Assembly (NCBI GenBank): GCA_916048095.2 | Contig: OU696588.1 | Coordinates: 7,897,790-7,961,789, forward strand | Length of the DNA: 64,000 bases | Reading direction: 5' to 3' | Source of the DNA: Sacculina carcini | Taxonomy: Eukaryota; Arthropoda; Thecostraca; Sacculinidae | Shown here: positions 1-64,000 of the stretch, one piece after another | Numbering within the stretch: position 1 is the stretch's first letter | Layout of the letters: the number at the start of each line of letters is the position of its first letter | Notes under the pieces: model-generated | What the model saw: the letters and a program-made list of their open reading frames with translations, nothing else | Told to the model about the DNA's origin: nothing | Databases searched by the model: none | Translations under genes and position numbers: made by a program

Positions 1-1020
1 CATCAAACACATTCCCCGCCAGTCTGGCGCCATCTCAGGGTAACCTTGGATGGCGCACAATCACGCACCGCGCACGTGATACCGCGCTGACGTCTGCGCA
101 TGCGCAGTTTGAACAAATCATTGTTATAGACATCTTCTACCATCCACCGTCTATTCACCCGTTTAAACACACTTGATAAATATTTTTCAAATTAATTTCA
201 TTATATTTTTAAATCAACTTGTTTTAACACAACTAATTATCATAACCTAATATAATAAACATTAATATACCCAATACGCGCGCCACAATTGTATCATGTG
301 CATTTGTCTCAGAACTCTAAAATAATTTAGTTAGCATAACCAAATATAATAAACATTAATATATCTAATACGTGCGCCACAATTGTATCATGTGCGCCAC
401 AAGTGTCTCACAATTCTATATATTAATTGTACACTCGTGCTTGCGCACTATATATACCACATATAAACCATCTCTCTTGAACATCTACAATGGCCGGACC
501 GCGTAAGACTCTGCTCGAACCCCGAGGACCTCGGTTCGAATCCCAGCCAGGTAATAACTTTCTTCATTCAACACTAAACTCTACACACAAATAATCGAAA
601 TAAATTGGATGAATTATAGAAAATATAGAAAATAAAGAAAATAAAGAAAATAAATAAAATAAAGAAAATAAAGAAAATAAAGAAAATAAAGAAAATAAAG
701 AAAATAAAGAAAATAAAGAAAATAAAGAAAATAAAGAAAATAAAGAAAATAAAGAAAATAAAGAAAATAAAGAAAATAAAGAAAATAAAGAAAATAAAGA
801 AAATAAAGAAAATAAAGAAAATAAAGAAAATAAAGAAAATAAAGAAAATAAAGAAAATAAAGAAAATAAAGAAAATAAAGAAAATAAAGAAAATAAAGAA
901 AATAAAGAAAATAAAGAAAATAAAGAAAATAAAGAAAATAAAGAAAATAAAGAAAATAAAGAAAATAAAGAAAATAAAGAAAATAAAGAAAATAAAGAAA
1001 ATAAAGAAAATAAAGAAAAT
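1..1020 (+). repeat. Monomer 1 (core cut by window start)
   Basis: The core covers 1-616 and starts at core offset 70, so the first CRE/palindrome element is missing. The tail is 617-1020 (404 bp). It opens with two AAATATAG-type units and has one AAATAAAAT unit; the rest is AAAGAAAAT. A private core variant is AACTCTAAAATAATTT where other copies read AAATTAATTT. Confidence 0.95.
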
Positions 1021-2837
1021 CTTAAGGTCACCTTGGCTGATGCAATGCACACACCATGATACCGCGCTGACGTCTGCGCATGCGCAGAACATCAAACACA
1101 TTCCCCGCCAGTCTGGCGCCATCTCAGGGTAACCTTGGATGGCGCACAATCACGCACCGCGCACGTGATACCGCGCTGACGTCTGCGCATGCGCAGTTTG
1201 AACAAATCATTGTTATAGACATCTTCTACCATCCACCGTCTATTCACCCGTTTAAACACACTTGATAAATATTTTTCAAATTAATTTCATTATATTTTTA
1301 AATCAACTTGTTTTAACACAACTAATTATCATAACCTAATATAATAAACATTAATATACCCAATACGCGCGCCACAATTGTATCATGTGCATTTGTCTCA
1401 GAACTCTAAATTAATTTAGTTAGCATAACCAAATATAATAAACATTAATATATCTAATACGTGCGCCACAATTGTATCATGTGCGCCACAAGTGTCTCAC
1501 AATTCTATATATTAATTGTACACTCGTGCTTGCGCACTATATATACCACATATAAACCATCTCTCTTGAACATCTACAATGGCCGGACCGCGTAAGACTC
1601 TGCTCGAACCCCGAGGACCTCGGTTCGAATCCCAGCCAGGTAATAACTTTCTTCATTCAACACTAAACTCTACACTCAAATAATCGAAATAAATTGGATG
1701 AATTAAAGAAAATATAGAAAATAAAGAAAATAAAGAAAATAAAGAAAATAAAGAAAATAAAGAAAATGAAGAAAATAAAGAAAATAAAGAAAATAAAGAA
1801 AATAAAGAAAATAAAGAAAATAAAGAAAATAAAGAAAATAAAGAAAATAAAGAAAATAAAGAAAATAAAGAAAATAAAGAAAATAAAGAAAATAAAGAAA
1901 ATAAAGAAAATAAAGAAAATAAAGAAAATAAAGAAAATAAAGAAAATAAAGAAAATAAAGAAAATAAAAAAAATAAAAAAAATAAAAAAAATAAAGAAAA
2001 TAAAGAAAATAAAGAAAATAAAGAAAATAAAGAAAATAAAGAAAATAAAGAAAATAAAGAAAATAAAGAAAATAAAGAAAATAAAGAAAATAAAGAAAAT
2101 AAAGAAAATAAAGAAAATAAAGAAAATAAAGAAAACAAATAAAACAAATAAAACAAATAAAACAAATGAAACAAAAGAAACAAAAGAAACAAATAAAATA
2201 AATAAAATAAATAAAATAAAGAAAATAAAGAAAATAAATAAAATAAATAAAATAAATAAAATAATTAAAATAAATAAAATAAATAAAATAAATAAAATAA
2301 ATAAAATAAATAAAATAAATAAAATAAATAAAATAAATAAAATAAATAAAATAAATAAAATAAATAAAATAAATAAAATAAATAAAATAAATAAAATAAA
2401 TAAAATAAATAAAATAAATAAAATAAATAAAATAAATAAAATAAATAAAATAAATAAAATAAATAAAATAAATAAAATAAATAAAATAAATAAAATAAAG
2501 AAAATAAAGAAAATAAAGAAAATAAAGAAAATAAAGAAAATAAAGAAAATAAAGAAAATAAAGAAAATAAAGAAAATAAAGAAAATAAAGAAAATAAAGA
2601 AAAAAAAAAAAATAAAAAAAAAAAAAAAATAAAGAAAATAAAAAAAATAAAGAAAATAAAGAAAATAAAAAAAATAAAGAAAATAAAGAAAATAAAGAAA
2701 ATAAAGAAAATAAAGAAAATAAAGAAAATAAAGAAAATAAAGAAAATAAAGAAAATAAAGAAAATAAAGAAAATAAAGAAAATAAAGAAAATAAAGAAAA
2801 TAAAGAAAATAAAGAAAATAAAGAAAATAAAGAAAAT
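1021..2837 (+). repeat. Monomer 2 with strongly mosaic tail
   Basis: Core 1021-1705, starting CTTAAGG instead of CTCAAGG. Tail 1706-2837 (1132 bp) is a patchwork: AAAGAAAAT units, three AAATAAAAA units near 1968-1992, an ACAAAT-containing block near 2135-2200, a long AAATAAAAT block near 2190-2497, more AAAGAAAAT, and an A-rich irregular stretch near 2600-2660. Variant units occur in runs, which suggests local unit duplication. Confidence 0.95.
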
Positions 2838-4025
2838 CTCAAGGTCACCTTGGCTGATGCAATGCACACACCATGATACCGCGCTGACGTCTGCGCATGC
2901 GCAGTACATCAAACACATTCCCCGCCAGTCTGGCGCCATCTCAGGGTAACCTTGGATGGTGCACAATCACGCACCGCGCACGTGATACCGCGCTGACGTC
3001 TGCGCATGCGCATGCTGAACAAATCATTGTTATAGACATCTTCTAACATCCACCGTCTATTCACCCGTTTAAACACACTTGATAAATATTTTTCAAATTA
3101 ATTTCATTATATTTTTAAATCAACTTGTTTTAACACAACTAATTATCATAACCTAATATAATAAACATTTATATACCCAATACGCGCGCCACAATTGTAT
3201 CATGTGCATTTGTCTCAGAACTCTAAATTAATTTAGTTAGCATAACCAAATATAATAAACATTAATATATCTAATACGTGCGCCACAATTGTATCATGTG
3301 CGCCACAAGTGTCTCACAATTCTATATATTAATTGTACACTCGTGCTTGCGCACTATATATACCACATATAAACCATCTCTCTTGAACATCTACAATGGC
3401 CGGACCGCGTAAGACTCTGCTCGAACCCCGAGGACCTCGGTTCGAATCCCAGCCAGGTAATAACTTTCTTCACTCAACACTAAACTCTACACACAAATAA
3501 TCGAAATAAATTGGATGAATTAAAGAAAATAAAGAAAATAAAGAAAATGAAGAAAATAAAGAAAATAAAGAAAATAAAGAAAATAAAGAAAGTAAAGAAA
3601 ATAAAGAAAATAAAGAAAATAAAGAAAATAAAGAAAATAAAGAAAACAAAGAAAATAAAGAAAATAAAGAAAATAAAGAAAATAAAGAAAATAAAGAAAA
3701 TAAAGAAAATAAAGAAAATAAAGAAAATAAAGAAAATAAAGAAAATAAAGAAAATAAAGAAAATAAAGAAAATAAAGAAAATAAAGAAAATAAAGAAAAT
3801 AAAGAAAATAAAGAAAATAAAGAAAATAAAGAAAATAAAGAAAATAAAGAAAATAAAGAAAATTAAGAAAATTAAGAAAATTAAGAAAATTAAGAAAATT
3901 AAGAAAATTAAGAAAATAAAGAAAATAAAGAAAATAAAGATAATAAAGAAAATAAAGAAAATAAAGAAAATAAAGAAAATAAAGAAAATAAAGAAAATAA
4001 AGAAAATAAAGAAAATAAAGAAAAT
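2838..4025 (+). repeat. Monomer 3
   Basis: Core 2838-3522, tail 3523-4025 (503 bp). The second palindrome is altered (GCGCATGCGCATGCTGAAC). The core shares the rare variant AACATTTATATACC with the core at 52386-54621, fifty kilobases away, and carries CTAACATCC like the later subfamily. The tail contains a run of AATTAAGAA units near 3862-3915. Confidence 0.95.
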
Positions 4026-5402
4026 CTCAAGGTCACCTTGGCTGATGCAATGCACACACCATGATACCGCGCTGACGTCTGCGCATGCGCAGTACATCAA
4101 ACACATTCCCCGCCAGTCTGGCGCCATCTCAGGGTAACCTTGGATGGTGCACAATCACGCACCGCGCACGTGATACCGCGCTGACGTCTGCGCATGCGCA
4201 GTTTGAACAAATCATTGTTATAGACATCTTCTACCATCCACCGTCTATTCACCCGTTTAAACACACTTGATAAATATTTTTCAAATTAATTTCATTATAT
4301 TTTTAAATCAACTTGTTTTAACACAACTAATTATCATAACCTAATATAATAAACATTAATATACCCAATACGCGCGCCACAATTGTATCATGTGCATTTG
4401 TCTCAGAACTCTAAATTAATTTAGTTAGCATAACCAAATATAATAAACATTAATATATCTAATACGTGCGCCACAATTGTATCATGTGCGCCACAAGTGT
4501 CTCACAATTCTATATATTAATTGTACACTCGTGCTTGCGCACTATATATACCACATATAAACCATCTCTCTTGAACATCTACAATGGCCGGACCGCGTAA
4601 GACTCTGCTCGAACCCCGAGGACCTCGGTTCGAATCCCAGCCAGGTAATAACTTTCTTCACTCAACACTAAACTCTACACACAAATAATCGAAATAAATT
4701 GGATGAATTAAAGAAAATAAAGAAAATAAAGAAAATAAAGAAAATAAAGAAAATAAAGAAAATAAAGAAAATAAAGAAAATAAAGAAAATAAAGAAAATA
4801 AAGAAAATAAAGAAAATAAAGAAAATAAAGAAAATAAAGAAAATAAAGAAAATAAAGAAAATAAAGAAAATAAAGAAAATAAAGAAAATAAAGAAAATAA
4901 AGAAAATAAAGAAAATAAAGAAAATAAAGAAAATAAAGAAAATAAAGAAAATAAAGAAAATAAATAAAATAAATAAAATAAATAAAATAAATAAAATAAA
5001 TAAAACAAATAAAATAAAGAAAATAAAGAAAATAAATAAAATAAATAAAATAAATAAAATAAATAAAATAAATAAAATAAATAAAATAAATAAAATAAAT
5101 AAAATAAATAAAATAAATAAAATAAATAAAATAAATAAAATAAATAAAATAAATAAAATAAATAAAATAAATAAAATAAATAAAATAAATAAAATAAATA
5201 AAATAAATAAAATAAATAAAATAAATAAAATAAATAAAATAAATAAAATAAATAAAATAAATAAAATAAATAAAATAAATAAAATAAATAAAATAAATAA
5301 AATAAAGAAAATAAAGAAAATAAAGAAAATAAAGAAAATAAAGAAAATAAAGAAAATAAAGAAAATAAAGAAAATAAAGAAAATAAAGAAAATAAAGAAA
5401 AT
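4026..5402 (+). repeat. Monomer 4 with three-block tail
   Basis: Core 4026-4710. Tail 4711-5402 (692 bp) is AAAGAAAAT, then a long AAATAAAAT block (about 4963-5303, interrupted by two AAAGAAAAT units), then AAAGAAAAT again. The same block order recurs in tails 15592-16346 and 18653-19371, each of which also precedes an insert-type core. Confidence 0.95.
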
Positions 5403-5732
5403 CTCAAGGTCACCTTGGCTGATGCAATGCACACACCATGATACCGCGCTGACGTCTGCGCATGCGCAGTACATCAAACACATTCCCCGCCAGTCTGGCG
5501 CCATCTCAGGGTAACCTTGGATGGTGCACAATCACGCACCGCGCACGTGATACCGCGCTGACGTCTGCGCATGCGCAGTTTGAACAAATCATTGTTATAG
5601 ACATATTCTACCATCCACCGTCTATTCACCCGTTTAAACACACTTGATAAATATTTTTCAAATTAATTTCATTATATTTTTAAATCAACTTGTTTTAACA
5701 CAACTAATTATTATTATTCTTATTAATTACAG

Positions 5733-5849
5733 GCAAATCCAGTAGCATGGGAAGAGTGCAAGCACTATTACCACCCTAAGGTGGCCCCATGTACCGGAAG
5801 CGCCCAAAAGATTCAGAGAGAAAGAGAGTTCGAAGAGAAAAAAGTCTAG
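5733..5849 (+). other. Exon-like open segment after an acceptor-like ATTACAG, copy 1
   Basis: A TTA-rich stretch ending ATTACAG is followed by 38 codons open to TAG at 5847-5849. The translation begins ANPVAWEECKHYYHPKVAPC and ends in a charged stretch (KIQRERE, FEEKKV). It is richer in G+C, W, C, H and Y than its surroundings and looks like a captured last exon. I do not recognise the protein. It may be coincidence, because the same DNA read backwards would be the 3' untranslated region of the retrotransposon. Confidence 0.35.
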
Positions 5850-6120
5850 AAAGAGAGTTGGAAAGAAAATAATAAATAAATAACAATAAATAATAAACCA
5901 TCATCCGATAACAATCCATAATGTCACTCCGCCCACGTTCCTCAATAAATAATAACAATCAACAATAAATATGTGATTCATTAAAAAACAGCCATCAATA
6001 AATAAGAATAAATATTAATAAATATGTAATAAATAACAATCAAGACAATACATATGATTCAAAAAAGAAACATCCAACAATAAATATAAATATGATTCAA
6101 TAAGTAACAACAACACAAAT

Positions 6121-6360
6121 AAATATGATTCAATAAACAGCAGCAACAATAAATATGATTCAATAAACAACAACAACAATAAATATGATTCAATAAACAG
6201 CAACAACAATAAATATGATTCAATAAACAACAACAACAATAAATATGATTTAATAAACAGCAACAACAATAAATATGATACAATAAACAACAACAACAAT
6301 AAATATGACTCAATAAACAGCAACAACAATGAATATGATTCAATAAACAACAACAGCCAA
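6121..6360. repeat. 30-bp minisatellite, eight units, copy 1
   Basis: Eight units of AAATATGATTCAATAAACA followed by a CAR-rich end. Odd units tend to end GCARCAACAAT and even units ACAACAACAAT, so the true period is 60 bp. A decayed unit precedes it (6088-6120). The minus-strand frames rich in CCCC and LLLL are produced by this repeat. Confidence 0.9.
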
Positions 6361-6524
6361 CACTGAGTAAAAGTATAATTTAATAAATAACAACAACCAA
6401 TAATAAATAGTAATAAATAGAGAGTAAAATAGGAATAAATAAAAATAAATAGAAAATATATAACAATAAGCATGAATAAATAACAATAAATATGAATAAA
6501 TATACAATTAATAAGACTCAACAG

Positions 6525-6811
6525 TCAATTCCGCTCTTTCAGTAGCATTTCATTTACTTTGGCCTTGAATTTGTTCAAATTGTTCTGCGAGAAAGCCTCC
6601 TCCTTCAACGTGTTCCAAGTAGACACAGTGGCCGGAAGAAAGCAACGTTGGAATTGTTTTGTACGACAACGAATTGGAGCCATGCACTGGGAATGCTGTT
6701 TGGATGTAAACCGTGTGCTTCTTGCTGCCACGAAATCATCAGGAATTGACTTGCTCATCGGATGATGGTCGTTGTGCTTGATCTTGTACAGCATGCACAC
6801 GCTGCTGACCG
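6525..6811 (-). pseudogene. C-terminal fragment of a non-LTR retrotransposon ORF2, copy 1
   Basis: On the minus strand the frame reads MLYKIKHND, then FVAARSTRFTSKQHSQ, CRTKQFQRCFLPATVSTWN, NLNKFKAKVNEML and a stop at 6525. The order (ML-YKI, R-T-K-x-FQ-x-x-FLP-x-TV-x-x-WN, then a helical end) is the region after the reverse transcriptase domain in many animal Jockey/CR1/RTE-like elements. The RT and endonuclease domains are absent, so it cannot move itself. Upstream the frame runs into the tRNA-like block by chance. Confidence 0.65.
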
Positions 6812-7031
6812 ATATATACCACATATAAACCATCTCTCTTGAACATCTACAATGGCCGGACCGCGTAAGACTCTGCTCGAACCACGAGGACCTCGGTTCG
6901 AATCCCAGCCAGGTAATAACTTTCTTCACTCAACACTACACTCTACACACAAATAATCGAAATAAATTGGATGAATTAAAGAAAATAAAGAAAATAAAGA
7001 AAATAAAGAAAATAAAGAAAATAAAGAAAAT

Positions 7032-8399
7032 CTCAAGGTCACCTTGGCTGATGCAATGCACACACCATGATACCGCGCTGACGTCTGCGCATGCGCAGTA
7101 CATCAAACACATTCCCCGCCAGTCTGGCGCCATCTCAGGGTAACCTTGGATGGTGCACAATCACGCACCGCGCACGTGATACCGCGCTGACGTCTGCGCA
7201 TGCGCAGTTTGAACAAATCATTGTTATAGACATCTTCTACCATCCACCGTCTATTCACCCGTTTAAACACACTTGATAAATATTTTTCAAATTAATTTCA
7301 TTATATTTTTAAATCAACTTGTTTTAACACAACTAATTATCATAACCTAATATAATAAACATTAATATACCCAATACGCGCGCCACAATTGTATCATGTG
7401 CATTTGTCTCAGAACTCTAAATTAATTTAGTTAGCATAACCAAATATAATAAACATTAATATATCTAATACGTGCGCCACAATTGTATCATGTGCGCCAC
7501 AAGTGTCTCACAATTCTATATATTAATTGTACACTCGTGCTTGCGCACTATATATACCACATATAAACCATCTCTCTTGAACATCTACAATGGCCGGACC
7601 GCGTAAGACTCTGCTCGAACCCCGAGGACCTCGGTTCGAATCCCAGCCAGGTAATAACTTTCTTCACTCAACACTAAACTCTACACACAAATAATCGAAA
7701 TAAATTGGATGAATTAAAGAAAATAAAGAACATAAAGAAAATTAAGAAAATTAAGAAAATTAAGAAAATTAAGAAAATAAAGAAAATAAAGAAAATAAAG
7801 AAAATAAAGAAAATAAAGAAAATAAAGAAAATAAAGAAAATAAAGAAAATAAAGAAAATAAAGAAAATAAAGAAAATAAAGAAAATAAAGAAAATAAAGA
7901 AAATAAAGAAAATAAAGAAAATAAAGAAAATAAAGAAAATAAAGAAAATAAAGAAAATAAAGAAAATAAAGAAAATAAAGAAAATAAAGAAAATAAAGAA
8001 AATAAAGAAAATAAAGAAAATAAAGAAAATAAAGAAAATAAAGAAAATAAAGAAAATAAAGAAAATAAAGAAAATAAAGAAAATAAAGAAAATAAAGAAA
8101 ATAAAGAAAATAAAGAAAATAAAGAAAATAAAGAAAATAAAGAAAATAAAGAAAATAAAGAAAATAAAGAAAATAAAGAAAATAAAGAAAATAAAGAAAA
8201 TAAAGAAAATAAAGAAAATAAAGAAAATAAAGAAAATAAAGAAAATAAAGAAAATAAAGAAAATAAAGAAAATAAAGAAAATAAAGAAAATAAAGAAAAT
8301 AAAGAAAATAAAGAAAATAAAGAAAATAAAGAAAATAAAGAAAATAAAGAAAATAAAGAAAATAAAGAAAATAAAGAAAATAAAGAAAATAAAGAAAAT
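7032..8399 (+). repeat. Monomer 6
   Basis: Core 7032-7716, tail 7717-8399 (683 bp). The tail opens with a CATAAAG unit and four AATTAAG units and is then pure AAAGAAAAT. The next tail opens almost the same way, so the two monomers appear to be duplicates. Confidence 0.95.
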
Positions 8400-10568
8400 C
8401 TCAAGGTCACCTTGGCTGATGCAATGCACACACCATTATACCGCGCTGACGTCTGCGCATGCGCAGTACATCAAACACATTCCCCGCCAGTCTGGCGCCA
8501 TCTCAGGGTAACCTTGGATGGTGCACAATCACGCACCGCGCACGTGATACCGCGCTGACGTCTGCGCATGCGCAGTTTGAACAAATCATTGTTATAGACA
8601 TCTTCTACCATCCACCGTCTATTCACCCGTTTAAACACACTTGATAAATATTTTTCAAATTAATTTCAGTATATTTTTAAATCAACTTGTTTTAACACAA
8701 CTAATTATCATAACCTAATATAATAAACATTAATATACCCAATACGCGCGCCACAATTGTATCATGTGCATTTGTCTCAGAACTCTAAATTAATTTAGTT
8801 AGCATAACCAAATATAATAAACATTAATATATCTATTACGTGCGCCACAATTGTATCATGTGCGCCACAAGTGTCTCACAATTCTATATATTAATTGTAC
8901 ACTCGTGCTTGCGCACTATATATACCACATATAAACCATCTCTCTTGAACATCTACAATGGCCGGACCGCGTAAGACTCTGCTCGAACCCCGAGGACCTC
9001 GGTTCGAATCCCAGCCAGGTAATAACTTTCTTCACTCAACACTAAACTCTACACACAAATAATCGAAATAAATTGGATGAATTAAAGAAAATAAAGAACA
9101 TAAAGAAAATAAGGAAAATTAAGAAAATTAAGAAAATTAAGAAAATTAAGAAAATAAAGAAAATAAAGAAAATAAAGAAAATAAAGAAAATAAAGAAAAT
9201 AAAGAAAATAAAGAAAATAAAGAAAATAAAGAAAATAAAGAAAATAAAGAAAATAAAGAAAATAAAGAAAATAAAGAAAATAAAGAAAATAAAGAAAATA
9301 AAGAAAATAAAGAAAATAAAGAAAATAAAGAAAATAAAGAAAATAAAGAAAATAAAGAAAATAAAGAAAATAAAGAAAATAAAGAAAATAAAGAAAATAA
9401 AGAAAATAAAGAAAATAAAGAAAATAAAGAAAATAAAGAAAATAAAGAAAATAAAGAAAATAAAGAAAATAAAGAAAATAAAGAAAATAAAGAAAATAAA
9501 GAAAATAAAGAAAATAAAGAAAATAAAGAAAATAAAGAAAATAAAGAAAATAAAGAAAATAAAGAAAATAAAGAAAATAAAGAAAATAAAGAAAATAAAG
9601 AAAATAAAGAAAATAAAGAAAATAAAGAAAATAAAGAAAATAAAGAAAATAAAGAAAATAAAGAAAATAAAGAAAATAAAGAAAATAAAGAAAATAAAGA
9701 AAATAAAGAAAATAAAGAAAATAAAGAAAATAAAGAAAATAAAGAAAATAAAGAAAATAAAGAAAATAAAGAAAATAAAGAAAATAAAGAAAATAAAGAA
9801 AATAAAGAAAATAAAGAAAATAAAGAAAATAAAGAAAATAAAGAAAATAAAGAAAATAAAGAAAATAAAGAAAATAAAGAAAATAAAGAAAATAAAGAAA
9901 ATAAAGAAAATAAAGAAAATAAAGAAAATAAAGAAAATAAAGAAAATAAAGAAAATAAAGAAAATAAAGAAAATAAAGAAAATAAAGAAAATAAAGAAAA
10001 TAAAGAAAATAAAGAAAATAAAGAAAATAAAGAAAATAAAGAAAATAAAGAAAATAAAGAAAATAAAGAAAATAAAGAAAATAAAGAAAATAAAGAAAAT
10101 AAAGAAAATAAAGAAAATAAAGAAAATAAAGAAAATAAAGAAAATAAAGAAAATAAAGAAAATAAAGAAAATAAAGAAAATAAAGAAAATAAAGAAAATA
10201 AAGAAAATAAAGAAAATAAAGAAAATAAAGAAAATAAAGAAAATAAAGAAAATAAAGAAAATAAAGAAAATAAAGAAAATAAAGAAAATAAAGAAAATAA
10301 AGAAAATAAAGAAAATAAAGAAAATAAAGAAAATAAAGAAAATAAAGAAAATAAAGAAAATAAAGAAAATAAAGAAAATAAAGAAAATAAAGAAAATAAA
10401 GAAAATAAAGAAAATAAAGAAAATAAAGAAAATAAAGAAAATAAAGAAAATAAAGAAAATAAAGAAAATAAAGAAAATAAAGAAAATAAAGAAAATAAAG
10501 AAAATAAAGAAAATAAAGAAAATAAAGAAAATAAAGAAAATAAAGAAAATAAAGAAAATAAAGAAAAT
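8400..10568 (+). repeat. Monomer 7 with long homogeneous tail
   Basis: Core 8400-9084 (private variants TTCAGTATATT and ATCTATTACG). Tail 9085-10568 is 1484 bp and, after irregular opening units shared with the previous monomer, about 157 identical AAAGAAAAT units with no interruption that I can see. Confidence 0.95.
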
Positions 10569-12368
10569 CTCAAGGTCACCTTGGCTGATGCAATGCACAC
10601 ACCATGATACCGCGCTGACGTCTGCGCATGCGCAGTACATCAAACACATTCCCCGCCAGTCTGGCGCCATCTCAGGGTAACCTTGGATGGTGCACAATCA
10701 CGCACCGCGCACGTGATACCGCGCTGACGTCTGCGCATGCGCAGTTTGAACAAATCATTGTTATAGACATCTTCTACCATCCACCGTCTATTCACCCGTT
10801 TAAACACACTTGATAAATATTTTTCAAATTAATTTCATTATATTTTTAAATCAACTTGTTTTAACACAACTAATTATCATAACCTGATATAATAAACATT
10901 AATATACCCAATACGCGCGCCACAATTGTATCATGTGCATTTGTCTCAGAACTCTAAATTAATTTAGTTAGCATAACCAAATATAATAAACATTAATATA
11001 TCTAATACGTGCGCCACAATTGTATCATGTGCGCCACAAGTGTCTCACAATTCTATATATTAATTGTACACTCGTGCTTGCGCACTATATATACCACATA
11101 TAAACCATCTCTCTTGAACATCTACAATGGCCGGACCGCGTAAGACTCTGCTCGAACCCCGAGGACCTCGGTTCGAATCCCAGCCAGGTAATAACTTTCT
11201 TCACTCAACACTAAACTCTACACAAAAATAATCGAAATAAATTGGATGAATTAAAGAAAATAAAGAAAATAAAGAAAATAAAGAAAATAAAGAAAATAAA
11301 GAAAATAAAGAAAATAAAGAAAATAAAGAAAATAAAGAAAATAAAGAAAATAAAGAAAATAAAGAAAATAAAGAAAATAAAGAAAATAAAGAAAATAAAG
11401 AAAATAAAGAAAATAAAGAAAATAAAGAAAATAAAGAAAATAAAGAAAATAAAGAAAATAAAGAAAATAAAGAAAATAAAGAAAATAAAGAAAATAAAGA
11501 AAATAAAGAAAATAAAGAAAATAAAGAAAATAAAGAAAATAAAGAAAATAAAGAAAATAAAGAAAATAAAGAAAATAAAGAAAATAAAGAAAATAAAGAA
11601 AATAAAGAAAATAAAGAAAATAAAGAAAATAAAGAAAATAAAGAAAATAAAGAAAATAAAGAAAATAAAGAAAATAAAGAAAATAAAGAAAATAAAGAAA
11701 ATAAAGAAAATAAAGAAAATAAAGAAAATAAAGAAAATAAAGAAAATAAAGAAAATAAAGAAAATAAAGAAAATAAAGAAAATAAAGAAAATAAAGAAAA
11801 TAAAGAAAATAAAGAAAATAAAGAAAATAAAGAAAATAAAGAAAATAAAGAAAATAAAGAAAATAAAGAAAATAAAGAAAATAAAGAAAATAAAGAAAAT
11901 AAAGAAAATAAAGAAAATAAAGAAAATAAAGAAAATAAAGAAAATAAAGAAAATAAAGAAAATAAAGAAAATAAAGAAAATAAAGAAAATAAAGAAAATA
12001 AAGAAAATAAAGAAAATAAAGAAAATAAAGAAAATAAAGAAAATAAAGAAAATAAAGAAAATAAAGAAAATAAAGAAAATAAAGAAAATAAAGAAAATAA
12101 AGAAAATAAAGAAAATAAAGAAAATAAAGAAAATAAAGAAAATAAAGAAAATAAAGAAAATAAAGAAAATAAAGAAAATAAAGAAAATAAAGAAAATAAA
12201 GAAAATAAAGAAAATAAAGAAAATAAAGAAAATAAAGAAAATAAAGAAAATAAAGAAAATAAAGAAAATAAAGAAAATAAAGAAAATAAAGAAAATAAAG
12301 AAAATAAAGAAAATAAAGAAAATAAAGAAAATAAAGAAAATAAAGAAAATAAAGAAAATAAAGAAAAT
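10569..12368 (+). repeat. Monomer 8 (ACCTGATAT subfamily)
   Basis: Core 10569-11253, tail 11254-12368 (1115 bp, pure). The core carries ACCTGATAT and CACAAAAATAATCG, which mark this and the next three monomers as a recent local amplification. Confidence 0.95.
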
Positions 12369-13835
12369 CTCAAGGTCACCTTGGCTGATGCAATGCACAC
12401 ACCATGATACCGCGCTGACGTCTGCGCATGCGCAGTACATCAAACACATTCCCCGCCAGTCTGGCGCCATCTCAGGGTAACCTTGGATGGTGCACAATCA
12501 CGCACCGCGCACGTGATACCGCGCTGACGTCTGCGCATGCGCAGTTTGAACAAATCATTGTTATAGACATCTTCTACCATCCACCGTCTATTCACCCGTT
12601 TAAACACACTTGATAAATATTTTTCAAATTAATTTCATTATATTTTTAAATCAACTTGTTTTAACACAACTAATTATCATAACCTGATATAATAAACATT
12701 AATATACCCAATACGCGCGCCACAATTGTATCATGTGCATTTGTCTCAGAACTCTAAATTAATTTAGTTAGCATAACCAAATATAATAAACATTAATATA
12801 TCTAATACGTGCGCCACAATTGTATCATGTGCGCCACAAGTGTCTCACAATTCTATATATTAATTGTACACTCGTGCTTGCGCACTATATATACCACATA
12901 TAAACCATCTCTCTTGAACATCTACAATGGCCGGACCGCGTAAGACTCTGCTCGAACCCCGAGGACCTCGGTTCGAATCCCAGCCAGGTAATAACTTTCT
13001 TCACTCAACACTAAACTCTACACAAAAATAATCGAAATAAATTGGATGAATTAAAGAAAATAAAGAAAATAAAGAAAATAAAGAAAATAAAGAAAATAAA
13101 GAAAATAAAGAAAATAAAGAAAATAAAGAAAATAAAGAAAATAAAGAAAATAAAGAAAATAAAGAAAATAAAGAAAATAAAGAAAATAAAGAAAATAAAG
13201 AAAATAAAGAAAATAAAGAAAATAAAGAAAATAAAGAAAATAAAGAAAATAAAGAAAATAAAGAAAATAAAGAAAATAAAGAAAATAAAGAAAATAAAGA
13301 AAATAAAGAAAATAAAGAAAATAAAGAAAATAAAGAAAATAAAGAAAATAAAGAAAATAAAGAAAATAAAGAAAATAAAGAAAATAAAGAAAATAAAGAA
13401 AATAAAGAAAATAAAGAAAATAAAGAAAATAAAGAAAATAAAGAAAATAAAGAAAATAAAGAAAATAAAGAAAATAAAGAAAATAAAGAAAATAAAGAAA
13501 ATAAAGAAAATAAAGAAAATAAAGAAAATAAAGAAAATAAAGAAAATAAAGAAAATAAAGAAAATAAAGAAAATAAAGAAAATAAAGAAAATAAAGAAAA
13601 TAAAGAAAATAAAGAAAATAAAGAAAATAAAGAAAATAAAGAAAATAAAGAAAATAAAGAAAATAAAGAAAATAAAGAAAATAAAGAAAATAAAGAAAAT
13701 AAAGAAAATAAAGAAAATAAAGAAAATAAAGAAAATAAAGAAAATAAAGAAAATAAAGAAAATAAAGAAAATAAAGAAAATAAAGAAAATAAAGAAAATA
13801 AAGAAAATAAAGAAAATAAAGAAAATAAAGAAAAT
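12369..13835 (+). repeat. Monomer 9 (ACCTGATAT subfamily)
   Basis: Core 12369-13053, apparently identical to the previous core. Tail 13054-13835 is 782 bp of pure AAAGAAAAT, 333 bp (37 units) shorter than its neighbour. Confidence 0.95.
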
Positions 13836-14906
13836 CTCAAGGTCACCTTGGCTGATGCAATGCACACACCATGATACCGCGCTGACGTCTGCGCATGCGC
13901 AGTACATCAAACACATTCCCCGCCAGTCTGGCGCCATCTCAGGGTAACCTTGGATGGTGCACAATCACGCACCGCGCACGTGATACCGCGCTGACGTCTG
14001 CGCATGCGCAGTTTGAACAAATCATTGTTATAGACATCTTCTACCATCCACCGTCTATTCACCCGTTTAAACACACTTGATAAATATTTTTCAAATTAAT
14101 TTCATTATATTTTTAAATCAACTTGTTTTAACACAACTAATTATCATAACCTGATATAATAAACATTAATATACCCAATACGCGCGCCACAATTGTATCA
14201 TGTGCATTTGTCTCAGAACTCTAAATTAATTTAGTTAGCATAACCAAATATAATAAACATTAATATATCTAATACGTGCGCCACAATTGTATCATGTGCG
14301 CCACAAGTGTCTCACAATTCTATATATTAATTGTACACTCGTGCTTGCGCACTATATATACCACATATAAACCATCTCTCTTGAACATCTACAATGGCCG
14401 GACCGCGTAAGACTCTGCTCGAACCCCGAGGACCTCGGTTCGAATCCCAGCCAGGTAATAACTTTCTTCACTCAACACTAAACTCTACACAAAAATAATC
14501 GAAATAAATTGGATGAATTAAAGAAAATAAAGAAAATAAAGAAAATAAAGAAAATAAAGAAAATAAAGAAAATAAAGAAAATAAAGAAAATAAAGAAAAT
14601 AAAGAAAATAAAGAAAATAAAGAAAATAAAGAAAATAAAGAAAATAAAGAAAATAAAGAAAATAAAGAAAATAAAGAAAATAAAGAAAATAAAGAAAATA
14701 AAGAAAATAAAGAAAATAAAGAAAATAAAGAAAATAAAGAAAATAAAGAAAATAAAGAAAATAAAGAAAATAAAGAAAATAAAGAAAATAAAGAAAATAA
14801 AGAAAATAAAGAAAATAAAGAAAATAAAGAAAATAAAGAAAATAAAGAAAATAAAGAAAATAAAGAAAATAAAGAAAATAAAGAAAATAAAGAAAATAAA
14901 GAAAAT
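13836..14906 (+). repeat. Monomer 10 (ACCTGATAT subfamily)
   Basis: Core 13836-14520, tail 14521-14906 (386 bp, pure). Same marker variants as the two monomers before it. Confidence 0.95.
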
Positions 14907-16346
14907 CTCAAGGTCACCTTGGCTGATGCAATGCACACACCATGATACCGCGCTGACGTCTGCGCATGCGCAGTACATCAAACACATTCCCCGCCAGTCT
15001 GGCGCCATCTCAGGGTAACCTTGGATGGTGCACAATCACGCACCGCGCACGTGATACCGCGTTGACGTCTGCGCATGCGCAGTTTGAACAAATCATTGTT
15101 ATAGACATCTTCTACCATCCACCGTCTATTCACCCGTTTAAACACACTTGATAAATATTTTTCAAATTAATTTCATTATATTTTTAAATCAACTTGTTTT
15201 AACACAACTAATTATCATAACCTGATATAATAAACATTAATATACCCAATACGCGCGCCACAATTGTATCATGTGCATTTGTCTCAGAACTCTAAATTAA
15301 TTTAGTTAGCATAACCAAATATAATAAACATTAATATATCTAATACGTGCGCCACAATTGTATCATGTGCGCCACAAGTGTCTCACAATTCTATATATTA
15401 ATTGTACACTCGTGCTTGCGCACTATATATACCACATATAAACCATCTCTCTTGAACATCTACAATGGCCGGACCGCGTAAGACTCTGCTCGAACCCCGA
15501 GGACCTCGGTTCGAATCCCAGCCAGGTAATAACTTTCTTCACTCAACACTAAACTCTACACAAAAATAATCGAAATAAATTGGATGAATTAAAGAAAATA
15601 AAGAAAATAAAGAAAATAAAGAAAATAAAGAAAATAAAGAAAATAAAGAAAATAAAGAAAATAAAGAAAATAAAGAAAATAAAGAAAATAAAGAAAATAA
15701 AGAAAATAAAGAAAATAAAGAAAATAAAGAAAATAAAGAAAATAAAGAAAATAAAGAAAATAAAGAAAATAAAGAAAATAAAGAAAATAAAGAAAATAAA
15801 GAAAATAAAGAAAATAAAGAAAATAAAGAAAATAAAGAAAATAAAGAAAATAAAGAAAATAAAGAAAATAAAGAAAATAAAGAAAATAAAGAAAATAAAG
15901 AAAATAAAGAAAATAAAGAAAATAAATAAAATAAATAAAATAAAGAAAATAAATAAAATATATAAAATAAATAAAATAAATAAAATAAATAAAATAAATA
16001 AAATAAATAAAATAAATAAAATAAATAAAACAAATAAAATAAAGAAAATAAAGAAAATAAATAAAATAATTAAAATAAATAAAATAAATAAAATAAATAA
16101 AATAAATAAAATAAATAAAATAAATAAAATAAATAAAATAAATAAAATAAATAAAATAAATAAAATAAATAAAATAAATAAAATAAATAAAATAAAGAAA
16201 ATAAAGAAAATAAAGAAAATAAAGAAAATAAAGAAAATAAAGAAAATAAAGAAAATAAAGAAAATAAAGAAAATGAAGAAAATGAAGAAAATAAAGAAAA
16301 TAAAGAAAATAAAGAAAATAAAGAAAATAAAGAAAATAAAGAAAAT
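14907..16346 (+). repeat. Monomer 11, mosaic tail before an insert-type core
   Basis: Core 14907-15591 (ACCTGATAT subfamily, private CCGCGTTGACGTC in the second CRE element). Tail 15592-16346 (755 bp): AAAGAAAAT block, mixed AAATAAAAT block with single ATATAAAAT, ACAAATAAA and AATTAAAAT units, then AAAGAAAAT with two AAAATGAAG units. The pattern closely matches tail 18653-19371. Confidence 0.95.
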
Positions 16347-16676
16347 CTCAAGGTCACCTTGGCTGATGCAATGCACACACCATGATACCGCGCTGACGTC
16401 TGCGCATGCGCAGTACATCAAACACATTCCCCGCCAGTCTGGCGCCATCTCAGGGTAACCTTGGATGGTGCACAATCACGCACCGCGCACGTGATACCGC
16501 GCTGACGTCTGCGCATGCGCAGTTTGAACAAATCATTGTTATAGACATCTTCTACCATCCACCGTCTATTCACCCGTTTAAACACACTTGATAAATATTT
16601 TTCAAATTAATTTCATTATATTTTTTAATCAACTTGTTTTAACACAACTAATTATTATTATTATTATTAATTACAG

Positions 16677-16793
16677 GCAAATCCAGTAGCATGGGAAGAG
16701 TGCAAGCACTATTACCACCCTAAGGTGGCCCCATGTACCGGAAGCGCCCAAAAGATTCAGAGAGAAAGAGAGTTCGAAGAGAAAAAAGTCTAG
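16677..16793 (+). other. Exon-like open segment, copy 2
   Basis: Same 38-codon segment with its TAG at 16791-16793 and ATTACAG directly before it. I see no changes relative to copy 1. Confidence 0.35.
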
Positions 16794-17065
16794 AAAGAGA
16801 GTTGGAAAGAAAATAATAAATAAATAACAATAAATAATAAACCATCATCCGATAACAATCCATAATGTCACTCCGCCCACGTTCCTCAATAAATAAAAGC
16901 AATCAACAATAAATATGTGATTCATTAAAAAACAGCCATCAATAAATAAGAATAAATATTAATAAATAAGTAATAAATAACAATCAAGAACAATACATAT
17001 GATTAAAAAAAGAAACATCCAACAATAAATATAAATATGATTCAATAAGTAACAACAACACAAAT

Positions 17066-17305
17066 AAATATGATTCAATAAACAGCAGCAACAATAAATA
17101 TGATTCAATAAACAACAACAACAATAAATATGATTCAATAAACAGCAACAACAATAAATATGATTCAATAAACAACAACAACAATAAATATGATTTAATA
17201 AACAGCAACAACAATAAATATGATACAATAAACAACAACAACAATAAATATGACTCAATAAACAGCAGCAACAATGAATATGATTCAATAAACAACAACA
17301 GCCAG
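17066..17305. repeat. 30-bp minisatellite, copy 2
   Basis: Eight units with the same alternation as at 6121; the seventh unit has CAGCAGCAAC. Confidence 0.9.
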
Positions 17306-17469
17306 CACTGAGTAAAAGTATAATTTAATAAATAACAACAACCAATAATAAATAGTAATAAATAGAGAGTAAAATAGGAATAAATAAAAATAAATAGAAA
17401 ATATATAACAATAAACATGAATAAATAACAATAAATATGAATAAATATACAATTAATAAGACTCAACAG

Positions 17470-17756
17470 TCAATTCCGCTCTTTCAGTAGCATTTCATTT
17501 ACTTTGGCCTTGAATTTGTTCAAATTGTTCTGCGAGAAAGCCTCCTCCTTCAACGTGTTCCAAGTAGACACAGTGGCCGGAAGAAAGCAACGTTGGAATT
17601 GTTTTGTACGACAACGAATTGGAGCCATGCACTGGGAATGCTGTTTGGATGTAAACCGTGTGCTTCTTGCTGCCACGAAATCATCAGGAATTGACTTGCT
17701 CATCGGATGATGGTCGTTGTGCTTGATCTTGTACAGCATGCACACGCTGCTGACCG
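17470..17756 (-). pseudogene. Retrotransposon ORF2 tail fragment, copy 2
   Basis: Same 3' coding fragment as at 6525, with the FLPATVSTWN motif intact and the stop at 17470. The coding part has not visibly decayed between copies, in line with recent array duplication, not selection. Confidence 0.65.
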
Positions 17757-17967
17757 ATATATACCACATATAAACCATCTCTCTTGAACATCTACAATGG
17801 CCGGACCGCGTAAGACTCTGCTCGAACAACGAGGACCTCGGTTCGAATCCCAGCCAGGTAATAACTTTCTTCACTCAACACTAAACTCTACACACAAATA
17901 ATCGAAATAAATTGGATGAATTAAAGAAAATAAAGAAAATAAAGAAAATAAAGAAAATAAAGAAAAT

Positions 17968-17983
17968 CTCAAGGTCACCTTGG
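17968..17983. promoter_or_regulatory. Core-edge palindrome CAAGGTCACCTTG
   Basis: At core offset 2-15 the sequence TCAAGGTCACCTTGG is two inverted arms CAAGGT/ACCTTG around one base. TCAAGGTCA is the extended half-site bound by NR5A/ERR-type nuclear receptors in animals. That is established for the motif; any use here is inference. It sits exactly at the junction of tail and core in every monomer. Confidence 0.5.
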
Positions 17984-17984
17984 C

Positions 17985-17993
17985 TGATGCAAT
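17985..17993 (+). promoter_or_regulatory. TGATGCAAT motif (C/EBP-ATF type)
   Basis: TGATGCAAT at core offset 18-26 is an exact match to the C/EBP-ATF composite element of animal stress genes. It is present in the other cores I compared. Binding is not shown by sequence alone. Confidence 0.35.
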
Positions 17994-18004
17994 GCACACA
18001 CCAT

Positions 18005-18035
18005 GATACCGCGCTGACGTCTGCGCATGCGCAGT
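18005..18035 (+). repeat. 31-bp direct repeat, copy 1 (CRE-like plus NRF1-like palindrome)
   Basis: Offsets 38-68. The element contains TGACGTCT, one base from a full CRE, and the 14-bp palindrome CTGCGCATGCGCAG, which matches the NRF1 consensus YGCGCAYGCGCR on both strands. Copy 2 lies 109 bp downstream and is identical in this monomer. Copy 1 is intact in nearly all cores and is the site where the hAT element inserted at 52447 and 55321. Confidence 0.9.
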
Positions 18036-18108
18036 ACATCAAACACATTCCCCGCCAGTCTGGCGCCATCTCAGGGTAACCTTGGATGGTGCACAATCAC
18101 GCACCGCG

Positions 18109-18114
18109 CACGTG
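18109..18114. promoter_or_regulatory. CACGTG E-box
   Basis: Offsets 142-147, immediately before the second 31-bp repeat, in the context CGCACGTGATAC. Together with the CRE-like, NRF1-like and TGATGCAAT motifs it makes offsets 1-180 resemble an animal CpG-type promoter. Function is inferred from motif content only. Confidence 0.35.
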
Positions 18115-18144
18115 ATACCGCGCTGACGTCTGCGCATGCGCAGT
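18114..18144 (+). repeat. 31-bp direct repeat, copy 2
   Basis: Offsets 147-177, identical to copy 1 here. In ten cores between 30340 and 52385 it reads GACGTCGGCGCATGCGCAG, which removes the outer pair of the palindrome. In the core at 2838 it reads GCGCATGCGCATGC. Confidence 0.9.
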
Positions 18145-18218
18145 TTGAACAAATCATTGTTATAGACATCTTCTACCATCCACCGTCTATTCACCCGTTT
18201 AAACACACTTGATAAATA

Positions 18219-18223
18219 TTTTT
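18219..18223 (+). terminator. T5 run, candidate Pol III terminator
   Basis: TATTTTTC at offset 252-256 is the first T4-or-longer run on the plus strand downstream of the tRNA-like block of the previous monomer, because the AAAGAAAAT tail and the first 250 bp of the core have none. If the block is transcribed by Pol III, the RNA would end here. Confidence 0.3.
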
Positions 18224-18279
18224 CAAATTAATTTCATTATATTTTTAAATCAACTTGTTTTAACACAACTAATTATCAT

Positions 18280-18337
18280 AACCTAATATAATAAACATTA
18301 ATATACCCAATACGCGCGCCACAATTGTATCATGTGC
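18280..18337 (+). repeat. 58-bp imperfect direct repeat, copy 1
   Basis: Offsets 313-370, from AACCTAATATAATAAAC to ATTGTATCATGTGC. It differs from copy 2 at about four of 58 positions. The pair lies inside the 209-bp segment that is replaced in insert-type cores. Confidence 0.9.
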
Positions 18338-18373
18338 ATTTGTCTCAGAACTCTAAATTAATTTAGTTAGCAT

Positions 18374-18431
18374 AACCAAATATAATAAACATTAATATAT
18401 CTAATACGTGCGCCACAATTGTATCATGTGC
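18374..18431 (+). repeat. 58-bp imperfect direct repeat, copy 2
   Basis: Offsets 407-464, from AACCAAATATAATAAAC to ATTGTATCATGTGC, followed by a further GCGCCACAAGTGTCTCACAA. The duplication is older than the array, because both versions are conserved in all standard cores. Confidence 0.9.
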
Positions 18432-18484
18432 GCCACAAGTGTCTCACAATTCTATATATTAATTGTACACTCGTGCTTGCGCAC

Positions 18485-18492
18485 TATATATA
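18485..18492 (+). promoter_or_regulatory. TATATATA box
   Basis: Offsets 518-525, 34 bp upstream of the A-box-like sequence. It is kept in insert-type cores because the insert ends exactly at ATATATACC. The spacing suits either a Pol III unit with an upstream TATA or a short Pol II unit; the sequence does not decide. Confidence 0.45.
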
Positions 18493-18525
18493 CCACATAT
18501 AAACCATCTCTCTTGAACATCTACA

Positions 18526-18630
18526 ATGGCCGGACCGCGTAAGACTCTGCTCGAACCCCGAGGACCTCGGTTCGAATCCCAGCCAGGTAATAACTTTCTT
18601 CACTCAACACTAAACTCTACACACAAATAA
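18526..18630 (+). other. Small open frame overlapping the tRNA-like block
   Basis: ATG in good context (ACAATGG) opens a 34-codon frame beginning MAGPRKTLLE and ending at TAA (18628-18630), with a donor-like CCAGGTAATAAC inside it. The frame is the tRNA-like sequence read as codons and is lost in the inverted core at 62870-63554 (ACAGTGG). I see no evidence that it is translated; it is recorded because it recurs in most monomers downstream of a TATA box. Confidence 0.2.
18527..18585 (+). other. tRNA-like block (SINE head): A-box-like sequence and perfect B box
   Basis: TGGCCGGACCGCG followed by TAAGACTCTG (offset 560 on) resembles the A box and D arm of tRNA-Leu/Ser, which read TGGCCGAG... 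and TAAGG. GGTTCGAATCC (18569-18579) matches the B-box consensus exactly. The A-to-B spacing suits Pol III. It is not a working tRNA: the conserved GG of the D loop is missing and no complete cloverleaf forms, though CGAACC/GGTTCG and GAGG/CCTC make a hairpin. It is followed by about 70 AT-rich bases and the simple tail, the order seen in tRNA-derived SINEs. It recurs at offset 560-618 of every standard core, and the insert-type cores keep it. Confidence 0.7.
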
Positions 18631-18652
18631 TCGAAATAAATTGGATGAATTA

Positions 18653-19371
18653 AAGAAAATAAAGAAAATAAAGAAAATAAAGAAAATAAAGAAAATAAAG
18701 AAAATAAAGAAAATAAAGAAAATAAAGAAAATAAAGAAAATAAAGAAAATAAAGAAAATAAAGAAAATAAAGAAAATAAAGAAAATAAAGAAAATAAAGA
18801 AAATAAAGAAAATAAAGAAAATAAAGAAAATAAAGAAAATAAAGAAAATAAAGAAAATAAAGAAAATAAAGAAAATAAAGAAAATAAAGAAAATAAAGAA
18901 AATAAAGAAAATAAAGAAAATAAAGAAAATAAATAAAATAAATAAAATAAATAAAATAAATAAAATAAAGAAAATAAATAAAATATATAAAATAAATAAA
19001 ATAAATAAAATAAATAAAATAAATAAAATAAATAAAACAAATAAAATAAAGAAAATAAAGAAAATAAATAAAATAATTAAAATAAATAAAATAAATAAAA
19101 TAAATAAAATAAATAAAATAAATAAAATAAATAAAATAAATAAAATAAATAAAATAAATAAAATAAATAAAATAAATAAAATAAATAAAATAAAGAAAAT
19201 AAAGAAAATAAAGAAAATAAAGAAAATAAAGAAAATAAAGAAAATAAAGAAAATAAAGAAAATAAAGAAAATAAAGAAAATAAAGAAAATAAAGAAAATG
19301 AAGAAAATAAAGAAAATAAAGAAAATAAAGAAAATAAAGAAAATAAAGAAAATAAAGAAAATAAAGAAAAT
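18653..19371 (+). repeat. 9-bp tail of the reference monomer
   Basis: 719 bp. About 30 AAAGAAAAT units are followed by AAATAAAAT units with single ATATAAAAT, ACAAATAAA and AATTAAAAT variants, then AAAGAAAAT again with one AAAATGAAG unit. The length equals 9n+8, as in most tails of the array. Confidence 0.95.
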
Positions 19372-19701
19372 CTCAAGGTCACCTTGGCTGATGCAATGCA
19401 CACACCATGATACCGCGCTGACGTCTGCGCATGCGCAGTACATCAAACACATTCCCCGCCAGTCTGGCGCCATCTCAGGGTAACCTTGGATGGTGCACAA
19501 TCACGCACCGCGCACGTGATACCGCGCTGACGTCTGCGCATGCGCAGTTTGAACAAATCATTGTTATAGACATCTTCTACCATCCACCGTCTATTCACCC
19601 GTTTAAACACACTTGATAAATATTTTTCAAATTAATTTCATTATATTTTTTAATCAACTTGTTTTAACACAACTAATTATTATTATTATTATTAATTACA
19701 G

Positions 19702-19818
19702 GCAAATCCAGTAGCATGGGAAGAGTGCAAGCACTATTACCACCCTAAGGTGGCCCCATGTACCGGAAGCGCCCAAAAGATTCAGAGAGAAAGAGAGTTC
19801 GAAGAGAAAAAAGTCTAG
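19702..19818 (+). other. Exon-like open segment, copy 3
   Basis: Same segment, TAG at 19816-19818. Confidence 0.35.
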
Positions 19819-20090
19819 AAAGAGAGTTGGAAAGAAAATAATAAATAAATAACAATAAATAATAAACCATCATCCGATAACAATCCATAATGTCACTCCG
19901 CCCACGTTCCTCAATAAATAATAACAATCAACAATAAATATGTGATTCATTAAAAAACAGCCATCAATAAATAAGAATAAATATTAATAAATAAGTAATA
20001 AATAACAATCAAGAACAATACATATGATTAAAAAAAGAAACATCCAACAATAAATATAAATATGATTCAATAAGTAACAACAACACAAAT

Positions 20091-20330
20091 AAATATGATT
20101 CAATAAACAGCAGCAACAATAAATATGATTCAATAAACAACAACAACAATAAATATGATTCAATAAACAGCAACAACAATAAATATGATTCAATAAACAA
20201 CAACAACAATAAATATGATTTAATAAACAGCAACAACAATAAATATGATACAATAAACAACAACAACAATAAATATGACTCAATAAACAGCAGCAACAAT
20301 GAATATGATTCAATAAACAACAACAGCCAG
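20091..20330. repeat. 30-bp minisatellite, copy 3
   Basis: Eight units, same unit order as at 17066. Confidence 0.9.
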
Positions 20331-20494
20331 CACTGAGTAAAAGTATAATTTAATAAATAACAACAACCAATAATAAATAGTAATAAATAGAGAGTAAAAT
20401 AGGAATAAATAAAAATAAATAGAAAATATATAACAATAAACATGAATAAATAACAATAAATATGAATAAATATACAATTAATAAGACTCAACAG

Positions 20495-20781
20495 TCAATT
20501 CCGCTCTTTCAGTAGCATTTCATTTACTTTGGCCTTGAATTTGTTCAAATTGTTCTGCGAGAAAGCCTCCTCCTTCAACGTGTTCCAAGTAGACACAGTG
20601 GCCGGAAGAAAGCAACGTTGGAATTGTTTTGTACGACAACGAATTGGAGCCATGCACTGGGAATGCTGTTTGGATGTAAACCGTGTGCTTCTTGCTGCCA
20701 CGAAATCATCAGGAATTGACTTGCTCATCGGATGATGGTCGTTGTGCTTGATCTTGTACAGCATGCACACGCTGCTGACCG
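20495..20781 (-). pseudogene. Retrotransposon ORF2 tail fragment, copy 3
   Basis: Same fragment as at 17470, with no difference that I can see in the translated part. Confidence 0.65.
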
Positions 20782-20992
20782 ATATATACCACATATAAAC
20801 CATCTCTCTTGAACATCTACAATGGCCGGACCGCGTAAGACTCTGCTCGAACAACGAGGACCTCGGTTCGAATCCCAGCCAGGTAATAACTTTCTTCACT
20901 CAACACTAAACTCTACACACAAATAATCGAAATAAATTGGATGAATTAAAGAAAATAAAGAAAATAAAGAAAATAAAGAAAATAAAGAAAAT

Positions 20993-22363
20993 CTCAAGGT
21001 CACCTTGGCTGATGCAATGCACACACCATGATACCGCGCTGACGTCTGCGCATGCGCAGTACATCAAACACATTCCCCGCCAGTCTGGCGCCATCTCAGG
21101 GTAACCTTGGATGGTGCACAATCACGCACCGCGCACGTGATACCGCGCTGACGTCTGCGCATGCGCAGTTTGAACAAATCATTGTTATAGACATCTTCTA
21201 CCATCCACCGTCTATTCACCCGTTTAAACACACTTGATAAATATTTTTCAAATTAATTTCATTATATTTTTAAATCAACTTGTTTTAACACAACTAATTA
21301 TCATAACCTAATATAATAAACATTAATATACCCAATACGCGCGCCACAATTGTATCATGTGCATTTGTCTCAGAACTCTAAATTAATTTAGTTAGCATAA
21401 CCAAATATAATAAACATTAATATATCTAATACGTGCGCCACAATTGTATCATGTGCGCCACAAGTGTCTCACAATTCTATATATTAATTGTACACTCGTG
21501 CTTGCGCACTATATATACCACATATAAACCATCTCTCTTGAACATCTACAATGGCCGGACCGCGTAAGACTCTGCTCGAACCCCGAGGACCTCGGTTCGA
21601 ATCCCAGCCAGGTAATAACTTTCTTCACTCAACACTAAACTCTACACACAAATAATCGAAATAAATTGGATGAATTAAAGAAAATAAAGAAAATAAAGAA
21701 AATAAAGAAAATAAAGAAAATAAAGAAAATAAAGAAAATAAAGAAAATAAAGAAAATAAAGAAAATAAAGAAAATAAAGAAAATAAAGAAAATAAAGAAA
21801 AAAAAGAAAATAAAGAAAATAAAGAAAATAAAGAAAATAAAGAAAATAAAGAAAATAAAGAAAATAAAGAAAATAAAGAAAATAAAGAAAATAAAGAAAA
21901 TAAAGAAAATAAAGAAAATAAAGAAAATAAAGAAAATAAAGAAAATAAAGAAAATAAAGAAAATAAAGAAAATAAAGAAAATAAAGAAAATAAAAAAAAT
22001 AAAGAAAATAAAGAAAATAAAGAAAATAAAGAAAATAAAGAAAATAAAGAAAATAAAGAAAATAAAGAAAATAAAGAAAATAAAGAAAATAAAGAAAATA
22101 AAGAAAATAAAGAAAATAAATAAAATAAAGAAAATAAAGAAAATAAAGAAAATAAAGAAAATAAAGAAAATAAAGAAAATAAAGAAAATAAAGAAAATAA
22201 AGAAAATAAAGAAAATAAAGAAAATAAAGAAAATAAAGAAAATAAAGAAAATAAAGAAAAAAAAACAAAAAAAAAAAAAAACAAATAAAACAAATAAAAT
22301 AAAGAAAATAAAGAAAATAAAGAAAATAAAGAAAATAAAGAAAATAAAGAAAATAAAGAAAAT
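20993..22363 (+). repeat. Monomer 15
   Basis: Core 20993-21677, tail 21678-22363 (686 bp). The tail is mostly AAAGAAAAT, with an A-rich ACAAAAAAA tract near 22257-22290 that breaks the exact 9-bp phase. Confidence 0.95.
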
Positions 22364-22693
22364 CTCAAGGTCACCTTGGCTGATGCAATGCACACACCAT
22401 GATACCGCGCTGACGTCTGCGCATGCGCAGTACATCAAACACATTCCCCGCCAGTCTGGCGCCATCTCAGGGTAACCTTGGATGGTGCACAATCACGCAC
22501 CGCGCACGTGATACCGCGCTGACGTCTGCGCATGCGCAGTTTGAACAAATCATTGTTATAGACATCTTCTACCATCCACCGTCTATTCACCCGTTTAAAC
22601 ACACTTGATAAATATTTTTCAAATTAATTTCATTATATTTTTTAATCAACTTGTTTTAACACAACTAATTATTATTATTATTATTAATTACAG

Positions 22694-22810
22694 GCAAATC
22701 CAGTAGCATGGGAAGAGTGCAAGCACTATTACCACCCTAAGGTGGCCCCATGTACCGGAAGCGCCCAAAAGATTCAGAGAGAAAGAGAGTTCGAAGAGAA
22801 AAAAGTCTAG
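22694..22810 (+). other. Exon-like open segment, copy 4
   Basis: Same segment, TAG at 22808-22810. Confidence 0.35.
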
Positions 22811-23082
22811 AAAGAGAGTTGGAAAGAAAATAATAAATAAATAACAATAAATAATAAACCATCATCCGATAACAATCCATAATGTCACTCCGCCCACGTT
22901 CCTCAATAAATAATAACAATCAACAATAAATATGTGATTCATTAAAAAACAGCCATCAATAAATAAGAATAAATATTAATAAATAAGTAATAAATAACAA
23001 TCAAGAACAATACATATGATTAAAAAAAGAAACATCCAACAATAAATATAAATATGATTCAATAAGTAACAACAACACAAAT

Positions 23083-23322
23083 AAATATGATTCAATAAAC
23101 AGCAGCAACAATAAATATGATTCAATAAACAACAACAACAATAAATATGATTCAATAAACAGCAACAACAATAAATATGATTCAATAAACAACAACAACA
23201 ATAAATATGATTTAATAAACAGCAACAACAATAAATATGATACAATAAACAACAACAACAATAAATATGACTCAATAAACAGCAGCAACAATGAATATGA
23301 TTCAATAAACAACAACAGCCAA
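23083..23322. repeat. 30-bp minisatellite, copy 4
   Basis: Eight units; the last ends CAGCCAACACTG, as in copies 1 and 5. Confidence 0.9.
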
Positions 23323-23486
23323 CACTGAGTAAAAGTATAATTTAATAAATAACAACAACCAATAATAAATAGTAATAAATAGAGAGTAAAATAGGAATAA
23401 ATAAAAATAAATAGAAAATATATAACAATAAGCATGAATAAATAACAATAAATATGAATAAATATACAATTAATAAGACTCAACAG

Positions 23487-23773
23487 TCAATTCCGCTCTT
23501 TCAGTAGCATTTCATTTACTTTGGCCTTGAATTTGTTCAAATTGTTCTGCGAGAAAGCCTCCTCCTTCAACGTGTTCCAAGTAGACACAGTGGCCGGAAG
23601 AAAGCAACGTTGGAATTGTTTTGTACGACAACGAATTGGAGCCATGCACTGGGAATGCTGTTTGGATGTAAACCGTGTGCTTCTTGCTGCCACGAAATCA
23701 TCAGGAATTGACTTGCTCATCGGATGATGGTCGTTGTGCTTGATCTTGTACAGCATGCACACGCTGCTGACCG
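23487..23773 (-). pseudogene. Retrotransposon ORF2 tail fragment, copy 4
   Basis: Same fragment, stop at 23487. The ARSTRFTSKQ and FLPATVSTWN motifs are intact. Confidence 0.65.
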
Positions 23774-23975
23774 ATATATACCACATATAAACCATCTCTC
23801 TTGAACATCTACAATGGCCGGACCGCGTAAGACTCTGCTCGAACAACGAGGACCTCGGTTCGAATCCCAGCCAGGTAATAACTTTCTTCACTCAACACTA
23901 AACTCTACACACAAATAATCGAAATAAATTGGATGAATTAAAGAAAATAAAGAAAATAAAGAAAATAAAGAAAAT

Positions 23976-25379
23976 CTCAAGGTCACCTTGGCTGATGCAA
24001 TGCACACACCATGATACCGCGCTGACGTCTGCGCATGCGCAGTACATCAAACACATTCCCCGCCAGTCTGGCGCCATCTCAGGGTAACCTTGGATGGTGC
24101 ACAATCACGCACCGCGCACGTGATACCGCGCTGACGTCTGCGCATGCGCAGTTTGAACAAATCATTGTTATAGACATCTTCTACCATCCACCGTCTATTC
24201 ACCCGTTTAAACACACTTGATAAATATTTTTCAAATTAATTTCATTATATTTTTAAATCAACTTGTTTTAACACAACTAATTATCATAACCTAATATAAT
24301 AAACATTAATATACCCAATACGCGCGCCACAATTGTATCATGTGCATTTGTCTCAGAACTCTAAATTAATTTAGTTAGCATAACCAAATATAATAAACAT
24401 TAATATATCTAATACGTGCGCCACAATTGTATCATGTGCGCCACAAGTGTCTCACAATTCTATATATTAATTGTACACTCGTGCTTGCGCACTATATATA
24501 CCACATATAAACCATCTCTCTTGAACATCTACAATGGCCGGACCGCGTAAGACTCTGCTCGAACCCCGAGGACCTCGGTTCGAATCCCAGCCAGGTAATA
24601 ACTTTCTTCACTCAACACTAAACTCTACACACAAATAATCGAAATAAATTGGATGAATTAAAGAAAATAAAGAAAATAAAGAAAATAAAGAAAATAAAGA
24701 AAATAAAGAAAATAAAGAAAATAAAGAAAATAAAGAAAATAAAGAAAATAAAGAAAATAAAGAAAATAAAGAAAATAAAGAAAATAAAGAAAATAAAGAA
24801 AATAAAGAAAATAAAGAAAATAAAGAAAATAAAGAAAATAAAGAAAATAAAGAAAATAAAGAAAATAAAGAAAATAAAGAAAATAAAGAAAATAAAGAAA
24901 ATAAAGAAAATAAAGAAAATAAAGAAAATAAAGAAAATAAAGAAAATAAAGAAAATAAAGAAAATAAAGAAAATAAAGAAAATAAAGAAAATAAAGAAAA
25001 TAAAGAAAATAAAGAAAATAAAGAAAATAAAGAAAATAAAGAAAATAAAGAAAATAAAGAAAATAAAGAAAATAAAGAAAATAAAGAAAATAAAGAAAAT
25101 AAAGAAAATAAAGAAAATAAAGAAAATAAAGAAAATAAAGAAAATAAAGAAAATAAAGAAAATAAAGAAAATAAAGAAAATAAATAAAATAAAGAAAATA
25201 AAGAAAATAAAGAAAATAAAGAAAATAAAGAAAATAAAGAAAATAAAGAAAATAAAGAAAATAAAGAAAATAAAGAAAATAAAGAAAATAAAGAAAATAA
25301 AGAAAATAAAGAAAATAAAGAAAATAAAGAAAATAAAGAAAATAAAGAAAATAAAGAAAATAAAGAAAATAAAGAAAAT
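23976..25379 (+). repeat. Monomer 17
   Basis: Core 23976-24660, tail 24661-25379 (719 bp), homogeneous except for one AAATAAAAT unit near 25183. Confidence 0.95.
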
Positions 25380-25709
25380 CTCAAGGTCACCTTGGCTGAT
25401 GCAATGCACACACCATGATACCGCGCTGACGTCTGCGCATGCGCAGTACATCAAACACATTCCCCGCCAGTCTGGCGCCATCTCAGGGTAACCTTGGATG
25501 GTGCACAATCACGCACCGCGCACGTGATACCGCGCTGACGTCTGCGCATGCGCAGTTTGAACAAATCATTGTTATAGACATCTTCTACCATCCACCGTCT
25601 ATTCACCCGTTTAAACACACTTGATAAATATTTTTCAAATTAATTTCATTATATTTTTAAATCAACTTGTTTTAACACAACTAATTATTATTATTATTAT
25701 TAATTACAG

Positions 25710-25826
25710 GCAAATCCAGTAGCATGGGAAGAGTGCAAGCACTATTACCACCCTAAGGTGGCCCCATGTACCGGAAGCGCCCAAAAGATTCAGAGAGAAA
25801 GAGAGTTCGAAGAGAAAAAAGTCTAG
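25710..25826 (+). other. Exon-like open segment, copy 5
   Basis: Same segment, TAG at 25824-25826. Confidence 0.35.
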
Positions 25827-26098
25827 AAAGAGAGTTGGAAAGAAAATAATAAATAAATAACAATAAATAATAAACCATCATCCGATAACAATCCATAATG
25901 TCACTCCGCCCACGTTCCTCAATAAATAATAACAATCAACAATAAATATGTGATTCATTAAAAAACAGCCATCAATAAATAAGAATAAATATTAATAAAT
26001 AAGTAATAAATAACAATCAAGAACAATACATATGATTCAAAAAAGAAACATCCAACAATAAATATAAATATGATTCAATAAGTAACAACAACACAAAT

Positions 26099-26338
26099 AA
26101 ATATGATTCAATAAACAGCAGCAACAATAAATATGATTCAATAAACAACAACAACAATAAATATGATTCAATAAACAGCAACAACAATAAATATGATTCA
26201 ATAAACAACAACAACAATAAATATGATTTAATAAACAGCAACAACAATAAATATGATACAATAAACAACAACAACAATAAATATGACTCAATAAACAGCA
26301 GCAACAATTAATATGATTCAATAAACAACAACAGCCAA
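26099..26338. repeat. 30-bp minisatellite, copy 5
   Basis: Eight units; the final unit opens TTAATATGATTC instead of TGAATATGATTC. The unit number is the same in all five copies, unlike the 9-bp tails. Confidence 0.9.
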
Positions 26339-26502
26339 CACTGAGTAAAAGTATAATTTAATAAATAACAACAACCAATAATAAATAGTAATAAATAGAG
26401 AGTAAAATAGGAATAAATAAAAATAAATAGAAAATATATAACAATAAGCATGAATAAATAACAATAAATATGAATAAATATACAATTAATAAGACTCAAC
26501 AG

Positions 26503-26789
26503 TCAATTCCGCTCTTTCAGTAGCATTTCATTTACTTTGACCTTGAATTTGTTCAAATTGTTCTGCGAGAAAGCCTCCTCCTTCAACGTGTTCCAAGTAG
26601 ACACAGTGGCCGGAAGAAAGCAACGTTGGAATTGTTTTGTACGACAACGAATTGGAGCCATGCACTGGGAATGCTGTTTGGATGTAAACCGTGTGCTTCT
26701 TGCTGCCACGAAATCATCAGGAATTGACTTGCTCATCGGATGATGGTCGTTGTGCTTGATCTTGTACAGCATGCACACGCTGCTGACCG
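26503..26789 (-). pseudogene. Retrotransposon ORF2 tail fragment, copy 5
   Basis: Same fragment with one substitution near the end (KFKVKVNEM instead of KFKAKVNEM). Confidence 0.65.
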
Positions 26790-26991
26790 ATATATACCAC
26801 ATATAAACCATCTCTCTTGAACATCTACAATGGCCGGACCGCGTAAGACTCTGCTCGAACCACGAGGACCTCGGTTCGAATCCCAGCCAGGTAATAACTT
26901 TCTTCACTCAACACTAAACTCTACACACAAATAATCGAAATAAATTGGATGAATTAAAGAAAATAAAGAAAATAAAGAAAATAAAGAAAAT

Positions 26992-28809
26992 CTCAAGGTC
27001 ACCTTGGCTGATGCAATGCACACACCATGATACCGCGCTGACGTCTGCGCATGCGCAGTACATCAAACACATTCCCCGCCAGTCTGGCGCCATCTCAGGG
27101 TAACCTTGGATGGTGCACAATCACGCACCGCGCACGTGATACCGCGCTGACGTCTGCGCATGCGCAGTTTGAACAAATCATTGTTATAGACATCTTCTAC
27201 CATCCACCGTCTATTCACCCGTTTAAACACACTTGATAAATATTTTTCAAATTAATTTCATTATATTTTTAAATCAACTTGTTTTAACACAACTAATTAT
27301 CATAACCTAATATAATAAACATTAATATACCCAATACGCGCGCCACAATTGTATCATGTGCATTTGTCTCAGAACTCTAAATTAATTTAGTTAGCATGAC
27401 CAAATATAATAAACATTAATATATCTAATACGTGCGCCACAATTGTATCATGTGCGCCACAAGTGTCTCACAATTCTATATATTAATTGTACACTCGTGC
27501 TTGCGCACTATATATACCACATATAAACCATCTCTCTTGAACATCTACAATGGCCGGACCGCGTAAGACTCTGCTCGAACCCCGAGGACCTCGGTTCGAA
27601 TCCCAGCCAGGTAATAACTTTCTTCACTCAACACTAAACTCTACACACAAATAATCGAAATAAATTGGATGAATTAAAGAAAATAAAGAAAATAAAGAAA
27701 ATAAAGAAAATAAAGAAAATAAAGAAAATAAAGAAAATAAAGAAAATAAAGAAAATAAAGAAAATAAAGAAAATAAAGAAAATAAAGAAAATAAAGAAAA
27801 TAAAGAAAATAAAGAAAATAAAGAAAATAAAGAAAATAAAGAAAATAAAGAAAATAAAGAAAATAAAGAAAATAAAGAAAATAAAGAAAATAAAGAAAAT
27901 AAAGAAAATAAAGAAAATAAAGAAAATAAAGAAAATAAAGAAAATAAAGAAAATAAAGAAAATAAAGAAAATAAAGAAAATAAAGAAAATAAAGAAAATA
28001 AAGAAAATAAAGAAAATAAAGAAAATAAAGAAAATAAAGAAAATAAAGAAAATAAAGAAAATAAAGAAAATAAAGAAAATAAAGAAAATAAAGAAAATAA
28101 AGAAAATAAAGAAAATAAAGAAAATAAAGAAAATAAAGAAAATAAAGAAAATAAAGAAAATAAAGAAAATAAAGAAAATAAAGAAAATAAAGAAAATAAA
28201 GAAAATAAAGAAAATAAAGAAAATAAAGAAAATAAAGAAAATAAAGAAAATAAAGAAAATAAAGAAAATAAAGAAAATAAAGAAAATAAAGAAAATAAAG
28301 AAAATAAAGAAAATAAAGAAAATAAAGAAAATAAAGAAAATAAAGAAAATAAAGAAAATAAAGAAAATAAAGAAAATAAAGAAAATAAAGAAAAAAAAGA
28401 AAATAAAGAAAATAAAGAAAATAAAGAAAATAAAGAAAATAAAGAAAATAAAGAAAATAAAGAAAATAAAGAAAATAAAGAAAATAAAGAAAATATAGAA
28501 AATATAGAAAATAAAGAAAATAAATAAAATACATAAAATACATAAAATACATAAAATAAATAAAATAAATAAAATAAATAAAATAAATAAAATAAATAAA
28601 ATAAATAAAATAAAGAAAATAAAGAAAATAAAGAAAATAAAGAAAATAAAGAAAATAAAGAAAATAAAGAAAATAAAGAAAATAAAGAAAATAAAGAAAA
28701 TAAAGAAAATAAAGAAAATAAAGAAAATAAAGAAAATAAAGAAAATAAAGAAAATAAAGAAAATAAAGAAAATAAAGAAAATAAAGAAAATAAAGAAAAT
28801 ATAGAAAAT
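26992..28809 (+). repeat. Monomer 19
   Basis: Core 26992-27676 (private TAGCATGACC). Tail 27677-28809 (1133 bp) has a long AAAGAAAAT block, two AAATATAG units near 28492, three ACATAAAAT units near 28530-28555, a short AAATAAAAT block, then AAAGAAAAT. The ACATAAAAT run recurs in tail 57588-58941. Confidence 0.95.
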
Positions 28810-30339
28810 CTCAAGGTCACCTTGGCTGATGCAATGCACACACCATGATACCGCGCTGACGTCTGCGCATGCGCAGTACATCAAACACATTCCCCGCCAG
28901 TCTGGCGCCATCTCAGGGTAACCTTGGATGGTGCACAATCACGCACCGCGCACGTGATACCGCGCTGACGTCTGCGCATGCGCAGTTTGAACAAATCATT
29001 GTTATAGACATCTTCTAACATCCACCGTCTATTCACCCGTTTAAACACACTTGATAAATATTTTTCAAATTAATTTCATTATATTTTTAAATCAACTTGT
29101 TTTAACACAACTAATTATCATAACCTAATATAATAAACATTAATATACCCAATACGCGCGCCACAATTGTATCATGTGCATTTGTCTCAGAACTCTAAAT
29201 TAATTTAGTTAGCATAACCAAATATAATAAACATTAATATATCTAATACGTGCGCCACAATTGTATCATGTGCGCCACAAGTGTCTCACAATTCTATATA
29301 TTAATTGTACCCTCGTGCTTGCGCACTATATATACCACATATAAACCATCTCTCTTTAACATCCACAATGGCCGGACCGCGTAAGACTCTGCTCGAACCC
29401 CGAGGACCTCGGTTCGAATCCCAGCCAGGTAATAACTTTCTTCACTCAACACTAAACTCTACACACAAATAATCGAAATAAATTGGATGAATTAAAGAAA
29501 ATAAAGAAAATAAAGAAAATAAAGAAAATAAAGAAAATAAAGAAAATAAAGAAAATAAAGAAAATAAAGAAAATAAAGAAAATAAAGAAAATAAAGAAAA
29601 TAAAGAAAATAAAGAAAAAAAAGAAAATAAAGAAAATAAAGAAAATAAAGAAAATAAAGAAAATAAAGAAAATAAAGAAAATAAAGAAATTAAAGAAAAT
29701 AAAGAAAATAAAGAAAATAAAGAAAATACAGAAAATACAGAAAATAAAGAAAATAAAGAAAATAAAGAAAATAAAGAAAATAAAGAAAATAAAGAAATTA
29801 AAGAAATTAAAGAAAATAAAGAAAATAAAGAAAATAAAGAAAATAAAGAAAATACAGAAAATACAGAAAATAAAGAAAATAAAGAAAATAAAGAAAATAA
29901 AGAAAATAAAGAAAATAAAGAAAATAAAGAAAATAAAGAAAATAAATAAAATAAAGAAAATAAAGAAAATAAAGAAAATAAAGAAAATAAAGAAAATAAA
30001 GAAAATAAAGAAAATAAAGAAAATAAAGAAAATAAAGAAAATAAAGAAAATAAAGAAAATAAAGAAAATAAAGAAAATAAAGAAAATAAAGAAAATAAAG
30101 AAAATAAAGAAAATAAAGAAAATAAAGAAAATAAAGAAAATAAAGAAAATAAAGAAAATAAAGAAAATAAAGAAAATAAAGAAAATAAAGAAAATAAAGA
30201 AAATAAAGAAAATAAAGAAAATAAAGAAAATAAAGAAAATAAAGAAAATAAAGAAAATAAAGAAAATAAAGAAAATAAAGAAAATAAAGAAAATAAAGAA
30301 AATAAAGAAAATAAAGAAAATAAAGAAAATAAAGAAAAT
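28810..30339 (+). repeat. Monomer 20 (first of the CTAACATCC/GTACCCTCG subfamily)
   Basis: Core 28810-29494 changes to CTAACATCC and GTACCCTCG, which then dominate to about 57.6 kb; CTCTCTTTAACATCC is shared only with the core at 36330. Tail 29495-30339 (845 bp) carries scattered AAATTAAAG and ATACAGAAA units in the same arrangement as tail 37015-38174. Confidence 0.95.
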
Positions 30340-32049
30340 CTCAAGGTCACCTTGGCTGATGCAATGCACACACCATGATACCGCGCTGACGTCTGCGCAT
30401 GCGCAGTACATCAAACACATTCCCCGCCAGTCTGGCGCCATCTCAGGGTAACCTTGGATGGTGCACAATCACGCACCGCGCACGTGATACCGCGCTGACG
30501 TCGGCGCATGCGCAGTTTGAACAAATCATTGTTATAGACATCTTCTAACATCCACCGTCTATTCACCCGTTTAAACACACTTGATAAATATTTTTCAAAA
30601 TAATTTCATTATATTTTTAAATCAACTTGTTTTAACACAACTAATTATCATAACCTAATATAATAAACATTAATATACCCAATACGCGCGCCACAATTGT
30701 ATCATGTGCATTTGTCTCAGAACTCTAAATTAATTTAGTTAGCATAACCAAATATAATAAACATTAATATATCTAATACGTGCGCCACAATTGTATCATG
30801 TGCGCCACAAGTGTCTCACAATTCTATATATTAATTGTACCCTCGTGCTTGCGCACTATATATACCACATATAAACCATCTCTCTTGAACATCCACAATG
30901 GCCGGACCGCGTAAGACTCTGCTCGAACCCCGAGGACCTCGGTTCGAATCCCAGCCAGGTAATAACTTTCTTCACTCAACACTAAACTCTACACACAAAT
31001 AATCGAAATAAATTGGATGAATTAAAGAAAATAAAGAAAATAAAGAAAATAAAGAAAATAAAGAAAATAAAGAAAATAAAGAAAATAAAGAAAATAAAGA
31101 AAATAAAGAAAATAAAGAAAATAAAGAAAATATAGAAAATAAAGAAAATAAAGAAAATAAAGAAAATAAAGAAAATAAAGAAAATAAAGAAAATAAAGAA
31201 AATAAAGAAAATAAAGAAAATAAAGAAAATAAAGAAAATAAAGAAAATAAAGAAAATAAAGAAAATAAAGAAAATAAAGAAAATAAAGAAAATAAAGAAA
31301 ATAAAGAAAATAAAGAAAATAAAGAAAATAAAGAAAATAAAGAAAATAAAGAAAATAAAGAAAATAAAGAAAATAAAGAAAATAAATAAAATAAAGAAAA
31401 TAAAGAAAATAAAGAAAATAAAGAAAATAAAGAAAATAAAGAAAATAAAGAAAATAAAGAAAATAAAGAAAATAAAGAAAATAAAGAAAATAAAGAAAAT
31501 AAAGAAAATAAAGAAAATAAAGAAAATAAAGAAAATAAAGAAAATAAAGAAAATAAAGAAAATAAAGAAAATAAAGAAAATAAAGAAAATAAAGAAAATA
31601 AAGAAAATAAAGAAAATAAAGAAAATAAAAAAAATAAAGAAAATAAAGAAAATAAAGAAAATAAAGAAAATAAAGAAAATAAAGAAAATAAAGAAAATAA
31701 AGAAAATAAAGAAAATAAAGAAAATAAAGAAAATAAATAAAATAAATAAAATAAAGAAAATAAAGAAAATAAAGAAAATAAAGAAAATAAAGAAAATAAA
31801 GAAAATAAAGAAAATAAAGAAAATAAAGAAAATAAAGAAAATAAAGAAAATAAAGAAAATAAAGAAAATAAAGAAAATAAAGAAAATAAAGAAAATAAAG
31901 AAAATAAAGAAAATAAAGAAAATAAAGAAAATAAAGAAAATAAAGAAAATAAAGAAAATAAAGAAAATAAAGAAAATAAAGAAAATAAAGAAAATAAAGA
32001 AAATAAAGAAAATAAAGAAAATAAAGAAAATAAAGAAAATAATGAAAAT
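30340..32049 (+). repeat. Monomer 21
   Basis: Core 30340-31024 is the first with GACGTCGGCGCATGCGCAG in the second element, which breaks the symmetry of that palindrome. Tail 31025-32049 (1025 bp) has isolated AAATAAAAT, AAATATAGA and AAATAAAAA units and ends AATAATGAAAAT. Confidence 0.95.
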
Positions 32050-33651
32050 CTCAAGGTCACCTTGGCTGATGCAATGCACACACCATGATACCGCGCTGAC
32101 GTCTGCGCATGCGCAGTACATCAAACACATTCCCCGCCAGTCTGGCGCCATCTCAGGGTAACCTTGGATGGTGCACAATCACGCACCGCGCACGTGATAC
32201 CGCGCTGACGTCGGCGCATGCGCAGTTTGAACAAATCATTGTTATAGACATCTTCTAACATCCACCGTCTATTCACCCGTTTAAACACACTTTATGAATA
32301 TTTTTCAAAATAATTTCATTATATTTTTAAATCAACTTGTTTTAACACAACTAATTATCATAACCTAATATAATAAACATTAATATACCCAATACGCGCG
32401 CCACAATTGTATCATGTGCATTTGTCTCAGAACTCTAAATTAATTTAGTTAGCATAACCAAATATAATAAACATTAATATATCTAATACGTGCGCCACAA
32501 TTGTATCATGTGCGCCACAAGTGTCTCACAATTCTATATATTAATTGTACCCTCGTGCTTGCGCACTATATATACCACATATAAACCATCTCTCTTGAAC
32601 ATCCACAATGGCCGGACCGCGTAAGACTCTGCTCGAACCCCGAGGACCTCGGTTCGAATCCCAGCCAGGTAATAACTTTCTTCACTCAACACTAAACTCT
32701 ACACACAAATAATCGAAATAAATTGGATGAATTAAAGAAAATAAAGAAAATAAAGAAAATAAAGAAAATAAAGAAAATAAAGAAAATAAAGAAAATAAAG
32801 AAAATAAAGAAAATAAAGAAAATAAAGAAAATAAAGAAAATAAAGAAAATAAAGAAAATAAAGAAAATAAAGAAAATAAAGAAAATAAAGAAAATAAAGA
32901 AAATAAAGAAAATAAAGAAAATAAAGAAAATAAAGAAAATAAAGAAAATAAAGAAAATAAAGAAAATAAAGAAAATAAAGAAAATAAAGAAAATAAAGAA
33001 AATAAAGAAAATAAAGAAAATAAAGAAAATAAAGAAAATAAAGAAAATAAAGAAAATAAAGAAAATAAAGAAAATAAAGAAAATAAAGAAAATAAAGAAA
33101 ATAAAGAAAATAAAGAAAATAAAGAAAATAAAGAAAATAAAGAAAATAAAGAAAATAAAGAAAATAAAGAAAATAAAGAAAATAAAGAAAATAAAGAAAA
33201 TAAAGAAAATAAAGAAAATAAAGAAAATAAAGAAAATAAAGAAAATAAAGAAAATAAAGAAAATAAAGAAAATAAAGAAAATAAAGAAAATAAAGAAAAT
33301 AAAGAAAATAAAGAAAATAAAGAAAATAAAGAAAATAAAGAAAATAAAGAAAATAAAGAAAATAAAGAAAATAAAGAAAATAAAGAAAATAAAGAAAATA
33401 AAGAAAATAAAGAAAATAAAGAAAATAAAGAAAATAAAGAAAATAAAGAAAATAAAGAAAATAAAGAAAATAAAGAAAATAAAGAAAATAAAGAAAATAA
33501 AGAAAATAAAGAAAATAAAGAAAATAAAGAAAATAAAGAAAATAAAGAAAATAAAGAAAATAAAGAAAATAAAGAAAATAAAGAAAATAAAGAAAATAAA
33601 GAAAATAAAGAAAATAAAGAAAATAAAGAAAATAAAGAAAATAATGAAAAT
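32050..33651 (+). repeat. Monomer 22
   Basis: Core 32050-32734 (CTTTATGAAT instead of CTTGATAAAT, and GACGTCGGCGC). Tail 32735-33651 (917 bp) is homogeneous and ends AATAATGAAAAT. Confidence 0.95.
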
Positions 33652-36329
33652 CTCAAGGTCACCTTGGCTGATGCAATGCACACACCATGATACCGCGCTG
33701 ACGTCTGCGCATGCGCAGTACATCAAACACATTCCCCGCCAGTCTGGCGCCATCTCAGGGTAACCTTGGATGGTGCACAATCACGCACCGCGCACGTGAT
33801 ACCGCGCTGACGTCGGCGCATGCGCAGTTTGAACAAATCATTGTTATAGACATCTTCTAACATCCACCGTCTATTCACCCGTTTAAACACACTTTATGAA
33901 TATTTTTCAAAATAATTTCATTATATTTTTAAATCAACTTGTTTTAACACAACTAATTATCATAACCTAATATAATAAACATTAATATACCCAATACGCG
34001 CGCCACAATTGTATCATGTGCATTTGTCTCAGAACTCTAAATTAATTTAGTTAGCATAACCAAATATAATAAACATTAATATATCTAATACGTGCGCCAC
34101 AATTGTATCATGTGCGCCACAAGTGTCTCACAATTCTATATATTAATTGTACCCTCGTGCTTGCGCACTATATATACCACATATAAACCATCTCTCTTGA
34201 ACATCCACAATGGCCGGACCGCGTAAGACTCTGCTCGAACCCCGAGGACCTCGGTTCGAATCCCAGCCAGGTAATAACTTTCTTCACTCAACACTAAACT
34301 CTACACACAAATAATCGAAATAAATTGGATGAATTAAAGAAAATAAAGAAAATAAAGAAAATAAAGAAAATAAAGAAAATAAAGAAAATAAAGAAAATAA
34401 AGAAAATAAAGAAAATAAAGAAAATAAAGAAAATAAAGAAAATAAAGAAAATAAAGAAAATAAAGAAAATAAAGAAAATAAAGAAAATAAAGAAAATAAA
34501 GAAAATAAAGAAAATAAAGAAAATAAAGAAAATAAAGAAAATAAAGAAAATAAAGAAAATAAAGAAAATAAAGAAAATAAAGAAAATAAAGAAAATAAAG
34601 AAAATAAAGAAAATAAAGAAAATAAAGAAAATAAAGAAAATAAAGAAAATAAAGAAAATAAAGAAAATAAAGAAAATAAAGAAAATAAAGAAAATAAAGA
34701 AAATAAAGAAAATAAAGAAAATAAAGAAAATAAAGAAAATAAAGAAAATAAAGAAAATAAAGAAAATAAAGAAAATAAAGAAAATAAAGAAAATAAAGAA
34801 AATAAAGAAAATAAAGAAAATAAAGAAAATAAAGAAAATAAAGAAAATAAAGAAAATAAAGAAAATAAAGAAAATAAAGAAAATAAAGAAAATAAAGAAA
34901 ATAAAGAAAATAAAGAAAATAAAGAAAATAAAGAAAATAAAGAAAATAAAGAAAATAAAGAAAATAAAGAAAATAAAGAAAATAAAGAAAATAAAGAAAA
35001 TAAAGAAAATAAAGAAAATAAAGAAAATAAAGAAAATAAAGAAAATAAAGAAAATAAAGAAAATAAAGAAAATAAAGAAAATAAAGAAAATAAAGAAAAT
35101 AAAGAAAATAAAGAAAATAAAGAAAATAAAGAAAATAAAGAAAATAAAGAAAATAAAGAAAATAAAGAAAATAAAGAAAATAAAGAAAATAAAGAAAATA
35201 AAGAAAATAAAGAAAATAAAGAAAATAAAGAAAATAAAGAAAATAAAGAAAATAAAGAAAATAAAGAAAATAAAGAAAATAAAGAAAATAAAGAAAATAA
35301 AGAAAATAAAGAAAATAAAGAAAATAAATAAAATAAATAAAATAAATAAAATAAATAAAATAAATAAAATAAATAAAATAAATAAAATAAATAAAATAAA
35401 TAAAATAAATAAAATAAATAAAATAAATAAAATAAAGAAAATAAAGAAAATAAAGAAAATAAATAAAATAAAGAAAATAAATAAAATAAAGAAAATAAAG
35501 AAAATAAAGAAAATAAAGAAAATAAAGAAAATAAAGAAAATAAAGAAAATAAAGAAAATAAAGAAAATAAAGAAAATAAAGAAAATAAAGAAAATAAAGA
35601 AAATAAAGAAAATAAAGAAAATAAAGAAAATAAAGAAAATAAAGAAAATAAAGAAAATAAAGAAAATAAAGAAAATAAAGAAAATAAAGAAAATAAAGAA
35701 AATAAAGAAAATAAAGAAAATAAAGAAAATAAAGAAAATAAAGAAAATAAAGAAAATAAAGAAAATAAAGAAAATAAAGAAAATAAAGAAAATAAAGAAA
35801 ATAAAGAAAATAAAGAAAATAAAGAAAATAAAGAAAATAAAGAAAATAAAGAAAATAAAGAAAATAAAGAAAATAAAGAAAATAAAGAAAATAAAGAAAA
35901 TATAGAAAATAAAGAAAATAAAGAAAATAAAGAAAATAAAGAAAATAAAGAAAATAAAGAAAATAAAGAAAATAAAGAAAATAAAGAAAATAAAGAAAAT
36001 AAAGAAAATAAAGAAAATAAAGAAAATAAAGAAAATAAAGAAAATAAAGAAAATAAAGAAAATAAAGAAAATAAAGAAAATAAAGAAATAAAGAAATAAA
36101 GAAATAAAGAAATAAAGAAAATAAAGAAAATAAAGAAAATAAAGAAAATAAAGAAAATAAAGAAAATAAAGAAAATAAAGAAAATAAAGAAAACAAAGAA
36201 AACAAAGAAAACAAAGAAAATAAAGAAAATAAAGAAAATAAAGAAAATAAAGAAAATAAAGAAAATAAAGAAAATAAAGAAAATAAAGAAAATAAAGAAA
36301 ATAAAGAAAATAAAGAAAATAAAGAAAAT
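33652..36329 (+). repeat. Monomer 23 with the longest tail
   Basis: Core 33652-34336 (CTTTATGAAT, GACGTCGGCGC). Tail 34337-36329 is 1993 bp: a long AAAGAAAAT block, an AAATAAAAT block near 35323-35432, AAAGAAAAT again, four 8-bp AAAGAAAT units near 36083-36118 and three ACAAAGAAA units near 36190-36218. The four 8-bp units explain why this tail departs from the usual length class by 4 bp. Confidence 0.95.
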
Positions 36330-38174
36330 CTCAAGGTCACCTTGGCTGATGCAATGCACACACCATGATACCGCGCTGACGTCTGCGCATGCGCAGTACA
36401 TCAAACACATTCCCCGCCAGTCTGGCGCCATCTCAGGGTAAACTTGGATGGTGCACAATCACGCACCGCGCACGTGATACCGCGCTGACGTCTGCGCATG
36501 CGCAGTTTGAACAAATCATTGTTATAGACATCTTCTAACATCCACCGTCTATTCACCCGTTTAAACACACTTGATAAATATTTTTCAAATTAATTTCATT
36601 ATATTTTTAAATCAACTTGTTTTAACACAACTAATTATCATAACCTAATATAATAAACATTAATATACCCAATACGCGCGCCACAATTGTATCATGTGCA
36701 TTTGTCTCAGAACTCTAAATTAATTTAGTTAGCATAACCAAATATAATAAACATTAATATATCTAATACGTGCGCCACAATTGTATCATGTGCGCCACAA
36801 GTGTCTCACAATTCTATATATTAATTGTACCCTCGTGCTTGCGCACTATATATACCACATATAAACCATCTCTCTTTAACATCCACAATGGCCGGACCGC
36901 GTAAGACTCTGCTCGAACCCCGAGGACCTCGGTTCGAATCCCAGCCAGGTAATAACTTTCTTCACTCAACACTAAACTCTACACACAAATAATCGAAATA
37001 AATTGGATGAATTAAAGAAAATAAAGAAAAGAAAGAAAATAAAGAAAATAAAGAAAATAAAGAAAATAAAGAAAATAAAGAAAATAAAGAAAATAAAGAA
37101 AATAAAGAAAATAAAGAAAATAAAGAAAATAAAGAAAATAAAGAAAATAAAGAAAATAAAGAAAATAAAGAAAATAAAGAAAATAAAGAAAATAAAGAAA
37201 ATAAAGAAAATAAAGAAAATAAAGAAAATAAAGAAAATAAAGAAATTAAAGAAAATAAAGAAAATAAAGAAAATAAAGAAAATAAAGAAAATACAGAAAA
37301 TACAGAAAATAAAGAAAATAAAGAAAATAAAGAAAATAAAGAAAATAAAGAAATTAAAGAAATTAAAGAAAATAAAGAAAATAAAGAAAATAAAGAAAAT
37401 AAAGAAAATAAAGAAAATAAAGAAAATACAGAAAATACAGAAAATAAAGAAAATAAAGAAAATAAAGAAAATAAAGAAAATAAAGAAAATAAAGAAAATA
37501 AAGAAAATAAAGAAAATAAAGAAAATAAAGAAAATAAATAAAATAAAGAAAATAAAGAAAATAAAGAAAATAAAGAAAATAAAGAAAATAAAGAAAATAA
37601 AGAAAATAAAGAAAATAAAGAAAATAAAGAAAATAAAGAAAATAAAGAAAATAAAGAAAATAAAGAAAATAAAGAAAATAAAGAAAATAAAGAAAATAAA
37701 GAAAATAAAGAAAATAAAGAAAATAAAGAAAATAAAGAAAATAAAGAAAATAAAGAAAATAAAGAAAATAAAGAAAATAAAGAAAATAAAGAAAATAAAG
37801 AAAATAAAGAAAATAAAGAAAATAAAGAAAATAAAGAAAATAAAGAAAATAAAGAAAATAAAGAAAAAAAAAAAAATAAAGAAAATAAAGAAAATAAAGA
37901 AAATAAAGAAAATAAAGAAAATAAATAAAATAAATAAAATAAAGAAAATAAAGAAAATAAAGAAAATAAAGAAAATAAAGAAAATAAAGAAAATAAAGAA
38001 AATAAAGAAAATAAAGAAAATAAAGAAAATAAAGAAAATAAAGAAAATAAAGAAAATAAAGAAAATAAAGAAAATAAAGAAAATAAAGAAAATAAAGAAA
38101 ATAAAGAAAATAAAGAAAATAAAGAAAATAAAGAAAATAAAGAAAATAAAGAAAATAAAGAAAATAATGAAAAT
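36330..38174 (+). repeat. Monomer 24
   Basis: Core 36330-37014 (GGGTAAACTTGG, shared only with the core at 55260; CTCTCTTTAACATCC shared with 28810). Tail 37015-38174 (1160 bp) repeats the AAATTAAAG/ATACAGAAA order of tail 29495-30339 and adds further units. Confidence 0.95.
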
Positions 38175-39542
38175 CTCAAGGTCACCTTGGCTGATGCAAT
38201 GCACACACCATGATACCGCGCTGACGTCTGCGCATGCGCAGTACATCAAACACATTCCCCGCCAGTCTGGCGCCATCTCAGGGTAACCTTGGATGGTGCA
38301 CAATCACGCACCGCGCACGTGATACCGCGCTGACGTCGGCGCATGCGCAGTTTGAACAAATCATTGTTATAGACATCTTCTAACATCCACCGTCTATTCA
38401 CCCGTTTAAACACACTTTATGAATATTTTTCAAAATAATTTCATTATATTTTTAAATCAACTTGTTTTAACACAACTAATTATCATAACCTAATATAATA
38501 AACATTAATATACCCAATACGCGCGCCACAATTGTATCATGTGCATTTGTCTCAGAACTCTAAATTAATTTAGTTAGCATAACCAAATATAATAAACATT
38601 AATATATCTAATACGTGCGCCACAATTGTATCATGTGCGCCACAAGTGTCTCACAATTCTATATATTAATTGTACCCTCGTGCTTGCGCACTATATATAC
38701 CACATATAAACCATCTCTCTTGAACATCTACAATGGCCGGACCGCGTAAGACTCTGCTCGAACCCCGAGGACCTCGGTTCGAATCCCAGCCAGGTAATAA
38801 CTTTCTTCACTCAACACTAAACTCTACACACAAATAATCGAAATAAATTGGATGAATTAAAGAAAATAAAGAAAATAAAGAAAATAAAGAAAATAAAGAA
38901 AATAAAGAAAATAAAGAAAATAAAGAAAATAAAGAAAATAAAGAAAATAAAGAAAATAAAGAAAATAAAGAAAATAAAGAAAATAAAGAAAATAAAGAAA
39001 ATAAAGAAAATAAAGAAAATAAAGAAAATAAAGAAAATAAAGAAAATAAAGAAAATAAAGAAAATAAAGAAAATAAAGAAAATAAAGAAAATAAAGAAAA
39101 TAAAGAAAATAAAGAAAATAAAGAAAATAAAGAAAATAAAGAAAATAAAGAAAATAAAGAAAATAAAGAAAATAAAGAAAATAAAGAAAATAAAGAAAAT
39201 AAAGAAAATAAAGAAAATAAAGAAAATAAAGAAAATAAAGAAAATAAAGAAAATAAAGAAAATAAAGAAAATAAAGAAAATAAAGAAAATAAAGAAAATA
39301 AAGAAAATAAAGAAAATAAAGAAAATAAAGAAAATAAAGAAAATAAAGAAAATAAAGAAAATAAAGAAAATAAAGAAAATAAAGAAAATAAAGAAAATAA
39401 AGAAAATAAAGAAAATAAAGAAAATAAAGAAAATAAAGAAAATAAAGAAAATAAAGAAAATAAAGAAAATAAAGAAAATAAAGAAAATAAAGAAAATAAA
39501 GAAAATAAAGAAAATAAAGAAAATAAAGAAAATAAAGAAAAT
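38175..39542 (+). repeat. Monomer 25
   Basis: Core 38175-38859 (CTTTATGAAT, GACGTCGGCGC), tail 38860-39542 (683 bp, homogeneous). Confidence 0.95.
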
Positions 39543-41585
39543 CTCAAGGTCACCTTGGCTGATGCAATGCACACACCATGATACCGCGCTGACGTCTGCG
39601 CATGCGCAGTACATCAAACACATTCCCCGCCAGTCTGGCGCCATCTCAGGGTAACCTTGGATGGTGCACAATCACGCACCGCGCACGTGATACCGCGCTG
39701 ACGTCTGCGCATGCGCAGTTTGAACAAATCATTGTTATAGACATCTTCTACCATCCACCGTCTATTCACCCGTTTAAACACACTTGATAAATATTTTTCA
39801 AAATAATTTCATTATATTTTTAAATCAACTTGTTTTAACACAACTAATTATCATAACCTAATATAATAAACATTAATATACCCAATACGCGCGCCACAAT
39901 TGTATCATGTGCATTTGTCTCAGAACTCTAAATTAATTTAGTTAGCATAACCAAATATAATAAACATTAATATATCTAATACGTGCGCCACAATTGTATC
40001 ATGTGCGCCACAAGTGTCTCACAATTCTATATATTAATTGTACCCTCGTGCTTGCGCACTATATATACCACATATAAACCATCTCTCTTGAACATCTACA
40101 ATGGCCGGACCGCGTAAGACTCTGCTCGAACCCCGAGGACCTCGGTTCGAATCCCAGCCAGGTAATAACTTTCTTCACTCAACACTAAACTCTACACACA
40201 AATAATCGAAATAAATTGGATGAATTAAAGAAAATAAAGAAAATAAAGAAAATAAAGAAAATAAAGAAAATAAAGAAAATAAAGAAAATAAAGAAAATAA
40301 AGAAAATAAAGAAAATAAAGAAAATAAAGAAAATAAAGAAAATAAAGAAAATAAAGAAAATAAAGAAAATAAAGAAAATAAAGAAAATAAAGAAAATATA
40401 GAAAATAAAGAAAATAAAGAAAATAAAGAAAATAAAGAAAATAAAGAAAATAAAGAAAATAAAGAAAATAAAGAAAATAAAGAAAATAAAGAAAATAAAG
40501 AAAATAAAGAAAATAAAGAAAATAAAGAAAATAAAGAAAATAAAGAAAATAAAGAAAATAAAGAAAATAAAGAAAATAAAGAAAATAAAGAAAATAAAGA
40601 AAATAAAGAAAATAAAGAAAATAAAGAAAATAAAGAAAATAAAGAAAATAAAGAAAATAAAGAAAATAAAGAAAATAAAGAAAATAAAGAAAATAAAGAA
40701 AATAAAGAAAATAAAGAAAATAAAGAAAATAAAGAAAATAAAGAAAATAAAGAAAATAAAGAAAATAAAGAAAATAAAGAAAATAAAGAAAATAAAGAAA
40801 ATAAAGAAAATAAAGAAAATAAAGAAAATAAAGAAAATAAAGAAAATAAAGAAAATAAAGAAAATAAAGAAAATAAAGAAAATAAAGAAAATAAAGAAAA
40901 TAAAGAAAATAAAGAAAATAAAGAAAATAAAGAAAATAAAGAAAATAAAGAAAATAAAGAAAATAAAGAAAATAAAGAAAATAAAGAAAATAAAGAAAAT
41001 AAAGAAAATAAAGAAAATAAAGAAAATAAAGAAAATAAAGAAAATAAAGAAAATAAAGAAAATAAAGAAAATAAAGAAAATAAAGAAAATAAAGAAAATA
41101 AAGAAAATAAAGAAAATAAAGAAAATAAAGAAAATAAAGAAAATAAAGAAAATAAAGAAAATAAAGAAAATAAAGAAAATAAAGAAAATAAAGAAAATAA
41201 AGAAAATAAAGAAAATAAAGAAAATAAAGAAAATAAAGAAAATAAAGAAAATAAAGAAAATAAAGAAAATAAAGAAAATAAAGAAAATAAAGAAAATAAA
41301 GAAAATAAAGAAAATAAAGAAAATAAAGAAAATAAAGAAAATAAAGAAAATAAAGAAAATAAAGAAAATAAAGAAAATAAAGAAAATAAAGAAAATAAAG
41401 AAAATAAAGAAAATAAAGAAAATAAAGAAAATAAAGAAAATAAAGAAAATAAAGAAAATATAGAAAATAAAGAAAATAAAGAAAATAAAGAAAATAAAGA
41501 AAATAAAGAAAATAAAGAAAATAAAGAAAATAAAGAAAATAAAGAAAATAAAGAAAATAAAGAAAATAAAGAAAATAATGAAAAT
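39543..41585 (+). repeat. Monomer 26
   Basis: Core 39543-40227 is a mosaic: CTACCATCC as in the early subfamily, but GTACCCTCG as in the later one. Tail 40228-41585 (1358 bp) has single AAATATAGA units near both ends (about 40397 and 41459). Confidence 0.95.
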
Positions 41586-42773
41586 CTCAAGGTCACCTTG
41601 GCTGATGCAATGCACACACCATGATACCGCGCTGACGTCTGCGCATGCGCAGTACATCAAACACATTCCCCGCCAGTCTGGCGCCATCTCAGGGTAACCT
41701 TGGATGGTGCACAATCACGCACCGCGCACGTGATACCGCGCTGACGTCTGCGCATGCGCAGTTTGAACAAATCATTGTTATAGACATCTTCTAACATCCA
41801 CCGTCTATTCACCCGTTTAAACACACTTGATAAATATTTTTCAAAATAATTTCATTATATTTTTAAATCAACTTGTTTTAACACAACTAATTATCATAAC
41901 CTAATATAATAAACATTAATATACCCAATACGCGCGCCACAATTGTATCATGTGCATTTGTCTCAGAACTCTAAATTAATTTAGTTAGCATAACCAAATA
42001 TAATAAACATTAATATATCTAATACGTGCGCCACAATTGTATCATGTGCGCCACAAGTGTCTCACAATTCTATATATTAATTGTACCCTCGTGCTTGCGC
42101 ACTATATATACCACATATAAACCATCTCTCTTGAACATCCACAATGGCCGGACCGCGTAAGACTCTGCTCGAACCCCGAGGACCTCGGTTCGAATCCCAG
42201 CCAGGTAATAACTTTCTTCACTCAACACTAAACTCTACACACAAATAATCGAAATAAATTGGATGAATTAAAGAAAATAAAGAAAATAAAGAAAATAAAG
42301 AAAATAAAGAAAATAAAGAAAATAAAGAAAATAAAGAAAATAAAGAAAATAAAGAAAATAAAGAAAATAAAGAAAATAAAGAAAATAAAGAAAATAAAGA
42401 AAATAAAGAAAATAAAGAAAATAAAGAAAATAAAGAAAATAAAGAAAATAAAGAAAATAAAGAAAATAAAGAAAATAAAGAAAATAAAGAAAATAAAGAA
42501 AATAAAGAAAATAAAGAAAATAAAGAAAATAAAGAAAATAAAGAAAATAAAGAAAATAAAGAAAATAAAGAAAATAAAGAAAATAAAGAAAATAAAGAAA
42601 ATAAAGAAAATAAAGAAAATAAAGAAAATAAAGAAAATAAAGAAAATAAAGAAAATAAAGAAAATAAAGAAAATAAAGAAAATAAAGAAAATAAAGAAAA
42701 TAAAGAAAATAAAGAAAATAAAGAAAATAAAGAAAATAAAGAAAATAAAGAAAATAAAGAAAATAAAGAAAAT
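41586..42773 (+). repeat. Monomer 27
   Basis: Core 41586-42270, tail 42271-42773 (503 bp, homogeneous). Both palindromes are intact. Confidence 0.95.
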
Positions 42774-44978
42774 CTCAAGGTCACCTTGGCTGATGCAATG
42801 CACACACCATGATACCGCGCTGACGTCTGCGCATGCGCAGTACATCAAACACATTCCCCGCCAGTCTGGCGCCATCTCAGGGTAACCTTGGATGGTGCAC
42901 AATCACGCACCGCGCACGTGATACCGCGCTGACGTCTGCGCATGCGCAGTTTGAACAAATCATTGTTATAGACATCTTCTAACATCCACCGTCTATTCAC
43001 CCGTTTAAACACACTTGATAAATATTTTTCAAAATAATTTCATTATATTTTTAAATCAACTTGTTTTAACACAACTAATTATCATAACCTAATATAATAA
43101 ACATTAATATACCCAATACGCGCGCCACAATTGTATCATGTGCATTTGTCTCAGAACTCTAAATTAATTTAGTTAGCATAACCAAATATAATAAACAAAC
43201 CAAATATAATAAACATTAATATATCTAATACGTGCGCCACAATTGTATCATGTGCGCCACAAGTGTCTCACAATTCTATATATTAATTGTACCCTCGTGC
43301 TTGCGCACTATATATACCACATATAAACCATCTCTCTTGAACATCCACAATGGCCGGACCGCGTAAGACTCTGCTCGAACCCCGAGGACCTCGGTTCGAA
43401 TCCCAGCCAGGTAATAACTTTCTTCACTCAACACTAAACTCTACACACAAATAATCGAAATAAATTGGATGAATTAAAGAAAATAAAGAAAATAAAGAAA
43501 ATAAAGAAAATAAAGAAAATAAAGAAAATAAAGAAAATAAAGAAAATAAAGAAAATAAAGAAAATAAAGAAAAAAAAGAAAATAAAGAAAATAAAGAAAA
43601 TAAAGAAAATAAAGAAAATAAAGAAAATAAAGAAAATAAAGAAAATAAAGAAAATAAAGAAAATATAGAAAATAAAGAAAATAAAGAAAATAAAGAAAAT
43701 AAAGAAAATAAAGAAAATAAAGAAAATAAAGAAAATAAAGAAAATAAAGAAAATAAAGAAAATAAAGAAAATAAAGAAAATAAAGAAAATAAAGAAAATA
43801 AAGAAAATAAAGAAAATAAAGAAAATAAAGAAAATAAAGAAAATAAAGAAAATAAAGAAAATAAAGAAAATAAAGAAAATAAAGAAAATAAAGAAAATAA
43901 AGAAAATAAAGAAAATAAAGAAAATAAAGAAAATAAAGAAAATAAAGAAAATAAAGAAAATAAAGAAAATAAAGAAAATAAAGAAAATAAAGAAAATAAA
44001 GAAAATAAAGAAAATAAAGAAAATAAAGAAAATAAAGAAAATAAAGAAAATAAAGAAAATAAAGAAAATAAAGAAAATAAAGAAAATAAAGAAAATAAAG
44101 AAAATAAAGAAAATAAAGAAAATAAAGAAAATAAAGAAAATAAAGAAAATAAAGAAAATAAAGAAAATAAAGAAAATAAAGAAAATAAAGAAAATAAAGA
44201 AAATAAAGAAAATAAAGAAAATAAAGAAAATAAAGAAAATAAAGAAAATAAAGAAAATAAAGAAAATAAAGAAAATAAAGAAAATAAAGAAAATAAAGAA
44301 AATAAAGAAAATAAAGAAAATAAAGAAAATAAAGAAAATAAAGAAAATAAAGAAAATAAAGAAAATAAAGAAAATAAAGAAAATAAAGAAAATAAAGAAA
44401 ATAAAGAAAATAAAGAAAATAAAGAAAATAAAGAAAATAAAGAAAATAAAGAAAATAAAGAAAATAAAGAAAATAAAGAAAATAAAGAAAATAAAGAAAA
44501 TAAAGAAAATAAAGAAAATAAAGAAAATAAAGAAAATAAAGAAAATAAAGAAAATAAAGAAAATAAAGAAAATAAAGAAAATAAAGAAAATAAAGAAAAT
44601 AAAGAAAATAAAGAAAATAAAGAAAATAAAGAAAATAAAGAAAATAAAGAAAATAAAGAAAATAAAGAAAATAAAGAAAATAAAGAAAATAAAGAAAATA
44701 AAGAAAATAAAGAAAATAAAGAAAATAAAGAAAATAAAGAAAATAAAGAAAATAAAGAAAATAAAGAAAATAAAGAAAATAAAGAAAATAAAGAAAATAA
44801 AGAAAATAAAGAAAATAAAGAAAATAAAGAAAATAAAGAAAATAAAGAAAATAAAGAAAATAAAGAAAATAAAGAAAATAAAGAAAATAAAGAAAATAAA
44901 GAAAATAAAGAAAATAAAGAAAATAAAGAAAATAAAGAAAATAAAGAAAATAAAGAAAATAAAGAAAATAAAGAAAAT
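42774..44978 (+). repeat. Monomer 28 with an 18-bp core duplication
   Basis: Core 42774-43476 is 703 bp, 18 bp longer than standard, because AACCAAATATAATAAAC is followed by a second CCAAATATAATAAAC near 43180-43213. Tail 43477-44978 is 1502 bp with one AAAAAAGAA and one AAATATAGA unit. Confidence 0.95.
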
Positions 44979-46085
44979 CTCAAGGTCACCTTGGCTGATG
45001 CAATGCACACACCATGATACCGCGCTGACGTCTGCGCATGCGCAGTACATCAAACACATTCCCCGCCAGTCTGGCGCCATCTCAGGGTAACCTTGGATGG
45101 TGCACAATCACGCACCGCGCACGTGATACCGCGCTGACGTCGGCGCATGCGCAGTTTGAACAAATCATTGTTATAGACATCTTCTAACATCCACCGTCTA
45201 TTCACCCGTTTAAACACACTTGATAAATATTTTTCAAAATAATTTCATTATATTTTTAAATCAACTTGTTTTAACACAACTAATTATCATAACCTAATAT
45301 AATAAACATTAATATACCCAATACGCGCGCCACAATTGTATCATGTGCATTTGTCTCATAACTCTAAATTAATTTAGTTAGCATAACCAAATATAATAAA
45401 CATTAATATATCTAATACGTGCGCCACAATTGTATCATGTGCGCCACAAGTGTCTCACAATTCTATATATTAATTGTACCCTCGTGCTTGCGCACTATAT
45501 ATACCACATATAAACCATCTCTCTTGAACATCTACAATGGCCGGACCGCGTAAGACTCTGCTCGAACCCCGAGGACCTCGGTTCGAATCCCAGCCAGGTA
45601 ATAACTTTCTTCACTCAACACTAAACTCTACACACAAATAATCGAAATAAATTGGATGAATTAAAGAAAATAAAGAAAATAAAGAAAATAAAGAAAATAA
45701 AGAAAATAAAGAAAATAAAGAAAATAAAGAAAATAAAGAAAATAAAGAAAATAAAGAAAATAAAGAAAATAAAGAAAATAAAGAAAATAAAGAAAATAAA
45801 GAAAATAAAGAAAATAAAGAAAATAAAGAAAATAAAGAAAATAAAGAAAATAAAGAAAATAAAGAAAATAAAGAAAATAAAGAAAATAAAGAAAATAAAG
45901 AAAATAAAGAAAATAAAGAAAATAAAGAAAATAAAGAAAATAAAGAAAATAAAGAAAATAAAGAAAATAAAGAAAATAAAGAAAATAAAGAAAATAAAGA
46001 AAATAAAGAAAATAAAGAAAATAAAGAAAATAAAGAAAATAAAGAAAATAAAGAAAATAAAGAAAATAAAGAAAATAAAGAAAAT
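44979..46085 (+). repeat. Monomer 29
   Basis: Core 44979-45663 (GTCTCATAACTC, CATCTACAATGG, GACGTCGGCGC), tail 45664-46085 (422 bp, homogeneous). The marker pair matches the core at 47364. Confidence 0.95.
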
Positions 46086-47363
46086 CTCAAGGTCACCTTG
46101 GCTGATGCAATGCACACACCATGATACCGCGCTGACGTCTGCGCATGCGCAGTACATCAAACACATTCCCCGCCAGTCTGGCGCCATCTCAGGGTAACCT
46201 TGGATGGTGCACAATCACGCACCGCGCACGTGATACCGCGCTGACGTCGGCGCATGCGCAGTTTGAACAAATCATTGTTATAGACATCTTCTAACATCCA
46301 CCGTCTATTCACCCGTTTAAACACACTTGATAAATATTTTTCAAAATAATTTCATTATATTTTTAAATCAACTTGTTTTAACACAACTAATTATCATAAC
46401 CTAATATAATAAACATTAATATACCCAATACGCGCGCCACAATTGTATCATGTGCATTTGTCTCAGAACTCTAAATTAATTTAGTTAGCATAACCAAATA
46501 TAATAAACATTAATATATCTAATACGAGCGCCACAATTGTATCATGTGCGCCACAAGTGTCTCACAATTCTATATATTAATTGTACCCTCGTGCTTGCGC
46601 ACTATATATACCACATATAAACCATCTCTCTTGAACATCCACAATGGCCGGACCGCGTAAGACTCTGCTCGAACCCCGAGGACCTCGGTTCGAATCCCAG
46701 CCAGGTAATAACTTTCTTCACTCAACACTAAACTCTACACACAAATAATCGAAATAAATTGGATGAATTAAAGAAAATAAAGAAAATAAAGAAAATAAAG
46801 AAAATAAAGAAAATAAAGAAAATAAAGAAAATAAAGAAAATAAAGAAAATAAAGAAAATAAAGAAAATAAAGAAAATAAAGAAAATAAAGAAAATAAAGA
46901 AAATAAAGAAAATAAAGAAAATAAAGAAAATAAAGAAAATAAAGAAAATAAAGAAAATAAAGAAAATAAAGAAAATAAAGAAAATAAAGAAAATAAAGAA
47001 AATAAAGAAAATAAAGAAAATAAAGAAAATAAAGAAAATAAAGAAAATAAAGAAAATAAAGAAAATAAAGAAAATAAAGAAAATAAAGAAAATAAAGAAA
47101 ATAAAGAAAATAAAGAAAATAAAGAAAATAAAGAAAATAAAGAAAATAAAGAAAATAAAGAAAATAAAGAAAATAAAGAAAATAAAGAAAATAAAGAAAA
47201 TAAAGAAAATAAAGAAAATAAAGAAAATAAAGAAAATAAAGAAAATAAAGAAAATAAAGAAAATAAAGAAAATAAAGAAAATAAAGAAAATAAAGAAAAT
47301 ATAGAAAATAAAGAAAATAAAGAAAATAAAGAAAATAAAGAAAATAAAGAAAATAAAGAAAAT
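46086..47363 (+). repeat. Monomer 30
   Basis: Core 46086-46770 (GTCTCAGAACTC, CATCCACAATGG, private TACGAGCGCC), tail 46771-47363 (593 bp, one AAATATAGA unit). The marker pair matches the core at 48660. Confidence 0.95.
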
Positions 47364-48659
47364 CTCAAGGTCACCTTGGCTGATGCAATGCACACACCAT
47401 GATACCGCGCTGACGTCTGCGCATGCGCAGTACATCAAACACATTCCCCGCCAGTCTGGCGCCATCTCAGGGTAACCTTGGATGGTGCACAATCACGCAC
47501 CGCGCACGTGATACCGCGCTGACGTCGGCGCATGCGCAGTTTGAACAAATCATTGTTATAGACATCTTCTAACATCCACCGTCTATTCACCCGTTTAAAC
47601 ACACTTGATAAATATTTTTCAAAATAATTTCATTATATTTTTAAATCAACTTGTTTTAACACAACTAATTATCATAACCTAATATAATAAACATTAATAT
47701 ACCCAATACGCGCGCCACAATTGTATCATGTGCATTTGTCTCATAACTCTAAATTAATTTAGTTAGCATAACCAAATATAATAAACATTAATATATCTAA
47801 TACGTGCGCCACAATTGTATCATGTGCGCCACAAGTGTCTCACAATTCTATATATTAATTGTACCCTCGTGCTTGCGCACTATATATACCACATATAAAC
47901 CATCTCTCTTGAACATCTACAATGGCCGGACCGCGTAAGACTCTGCTCGAACCCCGAGGACCTCGGTTCGAATCCCAGCCAGGTAATAACTTTCTTCACT
48001 CAACACTAAACTCTACACACAAATAATCGAAATAAATTGGATGAATTAAAGAAAATAAAGAAAATAAAGAAAATAAAGAAAATAAAGAAAATAAAGAAAA
48101 TAAAGAAAATAAAGAAAATAAAGAAAATAAAGAAAATAAAGAAAATAAAGAAAATAAAGAAAATAAAGAAAATAAAGAAAATAAAGAAAATAAAGAAAAT
48201 AAAGAAAATAAAGAAAATAAAGAAAATAAAGAAAATAAAGAAAATAAAGAAAATAAAGAAAATAAAGAAAATAAAGAAAATAAAGAAAATAAAGAAAATA
48301 AAGAAAATAAAGAAAATAAAGAAAATAAAGAAAATAAAGAAAATAAAGAAAATAAAGAAAATAAAGAAAATAAAGAAAATAAAGAAAATAAAGAAAATAA
48401 AGAAAATAAAGAAAATAAAGAAAATAAAGAAAATAAAGAAAATAAAGAAAATAAAGAAAATAAAGAAAATAAAGAAAATAAAGAAAATAAAGAAAATAAA
48501 GAAAATAAAGAAAATAAAGAAAATAAAGAAAATAAAGAAAATAAAGAAAATAAAGAAAATAAAGAAAATAAAGAAAATAAAGAAAATAAAGAAAATAAAG
48601 AAAATAAAGAAAATAAAGAAAATAAAGAAAATAAAGAAAATAAAGAAAATAAAGAAAAT
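47364..48659 (+). repeat. Monomer 31
   Basis: Core 47364-48048 (GTCTCATAACTC, CATCTACAATGG), tail 48049-48659 (611 bp, homogeneous). Confidence 0.95.
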
Positions 48660-50000
48660 CTCAAGGTCACCTTGGCTGATGCAATGCACACACCATGATA
48701 CCGCGCTGACGTCTGCGCATGCGCAGTACATCAAACACATTCCCCGCCAGTCTGGCGCCATCTCAGGGTAACCTTGGATGGTGCACAATCACGCACCGCG
48801 CACGTGATACCGCGCTGACGTCGGCGCATGCGCAGTTTGAACAAATCATTGTTATAGACATCTTCTAACATCCACCGTCTATTCACCCGTTTAAACACAC
48901 TTGATAAATATTTTTCAAAATAATTTCATTATATTTTTAAATCAACTTGTTTTAACACAACTAATTATCATAACCTAATATAATAAACATTAATATACCC
49001 AATACGCGCGCCACAATTGTATCATGTGCATTTGTCTCAGAACTCTAAATTAATTTAGTTAGCATAACCAAATATAATAAACATTAATATATCTAATACG
49101 TGCGCCACAATTGTATCATGTGCGCCACAAGTGTCTCACAATTCTATATATTAATTGTACCCTCGTGCTTGCGCACTATATATACCACATATAAACCATC
49201 TCTCTTGAACATCCACAATGGCCGGACCGCGTAAGACTCTGCTCGAACCCCGAGGACCTCGGTTCGAATCCCAGCCAGGTAATAACTTTCTTCACTCAAC
49301 ACTAAACTCTACACACAAACAATCGAAATAAATTGGATGAATTAAAGCAAATAAAGAAAATAAAGAAAATAAAGAAAATAAAGAAAATAAAGAAAATAAA
49401 GAAAATAAAGAAAATAAAGAAAATAAAGAAAATAAAGAAAATAAAGAAAATAAAGAAAATAAAGAAAATAAAGAAAATAAAGAAAATAAAGAAAATAAAG
49501 AAAATAAAGAAAATAAAGAAAATAAAGAAAATAAAGAAAATAAAGAAAATAAAGAAAATAAAGAAAATAAAGAAAATAAAGAAAATAAAGAAAATAAAGA
49601 AAATAAAGAAAATAAAGAAAATAAAGAAAATAAAGAAAATAAAGAAAATAAAGAAAATAAAGAAAATAAAGAAAATAAAGAAAATAAAGAAAATAAAGAA
49701 AATAAAGAAAATAAAGAAAATAAAGAAAATAAAGAAAATAAAGAAAATAAAGAAAATAAAGAAAATAAAGAAAATAAAGAAAATAAAGAAAATAAAGAAA
49801 ATAAAGAAAATAAAGAAAATAAAGAAAATAAAGAAAATAAAGAAAATAAAGAAAATAAAGAAAATAAAGAAAATAAAGAAAATAAAGAAAATAAAGAAAA
49901 TAAAGAAAATAAAGAAAATAAAGAAAATAAAGAAAATAAAGAAAATAAAGAAAATAAAGAAAATAAAGAAAATAAAGAAAATAAAGAAAATAAAGAAAAT
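48660..50000 (+). repeat. Monomer 32
   Basis: Core 48660-49344 (GTCTCAGAACTC, CATCCACAATGG, private ACAAACAATCG), tail 49345-50000 (656 bp) beginning with one GCAAATAAA unit. Confidence 0.95.
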
Positions 50001-51143
50001 CTCAAGGTCACCTTGGCTGATGCAATGCACACACCATGATACCGCGCTGACGTCTGCGCATGCGCAGTACATCAAACACATTCCCCGCCAGTCTGGCGCC
50101 ATCTCAGGGTAACCTTGGATGGTGCACAATCACGCACCGCGCACGTGATACCGCGCTGACGTCGGCGCATGCGCAGTTTGAACAAATCATTGTTATAGAC
50201 ATCTTCTAACATCCACCGTCTATTCACCCGTTTAAACACACTTGATAAATATTTTTCAAAATAATTTCATTATATTTTTAAATCAACTTGTTTTAACACA
50301 ACTAATTATCATAACCTAATATAATAAACATTAATATACCCAATACGCGCGCCACAATTGTATCATGTGCATTTGTCTCATAACTCTAAATTAATTTAGT
50401 TAGCATAACCAAATATAATAAACATTAATATATCTAATACGTGCGCCACAATTGTATCATGTGCGCCACAAGTGTCTCACAATTCTATATATTAATTGTA
50501 CCCTCGTGCTTGCGCACTATATATACCACATATAAACCATCTCTCTTGAACATCCACAATGGCCGGACCGCGTAAGACTCTGCTCGAACCCCGAGGACCT
50601 CGGTTCGAATCCCAGCCAGGTAATAACTTTCTTCACTCAACACTAAACTCTACACACAAATAATCGACATAAATTGGATGAATAAAGGAAAATATAGAAA
50701 ATAAAGAAAATAAAGAAAATAAAGAAAATAAAGAAAATAAAGAAAATAAAGAAAATAAAGAAAATAAAGAAAATAAAGAAAATAAAGAAAATAAAGAAAA
50801 TAAAGAAAATAAAGAAAATAAAGAAAATAAAGAAAATAAAGAAAATAAAGAAAATAAAGAAAATAAAGAAAATAAAGAAAATAAAGAAAATAAAGAAAAT
50901 AAAGAAAATAAAGAAAATAAAGAAAATAAAGAAAATAAAGAAAATAAAGAAAATAAAGAAAATAAAGAAAATAAAGAAAATAAAGAAAATAAAGAAAATA
51001 AAGAAAATAAAGAAAATAAAGAAAATAAAGAAAATAAAGAAAATAAAGAAAATAAAGAAAATAAAGAAAATAAAGAAAATAAAGAAAATAAAGAAAATAA
51101 AGAAAATAAAGAAAATAAAGAAAATAAAGAAAATAAACAAAAT
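50001..51143 (+). repeat. Monomer 33
   Basis: Core 50001-50685 ends GGATGAATAAAGG rather than GGATGAATTAAAG, shared with the next monomer. Tail 50686-51143 (458 bp) ends with a CAAAAT unit. Confidence 0.95.
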
Positions 51144-52385
51144 CTCAAGGTCACCTTGGCTGATGCAATGCACACACCATGATACCGCGCTGACGTCTGC
51201 GCATGCGCAGTACATCAAACACATTCCCCGCCAGTCTGGCGCCATCTCAGGGTAACCTTGGATGGTGCACAATCACGCACCGCGCACGTGATACCGCGCT
51301 GACGTCGGCGCATGCGCAGTTTGAACAAATCATTGTTATAGACATCTTCTAACATCCACCGTCTATTCACCCGTTTAAACACACTTGATAAATATTTTTC
51401 AAAATAATTTCATTATATTTTTAAATCAACTTGTTTTAACACAACTAATTATCATAACCTAATATAATAAACATTAATATACCCAATACGCGCGCCACAA
51501 TTGTATCATGTGCATTTGTCTCATAACTCTAAATTAATTTAGTTAGCATAACCAAATATAATAAACATTAATATATCTAATACGTGCGCCACAATTGTAT
51601 CATGTGCGCCACAAGTGTCTCACAATTCTATATATTAATTGTACCCTCGTGCTTGCGCACTATATATACCACATATAAACCATCTCTCTTGAACATCTAC
51701 AATGGCCGGACCGCGTAAGACTCTGCTCGAACCCCGAGGACCTCGGTTCGAATCCCAGCCAGGTAATAACTTTCTTCACTCAACACTAAACTCTACACAC
51801 AAATAATCGAAATAAATTGGATGAATAAAGGAAAATATAGAAAATAAAGAAAATAAAGAAAATAAACAAAATAAAGAAAATAAAGAAAATAAAGAAAATA
51901 AAGAAAATAAAGAAAATAAAGAAAATAAAGAAAATAAAGAAAATAAAGAAAATAAAGAAAATAAAGAAAATAAAGAAAATAAAGAAAATAAAGAAAATAA
52001 AGAAAATAAAGAAAATAAAGAAAATAAAGAAAATAAAGAAAATAAAGAAAATAAAGAAAATAAAGAAAATAAAGAAAATAAAGAAAATAAAGAAAATAAA
52101 GAAAATAAAGAAAATAAAGAAAATAAAGAAAATAAAGAAAATAAAGAAAATAAAGAAAATAAAGAAAATAAAGAAAATAAAGAAAATAAAGAAAATAAAG
52201 AAAATAAAGAAAATAAAGAAAATAAAGAAAATAAAGAAAATAAAGAAAATAAAGAAAATAAAGAAAATAAAGAAAATAAAGAAAATAAAGAAAATAAAGA
52301 AAATAAAGAAAATAAAGAAAATAAAGAAAATAAAGAAAGTAAAGAAAATAAAGAAAATAAAGAAAATAAAGAAAATAAAGAAAAT
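51144..52385 (+). repeat. Monomer 34
   Basis: Core 51144-51828 (GTCTCATAACTC, ends GGATGAATAAAGG), tail 51829-52385 (557 bp) with one CAAAATAAA and one AAAGAAAGT unit. Confidence 0.95.
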
Positions 52386-52546
52386 CTCAAGGTCACCTTG
52401 GCTGATGCAATGCACACACCATGATACCGCGCTGACGTCTGCGCATTAGGGCTGGGCAGGAACCGGTTCCGGAACCGGCTCTGACGGTTCTGCTACGTGG
52501 ATATTGGAACCGGGTCCGAGACTCAGAACCGGTTCTGGAACCGGGT

Positions 52547-52738
52547 CCACGCGGATCCGAGTCCACACGGTTCCGATTCTCGGACCCGGGTCCACACGGA
52601 TCCGAGTCCACACGGTTCCGATTCTCGGACCCGGGTCCACACGGATCCGAGTCCACACGGTTCCGATTCTTGGACCCGGGTCCACACGGATCCGAGTCCA
52701 CACGGTTCCGATTCTCGGACCCGGGTCCACACGGATCT
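52547..52738. repeat. 45-bp minisatellite in hAT copy 1, four units
   Basis: Four full units (52547-52726) of CCACACGGATCCGAGTCCAC, then ACGGTTCCGATTCTCGGACC and CGGGT, and a partial unit. The unit holds palindromes such as GGACCCGGGTCC and resembles the GGAACCGGTTCC motifs at the element ends, so it may be an amplified subterminal motif. All frames stay open because 45 is a multiple of 3. Confidence 0.92.
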
Positions 52739-52745
52739 TAGTATC

Positions 52746-53890
52746 AGGACTGACAGGAAAATGTATGCGCATTGCGCACACACTACATGAACACTACGGT
52801 GCGTTTTAGAATTACGCTAATATGAAATTGCGGTGAATGCTGTTTTTCACGTTTATTTAAAAATGCGTATTATATTGTCTTCTTTTTTCTGAAATACATG
52901 TACATTATTTGCAAGTAAGTCTGTGCGCGCAGAGCCATATTACACGAGGTATAATACTAAATTTAATATATATTATTTATTACGCTGATTTTATTGAGTA
53001 TACTATTAATATATTATTTTTTGGCGTATGATTACCGGAATTTGATTAAATAACCGCATTTTCAGCTAATTTGAGCGAAAAAGTATCGCATGAATGTTGA
53101 TACAACATTTTTCTAAATCTGCGTGAAAACTGCATCCTTTCCATGGTGACTTCAATTACAATTCAACAATCAAACAAACAAACAACAATAATTTTAAAAT
53201 CAAAGGCAGCAAATTAAACGCTACACGATCGCAATTTCACTACAAAATGGATGTTTCAACTTGACTTCAGGAGAAGGTTTTCTCATTGAATCCAATAAAA
53301 TATACATTTTCGGAATCAGCATGAAAAATGTATCTACCGCAACTTTGTACTCGTTAAACTTTTGGAAAAGTAAAGAATCCACACATTCTAATGCACACAA
53401 GCATACATGACCAAAGCTGTGATCACGGCACATCGATCACATTTGACGTGTCGCCCACAAAGAATGTGAAAACCCATACAGGTGTGAACCAGGCGAGAAA
53501 GATGCCTGCTAAGTTTGTTTGTATCGAACGAAATGTGCCTGAATTTCCTGGATGGAAGTCAGATTGTGTGAACATTGATGAATCCTGTCATATTTGTGTG
53601 GAAATATGTTTGTAAATGTGTTTGTGTTGTTTGTTTGAGTTATATGCCTCACTCACCCAAAAAAACAAAATGAGGATCCCCCACAAAAATGAAATTTATG
53701 AAATGTTGAATTTAATTTTGTGAGAATACCCACTATAATGAAACTGATAGAACTTTGACTTTGAATAAAATTTTGAATTTATATAAACATTTGTTATTTT
53801 CCCAGTCACACGTTCATCTATGCCAACTCTCTTTTGTGTCTTCTCCCTTTGGGTGATCTCTAAACATGCGCACAGAAAATATATTTTTTC
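52746..53890. other. Interior of hAT copy 1, no recognised gene
   Basis: AT-rich sequence. A 74-codon frame at 53391-53615 (plus) and a 70-codon frame at 53221-53433 (minus) overlap one another. The minus frame is shifted in the second element by one extra A near 56288. I recognise no domain. It may be decayed cargo or old transposon sequence. Confidence 0.5.
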
Positions 53891-55420
53891 ATCCAAGCGG
53901 AACCGGTTCCGGAACCGGTTCCAACGGTTCCACTGCCCTACGGATCCGGAACCGTGAGTATCAATTTTCACGGTTCCTGCCCAGCCCTACTGCGCATGCG
54001 CAGTACATCAAACACATTCCCCGCCAGTCTGGCGCCATCTCAGGGTAACCTTGGATGGTGCACAATCACGCACCGCGCACGTGATACCGCGCTGACGTCT
54101 GCGCATGCGCAGTTTGAACAAATCATTGTTATAGACATCTTCTAACATCCACCGTCTATTCACCCGTTTAAACACACTTGATAAATATTTTTCAAATTAA
54201 TTTCATTATATTTTTAAATCAACTTGTTTTAACACAACTAATTATCATAACCTAATATAATAAACATTTATATACCCAATACGCGCGCCACAATTGTATC
54301 ATGTGCATTTGTCTCAGAACTCTAAATTAATTTAGTTAGCATAACCAAATATAATAAACATTAATATATCTAATACGTGCGCCACAATTGTATCATGTGC
54401 GCCACAAGTGTCTCACAATTCTATATATTAATTGTACCCTCGTGCTTGCGCACTATATATACCACATATAAACCATCTCTCTTGAACATCCACAATGGCC
54501 GGACCGCGTAAGACTCTGCTCGAACCCCGAGGACCTCGGTTCGAATCCCAGCCAGGTAATAACTTTCTTCACTCAACACTAAACTCTACACACAAATAAT
54601 CGAAATAAATTGGATGAATTAAAGAAAATAAAGAAAATAAAGAAAATAAAGAAAATAAAGAAAATAAAGAAAATAAAGAAAATAAAGAAAATAAAGAAAA
54701 TAAAGAAAATAAAGAAAATAAAGAAAATAAAGAAAATAAAGAAAATAAAGAAAATAAAGAAAATAAAGAAAATAAAGAAAATAAAGAAAATAAAGAAAAT
54801 AAAGAAAATAAAGAAAATAAAGAAAATAAAGAAAATAAAGAAAATAAAGAAAATAAAGAAAATAAAGAAAATAAAGAAAATAAAGAAAATAAAGAAAATA
54901 AAGAAAATAAAGAAAATAAAGAAAATAAAGAAAATAAAGAAAATAAAGAAAATAAAGAAAATAAAGAAAATAAAGAAAATAAAGAAAATAAAGAAAATAA
55001 AGAAAATAAAGAAAATAAAGAAAATAAAGAAAATAAAGAAAATAAAGAAAATAAAGAAAATAAAGAAAATAAAGAAAATAAAGAAAATAAAGAAAATAAA
55101 GAAAATAAAGAAAATAAAGAAAATAAAGAAAATAAAGAAAATAAAGAAAATAAAGAAAATAAAGAAAATAAAGAAAATAAAGAAAATAAAGAAAATAAAG
55201 AAAATAAAGAAAATAAAGAAAATAAAGAAAATAAAGAAAATAAAGAAAATAAAGAAAATCTCAAGGTCACCTTGGCTGATGCAATGCACACACCATGATA
55301 CCGCGCTGACGTCTGCGCATTAGGGCTGGGCAGGAACCGGTTCCGGAACCGGCTCTGACGGTTCTGCTACGTGGATATTGGAACCGGGTCCGAGACTCAG
55401 AACCGGTTCTGGAACCGGGT

Positions 55421-55702
55421 CCACGCGGATCCGAGTCCACACGGTTCCGATTCTCGGATCCGAGTCCACACGGATCCGAGTCCACACGGTTCCGATTCTT
55501 GGACCCGGGTCCACACGGATCCGAGTCCACACGGTTCCGATTCTCGGACCCGGGTCCACACGGATCCGAGTCCACACGGTTCCGATTCTCGGACCCGGGT
55601 CCACACGGATCCGAGTCCACACGGTTCCGATTCTTGGACCCGGGTCCACACGGATCCGTGTCCACACGGTTCCGATTCTCGGACCCGGGTCCACACGGAT
55701 CT
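55421..55702. repeat. 45-bp minisatellite in hAT copy 2, six units
   Basis: Six full units (55421-55690) plus a partial. The first unit reads CTCGGATCCGAGT instead of CTCGGACCCGGGT, and the last has GGATCCGTGTCC. Confidence 0.92.
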
Positions 55703-55709
55703 TAGTATC

Positions 55710-56860
55710 AGGACTGACAGGAAAATGTATGCGCATTGCGCACACACTACATGAACACTACGGTGCGTTTTAGAATTAACGCTAATATGAAATTGCGGTG
55801 AATGCAGTTTTTCACGTTTATTTAAAAATGCGTATTATATTGTCTTCTTTTTTCTGAAATACATGTACATTATTTGCAAGTAAGTCTGTGCGCGCAGAGC
55901 CATATTACACGAGGTATAATACTAAATTTAATATATATTATTTATTACGCTGATTTTATTGAGTATACTATTAATATATTATTTTTTGGCGTATGATTAC
56001 CGGAATTTGATTAAATAACCGCATTTTCAGCTAATTTGAGCGAAAAAGTATCGCATGAATGTTGATACAACATTTTTCTAAATCTGCGTGAAAACTGCAT
56101 CCTTTCCATGGTGACTTCAATTACAATTCAACAATCAAACAAACAAACAACAATAATTTTAAAATCAAAGGCAGCAAATTAAACGCTACACGATCGCAAT
56201 TTCACTACAAAATGGATGTTTCAACTTGACTTCAGGAGAAGGTTTTCTCATTGAATCCAATAAAATATACATTTTCGGAATCAGCATGAAAAAATGTATC
56301 TACCGCAACTTTGTACTCGTTAAACTTTTGGAAAAGTAAAGAATCCACACATTCTAATGCACACAAGCATACATGACCAAAGCTGTGATCACGGCACATC
56401 GATCACATTTGACGTGTCGCCCACAAATAATGTGAAAACCCATACAGGTGTGAACCAGGCGAGAAAGATGCCTGCTAAGTTTGTTTGTATCGAACGAAAT
56501 GTGCGTGAAAATCCTGGATGGAAGTCAGATTGTGTGAACATTGATGAATCCTGTCATATTTGTGTGGAAATATGTTTGTAAATGTGTTTGTGTTGTTTGT
56601 TTGAGTTATATGCCTCACTCACCCAAAAAAACAAAATGAGGATCCCCCACAAAAATGAAATTTATGAAATGTTGAATTTAATTTTGTGAGAATACCCACT
56701 ATAATGAAACTGATAGAACTTTGACTTTGAATAAAATTTTGAATTTATATAAACATTTGTTATTTTCCCAGTCACACGTTCATCTATGCCAACTCTCTTT
56801 TGTGTCTTCTCCCTTTGGGTGATCTCTAAACATGCGCACAGAAAATATATTTTTTCATCC
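55710..56860. other. Interior of hAT copy 2, no recognised gene
   Basis: Matches 52746-53890 with scattered substitutions, for example GTGCGTGAAAATCC near 56500 versus GTGCCTGAATTTCC near 53535, and AATAATGTG versus AAGAATGTG. Confidence 0.5.
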
Positions 56861-58941
56861 AAGCGGAACCGGTTCCGGAACCGGTTCCAACGGTTCCACT
56901 GCCCTACGGATCCGGAACCGTGAGTATCAATTTTCACGGTTCCTGCCCAGCCCTACTGCGCATGCGCAGTACATCAAACACATTCCCCGCCAGTCTGGCG
57001 CCATCTCAGGGTAAACTTGGATGGTGCACAATCACGCACCGCGCACGTGATACCGCGCTGACGTCTGCGCATGCGCAGTTTGAACAAATCATTGTTATAG
57101 ACATCTTCTAACATCCACCGTCTATTCACCCGTTTAAACACACTTGATAAATATTTTTCAAATTAATTTCATTATATTTTTAAATCAACTTGTTTTAACA
57201 CAACTAATTAGCATAACATAATATAATAAACATTAATATACCCAATACGCGCGCCACAATTGTATCATGTGCATTTGTCTCAGAACTCTAAATTAATTTA
57301 GTTAGCATAACCAAATATAATAAACATTAATATATCTAATACGTGCGCCACAATTGTATCATGTGCGCCACAAGTGTCTCACAATTCTATATATTAATTG
57401 TACCCTCGTGCTTGCGCACTATATATACCACATATAAACCATCTCTCTTGAACATCTACAATGGCCGGACCGCGTAAGACTCTGCTCGAACCCCGAGGAC
57501 CTCGGTTCGAATCCCAGCCAGGTAATAACTTTCTTCACTCAACACTAAACTCTACACACAAATAATCGAAATAAATTGGATGAATTAAAGAAAATAAAGA
57601 AAATAAAGAAAATAAAGAAAATAAAGAAAATAAAGAAAATAAAGAAAATAAAGAAAATAAAGAAAATAAAGAAAATCAAGAAAATCAAGAAAATCAAGAA
57701 AATCAAGAAAATCAAGAAAATCAAGAAAATAAAGAAAATAAAGAAAATAAAGAAAATAAAGAAAATAAAGAAAATAAAGAAAATAAAGAAAATAAAGAAA
57801 ATAAAGAAAATAAAGAAAATAAAGAAAATAAAGAAAATAAAGAAAATAAAGAAAATAAAGAAAATAAAGAAAATAAAGAAAATAAAGAAAATAAAGAAAA
57901 TAAATAAAATAAATAAAATAAATAAAATAAAAAAAATAAAAAAAATAAAAAAAATAAAAAAAATAAATAAAATAAATAAAATAAAAAAAATAAAAAAAAT
58001 AAAAAAAATACATAAAATACATAAAATACATAAAATAAATGAAATAAATAAAATAAATAAAATAAATAAAATAAATAAAAAAAATAAAATAAATAAAATA
58101 AATAAAATAAATAAAATAAAATAAAGAAAATAAAGAAAATAAAGAAAATAAAGAAAATAAAGAAAATAAAGAAAATAAAGAAAATAAAGAAAATAAAGAA
58201 AATAAAGAAAATAAAGAAAATAAAGAAAATAAAGAAAATAAAGAAAATAAAGAAAATAAAGAAAATAAAGAAAATAAAGAAAATAAAGAAAATAAAGAAA
58301 ATAAAGAAAATAAAGAAAATAAAGAAAATAAAGAAAATAAAGAAAATAAAGAAAATAAAGAAAATAAAGAAAATAAAGAAAATAAAGAAAATAAAGAAAA
58401 TAAAGAAAATAAAGAAAATAAAGAAAATAAAGAAAATAAAGAAAATAAAGAAAATAAAGAAAATAAAGAAAATAAAGAAAATAAAGAAAATAAAGAAAAT
58501 AAAGAAAATAAAGAAAATAAAGAAAATAAAGAAAATAAAGAAAATAAAGAAAATAAAGAAAATAAAGAAAATAAAGAAAATAAAGAAAATAAAGAAAATA
58601 AAGAAAATAAAGAAAATAAAGAAAATAAAGAAAATAAAGAAAATAAATAAAATAAATAAAATAAATAAAATAAATAAAATAAATAAAATAAATAAAATAA
58701 ATAAAATAAATAAAATAAATAAAATAAATAAAATAAATAAAATAAATAAAATAAATAAAATACATAAAATACATAAAATAAATAAAATAAATAAAATAAA
58801 TAAAATAAATAAAATAAATAAAATAAATAAAATAAATAAAATAAAGAAAATAAATAAAATAAAGAAAATAAAGAAAATAAAGAAAATAAAGAAAATAAAG
58901 AAAATAAAGAAAATAAAGAAAATAAAGAAAATAAAGAAAAT

Positions 58942-59885
58942 CTCAAGGTCACCTTGGCTGATGCAATGCACACACCATGATACCGCGCTGACGTCTGCGC
59001 ATGCGCAGTACATCAAACACATTCCCCGCCAGTCTGGCGCCATCTCAGGGTAACCTTGGATGGTGCACAATCACGCACCGCGCACGTGATACCGCGCTGA
59101 CGTCTGCGCATGCGCAGTTTGAACAAATCATTGTTATAGACATCTTCTACCATCCACCGTCTATTCACCCGTTTAAACACACTTGATAGATATTTTTCAA
59201 ATTAATTTCATTATATTTTTAAATCAACTTGTTTTAACACAACTAATTATCATAACCTAATATAATAAACATTAATATAACCAATGCGCGCGCCACAATT
59301 GTATCATGTGCATTTGTCTCAGAACTCTAAATTAATTTAGTTAACATAACCAAATATAATAAACATTAATATATCTAATACGTGCGCCACAATTGTATCA
59401 TGTGCGCCACAAGTGTCTCACAATTCTATATATTAATTGTACACTTGTGCTTGCGCACTATATATACCACATATAAACCATCTCTCTTGAACATCTACAA
59501 TGGCCGGACCGCGTCAGACTCTGCTCGAACCCCGAGAACCTCGGTTCGAATCCCAGCCAGGTAATAACTTTCTTCACTCAACACTAAACTCTACACACAA
59601 ATAATCGAAATAAATTGGATGAATTAAAGAAAATAAAGAAAATAAAGAAAATAAAGAAAATAAAGAAAATAAAGAAAATAAAGAAAATAAAGAAAATAAA
59701 GAAAATAAAGAAAATAAAGAAAATAAAGAAAATAAAGAAAATAAAGAAAATAAAGAAATAAAGAAAATAAAGAAAATAAAGAAAATAAAAAAAATAAAGA
59801 AAATAAAGAAAATAAAGAAAATAAAGAAAATAAAGAAAATAAAGAAAATAAAGAAAATAAAGAAAATAAAGAAAATAAAGAAAAT
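58942..59885 (+). repeat. Monomer 37 (GATAGATATT subfamily)
   Basis: Core 58942-59626 carries CTTGATAGATATT, ATAACCAATGCGCG, TTAACATAACC and GTACACTTGTG. The tRNA-like block is decayed (GCGTCAGAC, CCGAGAACCTCGG). Tail 59627-59885 (259 bp) includes one 8-bp unit near 59751, which explains its unusual length class, and one AAATAAAAA unit. Confidence 0.95.
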
Positions 59886-60487
59886 CTCAAGGTCACCTTG
59901 GCTGATGCAATGCACACACCATGATACCGCGCTGACGTCTGCGCATGCGCAGTACATCAAACACATTCCCCGCCAGTCTGGCGCCATCTCAGGGTAACCT
60001 TGGATGGTGCACAATCACGCACCGCGCACGTGATACCGCGCTGACGTCTGCGCATGCGCAGTTTGAACAAATCATTGTTATAGACATCTTCTACCATCCA
60101 CCGTCTATTCACCCGTTTAAACACACTTGATAGATATTTTTCAAATTAATTTCATTATATTTTTAAATCAACTTGTTTTAACACAACTAATTATCATAAC
60201 CTAATATAATAAACATTAATATAACCAATGCGCGCGCCACAATTGTATCATGTGCATTTGTCTCAGAACTCTAAATTAATTTAGTTAACATAACCAAATA
60301 TAATAAACATTAATATATCTAATACGTGCGCCACAATTGTATCATGTGCGCCACAAGTGTCTCACAATTCTATATATTAATTGTACACTTGTGCTTGCGC
60401 ACTATATATACCACATATAAACCATCTCTCTTGAACATCTACAATGGCCGGACCGCGTAAGACTCTGCTCGAACCCCGAAAACCTCG
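59886..60487 (+). repeat. Monomer 38, core truncated at the inversion
   Basis: The core starts at 59886 and stops in the B box (CCTCGGTTC) where the inverted arm begins. It has the same subfamily markers as the previous monomer and CCCGAAAACCTCGG in the hairpin. No tail follows. Confidence 0.93.
60437..60487. other. Spacer of a 551-bp-arm palindrome (inversion junction)
   Basis: Arms 59886-60436 and 60488-61038 are reverse complements of equal length, 551 bp each, separated by this 51-bp spacer. The join falls on GTTC, present both in the B box of the left copy and in the reverse complement of CTTGAAC, so four bases of microhomology mark the breakpoint. Both arms share GATAGATATT and CCAATGCGCG, but differ at GTTAACA/GTTAGCA and CACTTGTG/CACTCGTG. 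Confidence 0.9.
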
Positions 60488-61038
60488 GTTCAAGAGAGAT
60501 GGTTTATATGTGGTATATATAGTGCGCAAGCACGAGTGTACAATTAATATATAGAATTGTGAGACACTTGTGGCGCACATGATACAATTGTGGCGCACGT
60601 ATTAGATATATTAATGTTTATTATATTTGGTTATGCTAACTAAATTAATTTAGAGTTCTGAGACAAATGCACATGATACAATTGTGGCGCGCGCATTGGT
60701 TATATTAATGTTTATTATATTAGGTTATGATAATTAGTTGTGTTAAAACAAGTTGATTTAAAAATATAATGAAATTAATTTGAAAAATATCTATCAAGTG
60801 TGTTTAAACGGGTGAATAGACGGTGGATGGTAGAAGATGTCTATAACAATGATTTGTTCAAACTGCGCATGCGCAGACGTCAGCGCGGTATCACGTGCGC
60901 GGTGCGTGATTGTGCACCATCCAAGGTTACCCTGAGATGGCGCCAGACTGGCGGGGAATGTGTTTGATGTACTGCGCATGCGCAGACGTCAGCGCGGTAT
61001 CATGGTGTGTGCATTGCATCAGCCAAGGTGACCTTGAG
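60488..61038 (-). repeat. Inverted partial core (right arm of palindrome)
   Basis: Reverse complement of core offsets 1-551, from the CTCTCTTGAAC segment back to CTCAAGG. It carries the GATAGATATT and CCAATGCGCG markers of the 58942-60487 subfamily but not its TTAACATAACC or GTACACTTGTG, so it came from a close relative, not directly from those two copies. Confidence 0.93.
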
Positions 61039-62869
61039 ATTTTCTTTATTTTCTTTATTTTCTTTATTTCTTTATTTTCTTTATTTTCTTTATTTTCTTT
61101 ATTTTCTTTATTTTCTTTATTTTCTTTATTTTCTTTATTTTCTTTATTTTCTTTATTTTCTTTATTTTCTTTATTTTCTTTATTTTCTTTATTTTCTTTA
61201 TTTTCTTTATTTTCTTTATTTTCTTTATTTTCTTTATTTTCTTTATTTTCTTTATTTTCTTTATTTTCTTTATTTTCTTTATTTTCTTTATTTTCTTTAT
61301 TTTCTTTTTTTTTCTTTTTTTTCTTTTTTTTCTTTATTTTCTTTATTTTCTTTTTTTTCTTTTTTTTCTTTTTTTTCTTTTTTTTCTTTATTTTCTTTAT
61401 TTTCTTTATTTTCTTTATTTTCTTTATTTTCTTTATTTTCTTTATTTTCTTTATTTTCTTTATTTTCTTTATTTTCTTTATTTTCTTTATTTTCTTTATT
61501 TTCTTTATTTTCTTTATTTTCTTTATTTTCTTTATTTTCTTTATTTTCTTTATTTTCTTTATTTTCTTTATTTTCTTTTTTTTCTTTTTTTTCTTTTTTT
61601 TCTTTTTTTTCTTTTTTTTCTTTTTTTTCTTTTTTTTCTTTTTTTTCTTTTTTTTCTTTATTTTCTTTATTTTCTTTATTTTCTTTATTTTCTTTATTTT
61701 CTTTATTTTCTTTATTTTCTTTATTTTCTTTATTTTCTTTATTTTCTTTATTTTCTTTATTTTCTTTATTTTCTTTATTTTCTTTATTTTCTTTATTTTC
61801 TTTATTTTCTTTATTTTCTTTATTTTCTTTATTTTCTTTATTTTCTTTATTTTCTTTATTTTCTTTATTTTCTTTATTTTCTTTATTTTCTTTATTTTCT
61901 TTATTTTCTTTATTTTCTTTATTTTCTTTATTTTCTTTATTTTCTTTATTTTCTTTATTTTCTTTATTTTCTTTATTTTCTTTATTTTCTTTATTTTCTT
62001 TATTTTCTTTATTTTCTTTATTTTCTTTATTTTCTTTATTTTCTTTATTTTCTTTATTTTCTTTATTTTCTTTATTTTCTTTATTTTCTTTATTTTCTTT
62101 ATTTTCTTTATTTTCTTTATTTTCTTTATTTTCTTTATTTTCTTTATTTTCTTTATTTTCTTTATTTTCTTTATTTTCTTTATTTTCTTTATTTTCTTTA
62201 TTTTCTTTATTTTCTTTATTTTCTTTATTTTCTTTATTTTCTTTATTTTCTTTATTTTCTTTTTTTTCTTTTTTTTCTTTTTTTTCTTTTTTTTCTTTTT
62301 TTCTTTTTTTTCTTTTTTTTTCTTTTTTTCTTTTTTTTCTTTTTTTCTTTTTTTCTTTTTTTTCTTTATTTTCTTTATTTTCTTTATTTTCTTTATTTTC
62401 TTTATTTTCTTTATTTTCTTTATTTTCTTTATTTTCTTTATTTTCTTTATTTTCTTTATTTTCTTTATTTTCTTTATTTTTCTTTATTTTCTTTATTTTC
62501 TTTATTTTCTTTATTTTCTTTATTTTCTTTATTTTCTTTATTTTCTTTATTTTCTTTATTTTCTTTATTTTCTTTATTTTCTTTATTTTCTTTATTTTCT
62601 TTATTTTCTTTATTTTCTTTATTTTCTTTATTTTCTTTATTTTCTTTATTTTCTTTATTTTCTTTATTTTCTTTATTTTCTTTATTTTCTTTATTTTCTT
62701 TATTTTCTTTATTTTCTTTATTTTCTTTATTTTCTTTATTTTCTTTATTTTCTTTATTTTCTTTATTTTCTTTATTTTCTTTATTTTCTTTATTTTCTTT
62801 ATTTCTTATTTTCTTTATTTTCTTTATTTTCTTTATTTTCTTTATTTTCTTTATTTTCTTTATTTTCTT
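61039..62869 (-). repeat. Inverted 9-bp tail with clustered T-rich variant blocks
   Basis: 1831 bp of ATTTTCTTT (reverse complement of AAAGAAAAT). TTTTTTTTC units occur in clusters: three then four units near 61306-61390, about nine near 61570-61660, and a degenerate cluster near 62260-62362 where 8-, 9- and 10-bp units mix. One TATTTTTC unit near 62475 and one short TTTCTTATT unit near 62803 shift the phase. Confidence 0.95.
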
Positions 62870-63554
62870 TAATTCATCCAATTTATTTCGATTATTTGTG
62901 TGTAGAGTTTAGTGTTGAGTGAAGAAAGTTATTACCTGGCTGGGATTCGAACCGAGGTCCTCGGGGTTCGAGCAGAGTCTTACGCGGTCCGGCCACTGTA
63001 GATGTTCGAGAGAGATGGTTTATATGTGGTATATATAGTGCGCAAGCACGAGTGTACAATTAATATATAGAATTGTGAGACACTTGTGGCGCACATGATA
63101 CAATTGTGGCGCACGTATTAGATATATTAATGTTTATTATATTTGCTTATGCTAACTAAATTAATTTAGAGTTCTGAGACAAATGCAGATGATACAATTG
63201 TGGCGCGCGTATTGGGTATATTAATGTTTATTATATTAGGTTATGATAATTAGTTGTGTTAAAACAAGTTGATTAAAAAATATAATGAAATTAATTTGAA
63301 AAATATTTATCAAGTGTGTTTAAACGAGTGAATAGACGGTGGATGGTAGAAGATGTCTATAACAATGATTTTTTCAAACTGCGCATGCGCAGACGTCAGC
63401 GCGGTATCACGTGCGCGGTGCGTGATTGTGCACCATCCAAGGTTACCCTGAGATGGCGCCAGACTGGCGGGGAATGTGTTTGATGTACTGCGCATGCGCA
63501 GACGTCAGCGCGGTATCATGATGTGTGCATTGCATCAGCCAAGGTGACCTTGAG
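62870..63554 (-). repeat. Inverted full core
   Basis: A complete 685-bp core in reverse orientation. The start codon of the small frame in the tRNA-like block is lost (ACAGTGGCC instead of ACAATGGCC) and CTCTCTTGAAC reads CTCTCTCGAAC. It shares TATTTTTTAATC with the insert-type cores at 16347, 19372 and 22364, and ATCTGCATTT with the terminal fragment. Confidence 0.95.
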
Positions 63555-63750
63555 ATTTTCTTTATTTTCTTTATTTTCTTTATTTCTTTATTTTCTTTAT
63601 TTTCTTTATTTTCTTTATTTTCTTTATTTTCTTTATTTTCTTTATTTTCTTTATTTTCTTTATTTTCTTTATTTTCTTTATTTTCTTTATTTTCTTTATT
63701 TTCTTTATTTTCTTTATTTTCTTTATTTTCTTTATTTTCTTTATTTTCTT
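63555..63750 (-). repeat. Inverted short tail
   Basis: 196 bp of ATTTTCTTT units with one 8-bp unit after the third unit, as in the other inverted tail. It stops abruptly at GAAATGAAATGG. Confidence 0.93.
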
Positions 63751-64000
63751 GAAATGAAATGGAAATGAGAAATGTTTATTATATTCATTGTATGTTTATT
63801 TCTTTCTAGAAATGTTTATTATATTTGCTTATGCTAACTAAATTAATTTAGAGTTCTGAGACAAATGCAGATGATACAATTGTGGCGCGCGTATTGGGTA
63901 TATTAATGTTTATTATATTAGGTTATGATAATTAGTTGTGTTAAAACAAGTTGATTAAAATTATGATAATTAGTTGTGTTAAAACAAGTTGATTAAAAAA
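63751..64000 (-). repeat. Broken terminal fragment with nested duplication
   Basis: 63751-63808 is unfamiliar sequence (GAAATGAAATGGAAATG and T-rich bases). From about 63809 it matches the inverted core at 63134-63277, including its private TTTGCTTATGC and GCAGATGATAC variants. The last 80 bp contains a direct repeat of about 40 bp (TTATGATAATTAGTTGTG...), so the fragment has been rearranged at least twice. It could be an array edge or an assembly artefact. Confidence 0.8.

Follow-up and report, generated by a model that had tools for sequence, protein, structure and literature searches.

A satellite of Sacculina carcini very probably amplified from the terminal inverted repeat of a Polinton/Maverick-like transposon

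The final 64 kb of C23, a contig of a 264-Mb, 43-contig assembly, were analysed as a whole and are called the window below; they consist of a satellite array whose monomers carry a SINE-like unit followed by a 9-bp minisatellite. The question raised by this locus is where such a monomer comes from. The initial annotation proposed the tandem capture of a tRNA-derived SINE. We report here that all fetched dispersed copies of the unit lie in the terminal inverted repeat (TIR) of a DNA transposon, and that the satellite is very probably a tandemly amplified piece of this TIR.

The monomer at 17968-19371 contains, as first described, TATATATA, an A-box-like word, an exact B box, an AT-rich stretch and a 9-bp tail in this order, and the "about 70" AT-rich bases were measured as 72. 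The features, in window coordinates, are as follows.

1-64000, strand not assigned: array of long-form monomers, with an orientation flip near 60480
17968-19371, plus strand: long-form satellite monomer, 684-bp core and 80-unit tail
17968-18651, plus strand: core, 684 bp
17968-18457, plus strand: core offsets 1-490, inner TIR sequence not found in the short form; TGCGCATGCGCAGT-type repeats, then two ~90-bp TIR subrepeats
18458-18651, plus strand: core offsets 491-684, conserved TIR block with the SINE-like unit; this block and the tail alone make up the short-form monomer
18485-18492, plus strand: TATATATA
18527-18537, plus strand: A-box-like word TGGCCGGACCG, one position off the consensus TRGYNNANNNG
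18569-18579, plus strand: exact B box GGTTCGAATCC
18580-18651, plus strand: 72 AT-rich bases between the B box and the tail, common to the TIR
18652-19371, plus strand: 9-bp minisatellite tail, 720 bp or 80 unit lengths
16347-17967, plus strand: variant monomer with a short tail, in which a ~1.1-kb insert replaces the mid core and the unit starts at TATATACC (17758)

The distance from A-box start to B-box start in the monomer at 17968-19371 is 42 bp, and its tail, composed of AAAGAAAAT with stretches of AAATAAAAT, occupies the place of the A-rich run of the TIR. Across the window, 38 exact B boxes were found (37 on the plus strand, 1 on the minus strand). The 36 tails measured range from 3.9 to 221.4 units with a median of 77, and AAAGAAAAT accounts for 2,308 of 3,054 phase-read tail units. 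The array turns head-to-head at 60446-60501, and this flip breaks the B box of one unit. Besides the variant monomer listed, four others with the ~1.1-kb insert end at 7031, 20992, 23975 and 26991; the B boxes of the five are located at 6895, 17840, 20865, 23857 and 26873. The claim that each monomer ends a 685-bp core with the block is thus right for 17968-19371 (684 bp), but not for these five copies, nor for the commonest genomic form, which has no offsets 1-490. The insert itself (5726-6812, 16670-17757, 19695-20782, 22687-23774 and 25703-26790) carries (TTA)n on its left edge and gave no significant Pfam match (best E 0.24); its appearance suggests a minus-strand LINE truncated at the 5' end, "LINE-like" being an impression. 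Two copies of another insert, at 52447-53989 and 55321-56955, have the ends TAGGGCTGGGC / GCCCAGCCCTA, an 8-bp duplication CTGCGCAT and an internal 45-bp tandem repeat, and are presumably hAT-like. At the start of both C23 (L069 1-240) and C43 (L077) there is a tandem repeat of ACACTTAGGGCACACTTAGGTA type, degenerate and telomere-like.

With up to 3 mismatches allowed, a word of 28 bases spanning the B box is found at 2,913 places in the 264-Mb genome, and its reversed control at none. Outside the arrays these places form inverted pairs. A word taken from the dispersed version of the unit was found at 648 places with at most 1 mismatch, 42 of them exact. Among the matches listed, at least 10 inverted pairs are spaced by 15.3-16.3 kb, and in one of these pairs one member carries 1 mismatch. 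Of the 42 exact copies we fetched the first 30, together with a minority of the copies with 1-3 mismatches. Inner TIR homology is present in 30/30 of these exact copies and outer homology in 29/30, which speaks against the proposed tandem capture of a SINE; L033, which is cut, is the only one of them without the outer part, and the outer match within locus L054 comes from a copy next to it, whereas the outer part of L054 itself lies in L102. In these 29 loci the unit is followed by outer TIR sequence, and its 3' end is not a simple tail. Dispersed copies with flanking target duplications had been predicted: the copies exist, but no duplications were found around the unit itself, and those present flank the whole element. 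The unit also occurs in L104 (C18:3832800-3833400) with a mutated B box and outer TIR sequence. Here the upstream sequence is foreign and terminates with a hairpin and with CTAG preceding T, presumably a Helitron-like 3' end; we read it as an insertion at that site. At C19:2129568-2130603 (L054/L055), one element has inserted into the subrepeats of the TIR of another.

The element at C1:5185932-5203387 is ~17.4 kb long with TIRs of ~1.6 kb that are 98% alike. Pfam analysis of its 10 proteins, the one element on which the coding content rests, revealed DNA_pol_B_2 (2.2e-47), an integrase core (2.5e-13), Pox_A32 (2e-7) and an adenovirus-type protease (1.4e-6), and 6 of the 10 proteins had no Pfam match. 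Two ORFs of 445 and 506 aa are capsid candidates without a Pfam match. The outer TIR end is a sharp terminus starting with AGTAGT. A genome search with the terminus word detected 38 ends, including 11 inverted plus/minus pairs 9.0-23.2 kb apart, 7 of which are spaced 17.06-17.54 kb. Among the five pairs readable at both ends, three are flanked by matching 5-bp duplications, one is ambiguous (TA repeat) and one has no match; none of these pairs showed the 6-bp duplication typical of Polinton/Maverick. A family-B polymerase, an integrase, an A32-type ATPase and an adenovirus-type protease between long AGTAGT-ended TIRs are the features of a Polinton/Maverick, and since the duplications are of 5 bp and not 6 bp, the element is named Polinton/Maverick-like.

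The 684-bp core is colinear with this TIR and keeps its order with fewer ~90-bp subrepeats. Offsets 1-186 match 25/30 TIR loci (best 89%), offsets 187-490 match 30/30 (best 92%) and offsets 491-684 match 30/30 (best 94.8%). Offsets 491-684 are also 98-100% identical to the short arrays on C1 and C7, which consist of these offsets and the tail only, and so the conserved module begins near offset 491 and not at 555, where the unit had been placed. The junction of the short form is the commonest, with 2,133 occurrences in the genome, all without offsets 1-490. The block therefore occurs outside the full 685-bp core, as it does outside the satellite, and on both points the initial annotation stands. 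The junction of the long form, with the whole core, was found 82 times, all at C23:7836052-7961349. Satellite clusters are present on C1, C3, C7, C19, C23 and C29; the C29 stretch is of the short form and the C19 stretch is satellite-type. Since no exact short-form junction on C2 was found among the matches listed, the satellite is not on every chromosome. Two rare-variant patterns have one genomic place each.

The arrays run head to tail, and their monomer is homologous to part of a transposon, as in a TE-derived satellite. The satellite groups differ from one another at few positions. In a tree of the units, the TIRs cluster together and the satellite units formally do not, as the rooting is disturbed by a single rearranged copy. 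The C7 array is bordered by another short-period satellite (CAAAAACGTCAAAATTGACCGAAATCGG...; L071 5301-5475), which was also seen at the start of C32 (L076). The C1 array contains a satellite-free stretch (L072 ~2059-7100) that starts within a tail and has a gag-like reading frame by eye.

The A-box-like sequence noticed at first is present but off the consensus in 45/45 C23 units and in 27/27 C1 units, in each case by one position. It is exact in 14/15 C7 units and in 32/32 TIR entries (30 distinct copies), a count that is partly selection, as most TIRs were fetched by a word covering 9 of the 11 A-box positions. As the exact A box is found on C7 but not on C1 or C23, the C7 array does not descend from the present long form of C23. 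The B box is exact in 27/30 distinct TIR copies, and exact A and B boxes at tRNA-like spacing are present in the TIR and the C7 array. In first-order Markov simulations of the 2,090-bp stretch holding the TIR, the exact A+B arrangement appeared in 1/4,000 and the B box in 21/4,000 sequences, so the boxes are probably meaningful. The block from -60 to +120 has a mean pairwise identity of 0.93-1.00 compared with 0.90-0.94 just upstream (21 TIRs, partly selected). We suggest that in the TIR the boxes would most likely serve as a type 2 promoter for Pol III or as a site bound by TFIIIC.

A full tRNA gene was considered and rejected: ARAGORN (bacterial settings) detected no tRNA gene in the window, Rfam gave no tRNA match at E ≤ 10, and there is no cloverleaf or special fold (fold z-scores 0.04, -0.11 and -0.28). 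When 20 of the 51 listed tRNA genes of the same genome were compared, the nearest was Arg-TCT. Its similarity score was reached by 4-5 of 500 shuffles in which the B box was kept; with the B box made neutral it was reached by 70/500 (TIR) and 52/500 (satellite). By this comparison, tRNA ancestry outside the B box is at most weakly suggested.

Capture of a free SINE in tandem with later expansion of its tail would agree with the order of boxes and A-rich tail, with the tRNA-like spacing of the A and B boxes, which chance would rarely produce, and with an Arg-TCT score that just 4 of 500 shuffles reached when the B box was kept. Nevertheless, all 30 fetched dispersed copies run on into TIR sequence, TIR sequence also makes up the rest of the satellite core, and Rfam offers no tRNA. 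The surrounding 28-base word at TATATATA is about as frequent genome-wide (2,930 places, up to 3 mismatches) as the B-box word, and since these totals, compared as such and not copy by copy, are similar, there is no surplus of units that start near a Pol III start. Rejected on the context of the fetched dispersed copies, nearly all with TIR on both sides, a free SINE is a highly improbable source. An old SINE or tRNA gene that inserted into the TIR and was retained as part of it, the satellite arising later from the TIR, would explain the boxes and their spacing, the A-rich run that follows the block as in a SINE, and the weak tRNA-Arg similarity. Against it, the similarity becomes common among shuffles once the B box is neutral, no cloverleaf is formed, and no unit-free TIR that would show an empty site was found; three ends that lack the unit have in common just ~34 terminal bases and are therefore uninformative about insertion. 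We regard such an insertion as unlikely.

Similarity between satellite and TIR gives no direction by itself, and the transposon could have acquired a pre-existing satellite into its TIR. However, the TIR copies sit between inner and outer TIR sequence at many sites with their own termini, the long form contains inner TIR sequence, and the satellite groups lie only a few positions apart, with the TIR-like exact A box kept in C7 (14/15 units); a satellite-first order is hardly credible. That the boxes are a coincidence of hairpin-like sequence with no Pol III role is a serious possibility, although we lean against it. Part of the B box lies within an inverted repeat (…TCGAACCCCGAGGACCTCGGTTCGA…), in 37 window copies the unit strand lacks a T run over the next 359-2,317 bases, and the A box has been lost in the C1 and C23 satellites; the rarity of the box pair in simulated sequences, the B box kept exact in most TIR copies and the higher identity of the block, in partly selected TIRs, speak for a role. 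The preferred reading remains a satellite amplified from the TIR, with boxes that belonged to the TIR.

In the TIR, an A-rich run comes after the TATA/A-box/B-box block, at the place where the satellite has its tail. This run is variable (identity 0.59-0.77), the outer subrepeat region is still more variable, and short 9-mer arrays are found in several TIRs. In one TIR on C19, the unit is followed by 1,409 bp, or ~156 nine-base unit lengths, mostly of AAATAAAAT, and beyond this expansion come a ~0.86-kb insert, more of the run, the outer TIR and the terminus. Because the expansion lies inside a TIR with its outer part and terminus, the tail can expand within a single TIR without tandem units. 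Expansion of the tail, as first suggested, is therefore upheld, but the run that expanded is not the end of a SINE and lies inside the TIR. The expanded C19 tail is made of AAATAAAAT instead of AAAGAAAAT and follows a unit with a mutated B box, so this TIR illustrates the process and is not the direct ancestor. No TIR with a AAAGAAAAT tail was found (two consecutive AAAGAAAAT units in 0/30 loci), and an intermediate tail pattern occurs at 5 places, both inspected ones being satellite copies. Most likely, an unstable A-rich stretch in the TIR grew into the long 9-base repeat.

We propose that the A-rich run inside the TIR would expand into a 9-base tail first. In both tandem forms the tail (…AAAAT) is joined to upstream TIR sequence, and this join may have used 2-4 shared bases, namely AAAT/AT before TAATTG in the short form and AT before CTCAAGG in the long form. 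The join would yield a unit-plus-tail repeat, which could then be spread through unequal exchange, slippage or a rolling-circle route; exchange was probably promoted by the expanded, A-rich tail. Later the tail would have mutated mostly to AAAGAAAAT while its length continued to change.

With these data the guess of a SINE gives way to a traceable pathway, whose stages (ordinary TIR, TIR with expanded internal minisatellite, short tandem unit and long tandem unit) coexist in this genome. With its A and B boxes, the TIR allows a direct test of Pol III/TFIIIC sites at element ends. It is conceivable, though we consider it quite unlikely, that the end of a virus-like giant transposon became a satellite of chromosome scale, heterochromatic and perhaps pericentromeric, owing to two features already present in the TIR, a Pol III/TFIIIC-binding box pair (as boundary or transcript) and an expansion-prone A-rich run. 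The lack of an exact short-form junction on C2 among the matches listed speaks against it.

Satellites derived from TIRs and from SINEs are already known. In Drosophila virilis, satellite arrays arose from within the TIRs of the DNA transposon Tetris (TIR-220), and the likeness to our case is a satellite built from TIR sequence (PMC4079207). Tetris is a nonautonomous foldback element with 220-bp tandem repeats already present in its TIRs (PMC4079207), whereas the present satellite has a Polinton/Maverick-like source, a monomer of unit plus expanded 9-bp minisatellite, and A and B boxes. Xenopus Satellite 1 and the salamander Hy/Pol III repeats are SINE-related satellites that are likewise tandem repeats with Pol III-type boxes; they are ascribed to SINE-like elements, while the dispersed copies examined here are DNA-transposon TIRs (PMC6947457). 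The literature searches yielded no account of a satellite derived from a Polinton/Maverick TIR. The nearest printed precedent met is a one-line oyster annotation, CgiSat52 of Crassostrea gigas (1656 bp, DNA/Polinton), alike as a satellite with a Polinton annotation; its table line mentions neither a TIR origin nor boxes nor a minisatellite tail (PMC8268682). For the source element, the closest likeness is with the vertebrate Mavericks, which are 12.7-24.6 kb long with long TIRs, (AGT)2 and (ACT)2 ends, pPolB, ATPase, protease and integrase (PMC8097293). Their size range and AGTAGT ends agree with the present element, and they differ from it in having 6-bp target duplications, compared with 5 bp in the readable pairs here (PMC8097293).
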